Shown piece by piece: positions 1 to 27,959 of a stretch of DNA of 27,959 nucleotides. Made by a program: the position numbers and the translations under genes. The notes under the pieces were generated by a model, which was not told the origin of the DNA, ran no database searches, and saw only the letters and a list, made by a program, of their open reading frames with translations. Origin of the DNA: a virus; IMG/VR virus record IMGVR_UViG_3300032240_001957, positions 1-27,959 of that record, one strand, 5' to 3'. Position 1 is the stretch's first letter. Each line of letters opens with the position of its first letter.

Positions 1-461
1 CCAGCTTCTGGGCAACGCCAAGTGCGCCAACGCAACCAACCGCTACGGTACCAGGGAACATTGTACTTTTTACGTTCCTCATCATTCCACATTACATAAT
101 GCCAGGCTTGTTCGATTTCAACAAAGTCCACAAGCTCTTTAAATAGACAAGGGAGAAACCTATTACCAACGTCACTCCAACTGCCAGGGCGGATATCACG
201 AGGATCGGCAGTAAGAGCGTGACTCTTACTAACCCAACGATTGTTGATGTAGTATCTGACATCATTTAGTTTGTCCGGAATGTAGTAAACAAATTTTTGA
301 ATATAATCCAAACCTTCTTCAGCGAGCCACCAACGGATTGGATACGCTGCCTTAGCTCGATCTTCCCATTCGTGCCATTCTTCGCTGGTGCCGCACTTCA
401 GCTTCGTGGTACCACGTAGCCAATCTGCAAATTTCGAACAAGTCCAATAATGACTGCGCAT
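1..461 (-). CDS. Phage protein of unknown function, C-terminus cut off by window edge
   Basis: The minus strand is open from an ATG at 461 to the left edge of the window, giving about 153 residues without a stop. The protein starts MRSHYWTCSKFADWLRG and is very rich in Trp and Tyr, with a conserved-looking core DVRYYINNRWVSKSHAL at about residues 66-82. From memory it resembles a widespread hypothetical protein of T4-like marine phages that starts the same way; I know no function for it. A Shine-Dalgarno AAGGAA lies about 7 bases before the ATG, and a perfect TTGACA-17-TATAAT promoter sits just upstream (497-525). It therefore heads its own transcript, separate from the gene at 547-930. Confidence 0.85.
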   Translation of the reverse strand, partial: MRSHYWTCSKFADWLRGTTKLKCGTSEEWHEWEDRAKAAYPIRWWLAEEGLDYIQKFVYYIPDKLNDVRYYINNRWVSKSHALTADPRDIRPGSWSDVGNRFLPCLFKELVDFVEIEQAWHYVMWNDEERKKYNVPWYRSGWLRWRTWRCPEA

Positions 462-496
462 TTTTATTCCTTAAGATTATTCTGCTGAACAAGTTA

Positions 497-525
497 ATTA
501 TACTATCTTTCTAGAAACCTGTCAA
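497..525 (-). promoter_or_regulatory. Sigma-70-type promoter for the gene at 1-461
   Basis: On the minus strand TTGACA (525-520) and TATAAT (502-497) are separated by exactly 17 bases, a perfect consensus. Transcription should start near 490 and leave a short leader with the AAGGAA ribosome site. A small hairpin (GATTC, six A, GAATC; 529-544) precedes it but has no T-tract, so it is not a clear terminator. Confidence 0.8.
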
Positions 526-546
526 TATGATTCTTTTTTGAATCGT

Positions 547-930
547 TTAAAATTTTCTTTGGTACCCTGCCAAATTAAGCATAATGCTGTACTGCTCATA
601 GGCTTTTTGGACTGCCTGATTGGTATTTCTATAGTGGGATTCTTCTCGCTCTTTTTCCATCAGGGTTTGGAATAGGTCTACTGGTTGATCGTGATGTGCA
701 ACATAATTGAAAAACTTACGTTCCATTTCTACCAATGTCTGTAGTCTGCCTTCGGGTATTTCTACTGTATAGACCTTTTCAGTTTCGTACTCAACTACAT
801 CTTTACGAATAATGTCTGCACGGAAAGGGTCTGTGAAGAACTTTGCAGGATGGTATCGTGCTCTACGTTTTTGATCATTTAGCACACGAACTTCGTAGTT
901 CTTGCAAAATTCTTCAAGACCTTCGGACAT
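547..930 (-). CDS. Small hypothetical phage protein (127 aa)
   Basis: This is a compact charged protein with no signal peptide or membrane segment. It has a likely alpha-helical middle (residues about 60-115, rich in Glu, Lys and Gln) and ends AGYQRKF. I do not recognise a domain. Its ATG overlaps the last base of the stop codon of the Bax-inhibitor-like gene (930), so the two are probably translationally coupled. It is the last gene of the minus-strand unit that begins at the tRNA near 3065. The gap of 85 bases to the next gene contains a strong promoter, so its transcript need not continue. Confidence 0.75.
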   Translation of the reverse strand: MSEGLEEFCKNYEVRVLNDQKRRARYHPAKFFTDPFRADIIRKDVVEYETEKVYTVEIPEGRLQTLVEMERKFFNYVAHHDQPVDLFQTLMEKEREESHYRNTNQAVQKAYEQYSIMLNLAGYQRKF

Positions 931-1625
931 TACTTGCGATCCCCAAACAGTTGTAGTAGATTAATGAATAGGTTAATAAAGTCCATATACAGTGTTAAGG
1001 CACCTGATACTTCTGCAGCATCACTAGTATCTACACTGACCATTTCACGGATCTGTTGGGTGTCGTAGGCAGTCAGTCCTAGAAAGATAATGATAGCCAA
1101 TGCACTGATAACCATAGCCATTACGCTAGATCCAATAAAGATGTTTACAATACTGGCAATTACAATGGCAATCAATCCAATGAACATAAACTGTCCTAGA
1201 CTTTCTAGACTGCGTTTAGTAAAGTATCCGTAAAAGCTCATAGTACCAAACAAGATTGCCGCACCCATAAAGGCACTTACAATTGATCCCATAGTGAATA
1301 TGGCGAAGATTGTGGCAAAGCTCAATCCCATTAGAGCCGCAAATCCGTGTAAGCATAATTGAGCAACACCCTTACTAGGATTGTTGCCTAGCACATAACT
1401 GACACCGAAGATTGCCGCGAGCGGAGCAAAGATCACAATCCACTTTAGTACACCTGTAAAAAAGAATTGTAGTAGCTCTGGACTTGTGCCCACAAAGTAA
1501 CTGACTAACATCGAAACAACGACAGCAAGACTCATATGTCCGTAGACACGTCCCATAGCACTGTTAATTTCTTCTGCTGAACGATAGCTTAGAATTCCGC
1601 CATCTGTATAATTTGCACCAAACAT
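930..1625 (-). CDS. Bax inhibitor-1 (BI-1/YccA) family membrane protein
   Basis: This 231-residue integral membrane protein has about seven hydrophobic segments from residue 30 to the C-terminus. The final signature GALTLYMDFINLFINLLQLFG is nearly the same as the C-terminal helix of bacterial YccA/YbhL proteins, and AYDTQQIREM before it also fits the family. The length is normal for the family (about 220-240). Known members include E. coli YccA, a substrate and modulator of the FtsH protease, and calcium-leak channels of the BsYetJ type. The role here is not shown; modulation of host membrane proteolysis is an inference. The gene is tightly packed between thyX (one base apart) and a small hypothetical gene. 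Confidence 0.9.
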   Translation of the reverse strand: MFGANYTDGGILSYRSAEEINSAMGRVYGHMSLAVVVSMLVSYFVGTSPELLQFFFTGVLKWIVIFAPLAAIFGVSYVLGNNPSKGVAQLCLHGFAALMGLSFATIFAIFTMGSIVSAFMGAAILFGTMSFYGYFTKRSLESLGQFMFIGLIAIVIASIVNIFIGSSVMAMVISALAIIIFLGLTAYDTQQIREMVSVDTSDAAEVSGALTLYMDFINLFINLLQLFGDRK

Positions 1626-1626
1626 A

Positions 1627-2316
1627 TTATTCTCCTTGATCTGAAATAAATTCTGTTGTCATTGGAAACACAGTTGCAATGACAGTTGCACAGGCCTTGG
1701 CAACTTCTTGATGTTCAAGTTGTGTGCCATTGGCTGAACGCAGTTGTATGAAGTGTACCCAAGAGCGTAGTGTACCATTCATATAAAGTTTACTAACTGT
1801 ATTACCTTCTGGTAAAACAGCTCGAGCCTGTTCCTTAGCTATACCGTTATCGACAGCCCATTCGTATGTTTCTTTTGCGAGCTTGATAAGTTCGAGCTGT
1901 TTATCTCTCCATTGGTCCTGTAGCATCGCATTGCCAATTGTTGGTTCCAGTGCGATTGAGTTCTGTCTGTTTTTTGGGTCTTGGAGTCGTGCTTCTCGCA
2001 GTACAAACGACAGGTCTTGAGTAGGGTCAGCATATCGCTGACTGAATTCTTGGAAGCTGAAGCTACGATGTCTGAGGATCTGTCGTGCAATATCTCTTGT
2101 GGTTGTGATTTCAATACAGGCGGAGACCATTTCGAGTGGGCTCCAGTGTTGGTGTTTGACCAAGTATCGGATGAGTTTGTCAGACGTCTCTGTGTTGAGT
2201 TGGTTGCTTGGATTGCTGACACGGGCGCAATAGGCAATGAGTTCCTGTGCGTCTCCAATACCCATATCTGAGAATTCATCGGACGGCTTTGAGTACGATA
2301 ACAATTTAACATTCAT
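1627..2316 (-). CDS. thyX: FAD-dependent thymidylate synthase ThyX
   Basis: ThyX makes dTMP from dUMP using methylene-tetrahydrofolate, FAD and NADPH, supplying DNA precursors during infection. The diagnostic motif RHRxxSxxxxSxR is present as RHRSFSFQEFSQR at residues 82-94. The C-terminal region EQARAVLPEGNTVSKLYMNGTLRSWVHFIQLR also matches the dUMP/FAD-binding part of the family. At 229 residues the protein is complete. The ATG overlaps the TAA of the upstream gene by one base (TAATG), which implies coupling. ThyX genes are common in marine T4-like phages. Confidence 0.96.
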   Translation of the reverse strand: MNVKLLSYSKPSDEFSDMGIGDAQELIAYCARVSNPSNQLNTETSDKLIRYLVKHQHWSPLEMVSACIEITTTRDIARQILRHRSFSFQEFSQRYADPTQDLSFVLREARLQDPKNRQNSIALEPTIGNAMLQDQWRDKQLELIKLAKETYEWAVDNGIAKEQARAVLPEGNTVSKLYMNGTLRSWVHFIQLRSANGTQLEHQEVAKACATVIATVFPMTTEFISDQGE

Positions 2317-2720
2317 TATTTACTACCATCGTTTTCGTCAATGCAGAGTTTCTCCATTAACTTATAGTTGTCGTAGGCCTTTTTAAGTGCCTGGAATTTT
2401 TTTAATTTTTCTGGATTTGGTTCCATTAGTATGGCTAACCGGTCTTCCATTTTTTCTAATAGCTTAACAATATCGTGGCCTTTGATTTTAACGTTACCGT
2501 CAAATTCTGCATCACCTTTTACCTGTATACTAGAACCGGTATTATTAATGAGAGGTTGCGCCCATTGATATCCTGTGCCAGTAGTAGTAAAAACTTGACC
2601 AGCACCACCACTAATACCACCAACACCTGCGCCGGTGTTGATGGTGTATGTGGTACCAGGCACGCTACCTATTGTACCACCCATAGGGATTGTTACATTG
2701 CCGGTAGTAGTGTATGACAC
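2316..2720 (-). CDS. Small virion-type phage protein, GTG start
   Basis: The 134-residue protein begins VSYTTTGNVTIPMGG and has a Gly/Thr-rich N-terminal half resembling structural phage proteins. It then has a short beta segment (IQVKGDAEFDGNVKIKG, about residues 64-80) and a helical C-terminus (VKLLEKMEDRLAILMEPNPEKL). Small proteins of this layout, with an 'AEFDG-vkikG' segment followed by 'LEKiEdRLAIL', occur in T4-like marine phages; a virion role is an inference. A longer frame exists upstream, but it would overlap the histone-like gene by over 100 bases. The GTG at 2720 lies one base after that gene's TAA, with AAGG about 6 bases before it, so I chose GTG. Confidence 0.75.
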   Translation of the reverse strand: MSYTTTGNVTIPMGGTIGSVPGTTYTINTGAGVGGISGGAGQVFTTTGTGYQWAQPLINNTGSSIQVKGDAEFDGNVKIKGHDIVKLLEKMEDRLAILMEPNPEKLKKFQALKKAYDNYKLMEKLCIDENDGSK

Positions 2721-2721
2721 G

Positions 2722-2910
2722 TTAGGCCTTGGCTTCTTTACGAGCGTTCTTTTCTTCTGTAATTTCATTGCGGCGAGCCTTAACGCCTTTAGCAACTTCT
2801 TGCAATGCCTTACGAGCACGGGTACCAGCAGCACCATTACCTGCTGTGAATTTTGCGTCCTCTGATAAGAATGTTTCGAAGTCTGCTTTTAATTGTTCTA
2901 CTGTTGACAT
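2722..2910 (-). CDS. Histone H1-like (Hc1-type) small basic protein
   Basis: This 62-residue Lys/Arg/Ala-rich protein has the core GNGAAGTRARKALQEVAKGVKARRNEI (about residues 24-50). That closely follows the GNKAAGTRVRKALQ pattern of the chlamydial Hc1 family of bacterial histone-H1-like proteins, which bind and compact DNA. The N-terminal acidic helix (STVEQLKADFETFLSED) also fits. It probably coats or organises DNA, in the phage or in the infected host. A good Shine-Dalgarno AAGGAAA lies 8 bases before the ATG. It is the first protein gene after the tRNA at 2954-3065 and is followed one base later by a GTG-start gene. Confidence 0.75.
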   Translation of the reverse strand: MSTVEQLKADFETFLSEDAKFTAGNGAAGTRARKALQEVAKGVKARRNEITEEKNARKEAKA

Positions 2911-2953
2911 AATTGTTTTCCTTAGGTTATGTATCTTTACTTATGATAGTAAT

Positions 2954-3065
2954 TGGTGTGGTCGGCAGGATTCGAACCTGCAAAGGCGTTGTCTAGGACG
3001 TTGCCCAAATCCCAAGCATCGTTTCCCAACGAGCCGGAGGTCTACCATATTCCACTAACGACCAC
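2954..3065 (-). tRNA. Unusually long tRNA(-like) gene, anticodon not assignable
   Basis: A perfect 7-bp acceptor stem (GTGGTCG/CGACCAC), a perfect T-arm (GCAGG-TTCGAAT-CCTGC), a discriminator A and encoded CCA are all present, with a D-loop of Leu/Ser type (GGAAT..GGTAGA). The body without CCA is 108 nt, about 17 more than a type II tRNA needs. Between the D-arm and a likely long variable arm (GGC..GTC-CTA-GAC..GCC) the anticodon region is abnormal. The only strong hairpin there is TCGTT-GGGA-AACGA, with a four-base loop, and no regular 5-bp stem with a 7-base loop forms. It could be a tRNA with a small insertion or a tRNA mimic. A promoter lies directly upstream. Confidence 0.6.
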
Positions 3066-3071
3066 AAGTAT

Positions 3072-3100
3072 AGTATATACTCTTGTTTGTAGGAACACAA
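3072..3100 (-). promoter_or_regulatory. Sigma-70-type promoter for the odd tRNA and downstream minus-strand genes
   Basis: TTGTGT (3100-3095) and TATACT (3077-3072) are 17 bases apart on the minus strand. The expected start falls at the 5' end of the tRNA (3065). On the plus strand the same intergenic stretch holds a weaker pair, TTGTTT (3083-3088) and TATAGG (3106-3111), also 17 apart, which could serve the radical SAM gene at 3129. Confidence 0.55.
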
Positions 3101-3128
3101 CCCCATATAGGTTAAATATTAGCACTTT

Positions 3129-4112
3129 ATGATAACCAATTTTCAAACAATACCATTTGAACAAATTGTGCGGTTTGGTCAACGCACTATGTTAGACAAT
3201 CCTCGTTTTTCTACAAGTTGGATCTTAGGTCGCTTCTGTAATTACAACTGCTCCTACTGTTGGCCCTATGCTCGAAGCGATAAAGTTGACCACCAGCCGT
3301 TAGAGGTCTACAAAAGAACAGTAGATCAAATAAAACAACAAGCCCGTGAAAACGGATTTACAGAATTCCATTGGAGCTTCAGTGGTGGCGAACCTACAGC
3401 CTACAAAGATCTAATCGAATTGATTAGACACCTAGATGAAAAAGAATCTAGATATCAGAGTGTTCATATGACTACCAATTTGTCACCAGGATCAAAATGG
3501 TGGAAAAGTTGGTGTGATGCTACAGCTCTATTACAGCGAAGAAGTATCACAGCCAGCTTTCACGATGAGTTTGCCAAGGAGCAAGAGTTTGGTGACAAGT
3601 GTTTACAGTTACAATACGAACTAGTACACGTTACAATCAATCAAGTAATGGTGCCTGAGAAGTTTGACGAGCTGTATGCTCGTATGGAACGGTTCCATCA
3701 GCGTGGAATTAATGTGACACTCAAACCACAGAGTGATCCTACTGCCAGTACGGTAGTCGATGGGTATACTGAAGATATGATCAACAAGATGCAGACCGGG
3801 TTTCCGCAACGTGCCAACGGTGAAGAAGTTTATCAGATAGCGTTATATGACGATGCTAATACAGAATACCTGTTCGACCAGGCAGAAAGATTCAATGCTT
3901 TTGGATTTAATAAGTTTAAAGATTGGAGTTGCAATAGTGGATTCCAAAGTGTTATAATAAGAGGTAACGAAGTCAAAAGGTCGTATAGCTGTCACGACCA
4001 ACCATTAGGCTCTTTGGAAAACTTTGATCTATTTAAGGCCCCGCAGCTCTGTATTACTCCTAGCTGCGTTAGTTCCGCAGATTCAAAAATACCAAAGATA
4101 AAAAATGTATAA
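3129..4112 (+). CDS. Radical SAM enzyme, subfamily A
   Basis: The cluster-binding motif CxxxCxxC appears as GRFCNYNCSYCW with Cys37, Cys41 and Cys44. It is followed by the glycine-rich SAM-binding strand FSGGEPT near residue 87. Such enzymes bind a 4Fe-4S cluster and cleave S-adenosylmethionine to a 5'-deoxyadenosyl radical. Two C-terminal cysteine groups (WSCNSGFQ..., YSCHD, then LCITPSCVS) suggest a further cluster of SPASM or twitch type. The substrate is unknown. It is 327 residues and complete. It starts a plus-strand cassette and overlaps the next radical SAM gene by 8 bases. It is related to the genes at 12823 and 13922, which share the GR-x-CNYDCTYC form of the motif. Confidence 0.92.
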   Translation: MITNFQTIPFEQIVRFGQRTMLDNPRFSTSWILGRFCNYNCSYCWPYARSDKVDHQPLEVYKRTVDQIKQQARENGFTEFHWSFSGGEPTAYKDLIELIRHLDEKESRYQSVHMTTNLSPGSKWWKSWCDATALLQRRSITASFHDEFAKEQEFGDKCLQLQYELVHVTINQVMVPEKFDELYARMERFHQRGINVTLKPQSDPTASTVVDGYTEDMINKMQTGFPQRANGEEVYQIALYDDANTEYLFDQAERFNAFGFNKFKDWSCNSGFQSVIIRGNEVKRSYSCHDQPLGSLENFDLFKAPQLCITPSCVSSADSKIPKIKNV

Positions 4113-5088
4113 CTACGAAGATATTAAATCAATACATCTTGAAGTAACATCAAAATGTCAGGCTCGATGCCCGATGTGTCCTCGCCGATATAATGGCGGA
4201 CCGATGAATCCCTTAGTCACGCTAGATGAAATTACTTTAGAGCAATTTAAGAGTTGGTTCGATCCAGCGTTTTGTTCATCTTTGGATCACTTGAATATGT
4301 GTGGTAATCTAGGTGATCCGATCATTGCCAAGGACACCTTGAAGATATTCGATTATCTTCGAACCTGTAATCCGGATATCATACTTCATATGCACACTAA
4401 TGGCAGTGCAAGAGATACAACCTGGTGGGAGCGGCTAGCCGAATTAGAAGTTAAAGTTATATTTGGTATAGATGGATTAGCAGATACACATCACCTATAC
4501 CGCATTGGCACAGACTGGAATAAGATTATTGAAAATGCCGCAGCATTTATCAATGCCGGCGGATGGGCCCGATGGGATATGCTGATATTTGAACACAATG
4601 AACATCAGGTTGAAGAATGTAGAAAACTAAGCAACCAACTAGGCTTTGTAGATTTTTCAAGTAAGCATACCAGTCGATTTCGTACTGCCGAATTTCCTGT
4701 GTTAGACGATAATGGCAAGCAGCTCTATACACTGAAGCCCACATCTAAGAGTGTTGAAATGATGCCTCTGATAAAATCAGCCATCGCAGAAATAACTCCG
4801 ATTATAAAATGTAAAGCTCAAAGAGATCAACAGCTTTATGTTAGTGCATCTGGAGCAGTGTCTCCTTGCTGTTGGCTCGATATGGAATGGTTTAATCCTA
4901 ACCAATCTAATAGAATTGATTATATGTCTAAGGTTGGAGAGTTTCCTAGTCTCAAGACTCAAACACTAGAGGAAATTTTTGCATCAGGATTTTTTAATAA
5001 GATATCGGGCTGCTGGAATACCACAGGCCTTACCGAATGCTCAAAGAATTGCGGGTCGTTCGATAGATTAAACGAGCAATTCGTCTAA
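4105..5088 (+). CDS. Radical SAM/SPASM enzyme, subfamily B
   Basis: The motif is SKCQARCPMC (Cys18, Cys22, Cys25), near the N-terminus as usual for the core. C-terminal cysteines in SPCCWLD and CSKNCGS fit a SPASM-type auxiliary cluster domain, found in enzymes that modify peptides and some small molecules. The core contains MCGNLGDP and IFGIDGLADTHHLYRI. The protein at 7211-8203, on the opposite strand, is a clear paralogue: IDGL-DT-H-YR, AGG-A-W and HNEHQV recur in the same order and spacing. The two are probably partners or act on related substrates, which I infer from similarity alone. The gene overlaps its upstream neighbour and is followed by a methyltransferase-like gene. Confidence 0.92.
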   Translation: MYNYEDIKSIHLEVTSKCQARCPMCPRRYNGGPMNPLVTLDEITLEQFKSWFDPAFCSSLDHLNMCGNLGDPIIAKDTLKIFDYLRTCNPDIILHMHTNGSARDTTWWERLAELEVKVIFGIDGLADTHHLYRIGTDWNKIIENAAAFINAGGWARWDMLIFEHNEHQVEECRKLSNQLGFVDFSSKHTSRFRTAEFPVLDDNGKQLYTLKPTSKSVEMMPLIKSAIAEITPIIKCKAQRDQQLYVSASGAVSPCCWLDMEWFNPNQSNRIDYMSKVGEFPSLKTQTLEEIFASGFFNKISGCWNTTGLTECSKNCGSFDRLNEQFV

Positions 5089-5097
5089 GGAGGAAAT

Positions 5098-5691
5098 ATG
5101 CAAGTTGATATAAATCACGTTTTATTCTGGATGGATGCTATTCGTGAAAGCGATGATCCTAAACGTACACTTGAAAGTTTCTGGAAGGGACAAATCAAAT
5201 CTAAGATCTGGTTGATAACAAATCTTCGAAAGCAGGTTGACAAATTTGTTTCAATAGACATCCACGGTGGATGGAACGGCGTTTTAGCCAGTCTGTTGTT
5301 CCAATCAGATATCTATGTTTCTCATATACGCAGTATAGATATTGATCCTGCCTGTGAATCAATAGCAAATACCATTAACAAACTAGAGGAAATTTCCGGA
5401 AAGTTTAATGCAGTTACACACGATATGTGTACCATTCCGACAATGGCCGATGTTGTTATTAACACCAGCTGTGAACATATTACACAGGCACAATACGATC
5501 AGTGGTTATCTGGGATACCTAATACTAGCCTTATTGTATTGCAGAGTAACAATTATGATATACCTGAGCACGTAAGAATAGTACAAGGATTAAATGAATT
5601 TGTAGACCAAAGTAATTTAACAGTTCTTTGGAAAGGCGAACTGTCTCTGCCTCTCTACAATAGATATATGATTATAGGAAAGAAGAAATGA
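5098..5691 (+). CDS. Class I SAM-dependent methyltransferase-like protein
   Basis: The 197-residue protein has a Rossmann-like layout: KFVSIDIHGGWNGVLASLL (residues 49-67) as the first strand and glycine loop, IRSIDIDPAC (78-87) as the acidic second strand, FNAVTHDMC (about 103-111) and ADVVINTSCEHI as the motif-IV strand. These match small phage methyltransferase-like proteins of class I. The glycine loop (DIHGGWNG) is less canonical than D-x-G-x-G, and the substrate is unknown. A near-perfect ribosome site, TAAGGAGG, overlaps the stop codon of the upstream radical SAM gene, 7 bases before this ATG. It ends in a 4-base overlap with the kinase gene. Confidence 0.75.
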   Translation: MQVDINHVLFWMDAIRESDDPKRTLESFWKGQIKSKIWLITNLRKQVDKFVSIDIHGGWNGVLASLLFQSDIYVSHIRSIDIDPACESIANTINKLEEISGKFNAVTHDMCTIPTMADVVINTSCEHITQAQYDQWLSGIPNTSLIVLQSNNYDIPEHVRIVQGLNEFVDQSNLTVLWKGELSLPLYNRYMIIGKKK

Positions 5692-6479
5692 CACAACGAA
5701 TTTTAATTATGGGGTTACCTGGTTCAGGTAAAACCACCCTAGCAGAAAAGCTTCTGTGCTTGTTAGAGCAATGCGGCAAAACAGTCACTTGGTTCAATGC
5801 CGACGAAGTGCGTAGGCAATTTGATGATTGGGACTTTAGTGAACAGGGTCGTATACGACAAAGCAAGCGTATGTATGATCTAGCAGAAACCTGCGGCACT
5901 GATTATGCTCTCTGTGACTTCGTTGCTCCGTTAGTTGAAATGCGTCATAACTTTAAAGCAGATTGGACCGTCTGGATGGACACTATCCGCGAAGGTCGTT
6001 ATGCTGATACAAACAAGATGTTCATCGAACCCGAGATCTACGATTTCCGTATCACAGAACAAAACGCAGAGAAGTGGGCTGACTTCATTGCTGACCATAT
6101 AGTTGATAATCGTAGACGTCCACGTTGGGACAACCGAAAAGAAACTGTACAGATGCTGGGCCGTTGGCAACCTTGGCACGATGGGCATAGGGCATTGTTT
6201 GAAAGACTGTTGGCCAAGACTGGGCAGGTAGTTATACAGGTACGTGATGTACAGGGTTGGCAAGACAGCAATCCATTTAACTTCTTTGATGTTGTACGAT
6301 TCATTAGACGTGATCTAGATCCTCTATACCAAGGACAGTATGAAATTATGCTTGTGCCTAATATTGTACACATTGGTTGGGGACGAGGTGTGGGTTACAC
6401 CAGCGGCGAAGAAACATTCGATGATTCAGTAACTGATATTAGCGCCACAAAAATAAGAAAAGATCTAGGACTAAAATGA
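5688..6479 (+). CDS. Adenylylsulfate-kinase-like / nucleotidyltransferase fusion
   Basis: The N-terminal half carries a P-loop (GLPGSGKT, residues 9-16) and the APS-kinase-like series FNADEVRRQF, SEQGRIRQSKRMYDLAE and REGRYADTNKMF. Family members phosphorylate adenylylsulfate to PAPS, the universal sulfate donor. The C-terminal half (from about 150) is a nucleotidyltransferase of the HxGH superfamily: GRWQPWHDGH (158-167) and ISATKIR (251-257), most like NMN-adenylyltransferase enzymes. I see no ATP-sulfurylase-specific motif. A sulfotransferase gene lies next door on the other strand (6649-7209), which supports a PAPS role. The exact substrate of either domain remains uncertain. The ATG overlaps the methyltransferase stop by 4 bases. 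Confidence 0.82.
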   Translation: MTQRILIMGLPGSGKTTLAEKLLCLLEQCGKTVTWFNADEVRRQFDDWDFSEQGRIRQSKRMYDLAETCGTDYALCDFVAPLVEMRHNFKADWTVWMDTIREGRYADTNKMFIEPEIYDFRITEQNAEKWADFIADHIVDNRRRPRWDNRKETVQMLGRWQPWHDGHRALFERLLAKTGQVVIQVRDVQGWQDSNPFNFFDVVRFIRRDLDPLYQGQYEIMLVPNIVHIGWGRGVGYTSGEETFDDSVTDISATKIRKDLGLK

Positions 6480-6652
6480 GAACGCTGATCAAGACCTTAA
6501 CTTGGAGACTAGTTGGGTCTACGTCAACTTTTATAATTTCTTATGTTGTTACGGGCCAGGCCCTAGTTGCTACCGGCATTGCTGTTGCACAAATGATAGT
6601 AAACACTATCTTATATTACATACACGAACTAGTATGGAATAAAATTCGTTAA
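6476..6652 (+). CDS. DUF2061-family small membrane protein (58 aa)
   Basis: The peptide reads MRTLIKTLTWRLVGSTSTF, then two hydrophobic helices (about residues 17-31 and 33-48), and ends YYIHELVWNKIR. This fits the DUF2061 family, whose members start with a basic K(T/S)LTWR segment and end HE-x-(V/L)W-N-K/R-I. The function is unknown. In bacteria, genes of this family sit beside sulfate-assimilation genes (for example next to APS kinase), which agrees with the upstream neighbour here. Its ATG overlaps the fusion gene's TGA (ATGA), and its own TAA overlaps the stop of the convergent sulfotransferase. Confidence 0.85.
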   Translation: MRTLIKTLTWRLVGSTSTFIISYVVTGQALVATGIAVAQMIVNTILYYIHELVWNKIR

Positions 6653-7209
6653 AAAGAATATTTGTATAGGTCAATGTCTTTTTCAAAGGCTTGACCTATT
6701 TTTGCCTTCTGCGCATCAGTGTAGTAGGAACGATAATCATCGTGTTCCGACGTATTGATGTAGGGCAACGGATCGTCACGATTTATGAGCCGTTGTATTA
6801 CGTCAAATTCTTGATTGAGTGTTTCGGCTCGAAATAGATAATCTACTCCGCCCGCAATCCACTCACACTGATTAGTTGTTAGTGTATTCCAACTGTTGGT
6901 GTTGTACTCTAACTTATCAATAAATTCATTCCAGCTAGGGAATTCATCGATAGTGGTTATGTTGTTATCCTCCCAATAGAATCCATACTGTTTGAGATAG
7001 AAGTAAGCACTAACCATACGTGCCCACGGATTACGCACAACGGCAAAAGTACGATTGACTTGCCATAGTTCTTTGATCATAGGTAAAGACGGATGACCTT
7101 TAACTAACTGATGAGGAATTCTAGTCATCCAGCGAACTACACTTGATCCAGCACTCTTTGGAATGTGTACAAAAGTTAAATCGTGTTCAAGTAATGTAAC
7201 CGCAGCCAT
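6649..7209 (-). CDS. Sulfotransferase family protein
   Basis: The 186-residue protein begins with TFVHIPKSAGSSVVRW, whose IPKSAGSS (16-23) is the 5'-phosphosulfate-binding loop of the PAPS-dependent sulfotransferase fold. FAVVRNPWARMVSAYF (55-70) is the 3'-phosphate-binding element, with Arg59 and Ser67 in the expected places. Such enzymes move a sulfate group from PAPS to a hydroxyl or amine of a sugar, peptide or small molecule. The neighbouring APS-kinase-like gene could supply PAPS. It is a compact version of the fold but appears complete. The gene is the last of the minus-strand cassette 8858-6649, one base after the radical SAM gene, and its stop overlaps that of the DUF2061 gene. Confidence 0.88.
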   Translation of the reverse strand: MAAVTLLEHDLTFVHIPKSAGSSVVRWMTRIPHQLVKGHPSLPMIKELWQVNRTFAVVRNPWARMVSAYFYLKQYGFYWEDNNITTIDEFPSWNEFIDKLEYNTNSWNTLTTNQCEWIAGGVDYLFRAETLNQEFDVIQRLINRDDPLPYINTSEHDDYRSYYTDAQKAKIGQAFEKDIDLYKYSF

Positions 7210-7210
7210 A

Positions 7211-8203
7211 TTAATCCTTGTGGTTAAATTTTATTTTACTGTTAGAACAAACTCCAGCACAGGCAGCTAGTCTACCATTGGCATAATCTTTGTTCCAGCG
7301 TTCCGAAACAGAACTAAAGAACGGTCCATTCACAATGGTATCCCAATCAATATTTTTTAGATTAATTTTGTCCTCTCCGTACTCGGACCATAACTCTTGC
7401 CAGCCGTCGTCAAATCGTATTGTGCGAGTGTACATCTGTCCAGACGATAATGGGCAACAGGGAAATAGTCTTCCGGTATGTTCGATGTAGGCAGTTTGGT
7501 TGCGTTGTGCATAGCAGCTAATGGTACTGATATTAGATTGATTCTGAAATTCTATTTTACTTACATATGGAACAACTGTAACTGGTTTAACTGGAATATC
7601 CTTGCCTAGCATTTCGGATAATGTAAACCTGTGAGAAGGCTTAACAAAGAAGTTTTTAAAACCTAGTTTCTTTGATAGTTCTTCAGCTTCGGCAACTTGA
7701 TGTTCATTGTGTTTGAAAGTGATAAATTGCCATTCTGCAATGCCGCCTGCTTGAATAAATGCCTGTGCATTTTCCATTACTTTTTTGTAGTTGACATTTA
7801 CGCGATATATGTGATTAGTATCTTCAAGTCCGTCTATGGCAAATATCACACGTCCACTATTACCCAATGTCTTTGCTAGATCTTTCCAAAAAGTTTGACT
7901 ACGTAAACCGCCATTTGACGAAATAGTGATAAAGGCTTGCGGAGCTCGAGCCCTCATAACTTCGCAGACTTCTAAGAAATTAGGAGCAGCACAGGGATCT
8001 CCGAGTACACCGTTAAACAAAATCTTTTCTATTTCCTGCATTATACGATCGGGAATTCTGTCTTGAAAAAATTCCGTATAAAGATATGTTTCTTCAAACC
8101 ACGTTTTATCACCAGGAGTATTTTCTCGTAGACACATAGGACAGGCAGCATTACAGATAGATGTATTTTCTATCTGCAGTTCTTTAAGCTGTTTGTAGAA
8201 CAT
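7211..8203 (-). CDS. Radical SAM/SPASM enzyme, subfamily B paralogue
   Basis: The 4Fe-4S motif is SICNAACPMC (Cys17, Cys21, Cys24). Downstream come FNGVLGDP, ISSNGG and IFAIDGLEDTNHIYR, all in the same order as in the protein at 4105-5088. C-terminal cysteines in ISCYAQRNQ, FPCCPLS and CAGVCSNSK indicate a SPASM-type auxiliary cluster domain. The 330 residues are complete. The gene overlaps the upstream unknown gene (8184-8858) by 20 bases and is followed by the sulfotransferase, so the three probably form one transcript. The substrate is unknown; a peptide or glycan later sulfated by the neighbour is only a guess. Confidence 0.92.
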   Translation of the reverse strand: MFYKQLKELQIENTSICNAACPMCLRENTPGDKTWFEETYLYTEFFQDRIPDRIMQEIEKILFNGVLGDPCAAPNFLEVCEVMRARAPQAFITISSNGGLRSQTFWKDLAKTLGNSGRVIFAIDGLEDTNHIYRVNVNYKKVMENAQAFIQAGGIAEWQFITFKHNEHQVAEAEELSKKLGFKNFFVKPSHRFTLSEMLGKDIPVKPVTVVPYVSKIEFQNQSNISTISCYAQRNQTAYIEHTGRLFPCCPLSSGQMYTRTIRFDDGWQELWSEYGEDKINLKNIDWDTIVNGPFFSSVSERWNKDYANGRLAACAGVCSNSKIKFNHKD

Positions 8204-8858
8204 TGTCTATTAACTCTGTAGGATAGTTGTGTCGAAAACTATTAAATGCTATCTGCTGTAATTGTCTTGGTGTGCGCAATTCGAGTAGATCTAACGATCC
8301 TAGTTTTTCTTGCCGTCCAGAACTGATCTGTATCAATAACGATTCTACTGTAACAGCTTCGTCGTTTTCTTGATAACAGAAGAACCAGTTAAACGGTATG
8401 AGGGTATCTTGATGTGCTATCCAACTATTAGGATGAAGGCTAATTTTAAATATATCAGCAGCCCGCATTTTCTTTATTAGGTCTAGCCATTGTTCTTGCC
8501 AATCGGGTAATACTTTATTATACCCACCTGCTTTTAGTCCTTGCATAAAGAAATCGTCACCGTGCCATTCTAAAAATATTTTACGATTACTATGGTCGAT
8601 ATCTTTAATTCTCAGTGTAGGAATAGTTTCAGATGCCTGCGAGTGGAATTTAATTTCTTTCAAAAATCGTTCTGTTAGTAGTTCTTCAGTCCACTGCACG
8701 TTTTCATTTTCGTTTTTATGATAACCGCGATCACGATTAAAGCTCATACAGAAAGTTTTGTTATCTGGACTAACATAGGGTGTGTAAACCAAATTGGCTC
8801 GCACCTGTTCTGTTTCCTCTAGGTTATAATAATAATTCCAGTTTGTTAAGTTGACCAT
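8184..8858 (-). CDS. Unknown protein, possibly kinase-like fold
   Basis: I do not firmly recognise this 224-residue soluble protein. Several features recall degenerate protein-kinase-like or phosphotransferase folds: FLKEIKFH (about 66-73) like the helix-C glutamate, KIFLEWHGDDFF (about 93-104) like a hinge, and KISLHPNSWIAHQDTLIPFN (about 138-157) where HPNS could stand for the catalytic HxDxxxxN loop. The expected catalytic Asp is not clear, so it may be inactive or the similarity may be chance. It is first in a minus-strand cassette with a radical SAM enzyme and a sulfotransferase, and its start faces the plus-strand cassette at 8917. Confidence 0.5.
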   Translation of the reverse strand: MVNLTNWNYYYNLEETEQVRANLVYTPYVSPDNKTFCMSFNRDRGYHKNENENVQWTEELLTERFLKEIKFHSQASETIPTLRIKDIDHSNRKIFLEWHGDDFFMQGLKAGGYNKVLPDWQEQWLDLIKKMRAADIFKISLHPNSWIAHQDTLIPFNWFFCYQENDEAVTVESLLIQISSGRQEKLGSLDLLELRTPRQLQQIAFNSFRHNYPTELIDNVLQTA

Positions 8859-8916
8859 AGTTTGTTTGATAATTAAGTAATATATAGCTTAGTTATCCTA
8901 AACAAAGACAGGTAAA

Positions 8917-9051
8917 ATGAAATATCCAATAATAGAAATTAACAATGATCGATACGTAATCGGTGCTACACTAAGATATAAACATTATATCTACCATTTT
9001 AGATATATGAAATTGCGAAAACATTTTGATATCGGAAGACAATATCTATGA
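8917..9051 (+). CDS. 44-aa basic peptide gene of unknown function
   Basis: The frame starts with an ATG at 8917, preceded by ACAGG about 5 bases upstream, and ends in a TGA that overlaps the ATG of the oxygenase gene at 9048 (ATGA), a coupling seen throughout this window. The peptide starts MKYPIIEINNDRYVIG and is rich in Tyr, His, Arg and Lys (...RYKHYIYHFRYMKLRKHFDIG...). No domain is visible. It could be a small regulator, a translational leader for the oxygenase, or a substrate peptide for neighbouring radical SAM or oxygenase enzymes. The last idea rests only on its size and place. Confidence 0.55.
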   Translation: MKYPIIEINNDRYVIGATLRYKHYIYHFRYMKLRKHFDIGRQYL

Positions 9052-10124
9052 AAATAACAAAAATACCTGGTCTGGGTCGATTTGGCATCTACATCGATGA
9101 TGTTGATTTCAATACAATATCCGAAGACGAGTGGGCAGAAATTGGAAAGCTACATTTACAAAATTTAGTCACAATCATTCGTAATACAAATATGTCTTGG
9201 GAAACACAACCTGATTGGTGTGAAAAATGGGGTCCCCGACGCAGTGGTGTGCGCTTCCATATGGAGAAGAAATATAATCAACAATGGAATTGGTTGTTTA
9301 AAGAAGCACAATCTGACAATCCTATCATCAGTAAAGACGATAGAACTCGCATCAAAGCTATCGCTAAGGTACAATATCAAACACCGGCTGGTAAGAGCTT
9401 TATGAAAGTGTCAGGGAAAAAAGATGAGCAAGGAAACGCTCTAGGTATGTTTGCAGAAGGTGAGCTATTATGGCATAGTAATGAATCGGGGACGTTAACA
9501 TTTACACCCGGTGTGTGTTTGTTGGGTGTACAAAATATGGTAGGAAGTGCTACTGGTTTCATCACAACAACCGACTATTACGAAAATGTTAGTAACGCAT
9601 TCCGTAGCGAACTAGATGAAATGATATTGCAACATAGATTTACTCCTGGAGCAATTAATCCCGGATTAAATGCAGAACAGGATGCAATTATGAATGCTAA
9701 TATGTGTCCTGTAGATGATGTTGAAATACCTATGGTTATCACTAGTCCGGGTGGCATTAAAGGACTACACTATAGCACTAACACAATTTACAGCATCAAA
9801 GGGTTAAGCAAAGAGTCTAGCGACGAAATATTCTCTGTAATTAATCGAGAGTTATTTGTAGACAAATATATCTATGATCATTGGTATAAACAGGACAACG
9901 ATTTATTATTTTTTGATAACAGTATTACGTTACATCGTAGACTTGGTGATATTAAAGATCGAGTGGCACATCGAGTGCCTCACGATTATACTAAATTACA
10001 TACCAACTATTGGCAACCATACAGTCAGTTAGATGTTGCAGAAACTTTTGTTAAGGATATAGATTATTATGTAGACTTATGTAATGTTAAAGGATATCGG
10101 ATGACAGACGGTAGTTTATCATAA
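9048..10124 (+). CDS. TauD/TfdA-like Fe(II)/2-oxoglutarate oxygenase with altered metal motif
   Basis: The 358-residue protein follows the TauD/clavaminate-synthase layout. It has an N-terminal region LQNLVTIIRNT, a metal-site segment GELLWHSNESGTLTF (His143), then PGVCLLG, and a distal segment LLFFDNSITLHRR (His296) followed by an Arg-rich stretch (DRVAHRVPHDY) for 2-oxoglutarate binding. The usual HxD/E reads HSN (143-145), with Glu146 next. The metal ligand may be Asn, Glu146 in a shifted position, or lost. Phage relatives of this type are common in marine genomes, but I know no verified substrate. The gene starts inside the stop of a 44-codon gene and is followed after 2 bases by another putative oxygenase. 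Confidence 0.8.
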   Translation: MKITKIPGLGRFGIYIDDVDFNTISEDEWAEIGKLHLQNLVTIIRNTNMSWETQPDWCEKWGPRRSGVRFHMEKKYNQQWNWLFKEAQSDNPIISKDDRTRIKAIAKVQYQTPAGKSFMKVSGKKDEQGNALGMFAEGELLWHSNESGTLTFTPGVCLLGVQNMVGSATGFITTTDYYENVSNAFRSELDEMILQHRFTPGAINPGLNAEQDAIMNANMCPVDDVEIPMVITSPGGIKGLHYSTNTIYSIKGLSKESSDEIFSVINRELFVDKYIYDHWYKQDNDLLFFDNSITLHRRLGDIKDRVAHRVPHDYTKLHTNYWQPYSQLDVAETFVKDIDYYVDLCNVKGYRMTDGSLS

Positions 10125-10126
10125 TT

Positions 10127-10909
10127 ATGATTCGCGGAATAGATTCTCAACCATTTTTAAATTTAGATTCTTATCTTAATATTAAAGAATTTAAATCACT
10201 GCATTACAAAATATGCAAAGGCCTAGTATTGTCCAAACACAAGAAAGAAGGCAATATGGTCAAGCCCGGTGGCTTCGAGGGAGTCTACGACTTACCATTT
10301 AAGCCTTTGTACAAAGCATTGGAAGAATATTACAGCCTTCCTGAAGATCACGAAATTAGAATTTTGGGTAAAGAATTAGGCGAGTACAAGAACCGTGATC
10401 AGTTTATGCTGTTTCTTAAATTGACATTAGGTGCATATGATCCTTATCAGTTTGTATTTTTAAAAACTGAAGATGGTGGTTGGGAAACAAGATTCCAAGA
10501 AAAAGAGTGGACTGAAGATGCAGCACTATTTCCAGAACTTAGACAATGGTTAGAAGACCTCGTCACTGATGGGGTATTTGAATATCTAGGACGTATTATT
10601 TTCTTTAAAGCAGAACACGATTGCCAGATGGCAATGCACCGTGATTTAATATTACCTGACGAACACGACTATTTTAATCATCGCCACGAGTTTATACATC
10701 TGCGCACTAACTTAGATAAGCCGTTTTATATCTGGGATTCGGAATCCGATAAACAGATTTTAGTAGACAGTCACGCTACTTTTTTTAATGATCAAGATTG
10801 GCATTCGGGTGGTAAGGTAAACAAGCAGACATTTAGCTTAAGAGTTGATGGAGTGTTTACACAAGAATTCCGTGCTAAGATTGGCATTGCGCATCTTACA
10901 CATTACTAA
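10127..10909 (+). CDS. Putative Fe(II)/2OG hydroxylase (cupin-type)
   Basis: The 260-residue protein has a likely double-stranded beta-helix in its C-terminal half: CQMAMHRDLILP (His171, Asp173) as HxD, HEFIHLRTNLDKPFYIWD as central strands, then ATFFNDQDWHSGG (His226) and KQTFSLRVDGVF as the distal His and 2OG-binding region. This is the pattern of aspartyl/asparaginyl-hydroxylase-like and other 2OG hydroxylases. The N-terminal 150 residues are unassigned. The ATG lies 2 bases after the TauD-like gene's stop. Its stop TAA overlaps the TAG of the convergent gene at 10906. The substrate is unknown. Confidence 0.72.
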   Translation: MIRGIDSQPFLNLDSYLNIKEFKSLHYKICKGLVLSKHKKEGNMVKPGGFEGVYDLPFKPLYKALEEYYSLPEDHEIRILGKELGEYKNRDQFMLFLKLTLGAYDPYQFVFLKTEDGGWETRFQEKEWTEDAALFPELRQWLEDLVTDGVFEYLGRIIFFKAEHDCQMAMHRDLILPDEHDYFNHRHEFIHLRTNLDKPFYIWDSESDKQILVDSHATFFNDQDWHSGGKVNKQTFSLRVDGVFTQEFRAKIGIAHLTHY

Positions 10910-11394
10910 TCGTCAGTGACAGCAATCTGTAAAGAAATTTTAGGAGTAAATCCTAGGTTAGTTGATCCGTGCCAAACAGTGCTGTGATCGAACATAAACA
11001 CGTCACCTGCTTTATATCCTGTTAAGATTTTATCATCGTAGGCAAATATATGCCCGGGCTCGTAATCTTGGCAGGCCATCCAATACCGTCTTATATTTTC
11101 TTTTTCTGGAAATGTGTCTAAATGTAAGGGAAACATATCTCCAGGATTTAATTTAACAAACCACCATTTGATATTGCCTTTGAAGGGCAAGTTTACACGT
11201 AAATTGAAAACATCTCCCGAGAATACTTCCCACTTGATCTTATTCATATCAAATCCAGCTTCAGACCATTTTGAGTAACTGTCTGATTGGTGACTATCTA
11301 TCGTAGGCTTTGGTCGTAGTTCTCCTCTATTCCCAATAATAAATTTTATTGTCTCGGAGTCAAAACTTGATAAGAAGTTACCTTTGTATAGCAT
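10906..11394 (-). CDS. Putative Asp/Asn-beta-hydroxylase-like 2OG oxygenase
   Basis: In 162 residues the protein shows a compact beta-helix fold: KWWFVKLNPGDMFPLHLDTF with His91-x-Asp93, AGDVFMFDHSTVWHGSTNLG with distal His142, and TPKISLQIAV as the last strand. It resembles the aspartyl/asparaginyl beta-hydroxylase group more than TauD. It stands alone on the minus strand between two plus-strand units. Its start faces the radical SAM gene at 11436 across a 41-base gap containing the palindrome AAATATTT. Its stop overlaps that of the hydroxylase at 10127. It may act with either neighbour, but nothing in the sequence decides this. Confidence 0.72.
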   Translation of the reverse strand: MLYKGNFLSSFDSETIKFIIGNRGELRPKPTIDSHQSDSYSKWSEAGFDMNKIKWEVFSGDVFNLRVNLPFKGNIKWWFVKLNPGDMFPLHLDTFPEKENIRRYWMACQDYEPGHIFAYDDKILTGYKAGDVFMFDHSTVWHGSTNLGFTPKISLQIAVTDD

Positions 11395-11435
11395 AGAAAT
11401 ATTTAGTGGGAGTAGGAAAACGCATAATTAAATTT

Positions 11436-12872
11436 ATGAGCAACGTATACTGGATTCAACCCGAAACAACCGAATTAGGCAAGTGGCAAAAGACCATTGC
11501 CGATATTTCAAAATCACCAAGCTTCTGTGTGCTACCTTGGATACACCTAGCAACACGACCCAACGGCGATATGCGTATCTGTTGTGTTGCCAATGCATCT
11601 GGTGCAGACACTGGAGACTATTCAGTAGGCCTAGTTAAAATGGAAGATGGTAAGCCTGCTAACTTTGCACACGATTTACCAACAGAAGCGTTTAACAACG
11701 ACTATATGAAATCTGTTCGAAAAACAATGTTGGCTGGAGAAATACCGGCTAGCTGTTTAAAATGTTTTAAAGAAGAACAACAGGGAATTGCCAGCAAACG
11801 TGTCTGGGAAACAGTCACTTGGACTTTAGAAGAAAAAACAGATATAGAAGAATTAATACGTGAGACCGAATTAGACGGTAGTGTTCCTTACAAACTAGAA
11901 TATTTAGATCTTCGTCTAGGACATACCTGTAATTTAAAATGTATTATGTGTAGCCCACACGACAGTAGTATGTGGGTTCCAGAGCACAAGAAAGTATTTC
12001 CTATATTCAAGAGTGAGTTAATTAAAAAACAAATGGATTGGGATCAAAAAGATTTCAATAATTACTGGCACGAAAATCCTAAATTTTGGGAGCAAGTATA
12101 CGATCAGATTCCCAACATTAAACAATTATACTTTGCTGGTGGGGAACCTTTATTAATTAAAGAACATAAAATATTTTTAGAAGAAATTATTGCTAGGGGA
12201 TATGCTGGACAGATTAGCCTACGTTACAATACTAATGGGACACTGATCAGCGAAAAATTTATTGACATTTGGAAACACTTTAAAAAGGTCAAAGTAGGTT
12301 TTAGTTTAGATGGAATGGGCGAGCGTGGACATTACATTCGCTATCCTCTAGACTGGACAATAGTTGAACAGAATCTACAGTTGTTAGATAATGCTCCGGA
12401 CAATATACAGACTAATATTGCTCTTGCTGTACAAATACTAAACATCAAACATATTCCAGAATTTATCAAATGGAAAGTTAAAAAGAATTTTAAGAAAATT
12501 AATTTTGATACTAATGCCGGGGATCACATAATGGGTGGTGGATTAGTCGGTGTACACTTGTTATGGATCCCTACTTGGTTAAGTCTACGTGTATTACCTA
12601 AGGAAGATAAACTAGAAGTGCGTGAGTTGTTTGCAGAGCTACAGGAGTGGCTGTGGAAGCATTACACACAGGACAAAGACTTCTGGGAAGTTAATCCGCA
12701 CGGGTGGAAACGTTGGGAAAGTATTTTAGATTGGATGGATCGAGAAGACCACACTAATCTACTGCCAGACTTTAGTGAATATATTTCAACAATGGATCGA
12801 CAAAGGAATACAGATTTTAAAACTATATTCCCTGAGCTGTCACATCTGTTAGATCCATCCAAAGAATCTTAA
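11436..12872 (+). CDS. Twitch-domain radical SAM enzyme, subfamily C
   Basis: The order is reversed from usual SPASM proteins. A small cysteine domain comes first (FCVLPWIHLATRPNGDMRICC, then ASCLKCF), followed by the radical SAM core with HTCNLKCIMC (Cys165, Cys169, Cys172 from this start), then YFAGGEPL and VGFSLDG. This is the twitch-domain radical SAM type seen in many marine phage and bacterial genomes; no activity is established to my knowledge. The frame extends upstream to a GTG at 11406, but the ATG at 11436 gives the family-like start MSNVYWIQ, so I prefer it. Its last 50 bases overlap the 3' end of the opposite-strand gene at 12823. It is a paralogue of 14811-16073. Confidence 0.9.
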   Translation: MSNVYWIQPETTELGKWQKTIADISKSPSFCVLPWIHLATRPNGDMRICCVANASGADTGDYSVGLVKMEDGKPANFAHDLPTEAFNNDYMKSVRKTMLAGEIPASCLKCFKEEQQGIASKRVWETVTWTLEEKTDIEELIRETELDGSVPYKLEYLDLRLGHTCNLKCIMCSPHDSSMWVPEHKKVFPIFKSELIKKQMDWDQKDFNNYWHENPKFWEQVYDQIPNIKQLYFAGGEPLLIKEHKIFLEEIIARGYAGQISLRYNTNGTLISEKFIDIWKHFKKVKVGFSLDGMGERGHYIRYPLDWTIVEQNLQLLDNAPDNIQTNIALAVQILNIKHIPEFIKWKVKKNFKKINFDTNAGDHIMGGGLVGVHLLWIPTWLSLRVLPKEDKLEVRELFAELQEWLWKHYTQDKDFWEVNPHGWKRWESILDWMDREDHTNLLPDFSEYISTMDRQRNTDFKTIFPELSHLLDPSKES

Positions 12873-13929
12873 ACACATCTGCATCACGTGCCTTAGGCAC
12901 ACACATACCGCAGCCACATCGTTGATTAGGACAGATAATAGGGCTAGGGTTTTCTAATCGTAATCTAAGATCTGATAACATTTCTTCTTTATCAGTTAGA
13001 TGTCCCAGAGCTCCTCGTTTTTTATTATGAAGCGCCTGACAGGCCTGATGATGATACACTAACCCGGTGTGCTGATCGATGTGTAGGAAGAACCAATCAA
13101 CCATACAATACCAATCTTTAAATTCAGTATTAACTAATTTTACTGTTTGCCATTGATTGTCGACTTTTGCTTCAAGACATCTACCTCCGCAACAGCCTCG
13201 ACCTAATTGATTGCCTTCAGCCTTTTCAGAACCTGATAAACTGACTCCCATTTTATTAAAAAACCATTCCTGTTGGTCTTTACTATAAATGTGCGAGGTT
13301 CTTCGATTAGTACCGTCGACATCAATAAACCAACCAGAGCGAGTTATATTACCGTCACCGATCGGTCTAGGATTGTATTTTATATTATTGTCATCTAGCA
13401 ATTTACAAACAGACATTGCTTCGTCCCAATAGTCTGCGTGGAGCATAAGATTAACCTGTAGTACAATTTTACTATTGCCTAGATGTAATATGTTATCGAT
13501 AGCTCTCTGCTTGAGATTAGACTGTCCTTCTGCGTGCCAGCTTATAGTAACGCAATCAAGATATTTTAATATCTTTTCTCGATAAGTTGGTCCCCAAGTA
13601 CCGTTGGTCGTTAATTGTAAATTAAAGTTTGGACTGTCAGTTTTAATATATTCTACAAGGTCCCAAAAATTAGGATTAATAGTAGGTTCACCTCCAGTGA
13701 ATACAATATTAACACCTTTGCTTTCTTTACGTAGATTATTGTATTCAGTAGTCCATTCTTTGAGAAAATGATATGTTTTTTTCAATTCTTCAAAACTGTG
13801 GAATGGACTTACAAGGTCGTGATGCTTGGCTTCACAGTAAGTGCAGTCGTAGTTACATCTCCGACCTATATCCCAGGTAACAGCCATTGCTTCTTTATTT
13901 GGTGATCGTATTGCAGTAGTGTTAATCAT
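12823..13929 (-). CDS. Radical SAM enzyme, subfamily A
   Basis: The motif is IGRRCNYDCTYC (Cys25, Cys29, Cys32), followed by VFTGGEPTINP and a TTNGT segment. The C-terminal third is unusually cysteine-rich (GRGCCGGRCLEAK, DWYCMVDW, HQACQAL, CPNQRCGCGMC), which suggests one or two extra iron-sulfur clusters. At 368 residues it is the longest of the subfamily A trio (with 3129 and 13922). The substrate is unknown. It is the last gene of a minus-strand run starting with the PLP protein at 16911, and its ATG overlaps the upstream gene's end by 8 bases. Its 3' end overlaps the convergent radical SAM gene by 50 bases. Confidence 0.92.
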   Translation of the reverse strand: MINTTAIRSPNKEAMAVTWDIGRRCNYDCTYCEAKHHDLVSPFHSFEELKKTYHFLKEWTTEYNNLRKESKGVNIVFTGGEPTINPNFWDLVEYIKTDSPNFNLQLTTNGTWGPTYREKILKYLDCVTISWHAEGQSNLKQRAIDNILHLGNSKIVLQVNLMLHADYWDEAMSVCKLLDDNNIKYNPRPIGDGNITRSGWFIDVDGTNRRTSHIYSKDQQEWFFNKMGVSLSGSEKAEGNQLGRGCCGGRCLEAKVDNQWQTVKLVNTEFKDWYCMVDWFFLHIDQHTGLVYHHQACQALHNKKRGALGHLTDKEEMLSDLRLRLENPSPIICPNQRCGCGMCVPKARDADVFKILWMDLTDVTAQGI

Positions 13930-14818
13930 TTTTAATCTTTGTTAAAGGAATGTCTGCTGCGCAAGTACACCAGTCTCTAGTACATACAACCGGTTCACTA
14001 GGAATGACAAAGCTGCCTGTATAGATGTTTCCTAAGCTGCCGCCAACCCGACAAGTAGCACGATGCACTTCCCCATCCCAATTGATCATTAGGCTTTCAA
14101 GGCCAGCATTGCAAGCCCAACCTTTAAATTGATTTAGATGCAGTTTAATAACATCGTTGCTGTGCATTATTTCTGAATCGTCTATTCTACAATTAGGTTT
14201 TACTGTAGCATCTTGATTTAATATCCATTCGAGATCTTTTCCTTCATATTTTAAATCGTCAAATACATTATGGTCGCCATCAGTCCACCGTATTCTTCTT
14301 ACAGCATACTTAATACCTCTATCGCTGTATTCTTTAACTACTCGACGAACATTATCCATATGGTTGTGATGTGCCATTACGTTGACAAAAAAATCAGTTT
14401 GAGTTCCTGCTTGATATTGTATAATATTTCTATGTACTCGTTCCCAATCGTGTTCAAAGTGTAGACTAAAGATTAAATGGTTAAAAAACATTTCGTTCTG
14501 TAGATACCAGCTACTAGGACGAGTTCCGTTAGTTGTTAGGTTAACCCAGAATACATCCTTACGTCGAAAGTATTCTAATAGATCTTCTATGTCTGGATGC
14601 ACACAGGGTTCACCACCAGTTAGACTAATACGTAAGGGCTTGCCAATGGCCGACAGTTTATCCACAGTTGTTTCGAGTAGATTTATATCAGTGTGTGGGC
14701 TGAAGTGATCGTGTATTGATTCCGGACAATATGTACAGTCGTAGTTACAGCGTTTGCCAAGATTCCATTCAACTTTTAATTGATCTTGATGTGGCCACGC
14801 ACTGGTAACTTTAAACAT
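13922..14818 (-). CDS. Radical SAM enzyme, subfamily A
   Basis: The motif is LGKRCNYDCTYC (Cys24, Cys28, Cys31), followed by SLTGGEPCVHP and LTTNGT. The C-terminal cysteines (GWACNAGLESLMINWDGEV, ATCRVGG, VVCTRDWCTCAAD) fit an auxiliary cluster domain of SPASM type. The protein is closest in layout to 12823-13929 and 3129-4112. It has 298 residues and appears complete. It overlaps both neighbours by 8 bases, so three radical SAM genes and one PLP gene are almost certainly co-expressed here. The substrate is unknown. Confidence 0.92.
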   Translation of the reverse strand: MFKVTSAWPHQDQLKVEWNLGKRCNYDCTYCPESIHDHFSPHTDINLLETTVDKLSAIGKPLRISLTGGEPCVHPDIEDLLEYFRRKDVFWVNLTTNGTRPSSWYLQNEMFFNHLIFSLHFEHDWERVHRNIIQYQAGTQTDFFVNVMAHHNHMDNVRRVVKEYSDRGIKYAVRRIRWTDGDHNVFDDLKYEGKDLEWILNQDATVKPNCRIDDSEIMHSNDVIKLHLNQFKGWACNAGLESLMINWDGEVHRATCRVGGSLGNIYTGSFVIPSEPVVCTRDWCTCAADIPLTKIKND

Positions 14819-16073
14819 AAGGTAGGAACTCCGGAGTTATGTCTGTAAAACTTTGATTACGTGTTTTGTCAAGTTTTTGATTAAATGAAACACAGTCTGC
14901 CCACTTGTCACTTTGATCTTTTCCTCTAAGATAATTTTGATTATCCTGTATCTGCCCTAGGGTGTATTCAAGCAGTTGTGGATTGTCTTTACACATCTTA
15001 AATTCAGGCAATCGACTTTTTACTGCTTCTAGTCTATCGTAGGCAATGTCTTTAAGAGTCTGTGGTAATACCTGTGCTGATAGCAGTCTTGGATGTTCGA
15101 CTCTATGAGAGTGAAATATAATTCCAATGTCGTTTAAAAAATATTCGATTATCTTATCTAGTATAAGAATGTTGCTGACCTGTACAGTAACAGCTCCCAC
15201 GATACGACTGATATTTGGCACAGTCTGTATTTGTTTAATGTTATTGATTAATTCAATCCACGATGCATTGCCGCGAATATATTCGTAGCTTTTGTGTATT
15301 CCGTCAATGCTTACATTAACCGCTACTGATTTAAACTTAGGCCAGTACTCCCAGATAGTGCGATTACTCTTTCCTAACATTGTTAAATTTGTAGCATACT
15401 TGATTTCAATTTGATGACCGTACGGTGCAAGCATATCTAGGATCTTGTAGTGCTGTGGATCCATTAGTGGTTCGCCGCCAGCAAATTCTACACGTCTAAA
15501 ATAAGGGATTAATGTTTCTAAATCTTCCCACCATTGATCGTTATTTTGAAATTTATCTAGGTGAGGTTTATTTTCTAAATCGTAACGTTCTACAATGTCA
15601 TACATTATATGACCCTCTTTCTTATAGAAGTCTTTTACCACACTCCAGTCATTCCAGGCCGTGCTATCCATAGGATGGCACATACGACATTTCAAATTGC
15701 AAAGATTGTTTAGTTTTAATTCAATCGTAGGAATTTCGAAAGGCATAGTAAAATCGTGACGCATCTTGTTCAGCGCATCGGGATACAAATTTATGCGTGA
15801 TTCAGGAATTTTATTTTCTATATGTCTTTGTCTAAGACTTTCTACGCCCTGATCTTCTAATGCAAAGCAAGGTTCGCACTCTGGTGGACGCTCACCGCGT
15901 AGTACCTGTCTACGTATACGCTGCATCACCTCACCGTTCCAATGATACTCTAATGGTGCGTCTTGTATGAATCCAATAGGATGACTACGACAGCAGGCAC
16001 ATATGGCTCCGTCTTCTCTAGTGGCCACCCCAGTGAAAGGGTGCATACAAAATGTTTTACTGTTGTGCGACAT
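14811..16073 (-). CDS. Twitch-domain radical SAM enzyme, subfamily C
   Basis: An N-terminal cysteine domain (FCMHPFTGVATREDGAICACC at residues 8-28, then CEPCFALEDQG) precedes the radical SAM core with NLCNLKCRMC (Cys125, Cys129, Cys132), VEFAGGEPL and VAVNVSIDGI. The same order occurs in 11436-12872, so the two are paralogues on opposite strands. The length is 420 residues. The gene overlaps the PLP-protein gene by 17 bases and the next radical SAM gene by 8. The target is not known. The pairing with an aminotransferase-like protein could mean a nucleotide-sugar or amino-acid-derived substrate, but that is a guess. Confidence 0.9.
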   Translation of the reverse strand: MSHNSKTFCMHPFTGVATREDGAICACCRSHPIGFIQDAPLEYHWNGEVMQRIRRQVLRGERPPECEPCFALEDQGVESLRQRHIENKIPESRINLYPDALNKMRHDFTMPFEIPTIELKLNNLCNLKCRMCHPMDSTAWNDWSVVKDFYKKEGHIMYDIVERYDLENKPHLDKFQNNDQWWEDLETLIPYFRRVEFAGGEPLMDPQHYKILDMLAPYGHQIEIKYATNLTMLGKSNRTIWEYWPKFKSVAVNVSIDGIHKSYEYIRGNASWIELINNIKQIQTVPNISRIVGAVTVQVSNILILDKIIEYFLNDIGIIFHSHRVEHPRLLSAQVLPQTLKDIAYDRLEAVKSRLPEFKMCKDNPQLLEYTLGQIQDNQNYLRGKDQSDKWADCVSFNQKLDKTRNQSFTDITPEFLPYV

Positions 16074-16911
16074 ATCTAATTAATGGGCTAATTCCAACTG
16101 CCTGTCCGTTTTTAAGTGCAAGGTGTATACTCTTAGTGGGAGTTAGATCAAAGTCTTTACAGACTGTATAATAGATCTCACCGTATGTTGTCCATAAGTA
16201 GTCACTTGGAAAGTTTCTTATAAAATATAAACCGATCATTGATACTGCTCTAAGGTTCATTTTGAAATCATTCATCAAGGTAATTGCATCTGGAGTGGTG
16301 TCTTTAGTCCAACGTAGGCCTACGCGGTTCCACCCAAGACCAAGACCTTTGCTAAGGCTGAAGCCAACGGATCTAATAGCGTCATTATTGAAATCAAAGT
16401 TAATATCACGGCAGCAACTATACCAAGCCCCATCGATGTGTACAGCAATCTGTTTATCCAAACATTCATTTAAAATATTCTCCATTTGCTCGTGCTTGTC
16501 TCCTGTGCTAGGAAATGGCATAGCGATTATTAACGGTCTATTAGGTATAAGGTAGCCTGGTACGCTGTATGCTATATCGGGATCGAGACGTTGATGATAT
16601 CGATAATCGCCTTTCAGTGTCTGCACTTTACCCTTCATATAAATGCTATCAATAAATTGTGTGCAGCCTAGACTTATGTCTAACCGATTAAACGAGTCGA
16701 AGCCAGATATATTATTCAAACGACTGTTGAAGAACCAGTCACTGGCTTCTTTTTTAAAATCAGCATAAACTTTGTCAGTAATATCGTTATCCACTCGACC
16801 GTCTAGTATGTTCTGTATAACAGATTCTATTTTAATATCAGACAGCGGTTGAGGGCGTTCGGTCTCTAACCAGCGTTCTTCGTATGTCGGTGCTACCCTA
16901 TATCGTTCCAT
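16057..16911 (-). CDS. PLP-dependent aminotransferase-like protein (paralogue 1)
   Basis: The 284-residue protein has the fold-type-I signature. VHIDGAWYSCC (Asp160) matches the aspartate that binds the pyridine nitrogen of PLP, and GFSLSKGLGLGWNRVGLRW (Lys188) holds the Schiff-base lysine and following Arg. It is shorter than standard aminotransferases (about 350-400), lacking part of the usual N-terminal segment. The closest relative in view is 17598-18512 on the other strand, with the same LGC-QFID, YHQRL, HIDGAW and SLSKG blocks. I chose the ATG at 16911 (MERYRVAPTY); an upstream in-frame ATG at 16965 would run into the divergent gene. The reaction is unknown. Confidence 0.78.
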   Translation of the reverse strand: MERYRVAPTYEERWLETERPQPLSDIKIESVIQNILDGRVDNDITDKVYADFKKEASDWFFNSRLNNISGFDSFNRLDISLGCTQFIDSIYMKGKVQTLKGDYRYHQRLDPDIAYSVPGYLIPNRPLIIAMPFPSTGDKHEQMENILNECLDKQIAVHIDGAWYSCCRDINFDFNNDAIRSVGFSLSKGLGLGWNRVGLRWTKDTTPDAITLMNDFKMNLRAVSMIGLYFIRNFPSDYLWTTYGEIYYTVCKDFDLTPTKSIHLALKNGQAVGISPLIRYVAQQ

Positions 16912-16938
16912 ATTAATATTTACCCTATAATAATAGCA

Positions 16939-16946
16939 TATAAATA
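16939..16946 (+). promoter_or_regulatory. T4-late-promoter-like TATAAATA at a divergent junction
   Basis: TATAAATA lies 5 bases before the ATG at 16952. T4 late promoters use TATAAATA and cyanophage ones NATAAATA as the only conserved element. If used, transcription would begin at or next to the ATG. On the opposite strand, TAAATATT (922-915 within 16900s) lies just before the start of the gene at 16911. Confidence 0.4.
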
Positions 16947-16951
16947 TTTCA

Positions 16952-17614
16952 ATGCTAACCACCACCGAATACCAAATTAGTCAAGAGCAATTGGAAAGAG
17001 CACAGCAGGCTGTTCCCGATAGTGCTACTGTACGTACACCATTGAATTCACCAGCAGGTGATTTCTTTTATGATTATTGGCAGGTCAATAAAGAATATCA
17101 AGGAACTGTTTGGGAAGAAATACTTTCTACATTGCCCGATCACGGTGAAGCAAGGCTTATAAAATTAGCTGAAGGCACCTGTTATACTATTCACGCCGAT
17201 ATCGATGACCGGTGGCACTTAAATATCACTGGCGAGAATTCTTATCTAGTAGATCTTCACAGTAAGGTAATGTATCCAACGATGAACTATCATCGTTGGT
17301 TTTCAATGGATGCAGGTATACTACACTCAGCGGTAAATTTTGGTAACAAGGATAGATACCAATTAGTTGTTCGAAAGTTACTTAACAGGAACGTGTTAAC
17401 AAATCCGGTTAGAATATCTATACACGATATTAAAGAACGTAGGTATCTACTCGATCAATTGATCAGTCCTTGGCTAAACTTTGCCAACAAAAATTCTCTA
17501 ATTACAGATTTTAAAATTGTTGACAACGCTGCGTCTTTTAAAATTGAAGAAAAAGAATTACCGACATTAAAATTATTACTAGATGGGAATTTTAATTATG
17601 ATCAAGATCTTTAA
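16952..17614 (+). CDS. Putative Asp/Asn-hydroxylase-like 2OG oxygenase
   Basis: The 220-residue protein has YTIHADIDDRWHLNITG (His81-x-Asp83) as the first metal-binding strand, YHRWFSMDAGILHSAVNFG (His125) as the distal strand and RYQLVVRKLL with a candidate 2OG-binding Arg. This is the pattern of compact aspartyl/asparaginyl-hydroxylase-like oxygenases. The C-terminal 75 residues are unassigned. It stands between the two paralogous PLP genes, diverging from one (40-base gap) and overlapping the other. The arrangement suggests that all three act on one substrate. No target can be named. Confidence 0.7.
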   Translation: MLTTTEYQISQEQLERAQQAVPDSATVRTPLNSPAGDFFYDYWQVNKEYQGTVWEEILSTLPDHGEARLIKLAEGTCYTIHADIDDRWHLNITGENSYLVDLHSKVMYPTMNYHRWFSMDAGILHSAVNFGNKDRYQLVVRKLLNRNVLTNPVRISIHDIKERRYLLDQLISPWLNFANKNSLITDFKIVDNAASFKIEEKELPTLKLLLDGNFNYDQDL

Positions 17615-18512
17615 CAATCCCACTACCTACTCTAAAGAACATATCCAGACTGAACGCTGTATTCCTATGTTTGATCAAACACAACAGCAACTGATGAATG
17701 ACATTATTAATAAACGCATACCCTACGATGATTGGACATTTATTGATTCTAGCTATCAACCCATTGGTGCCATCGCAGAAGATAGTCGTCCTATATTTGA
17801 AAATTTTAAAAAACTTTTTCAGCAACACTTAGAACGATCTACACTCAATAAGTTAACAGGGTTTGAAAGTTTTCGTAGAACTGATATTTGTCTTGGCTGC
17901 GCACAGTATATTGACAACTTACATATCAAGTATCCTATACAGGTCTTAGACAGAGAATATAATTATCATCAGAGATTAAATCACAAAATAGTTCCTAAAA
18001 GCATTGGAACATTAGAAGCAGGCAAGCATCTTATTATTTCTTTGCCTCGGTCGTCTCTAGGTACAGTGGATCCGCAAATGGATGAAATTTTAGATCGATG
18101 TTTAGAACGATCAATTCCTGTACACATTGATGGTGCGTGGATTACTGCCGCTAAGAATATTAATTTTGATTTCAGCCATCCTGCGATACACAGTCTAGGA
18201 GTCAGTCTCAGCAAAGGATATGGAATGAGTGGATGGAATCGTATAGGACTTCGTTGGACCAAGTATCCCGAAGAAGATTCAATAACTGTGTTAAACGATT
18301 ATCTACAGATCAATACCTACAGTGTGGTCATCGCAAACTACTTTTTGAAAAATATCGAACCAGATCATTTGTGGAATGCTCACGGTGAGAATCATTTTAA
18401 AATTTGTAGAGACTTTGGTCTTAGTCCTAGCGATACGATTCATATGGCTACCGAAGATGGAAAGGTGCGTGGTCTAAGTCCATTGCTACAATATCTAGAA
18501 TGTACAAAATAA
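17598..18512 (+). CDS. PLP-dependent aminotransferase-like protein (paralogue 2)
   Basis: This 304-residue relative of 16057-16911 has VHIDGAWITAA (Asp178) and GVSLSKGYGMSGWNRIGLRW (Lys206), the PLP-binding Asp and Schiff-base Lys of fold type I. It also shares ICLGCAQYID and YNYHQRLNHK with the paralogue. The ATG at 17598 (MIKIFNN) is preferred over an in-frame ATG at 17583; both overlap the end of the hydroxylase gene. The pair may form a heterodimer or act at successive steps. A decarboxylase, aminotransferase or lyase reaction are all possible for this fold. Confidence 0.78.
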   Translation: MIKIFNNPTTYSKEHIQTERCIPMFDQTQQQLMNDIINKRIPYDDWTFIDSSYQPIGAIAEDSRPIFENFKKLFQQHLERSTLNKLTGFESFRRTDICLGCAQYIDNLHIKYPIQVLDREYNYHQRLNHKIVPKSIGTLEAGKHLIISLPRSSLGTVDPQMDEILDRCLERSIPVHIDGAWITAAKNINFDFSHPAIHSLGVSLSKGYGMSGWNRIGLRWTKYPEEDSITVLNDYLQINTYSVVIANYFLKNIEPDHLWNAHGENHFKICRDFGLSPSDTIHMATEDGKVRGLSPLLQYLECTK

Positions 18513-19051
18513 TTCCCTGGTCGGACGATCTAGATCTAACAGACTTCTACTCTGAGGCAGCAGCTCGCGGATTTGTTAACAATGCTAGCCAACAGGCAAT
18601 GATAGATTGTTTTCGTAATGAGCCCGAATGGGCTGCTTGGATATTGTATCAAGACGACAAAGCTGTCGGCAGTGTTGCCGCACATTCGTTTACAGTGATG
18701 GGACCTAGAGCCTATCGTGTACTAGCACGTACCTGTACATTTGGCTCTGCTAGACCTACTGGTGGACTTATAACTCCTAAGAAGTTAATTGCCGAACATC
18801 AGAATCTAACAGATCAGTTTTTGCTTCCTGCGTGTATCGAGTGGGCAAGTGGAGAATTGTATGCTACTAGTAATGAAAGTATTCTAGCAAGTCAACGACT
18901 TGTACATAGACATTATTTTCCTACTCTGGCTAAGCTGGGGATTGTAGAACGTGTTTGTGAAATGAATTATCGAAACACAGAACAAACTGTCTGGCGTATA
19001 TATCCAGACAGGTTTCTTGAGAATTTAAATAAATTTCCTCGCTGGAATTAA
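18500..19051 (+). CDS. Possible GNAT-like acyltransferase
   Basis: This 183-residue protein begins MYKIIPWSDDLDLTDFYSEAAARGF and has WILYQDDKAVGSVAAHSFTVM (about 47-68), which resembles the beta-strand pair of GNAT N-acetyltransferases. The acetyl-CoA loop (Q/RxxGxG/A) is not clear, so the assignment is tentative. It overlaps the PLP gene by 13 bases and ends the plus-strand cassette, its TAA overlapping the stop of the tail-fibre gene. If it is an acyltransferase, it could acylate an amine introduced by the PLP enzymes; this is an inference. Confidence 0.45.
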   Translation: MYKIIPWSDDLDLTDFYSEAAARGFVNNASQQAMIDCFRNEPEWAAWILYQDDKAVGSVAAHSFTVMGPRAYRVLARTCTFGSARPTGGLITPKKLIAEHQNLTDQFLLPACIEWASGELYATSNESILASQRLVHRHYFPTLAKLGIVERVCEMNYRNTEQTVWRIYPDRFLENLNKFPRWN

Positions 19052-20679
19052 GCTGCGACAGCTTTAATTACAGCAAAGTTCATTGTTACTGCTTCTGCAA
19101 GCGGACTTCCACTCATATTTCTTAGAGCAACAGTGAATGTGTTATTACCAATATTAGCGATCCAGCATTGATACTGTCCGATATTTGCTCCTGAAGATTT
19201 CATATTAATAATGATCGTATCTGTTAATGTAACTTTGGTATTTAATACATCAAAAATCACAGTAGTGTTACCACTCAATGATTCTGTATGAGTCGTAATC
19301 TGTCCTGAAATCTTGTTAAGAGTAACGGATGTTGATTTTGTGTTAATCTGTGTAACAGTACCGCCTACTCCTGTTCCAGAATAACCGATCTTATCAGAAG
19401 TTATTACACTGTACCAAGCAGATGTGTAACCTTGGAATTGCGCTAGAGACGTATTGTAAACAATCATACCAGCACCAGCATTCATACCCACATCACGTGC
19501 TGTAGCATCTGCGAATGGTGTGTGTTTAATTACCGGAGCTTCAAATACTCCGCGGCTGTTAAACGTGAATGAATTATCAAGGGTACCAGCATAATTCTTT
19601 GTAGAAATTATTACTTTACCAGGCACTTCACCGTTAACAACATTACCGTCTGCTAGAGCAACAAGAGCAGCAGAACGTACATAAGTAGTTCCGTTGTGTC
19701 CTTTTAACAATATACCACTGATATAATCATTATTCTGTGATGCTGTTGGTGCAGCTAGTGTACCACGTGAAGCGTGGAAATCTAAAAACGCACCTGGGCC
19801 GCCGCTGGTAATAGTAAAGAAAGTTCCAAATACATCAGAGGAGTTATAAACATTAAATGAGCCCGGAGCAGATGTAGAACCTACATTAATTAATGGAGAT
19901 GTAACCGAAGTACTTGCTCTAACTGTATTACTATTGACTGGACCTACAATAGAACCTGCAACACCGTCAACTAGTAATGATGAGTCGTCACCGAATACAG
20001 AACCTTTAATATCTAATTTTGTAAATGCACCATCTAGTGGGCTGATAGGGTGACCGTTAATTAATGATCCAGCTGGAAGGTTAAGTAGACCGCCGGAGGT
20101 TGTGATAAGTGCTCCACCTACGTCAACCCCGCCTGTGCCACTAACAAATAGTGCATTAAATCTTCTTGATGTTGCACCAATGTTTGGCGCAAAATTAATT
20201 CTTGGTTTAATATCTGCAACAACAGTTTCGTTTAGATTAACAGTTGAATCTGCACCGTTTACCAATAGTACCGAATCGTCACCTGCAACAGAACCTTTTA
20301 AGTCTGCTGTAACAAGTCCGCTGATAGTAATGCTACCGTTACCTGTAATTGTATGTCCGTTTAGGCCAATGTTAGTGCCTAGAGTGCTAAGATCAACTGT
20401 GGCTACAACTTTGTTTGCTGAATCGTTATAGGCAAAGCTAATATTGGTGTTTGTAGTACCACTAGTCGTTGTAGCAGTAAAAAGTCCAGCGGCCGCATCT
20501 TGTGCGTCCTCATTTGTGTATCCTGTTATAGCAACGCCTTTATGCTCGCCGGATACACCTGTTCCTATGTAAAGACGTTGTGAGTCTGTAACATAGACTA
20601 GTTCGCCTTGTGCTAGGCCTGTAGTTGGCGTTAGGGCTAGTCTTTCCGCTTCAAGGCCTCTGCGAATCTGTAATGGCAT
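19048..20679 (-). CDS. Tail-fibre-like virion protein
   Basis: The 543-residue protein begins MPLQIRRGLEAERLALTP and continues with GELVYVTDSQRLYIGTG. This is the typical N-terminal module of phage fibre and appendage proteins (PLQIRRG..AER..LTP..GEL-Y-TD...-LYIG). Two units of the form KGSVxGDDSxLLVxG occur at about residues 128-142 and 225-239, a repeat I associate with T4-like marine phage fibres. The C-terminus is beta-rich (GNTTVIFDVLNTKVTLTD...). I chose the ATG at 20679, with AGGAG upstream, over an in-frame ATG at 20727. A CATAAATA element (20719-20712) lies upstream and fits late expression. It may decide host range. Confidence 0.82.
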   Translation of the reverse strand: MPLQIRRGLEAERLALTPTTGLAQGELVYVTDSQRLYIGTGVSGEHKGVAITGYTNEDAQDAAAGLFTATTTSGTTNTNISFAYNDSANKVVATVDLSTLGTNIGLNGHTITGNGSITISGLVTADLKGSVAGDDSVLLVNGADSTVNLNETVVADIKPRINFAPNIGATSRRFNALFVSGTGGVDVGGALITTSGGLLNLPAGSLINGHPISPLDGAFTKLDIKGSVFGDDSSLLVDGVAGSIVGPVNSNTVRASTSVTSPLINVGSTSAPGSFNVYNSSDVFGTFFTITSGGPGAFLDFHASRGTLAAPTASQNNDYISGILLKGHNGTTYVRSAALVALADGNVVNGEVPGKVIISTKNYAGTLDNSFTFNSRGVFEAPVIKHTPFADATARDVGMNAGAGMIVYNTSLAQFQGYTSAWYSVITSDKIGYSGTGVGGTVTQINTKSTSVTLNKISGQITTHTESLSGNTTVIFDVLNTKVTLTDTIIINMKSSGANIGQYQCWIANIGNNTFTVALRNMSGSPLAEAVTMNFAVIKAVAA

Positions 20680-20711
20680 ATCTAAAACTCCTGGATGTAA
20701 GGTATTCAATA

Positions 20712-20719
20712 TATTTATG
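20712..20719 (-). promoter_or_regulatory. Late-promoter-like CATAAATA for the tail-fibre gene
   Basis: On the minus strand CATAAATA lies 32 bases before the fibre ATG at 20679, after a terminator and T-run. It matches the NATAAATA form of cyanophage late promoters. The predicted start near 20706 leaves room for the AGGAG ribosome site. Confidence 0.5.
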
Positions 20720-20723
20720 CCAG

Positions 20724-20753
20724 CCAAAAAAATAGGGCCCTAAGGCCCTATTA
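20724..20753 (-). terminator. Rho-independent terminator after the phosphoesterase gene
   Basis: A perfect 9-bp stem (AATAGGGCC 20731-20739 with GGCCCTATT 20744-20752) has a 4-base loop. Read on the minus strand it is followed by a run of seven T. It ends the unit coming from 21557-20766 and separates it from the tail-fibre gene. Confidence 0.9.
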
Positions 20754-20765
20754 AAACTACGCAGT

Positions 20766-21371
20766 TTAATCCACTGTAGGTCCGTTTCCGTTCCTAAATC
20801 CAACTGATCCACCTTCTGCTTCGATGCGTTTTATAACATCTTCAAACAAGATAGGCGCAAAGTCCGGTGTTTGCTCTACGCAAACGCAGTGATAACGCAC
20901 ATCGTTTTGATCGCTATACAAGATTTCTCCTGTTTTAGCGTCCACTCCTCGGGGTTTCTTAACACGATTACTGTGCAAGTGTCCGTGAATGTTAACTCCA
21001 AAACGTCCCAAGCTCTCGTGATGTACGGGAATATGACTCAAGATCATACCGTTCATAACGTGGTAAGCTCGCAACTCTCTAAAGTATTCGCGATATTCGT
21101 CATCTCTAAAGATGTCGTGGTTACCACGGATCAATACTTTATCACCGTTCAATCGAGCCAATGTTTTCATTGCCTTACGATTGATAACAACGTCTCCCAA
21201 ATGGTAGACCTTGTCAGAGGGCTTAACTCGCTCGTTCCAGGCCTTAACCATTGCTTCGTCCATTTCATCTGGATCTGTCCACGGACGCAATTTTGACCCG
21301 TCATTGCGGGTGAAGCGACATACACCTGAGTGTCCAAAGTGTGTATCGCTTACTAAGAATACACTTGGCAT
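20766..21371 (-). CDS. Calcineurin-like metallophosphoesterase
   Basis: The metal-binding motifs are all present in order: SDTHFGH (Asp9, His11), HLGDV (Asp60), RGNHD (Asn84, His85), LSHIPVH (His113) and NIHGHLHSN (His129, His131). Such enzymes use two metal ions to hydrolyse phosphoesters in nucleotides, nucleic acids or proteins. At 201 residues it is a short stand-alone form like those in many phages. The substrate is not predictable. A strong ribosome site (GGAGG) lies upstream. It follows a 56-codon gene in a unit driven by the promoter at 21585-21613, and a terminator follows. Confidence 0.92.
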   Translation of the reverse strand: MPSVFLVSDTHFGHSGVCRFTRNDGSKLRPWTDPDEMDEAMVKAWNERVKPSDKVYHLGDVVINRKAMKTLARLNGDKVLIRGNHDIFRDDEYREYFRELRAYHVMNGMILSHIPVHHESLGRFGVNIHGHLHSNRVKKPRGVDAKTGEILYSDQNDVRYHCVCVEQTPDFAPILFEDVIKRIEAEGGSVGFRNGNGPTVD

Positions 21372-21386
21372 ATTCGCCTCCTTTCT

Positions 21387-21557
21387 TTAGTAAACTTCTT
21401 TTACAATTTTAAATTCTGTTGTTGGGTACTTTGCTTTAAATGCTTCTGTATTAACATATTCGTTAAATTCTTTTGCATTAAAAAACATACGATGAAAAAC
21501 TGATTTGTGATCCATTGTGGTTACTGTGAGGTAAACCGATTGCGCTTTGCCAGCCAT
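21387..21557 (-). CDS. Small hypothetical protein (56 aa)
   Basis: The frame reads from an ATG at 21557 (MAGKAQSVYLTVTTMDHKS) to a TAA at 21387, with AAAGG before the start. The end (TTEFKIVKEVY) looks like a short beta strand, and the whole resembles a small alpha/beta phage protein. I recognise no family. It is the first gene after a near-perfect promoter and lies 15 bases before the phosphoesterase gene, so it belongs to an early-type unit. Confidence 0.72.
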   Translation of the reverse strand: MAGKAQSVYLTVTTMDHKSVFHRMFFNAKEFNEYVNTEAFKAKYPTTEFKIVKEVY

Positions 21558-21584
21558 TTTATGCCTTTCACTGTTTAATATACA

Positions 21585-21613
21585 ATTATAGCATCAAACA
21601 GTTAATTAGTCAA
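21585..21613 (-). promoter_or_regulatory. Sigma-70-type promoter
   Basis: TTGACT (21613-21608) and TATAAT (21590-21585) with exactly 17 bases between. The -35 box overlaps the stop codon of the phosphatase gene. It drives the 56-aa gene and the phosphoesterase. Confidence 0.8.
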
Positions 21614-22118
21614 TCGCTTTGTTTGGAGTGATGAAACCCCATTCGTTTACAGTTCCGTGAACATCATAGGACTTTTCTTCGCTATCGTAAGTCCAACCAA
21701 GTACCCGCATCATTTTATGCTTGACTAGCAGGTTAGGTGCTCGGAATCGTTCACAGTCTCCAAACCCCAGCATAACACCAACTTCACAGACTGCACCACT
21801 ACGGCAGATACCTGCGTGGCAATGAACCACTACGTTCATACGATTTTCCATTGCGTGTTGTAGCAAGCGAACAAGTTCTGCAGCCTGTTCATCTGTAATA
21901 GCAAACTCGCTGAGGTCAATCATACCACCGCCGGTATTGGTCATACCGTCTTCTTCAATATCCAAAAAAGTAAACTGATGCACTTCTTTGAATGTATGCT
22001 TTGGTGTAGGAAAAGCCATATCGTGATCCGAAATTTGGATCAGCATACTGTTAGCCCCGCAATCGTGATGTTGACCTTTTGCTACATTTTCCAACGGTAT
22101 GTTTTCAATCCAAGGCAT
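21606..22118 (-). CDS. Tyrosine/dual-specificity protein phosphatase-like
   Basis: The active-site loop HCHAGICRSG (residues 99-108) fits the HCx5R signature with nucleophile Cys100 and Arg106, and VVVHC forms the strand before it. Asp53 in FLDIEED may be the general acid. Such enzymes remove phosphate from Tyr, Ser or Thr, or from small phosphorylated molecules. The protein is 170 residues from the ATG at 22118 (MPWIENIPLE), which follows GGAG; a longer frame starts at 22163 but overlaps the upstream gene. The start overlaps the TAA of the 66-aa gene by one base (TAATG). Phage phosphatases of this kind may act on host signalling; that is an inference. Confidence 0.85.
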   Translation of the reverse strand: MPWIENIPLENVAKGQHHDCGANSMLIQISDHDMAFPTPKHTFKEVHQFTFLDIEEDGMTNTGGGMIDLSEFAITDEQAAELVRLLQHAMENRMNVVVHCHAGICRSGAVCEVGVMLGFGDCERFRAPNLLVKHKMMRVLGWTYDSEEKSYDVHGTVNEWGFITPNKAID

Positions 22119-22318
22119 TATATTCTCCGTTTCTTCCAGGTGTAATCTACACCATCTGGACACTTTCCGTTGACAATACTGTCAGCGCCAAACCGTCCTA
22201 CTATTTCCATACCATTAACATTAATGGTTACGAACTCATCTACAGTCTTAGCCCACATCATTGCAAGGGCCAGTGTTTCGAATTTTTCTGTTTTTGTTTT
22301 ACTTTTTACTTCTATCAT
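22118..22318 (-). CDS. Small hypothetical protein (66 aa)
   Basis: From the ATG at 22318 the protein starts MIEVKSKTKTEKFETLALAMMWAK and ends DYTWKKRRI. It is basic at both ends and has no recognised domain. A longer in-frame start at 22384 would read through the upstream terminator and promoter, so I rejected it. The TATAAT of a promoter lies 7 bases before the ATG, so the transcript may have a very short or no leader. It is coupled to the phosphatase by a one-base overlap. Confidence 0.65.
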   Translation of the reverse strand: MIEVKSKTKTEKFETLALAMMWAKTVDEFVTINVNGMEIVGRFGADSIVNGKCPDGVDYTWKKRRI

Positions 22319-22324
22319 ACCATA

Positions 22325-22353
22325 ATTATAACGCCAAACAAAAACCCCGTCAA
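22325..22353 (-). promoter_or_regulatory. Sigma-70-type promoter overlapping a terminator
   Basis: TTGACG (22353-22348), 17 bases, TATAAT (22330-22325). The -35 box includes the loop end and 3' arm of the terminator hairpin at 22344-22369, and the T-tract forms part of the spacer. Confidence 0.75.
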
Positions 22354-22369
22354 CCAAAATTAACGGGGT
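22339..22369 (-). terminator. Rho-independent terminator after the TraR-like gene
   Basis: A 7-bp stem, ACCCCGT (22344-22350) with ACGGGGT (22363-22369), and a 12-base loop. On the minus strand it is followed by a T-rich stretch (TTTTTG). It ends the TraR-like gene's transcript and carries the -35 box of the next promoter. Confidence 0.75.
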
Positions 22370-22389
22370 GTTGTAAAGATACAACAGTG

Positions 22390-22644
22390 TTATTGGCCGT
22401 AATTCTTTTTAATTCTATCCAGCAAATTTTGGCAATCGATGCAGGTCTTACATCCACGCACTACTTTTTGACGTGCCATTGGAATTTTTTCTCCGCATTC
22501 ATCGCAGTGACTTTGGCTAGGTCCCGTTGGAATGGCAGCTCGAACTCGTGCTACAGCATCTGCATTAGCAGTCACTGACAGCAGTTGAGCCATATCAGCT
22601 TCTTCTAAATTATCACCTTGAATGCTTTCGTACTCTTTAATCAT
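22390..22644 (-). CDS. TraR/DksA-family C4 zinc finger protein
   Basis: The 84-residue protein has a helical N-terminal half and a C-terminal zinc finger SHCDECGEKIPMARQKVVRGCKTCIDCQ (Cys47, Cys50, Cys68, Cys71, with an extra Cys65). This is the zinc-finger part of DksA/TraR proteins. TraR-type members are about 70-90 residues, bind in the RNA polymerase secondary channel and change promoter selection without ppGpp. The sequence IPTGPSQSHCDECGE-IP-AR fits phage and prophage TraR-like proteins. It has an AAGGAG ribosome site, a perfect promoter and its own terminator, so it is a single-gene unit. Confidence 0.87.
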   Translation of the reverse strand: MIKEYESIQGDNLEEADMAQLLSVTANADAVARVRAAIPTGPSQSHCDECGEKIPMARQKVVRGCKTCIDCQNLLDRIKKNYGQ

Positions 22645-22676
22645 ACCAACTCCTTAAGAACATTTATTTAACATAT

Positions 22677-22705
22677 ATTATACAATCAAACGAAAGCCCT
22701 GTCAA
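22677..22705 (-). promoter_or_regulatory. Sigma-70-type promoter for the TraR-like gene
   Basis: TTGACA (22705-22700), 17 bases, TATAAT (22682-22677), a perfect consensus. The -35 box overlaps the 3' arm of the hairpin at 22694-22717. A TTAAATAAAT stretch lies between it and the gene. Confidence 0.82.
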
Positions 22706-22717
22706 CCAGCAGGGCTT
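22694..22717 (-). terminator. Hairpin after the tRNA-Leu/Arg/Gly group, probable terminator
   Basis: An 8-bp stem, AAGCCCTG (22694-22701) with CAGGGCTT (22710-22717), and an 8-base loop. The following T-tract is broken (TTTCGTTTG), so termination may be partial. It overlaps the promoter of the TraR-like gene. Confidence 0.55.
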
Positions 22718-22723
22718 CCAAAA

Positions 22724-22808
22724 TGGTGCGACTGGCCGGAATCGAACCGGCACGCCCGAAAGCGAGAGATTTTAAGTCTCTTGTGTCTACCTATTTCACC
22801 ACAGTCGC
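22724..22808 (-). tRNA. tRNA-Leu (UAA)
   Basis: The acceptor GCGACTG/CAGTCGC, anticodon arm AGAGA-CTTAAAA-TCTCT (anticodon UAA), a long variable arm, T-arm GCCGG-TTCGATT-CCGGC and encoded CCA are all present. Confidence 0.95.
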
Positions 22809-22819
22809 ATTTTTAACAC

Positions 22820-22894
22820 TGGTCCGGCGTAAGGGAATCGAACCCCTATAACGACTTTAGAAGAATCGTGTCCTATCCGTTGAACGAACGCCAG
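22820..22894 (-). tRNA. tRNA-Arg (UCU)
   Basis: The anticodon loop CTTCTAA in stem CGATT/AGTCG gives UCU. The acceptor is CTGGCGT/ACGCCGG with one G-T pair; the T-loop is TTCGATT and CCA is encoded. Confidence 0.93.
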
Positions 22895-22900
22895 ATTATT

Positions 22901-22974
22901 TGGAGCGGGGTACGAGAATCGAACTCGTTTAACTAGCTTGGAAGGCTAGGACACAACCAATATGCCAACCCCGC
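22901..22974 (-). tRNA. tRNA-Gly (UCC)
   Basis: The anticodon arm CTAGC-CTTCCAA-GCTAG gives UCC. The acceptor is GCGGGGT/ACCCCGC with discriminator T and encoded CCA. Confidence 0.95.
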
Positions 22975-22975
22975 G

Positions 22976-23536
22976 TTATTCTTGATATAGTCCTGGAGCA
23001 ATTTCAGTATCCATATTCCAAGAAATAATAGTCTTTCTATTATTGCTTAAATTGATCGGTGCTCTGTGAACTACAAAACTAGGAAAGGTTAATATGTCAC
23101 CTTCTTTGATTTCAAACGTTCCTACCTCTGTTTGATTAAATGGATTAATAAATTGAGTTTTAGGACTGTCTTCGGGCATTTCTAAAAAATAAACATTGGT
23201 CCAATTACTACCGTGTACGTGCCATCCGTGATGCGCATTTGTATTATACTGTTGAAACCAAATTTCTTTAAGTCTAAAAAACTCGTAGCCGAGTTCTTTG
23301 CTAACAGACATCATATGATCGTGCCAATGAGGTTGCAGTGATTGAAACCACGGCCTTGTATGATCCCAACGACCTAATCTCCAGTCACACCTAGATATGT
23401 CCATATTATCTTCTGGCTCAACTAAATGATCAGCTTCCGCTTTATTGATAGCAGAAAGTACCTGTTCTTTTAAGTCGCTGTGTTTTTCAAACTGTCCAAT
23501 TACAAACGGACAATCCATACGATATTTCATAACCAT
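22976..23536 (-). CDS. Phage-type 2OG-Fe(II) oxygenase
   Basis: The 186-residue protein has the beta-helix metal site WHVHGSNWTNVYFLEMP (His106, His108), GDILTFPSFVVHRAP (distal His157) and NNRKTIISWNM (Arg167). It matches the small phage 2OG-FeII oxygenase group whose first motif is HxH rather than HxD. The substrate is unknown. Two ATGs are possible: 23536, or 23530, which gives a 4-base ATGA overlap with the upstream gene. No clear ribosome site is visible, so coupling is likely. The stop lies just before tRNA-Gly. It forms a unit with 23527-24234 and 24231-24797. Confidence 0.8.
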   Translation of the reverse strand: MVMKYRMDCPFVIGQFEKHSDLKEQVLSAINKAEADHLVEPEDNMDISRCDWRLGRWDHTRPWFQSLQPHWHDHMMSVSKELGYEFFRLKEIWFQQYNTNAHHGWHVHGSNWTNVYFLEMPEDSPKTQFINPFNQTEVGTFEIKEGDILTFPSFVVHRAPINLSNNRKTIISWNMDTEIAPGLYQE

Positions 23537-24234
23537 TTTTTATTTTTCAAAAAACGTTTGGCCATCTCGTATCTGTACTTGAGGCTTTTGCGTGGAACAT
23601 AGGTCTTAGAAGCTAGACAAGCTTCAGCAGCGTGTTTTAAATCTTCGCTGTAGTCTATGTGAGTCAACTTGACTTTACTGTCGGTTTTAAAGCGGATAGC
23701 AAACATTGGATCACCACGCTTTAGTTCGATAGGTTTAGTCAAGTCTACTACTTCGAATGTAAAGTCCACAGGCCGTACCCAGCGATGTATATTCATCTTG
23801 CCCGGAATCATCTTTATGTTTCTAGTTAAATTGTTAGAGAGCAAAGGCACATCGAAGGTTTCAATTTCAATGTCCTCATCCGCAACAAATAGATAATTGA
23901 TGCGAAGTGTTATACAAGAACTGACTAGCTTACCATTTTTATCAACAACTGGAAATCTTGGATAGAACGTTTGATTGTACCAATCCTGTCCTAGTCGATC
24001 TGTAGTAAACATATCTCCTTCTTGCTGATAACTTATTATAACATCATAAGGGCAACGTATAACAAATACATTGTCAAAGAAGTCCGAAACAGCCGGACAT
24101 TTGGTATAATCGGCACCCCCACGTTCTTCAATGACCAAGGGCCAAAGAGCTTCTGGTTCAAAGTAGACAAGGTCTTTCCACTGACTGACATCAGCATACT
24201 TAGGGTCCGTATATAGTGTCCACGCTATGTTCAT
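23527..24234 (-). CDS. Hypothetical phage protein (235 aa)
   Basis: The protein starts MNIAWTLYTDPKYADVSQWKDLVYFEPEALWPLV and appears to be a beta-rich soluble protein, with strands such as NVFVIRCPYDVIISYQ and GDPMFAIRF. It has a basic helical end (KYRYEMAKRFLKNKKWL). I know no function. It lies between two putative 2OG oxygenases and overlaps both by 4-10 bases. That position suggests a shared process, perhaps as the substrate or a partner, but the sequence does not show it. Confidence 0.75.
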   Translation of the reverse strand: MNIAWTLYTDPKYADVSQWKDLVYFEPEALWPLVIEERGGADYTKCPAVSDFFDNVFVIRCPYDVIISYQQEGDMFTTDRLGQDWYNQTFYPRFPVVDKNGKLVSSCITLRINYLFVADEDIEIETFDVPLLSNNLTRNIKMIPGKMNIHRWVRPVDFTFEVVDLTKPIELKRGDPMFAIRFKTDSKVKLTHIDYSEDLKHAAEACLASKTYVPRKSLKYRYEMAKRFLKNKKWL

Positions 24235-24797
24235 AGTTCGATCACAATGTCAGCGGCAAGAATAAAGCGATATTGATCACTTTGCACAATGCCTGGCCGA
24301 TGCCATTCCTTTGAAGGATATATCAACCAAGCATTGTCGGTAGGACGAACAAAAAACTTTTCTTCGTGAGTAGGACCGAATGGAGCCATCTCTGTTCCAG
24401 CATAGTCACGATCTTTTACGTCTGGTGGAATGTGTAGATAAAAGACTCCACTTAACATATGGGTTCCGTTTTTGTGATGGTGATGCCAAAGTTTATCACG
24501 ATCTTCTGCTGTGGCTAGGTTAGTCATAAACGACCAAGCCATCATATCGTGTACTTTAACTTCACGGCCTAGATACATAAACACACTCATTAAAAAGCTC
24601 ATTCTATACTTTAACCAAACTGGTTCTGGTCTAGCGAATATGTTTTCTTTAGTTTGATATTTTGGACTGTTGTGAAAGTAATTGCCACTGCCTATGATAT
24701 CTTGAACAATGTCCATTGCCTGTTGATTGTCAGCTTCAGTTATCACTGAGCTAAAATCATATTTGCGAAACACATCATTTTGATCTATTACTTTCAT
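24231..24797 (-). CDS. Putative 2OG-Fe(II) hydroxylase
   Basis: From the ATG at 24797 (MKVIDQNDVF) the protein has 188 residues. It has a metal site LWHHHHKNGTHMLSGVFYLHIP (histidines 105-108), AWLIYPSKEWHRPGIV (distal His166) and YRFILAADI (Arg177). The layout 'W-HHH..-LSGVFYLHIP ... P--WH-P' is that of phage 2OG oxygenases acting on unknown targets. A longer frame to 24851 would run into the tRNA-Gly gene, so the inner ATG is taken. It overlaps the downstream gene by 4 bases (ATGA). Confidence 0.8.
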   Translation of the reverse strand: MKVIDQNDVFRKYDFSSVITEADNQQAMDIVQDIIGSGNYFHNSPKYQTKENIFARPEPVWLKYRMSFLMSVFMYLGREVKVHDMMAWSFMTNLATAEDRDKLWHHHHKNGTHMLSGVFYLHIPPDVKDRDYAGTEMAPFGPTHEEKFFVRPTDNAWLIYPSKEWHRPGIVQSDQYRFILAADIVIEL

Positions 24798-24806
24798 ATT
24801 ATCCTT

Positions 24807-24882
24807 TGGAGCGGGAAACGAGGCTCGAACTCGCGACCTCAACCTTGGCAAGGTTGCGCTCTACCAACTGAGCTATTCCCGC
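24807..24882 (-). tRNA. tRNA-Gly (GCC)
   Basis: The anticodon arm CAACC-TTGCCAA-GGTTG gives GCC. The acceptor is GCGGGAA/TTCCCGC, with a normal D-arm (AGCTCAGTTGGTAGAGC) and encoded CCA. Confidence 0.95.
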
Positions 24883-24902
24883 GTCGTGCTTCTATTTAAT
24901 AA

Positions 24903-25088
24903 TTAACTGTCTTGATCCTCTGGAGGACTGGCTAAAGGACTAGTAGACGGTTTTTTCTTTGACCAAGAAGAATAGCTTGCACCATCGACTCTGCCGCTTT
25001 GATTTGGCTTTAACTGTTGTATTACACCACCCTTAGCCAAAAACTCTGCCAGTGCATCATCACTGCTTGTATCTTCTTCGTTGATCAT
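24903..25088 (-). CDS. Small hydrophilic phage protein (61 aa)
   Basis: The protein has an acidic N-terminus (MINEEDTSSDDALAEFL), a central segment AKGGVIQQLKPNQSGRVDG and a Ser/Pro-rich end. From memory, small proteins with an 'EFLAKGG-IQ-LKP' core occur in T4-like marine phages; their function is unknown. A Shine-Dalgarno AAAAGGAC lies 5 bases before the ATG. It sits between tRNA-Pro and tRNA-Gly and would be on one transcript with them. Confidence 0.75.
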   Translation of the reverse strand: MINEEDTSSDDALAEFLAKGGVIQQLKPNQSGRVDGASYSSWSKKKPSTSPLASPPEDQDS

Positions 25089-25106
25089 TTATGTCCTTTT
25101 AGTAAT

Positions 25107-25183
25107 TGGTCGGAGTACAAGGATTCGAACCTTGGACCCCCTGGTCCCAAACCAGGTGCGCTACCAGACTGCGCTACACTCCG
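25107..25183 (-). tRNA. tRNA-Pro (UGG)
   Basis: The anticodon arm CCTGG-TTTGGGA-CCAGG gives UGG. The acceptor is CGGAGTG/TACTCCG, with D-arm AGCGCAGTCTGGTAGCGC and encoded CCA. Confidence 0.95.
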
Positions 25184-25186
25184 AGA

Positions 25187-25261
25187 TGGTTGCGGGTGAC
25201 GGATTCGAACCGCCGATCTGGAGCTTATGAGACTCCCGAGATTCCTCTTCTCCAACCCGCT
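25187..25261 (-). tRNA. tRNA-Met (CAU), initiator-like
   Basis: The loop CTCATAA in stem GGAGT/GCTCC gives CAU. The first base pair is an A-A mismatch before GCGGGT/ACCCGC. With the end GCA-ACCA, this recalls the unpaired 1-72 position of initiator tRNA-fMet. The three G-C pairs typical of the initiator anticodon stem are not all present, so an elongator or Ile2 role is not excluded. CCA is encoded. Confidence 0.85.
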
Positions 25262-25275
25262 ATAACTTTATAGAG

Positions 25276-25572
25276 GCTCTCTGTTGGAATCGAACCAAAC
25301 TGTCTAACTCCGTATCTTCCTGGAGACTTTCACTGTGTAGTCGACTTAGCAGTTACTCGCTTTTTCCAGTGTAGTTAAACTTCAAAGAGCTTTTATAAAG
25401 TGTCTAGCTACCTACACCACATAGGCCCTAGACTGAGCTGTTACTCTGTCCATAACATTTGTTCTTCTGGAAAAGGCGTTATACCAAACCCTAGGCAGTT
25501 TCCAGTATCCCTTAAAGAGGGACTGTGAGGTCAGGTCCTAGTGTACCCCCTGTTCTATCGTTTCAGGGACGC
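25276..25572 (-). ncRNA. Candidate structured RNA with tRNA-like 3' end
   Basis: This gene-free stretch of about 300 nt holds many nested helices on the minus strand: CCCTG/CAGGG (25568-25548); CTAGG/CCTAG (25541-25491) enclosing CAGTCCCT with AGGG-AT-ACTG; and GTCTAG/CTAGAC (25433-25402) enclosing CCTA/TAGG. Its end carries a T-arm-like element (GTTTGG-TTCGATT-CCAAC, 25300-25283). AGAGAGC (25282-25276) can pair with GCTCTTT (25390-25384). The stretch GACTACACAG..., then TTAGAC before the T-arm, recalls the 3' part of tmRNA. The GGTTCGAC 5' element and a terminal acceptor partner are missing, and CCA is not encoded. It could be a tmRNA-like RNA, a decayed tRNA with insertion, or a new RNA. 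Confidence 0.45.
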
Positions 25573-25576
25573 TCTT

Positions 25577-25582
25577 ATTATA
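25577..25582 (-). promoter_or_regulatory. Possible -10 box for the structured RNA and tRNA-Met/Pro
   Basis: TATAAT is perfect on the minus strand, but no good -35 box lies at 17 bases; TAGACC at 19 bases is the closest. Transcription would begin near 25570, at the first helix of the candidate RNA. Confidence 0.4.
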
Positions 25583-25607
25583 ACGTAAAAGAGTAAACCG
25601 GGGTCTA

Positions 25608-26183
25608 TTACAGTAGTCCTTCTGCTTGTAGTGTTGCCACCACATCGTCAGTCAGAGGAACTTCTGTCTTGATGTTTAACTCAAGAACTTCGTCATTGAG
25701 CTTCTGCTTCTGCTTCTTGAGATTTTGAATCTCAGCCTTAGCTTCACCGATCTGCTCTTTGCTAACCACAGTGGTTGTCACTGTATCACTGTAACCGTAG
25801 ATACGGCTACGAGCAGTGTCGCTCTTGTCGTTGCGGATCTTGTCCAACTTGCCAGCGATCACTTTAAGATCGGTGTGTGGCTCTGCTTGAGCGATAGTTT
25901 CCAACTGTGCAATACGTTTGTCAACGAATGCGGCAGTTGCCAACTTGAGATCGATACCTGCGCTGGCATTAGCAGCACCAACCAATCCACGGATGTTGTA
26001 TAATGCCAACAGCAGTTTCTGACGACGAGTGTCGTTCGTCATTAGTTCGTCATTGGCTTTCTTTAGTTCTTCTGCCACATCTTGGAACTCATTGAGTTCG
26101 ACAGACAGGTTGAACTTGATGCCTTTGATAGCATCATTGATTGCGTTCTGTAACGCACTGGCTTTTCTTAAAGAGATGTTCAT
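25608..26183 (-). CDS. Coiled-coil phage protein of unknown function (191 aa)
   Basis: The protein is almost entirely helical. Long heptad-like stretches run through residues about 25-55 (SVELNEFQDVAEELKKANDEL) and 140-170 (GEAKAEIQNLKKQKQKLNDEVLELN). It begins MNISLRKASALQNAINDAIKG and ends DVVATLQAEGLL. It resembles hypothetical proteins of marine T4-like phages in layout; the role is unknown. The start overlaps the TGA of the omega-like gene (ATGA), with AAGGAAAG upstream, so it is translated from the same message. Confidence 0.78.
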   Translation of the reverse strand: MNISLRKASALQNAINDAIKGIKFNLSVELNEFQDVAEELKKANDELMTNDTRRQKLLLALYNIRGLVGAANASAGIDLKLATAAFVDKRIAQLETIAQAEPHTDLKVIAGKLDKIRNDKSDTARSRIYGYSDTVTTTVVSKEQIGEAKAEIQNLKKQKQKLNDEVLELNIKTEVPLTDDVVATLQAEGLL

Positions 26184-26404
26184 AGTTGTCTTTCCTTCTT
26201 GTGCAATTTATCTAAGTATTCTTTATATGTGTATTTGCCTTCTTCGATTTCTCTCAAGGCGGTTACGTTGGTAGTAGCATCTTTGCCTTCTACTCTCTGC
26301 ATTGAACCATTTTTAAGTTCTCTTGATCTCTGTGATGCCACCAAGACTAAGTTAAATCTTCCGCCAACCATTTTCGCTGCTTCGTCCGAACAATACCTAG
26401 CCAT
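26180..26404 (-). CDS. RNA polymerase omega-subunit homologue
   Basis: The 74-residue protein reads MARYCSDEAAKMVGGRFNLVLVASQRSRELKNGS near the start and TTNVTALREIEEGKYTYKEYL later. This is the RpoZ pattern: RF-LV-VA--RAR--, then T--ALREI-EG. The omega subunit wraps the C-terminus of beta-prime, aids polymerase assembly and is needed for response to ppGpp and DksA. A phage copy could replace or compete with host omega; a TraR/DksA-like gene in the same window (22390-22644) fits a theme of polymerase control. AAGGAG precedes the ATG, and a leader of about 280 nt lies between it and its promoter. Confidence 0.85.
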   Translation of the reverse strand: MARYCSDEAAKMVGGRFNLVLVASQRSRELKNGSMQRVEGKDATTNVTALREIEEGKYTYKEYLDKLHKKERQL

Positions 26405-26685
26405 ATGGCTCCTTTATTTTAAAATGACGGGTCGACGAAAGGTCAAGTAATAGACCGGACAATATACAATGAAGGGTTGTAATCTTCGTTGACAACGTGC
26501 AAAATACAATACACAGAGGTCCATATATTTCCGATTAACAAATGACAGTTTATTAGGGATCGGAACACATAAACACGATCCAGTTTCAAGTTGGATTGTA
26601 AGTTCGGAGTAAGCGTGAAGCTCATTCCTATGTGTCTATCCTCTTCTACCTTTCGCTTCACCGGTTGTGTATTGCTACACAACAA
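26405..26685 (-). promoter_or_regulatory. Long structured leader of the omega-like gene
   Basis: No convincing gene lies here; an 80-codon frame begins at the predicted transcription start without a ribosome site. On the minus strand the RNA would start with an 8-bp hairpin, GTTGTGTA-GCAA-TACACAAC, capped by a GNRA tetraloop. Then come GTGAAGC/GCTTCAC (26661-26615), enclosing a purine-rich loop, and GGATCG/CGATCC further on. The length and pairing suggest a regulatory leader, a riboswitch-like element or a separate small RNA. I see no match to a known riboswitch class. Confidence 0.5.
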
Positions 26686-26690
26686 AACTT

Positions 26691-26719
26691 ATTATACGTT
26701 ATTTCTTACTTGATGTCAA
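26691..26719 (-). promoter_or_regulatory. Sigma-70-type promoter for the omega-like gene
   Basis: TTGACA (26719-26714), 17 bases, TATAAT (26696-26691), a perfect consensus inside the last codons of the upstream oxygenase gene. The start would be near 26684. Confidence 0.82.
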
Positions 26720-27329
26720 CCGCTCTATCCACTAATTGGACATCCCAGGCTAAAACAATTCTATGCCCTTGTCCGTTCCACGGATAGACGGTGTGTGGTA
26801 TGTGACCTGGGAACACGATCATCTTGCCTTTCTCTGGTTGGAATCTCCAACTGTCTGAAAAGATAAAATGAGCGATATCTTTGGTCATTGGTAACTTGAA
26901 TTCAATTTGACTATCTGATGGTTTAGCGTTTTCCAATACTGGTACATCGATATAGATATTTCCGCTTAGGTTTGACTCGTGACTGTGAAGTGCCTGATAA
27001 TCGCCTGGACCTTGTCGAATAGTCCAAGCAGAAATTAACAGTGGTTTCACTGATGCAAGATTAACTAGCGGATTTTGTTGTTGTATGGAATCTAAGTACT
27101 CCTGTGCTATAGTTTCAATATAGTCTTTTAGCACATCAGTATCTAGACCAAACTCGTTAGGAACCAATTGAATTTGCTGTCCGCCTCTAACGCTTAGTTG
27201 GGGATTCCCCGAATCATCGTGTTCTGAATGCGTATGTGCTAGATGCACCATATCATACAGTTTATCGAATACATCCTGTGGAACATCTTCTAATGCTATT
27301 ACAGTTGGATTTAAAAATGCAAATTTCAT
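26706..27329 (-). CDS. Phage-type 2OG-Fe(II) oxygenase
   Basis: The 207-residue protein has QALHSHESNLSGNIYIDVP (His115, His117, Glu118) as the metal site, MIVFPGHIPHTVYPW (distal His179) and HRIVLAWDV (Arg190). This is the small 2OG-FeII oxygenase type of phages, with H-x-H-x(n)-LSG-IY-D-P, and shares its layout with 22976-23536. The N-terminal region is variable. The substrate is unknown. It starts 9 bases before the encoded CCA end of tRNA-Thr (AGGAG upstream of the ATG), so tRNA processing would free its mRNA. Confidence 0.82.
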   Translation of the reverse strand: MKFAFLNPTVIALEDVPQDVFDKLYDMVHLAHTHSEHDDSGNPQLSVRGGQQIQLVPNEFGLDTDVLKDYIETIAQEYLDSIQQQNPLVNLASVKPLLISAWTIRQGPGDYQALHSHESNLSGNIYIDVPVLENAKPSDSQIEFKLPMTKDIAHFIFSDSWRFQPEKGKMIVFPGHIPHTVYPWNGQGHRIVLAWDVQLVDRAVDIK

Positions 27330-27344
27330 ATGACTCCTAATTAT

Positions 27345-27420
27345 TGGTGCCCCTTGTCCGACTCGAACAGACCACCTACTGATTACAAATCAGTTGCTCT
27401 ACCAGATGAGCTAAAGGGGC
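27345..27420 (-). tRNA. tRNA-Thr (UGU)
   Basis: The anticodon arm ACTGA-TTTGTAA-TCAGT gives UGU. The acceptor is GCCCCTT/AAGGGGC, with a regular D-arm and encoded CCA. Confidence 0.95.
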
Positions 27421-27463
27421 AATAAAAGTATATATGTCTAGCATTTACTAGAATTTAAAAAAC

Positions 27464-27539
27464 TGGCTCCCCAGGGTGGGATCGAACCACCGACACCCTG
27501 ATTAACAGTCAGGTGCTTCTACCTCTGAGCTACTAGGGA
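27464..27539 (-). tRNA. tRNA-Asn (GUU)
   Basis: The anticodon arm CCTGA-CTGTTAA-TCAGG gives GUU. The acceptor is TCCCTAG/CTGGGGA with one G-U pair; discriminator G and CCA are encoded. Confidence 0.94.
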
Positions 27540-27545
27540 ATATTT

Positions 27546-27621
27546 TGGTGGAGGATATCGGACTCGAACCGATCACCCCTAGCTTGCAAAGCTAGTGCTC
27601 TCCCAGATGAGCTAATCCCCC
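27546..27621 (-). tRNA. tRNA-Ala (UGC)
   Basis: The anticodon arm CTAGC-TTTGCAA-GCTAG gives UGC. The acceptor is GGGGGAT/ATCCTCC with a G-U pair; CCA is encoded. Confidence 0.94.
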
Positions 27622-27633
27622 AAAAACTAAAAC

Positions 27634-27723
27634 TGGCGGAATGACTGGGACTTGAACCCAGAAACCGACTTTCGCCGATCGACGGATTAGCAATCCGCTC
27701 CAATACCATTATGGGACCATTCC
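27634..27723 (-). tRNA. tRNA-Ser (GCU)
   Basis: The anticodon arm GCGGA-TTGCTAA-TCCGT gives GCU. The long variable arm (GATCGGCGAAAGTCGGT) is typical of Ser; discriminator G and CCA are encoded. Confidence 0.94.
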
Positions 27724-27725
27724 AT

Positions 27726-27866
27726 TTATCTTGTTATCTTACGTAGTATCTTGTACCAATAGTACTTCACACCTCGCCAACTTGGAATAAATCCCCAGTC
27801 AACATTGAAGCCTACTTCTTTAGGCATATTACCGTATGCCTTGTCTAACGTTTCTTTACTCGACAT
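27726..27866 (-). CDS. 46-aa phage peptide between tRNA genes
   Basis: The frame runs from an ATG at 27866 (MSSKETLDKAYGNMPKEVGF) to a TAA at 27726, just before tRNA-Ser. A strong Shine-Dalgarno GAGGAG lies 6 bases upstream, which makes it a likely real gene. The C-terminal half is aromatic and basic (WGFIPSWRGVKYYWYKILRK), suggesting RNA or membrane contact; I do not recognise it. Confidence 0.72.
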   Translation of the reverse strand: MSSKETLDKAYGNMPKEVGFNVDWGFIPSWRGVKYYWYKILRKITR

Positions 27867-27882
27867 ACAGTTTCTCCTCGGA

Positions 27883-27958
27883 TGGTGGGTCGTGACAGTC
27901 TCGAACTGCCGACATTCTGCGTGTAAGGCAGACGCTCTACCAACTGAGCTAACGACCC
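27883..27958 (-). tRNA. tRNA-Val (UAC)
   Basis: The anticodon arm TCTGC-CTTACAC-GCAGA gives UAC. The acceptor is GGGTCGT/ACGACCC, with a regular D-arm and encoded CCA. Its 5' end is one base from the window edge. Confidence 0.94.
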
Positions 27959-27959
27959 A

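Follow-up and report, generated by a model that had tools for sequence, protein, structure and literature searches.

The window, by which we mean the whole 27,959-nucleotide stretch of viral DNA analysed here, contains at positions 3129-18512 a single copy of an enzyme cassette that is both conserved and modular; its carriers are large phages of the T4 superfamily from freshwater and marine environments. The cassette includes seven radical SAM (rSAM) genes and, as far as the encoded enzyme families allow a judgement, its product is probably a heavily modified small molecule.

Multi-rSAM islands in phages are already known and the window cassette is a variant of them. An earlier note on this DNA had called such an investment in radical chemistry unusual for a phage, a description that needs qualifying because multi-rSAM phages have already been reported. 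The Campylobacter phages CP220 and CPt10 have 11-12 rSAM genes (PMC2853527), the T4-like marine genome TARA_ERS488813_N000010 has 12 together with Fe-S assembly genes (PMC5332604), and rSAM cassettes are mentioned in passing from the variable tail-fibre region that forms the pelagimyophage host-recognition island (PMC7029224). CP220 and CPt10 are T4-like and share with the window the clustering of many rSAM genes, which in these phages are block-exchangeable and accompanied by amidinotransferases; their best protein matches to the window rSAM proteins, however, are about 22-26% identical and not orthologous, and the partner genes differ. Amidinotransferases occur in the CP220/CPt10 clusters and in 11 window-related loci but are absent from the window itself. 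The TARA genome was published as a gene count without a cassette and is set beside the window by description only, while the best isolate match is Pelagibacter phage Mosig, at 25.6% identity to rS2.

Gene content of the cassette

The features of the region are given below, with loci counted among 43 de-duplicated loci that carry relatives of rS6.

2954..3065, minus strand: tRNA-like RNA, 112 nt including the encoded CCA
3129..4112, plus: rS1, radical SAM; PF04055 53.6 bits; relatives in 34/43 loci, median identity 80%; C37-x3-C41-x2-C44, GGE at 86-88, and C268, C288, C308 and C313 conserved in the alignment
4105..5088, plus: rS2, SPASM-like radical SAM; PF04055 34.4 and SPASM 23.9 bits; rS2-type in 41/43
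5098..5691, plus: MT, Rossmann-like conserved protein and probable methyltransferase; no Pfam match; 28/43
5688..6479, plus: APS-kinase-like kinase fused to a nucleotidyltransferase-like domain; PF01583 36.1 bits; phrog_10255 2e-44
6476..6652, plus: small DUF2061 membrane protein; PF09834 1.4e-18; adjoins the APS-kinase-like gene also in loci L008 and L082
6649..7209, minus: sulfotransferase; PF03567 36.4 bits; phrog_3347
7211..8203, minus: rS3, radical SAM, rS2 paralogue (34% identity); PF04055 30.2 bits in the whole-contig search, 28.8 by hmmscan
8184..8858, minus: conserved cassette protein, kinase-like by eye; no family match; 39/43
9048..10124, plus: TauD-type 2OG-Fe(II) dioxygenase; PF02668 4.6e-16; 48% to Prochlorococcus phage P-HM2
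10127..10909, plus: ox2, conserved protein, putative oxygenase from an H-x-D...H pattern; 32/43
10906..11394, minus: ox3, conserved protein, putative oxygenase; 36/43, relatives often multi-copy
11406..12872, plus: rS4, N-terminal-twitch radical SAM; NF033640 404.7 bits; 42/43
12823..13929, minus: rS5, radical SAM in a variable slot between rS6 and rS4; PF04055 48.8 bits; 14/43
13922..14818, minus: rS6, radical SAM, most conserved member; PF04055 49.4 bits
14811..16073, minus: rS7, N-terminal-twitch radical SAM adjoining rS6; NF033640 322.8 bits; 43/43
16057..16965, minus: PLP1, fold-type-I PLP enzyme; model pLDDT 84; 21/43
16952..17614, plus: AspH-type 2OG oxygenase; profile match to the Cpz10 beta-hydroxylase 7v4f, 7e-19; 39/43
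17583..18512, plus: PLP2, PLP1 paralogue (40% identity); sole close relative in the PLP2 scan in locus L088
18500..19051, plus: GNAT-like protein, putative acetyltransferase; the kinase-like gene of the 8184 family is present in 9/9 loci that have a GNAT gene

The seven rSAM genes that the earlier note placed within about 13 kb (3129-16073) are all intact, open frames without stops, and all match PF04055 in a whole-contig profile search (E 7e-9 to 5e-16). By hmmscan six lie above the Pfam cut-off, and rS3 falls slightly under it (29.5 bits) with its motif intact. Among the 29 window proteins that are 150 aa or longer, 7 contain CxxxCxxC, far above the expectation from shuffled proteins (mean 0.06, maximum 2). 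The proposed division into three subfamilies holds by identity and by NF033640 scores: three CNY-type proteins (rS1, rS5 and rS6, pairwise 22-25% identical), the SPASM-like paralogues rS2 and rS3, with G-x2-GDP where GGE is expected, and the twitch-type pair rS4 and rS7, which have an N-terminal Cys domain, are 26% identical and are members of NF033640 by score (curated cut-off 170 bits), the other five lying under that cut-off.

Several details had to be adjusted. The motif GR-x-CNYDCTYC, ascribed to all three CNY-type proteins, is exact in rS5 (GRRCNYDCTYC) and approximate in rS1 (GRFCNYNCSYC) and rS6 (GKRCNYDCTYC); the gene said to start at 11436 is real, but that position marks an ATG inside an ORF whose GTG start lies at 11406; and the block contains its rSAM genes as described but continues beyond 16073 to about 18.5 kb, through a PLP-fold enzyme, the AspH oxygenase and a second PLP-fold enzyme, and has an RNA at its other edge. 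Auxiliary Fe-S clusters, proposed for all seven proteins, would fit the conserved cysteines outside the SAM motif in the families aligned.

Assignment of the rSAM proteins to QueE/7-deazaguanine, MoaA or viperin was rejected, the scores being superfamily-level only, and no NCBIfam equivalog cut-off for rSAM peptide maturases or cofactor enzymes was reached (viperin, for example, 52.5 against 180). In a genome alignment scan rS7 had six bacterial relatives, at only 23-32% identity; for its family, NF033640, we know of no reaction. A pattern-limited alignment scan of 84,980 genomes for a close cellular source of rS6 returned no relative. The structure model of rS6 is poor (pLDDT 58, about 30 in the C-terminal part); that of PLP1 matches aminotransferases, NifS and C-S lyases in Foldseek (prob 1.0, TM about 0.5).

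Conservation, modularity and carriers

At least 274 relatives of rS6 occur in viral contigs, the best 80 at 74-93% identity. The earlier note's view that the phage has here an accessory block, with genes of tailoring type, is supported, and its two counter-scenarios, unrelated single genes and decay in close relatives, are not borne out: rS7 accompanies rS6 in 43/43 loci, rS4 in 42/43 and the AspH oxygenase in 39/43, no decay was found, and every cassette gene compared has a dN/dS of 0.02-0.16 and is under purifying selection. Twenty relatives carry 7-13 rSAM genes per contig, and one contig of 282 kb carries 19.

A near-fixed core, conserved in content and in gene order, consists of rS6, the adjoining rS7, rS4, an rS2-type protein, the AspH oxygenase and the kinase-like protein, usually with rS1 and the MT-like protein. 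Around it are exchangeable modules, namely the PLP enzyme, an amidinotransferase set, a B12-rSAM protein, the sulfotransferase with the APS-kinase-like gene, epimerases and extra oxygenases. PLP1 and the c19/AspH23 pair are mutually exclusive across loci, and the four genes of the amidinotransferase set, whose kin include HsvA, SxtG and inosamine-phosphate amidinotransferase, occur together in 7/7 cases and never with rS6b, a further rSAM gene. Identity of rS7 is 77% in loci with PLP1 and 62% in those without (p=3e-7), whereas rS6, rS1 and MT barely shift; as the form of rS7 thus tracks PLP1, the two enzymes may act at neighbouring steps. The islands of relatives also hold families of sugar-nucleotide and tailoring enzymes: epimerase, DegT/StrS, UDP-glucose dehydrogenase, FkbM, cupin and halogenase. 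The TauD-type gene, which has no close counterpart in the relatives' maps and lay outside the co-occurrence queries, may be an insertion particular to the window phage.

Pfam profiles place a tail-fibre gene with an Mtd_N domain at one island edge. Affiliation to the T4 superfamily is seen in gp23 in relatives and, in a sister contig, in a clamp-loader ATPase that shows similarity to the Gp44 lid. IscU and IscA are each encoded in 15/20 cassette contigs. IscU was rejected as an exclusive rSAM partner, since the T4-like C48C1 has IscU and matched 0/5 rSAM queries; in a lineage sample of contigs, which are fragments, IscU follows rSAM content weakly. The nearest Thy1 proteins among isolates belong to Methylophilales and Limnohabitans phages, a kinship that might point to the host but is a lead only.

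The tRNA-like RNA at the cassette edge

The RNA at 2954-3065 lies 63 nt from rS1, the first rSAM gene, and has a 7-bp acceptor, a T-arm, a short D-arm, a long structured variable arm and an encoded CCA; its anticodon arm ends in a GNRA tetraloop (GGGA). Covariation supports 13 pairs (0/500 shuffles). Members of the family share the acceptor, T-arm, discriminator A and CCA with RF00005 and with the non-canonical tRNAs reviewed in PMC7609411, but differ from RF00005 in their size of 107-114 nt, in the tetraloop that replaces the anticodon loop in most, and in a sub-gathering score (23.1 bits for the window RNA, gathering 29). A GNRA-capped arm, with no 7-nt decoding anticodon loop, is present in 37/57 unique sequences. 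An ordinary intron-containing tRNA was rejected, as ARAGORN calls conflict among relatives (Pro, His, Tyr) and the arm pairs and caps itself. No match was found among INPHARED phages, and the RNA looks like a new, previously unlisted class of non-decoding tRNA.

All 20/20 cassette contigs tested contain the RNA, whose position is conserved in relatives, and its distance from rS1 is 63-64 nt in 89/116 RNA-bearing loci. An exclusive partnership with the cassette was nevertheless rejected, given about 10 RNA-bearing contigs without any rSAM match. We think it very improbable that a formerly decoding tRNA now serves as a carrier, on whose CCA a charged amino acid is reworked by the rSAM enzymes, oxygenases and PLP enzyme and then released; if this were true, a virus would be running a biosynthetic pathway on an anticodon-less tRNA.

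Candidate pathways and products

Our leading interpretation, held tentatively and at somewhat less than even confidence, is that the core enzymes work serially on one small scaffold, and that the product is most likely put on a surface structure and diversified by module swaps. Within the infected cell, the enzymes would take turns on a scaffold that is probably sugar- or amino-acid-like: rSAM enzymes and 2OG oxygenases would functionalise C-H bonds, groups containing nitrogen would come from a PLP enzyme or amidinotransferase, and the molecule would be finished by the transfer of sulfo and methyl groups, with phage IscU and IscA assisting the loading of the many Fe-S clusters. The product would most likely be attached to a host envelope glycan or a virion fibre and would belong to the host-recognition region that houses the island, and module swapping would diversify the product. 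A sugar- or amino-acid-like group tailored for a surface is favoured by the enzyme content, the lack of a precursor peptide and of a transporter, and the tail-fibre location. A small-molecule substrate is further supported by the profile match of the AspH oxygenase to Cpz10, which beta-hydroxylates a small molecule in the caprazamycin pathway (PMC9814697); the two share an oxygenase superfamily, and the Cpz10 context is a nucleoside antibiotic. Among the families searched, none with a known reaction is matched by a cassette enzyme, and as the families listed for relatives' islands include no glycosyltransferase, transfer onto a glycan is left without explanation. The cassette genes may serve more than one pathway, and the position of the island by the fibres may merely mark a recombination hot spot.

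Of the glycan, virion peptide or small molecule that the earlier note had offered as products, the peptide is weakened because no conserved precursor peptide was found. We consider it unlikely that the cassette resembles a RiPP maturase system and modifies a ribosomal peptide or, in place, a virion protein such as the tail fibre. Peptide modification is the best-known activity of rSAM enzymes of the SPASM and twitch types, the B12-rSAM, AspH and methyltransferase-like proteins recall proteusin-type clusters, and fibre genes border the island. Yet no conserved small ORF occurs in the island across 81 loci, although a remote precursor is possible, and the in-island candidates were rejected as tRNA-like readings, antisense frames or an Hc1-like gene. 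Moreover, all the rSAM proteins scanned stay below the NCBIfam maturase cut-offs, the SAM motif begins within 37 residues in 5/7, leaving no space for a peptide-binding leader domain, and PLP, sulfotransfer and amidinotransferase modules are atypical for peptide modification.

Slightly less probable still is that the cassette acts on nucleic acid, making or modifying a DNA base, a nucleoside of tRNA or an aminoacyl group carried by the adjoining RNA. The close spacing of that CCA-bearing RNA to rS1, a QueD-like PTPS in a sister contig and 26 PP-loop family proteins in relatives' islands would suit such a role, but the RNA also occurs apart from rSAM genes and, in several of the cassette contigs, is separated from rS6 by 17-30 kb, no base-modification family was matched, and the QueE matches are weak. 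A hot spot gathering unrelated single metabolic genes would account for the variable island composition and for dS that differs widely between segments of near-identical phages, but is improbable given the fixed rS6-rS7 adjacency, the 90-100% co-occurrence of several core genes, the mutually exclusive modules and the PLP1-dependent form of rS7, all unexpected for independent cargo.

Phages are seldom regarded as owners of biosynthetic pathways, yet the cassette is present in hundreds of viral contigs from aquatic habitats, and the rSAM load reaches 19 genes in one genome. The RNA could be relevant to non-coding RNA in phages even if it is no member of the pathway. As the gene sets are defined (the rS6-rS7-rS4-AspH core with swap modules) and expressible, the 2010 puzzle of rSAM-rich phages becomes testable.

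Seven radical SAM genes within a conserved cassette

The window, 27,959 nt long, is an IMG/VR record in its entirety. A profile search combined with a motif scan of the window identified seven open frames that match the radical SAM (rSAM) profile of the PF04055 type, each containing a CxxxCxxC motif, compared with 0.06 CxxxCxxC proteins expected from shuffling. Together with their constant or frequent companions they make up a gene set, referred to here as the cassette, that has the following members.

3129–4112 (+), rS1, radical SAM gene
4105–5088 (+), rS2, radical SAM gene
5098–5691, MT, methyltransferase-like gene
7211–8203 (−), rS3, radical SAM gene
8184–8858, kinase-like protein
11406–12872 (+), rS4, radical SAM gene
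12823–13929 (−), rS5, radical SAM gene
13922–14818 (−), rS6, radical SAM gene
14811–16073 (−), rS7, radical SAM gene
16057–16965, PLP1, PLP-fold gene
16952–17614, AspH, AspH-type oxygenase gene
17583–18512, PLP2, PLP-fold gene

The earlier note had proposed seven such genes in three groups, and this division is borne out by the profile, the motif, pairwise identities and NF033640 scores. The CNY-type group comprises the genes at 3129, 12823 and 13922 (mutual identity 22–25%), those at 4105 and 7211 are SPASM-like paralogues (34% identical), and those at 11406 and 14811 belong to the NF033640 twitch family (405 and 323 bits, respectively). Among their neighbours, two are PLP-fold paralogues and two are oxygenases, one of TauD and one of AspH type; a sulfotransferase, an APS-kinase-like fusion and several conserved proteins with no Pfam match are also present. 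On one side the block is bordered by a Thy1/virion-type operon, on the other by a fibre gene that carries an Mtd_N domain. The TauD-type oxygenase (9048–10124) has its nearest isolate matches in the Prochlorococcus phages P-HM1, P-HM2 and MED4-213 (46–48% identity) and no labelled counterpart among the compared relatives. Elsewhere in the window, 11 tRNA genes are interspersed with three 2OG-Fe(II) oxygenase genes (22976, 24231, 26706) at 21.6–27.9 kb.

At least 274 relatives of rS6 were found among viral contigs, the best 80 of these being 74–93% identical. Co-occurrence was counted over 43 de-duplicated loci with enough flanking sequence, in which rS7 is present in 43, rS4 in 42, an rS2-type gene in 41, and AspH and the kinase-like protein in 39 each; rS1 (34), MT (28) and PLP1 (21) are less constant. 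The enzymes thus do recur together in other phages, and a check for gene decay in close relatives found none, with dN/dS values of 0.02–0.16 against two near relatives indicating purifying selection on all cassette genes compared. That the cassette is real as a conserved set is, in our judgement, close to certain. Its history is mosaic, since dS against one and the same contig is about 0.01 in rS7 and above 1.2 in rS5 and rS6. Between the window and L008, a locus from a near-identical phage, island dS ranges from 0.01 to more than 1.2, a sequence pattern that points to recent swaps of alleles at 6649–8203 and 11406–14818.

Exchangeable modules and the possible product

In 32 of the 43 loci rS7 is the immediate upstream neighbour of rS6, and rS4 is usually oriented toward rS6 across a variable slot. 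This slot is either empty or occupied by rS5, another rS6-like gene (rS6b) or a four-gene amidinotransferase set. The four genes of this set occur together in 7/7 cases and never alongside rS6b in the 43 loci, and their amidinotransferase is kin to HsvA, SxtG and inosamine-phosphate amidinotransferase. PLP1 and the c19/AspH23 pair are mutually exclusive, the PLP family and c19 both being present in one locus and a single one of them in 19 and 16 loci. Copies of rS7 share a median 76.8% identity with that of the window at loci with PLP1 and 62.1% at loci without it (p=3e-7, a value that ignores relatedness); rS4 splits more weakly (p=0.002), and rS6, rS1 and MT, which serve as internal controls, split little or not at all. 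From this we read rS7 and PLP1 as enzymes that would work on neighbouring intermediates.

Clues to small-molecule or sugar-like tailoring come from AspH, whose profile matches Cpz10 (7v4f, 7e-19), a beta-hydroxylase that acts in the biosynthesis of a nucleoside antibiotic (PMC9814697), from the fold-type-I PLP structure of PLP1 (predicted model and structure search), and from families added in relatives, namely an epimerase, DegT/StrS aminotransferase, UDP-glucose dehydrogenase, FkbM, halogenase and B12-rSAM. One flanking gene in an alignment of relatives' islands (A10) matches tryptophan halogenase strongly (PF04820, 1.7e-92), which is uncommon for phages. We tentatively favour, at somewhat under even odds, a pathway in which a small sugar- or amino-acid-like scaffold is modified and the product placed on a surface structure. 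The first 25 Pfam families listed for relatives' islands include no transporter or carrier-protein assembly line, which suggests that the product may stay in the cell or go onto the virion or envelope. It is unlikely that the rSAM enzymes are instead peptide maturases that modify a ribosomal peptide or a virion protein in place, as no conserved precursor was found across 81 loci, no scanned rSAM protein reached a maturase model cut-off, and five of the seven have little space for a leader-binding domain.

A tRNA-like RNA beside the cassette

A tRNA-like RNA at 2954–3065 (−) came to light through spurious short ORFs upstream of rS1; ARAGORN missed it on the window as given, and its Rfam (15) tRNA score of 23.1 bits is under the tRNA threshold. 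It folds with a 7-bp acceptor, a T-arm, discriminator A, an encoded CCA, a short D-arm and a long variable arm of two parts. Its 31-nt 3'-end pattern occurs in more than 120 viral contigs; the unique full sequences, 57 in all, measure 107–114 nt. The anticodon arm is capped by a GNRA tetraloop in 37/57 (GTGA, GGGA, GCGA, GAGA, GTAA, GCAA, GAAA) and by a 7-nt loop reading CAU or UAU in nine, most of which have C at position 33; most forms of the RNA cannot decode. Over 54 sequences, standard pairs fill 97.4% of the pair cells, 13 pairs show changes on both sides and 0/500 shuffles attain any of the measures, the evidence being carried by the variable and anticodon arms because the acceptor and T-arm are partly fixed by the search pattern. 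Close by, a small Hc1/histone-like gene (2722–2910, −; 62–66 aa, conserved in 21 loci) overlaps the listed ORF 2316–2837, whose start is therefore probably internal.

All 116 RNA-bearing loci have a TANNNT box ahead of the RNA, and in 91 of them rS1 starts divergently and close by, at a spacing of 63 or 64 nt in 89 (71 and 18). The covariance model found the RNA in 20/20 cassette contigs chosen by protein, in several of them 17–30 kb from rS6. About ten contigs carry it without any rSAM match, so it may be a feature of the lineage, with the island lying next to it; in three such loci it adjoins the phosphoesterase gene found at the island's border in the window, an arrangement that looks like an empty site. 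The RNA might also serve as a decoy against tRNA-cutting defences, and only the boldest reading would make it an aminoacyl carrier. It was not found in INPHARED phages at blastn sensitivity, and phages go unmentioned in a review of non-canonical tRNAs (PMC7609411).

Host phages and Fe-S supply

A cassette-bearing contig of 364 kb encodes a T4 gp23 that is 70% identical to gp23 of the jumbo phages PA5oct and Phosso. The window's sister contig (L102, 61 kb) has genes for PhoH and for a clamp-loader ATPase that shows Gp44-lid similarity. On this contig IscU and IscA are adjacent at 12459–13137 with UvdE beside them, and PTPS/QueD-like and UDP-glucose dehydrogenase genes are present as well. The 20 cassette contigs have 7–13 rSAM matches each, with IscU in 15 and IscA in 15; the richest contig found (L216, G054; viral, 282 kb) has 19 PF04055 matches and the tRNA-like RNA. 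In a sample of the lineage drawn through the clamp-loader gene instead (17 contigs, each 50 kb or longer), six had at least seven rSAM matches and ten had IscU. The cassette is therefore common without being universal, and the IscU–rSAM link is loose because the contigs are fragments. A Bdellovibrionales MAG has its own run of four rSAM/twitch genes (L091:7977–12688) with an integrase-like gene not far off, possibly a prophage or a separate cellular version.

That rSAM-rich T4-like genomes supply their own Fe-S assembly was proposed earlier (PMC5332604), and multi-rSAM islands in T4-like phages are already known (PMC2853527, PMC7029224, PMC5332604). What is new is a defined core with modules, its wide conservation, the coupling of rS7 with PLP1, and the tRNA-like RNA.
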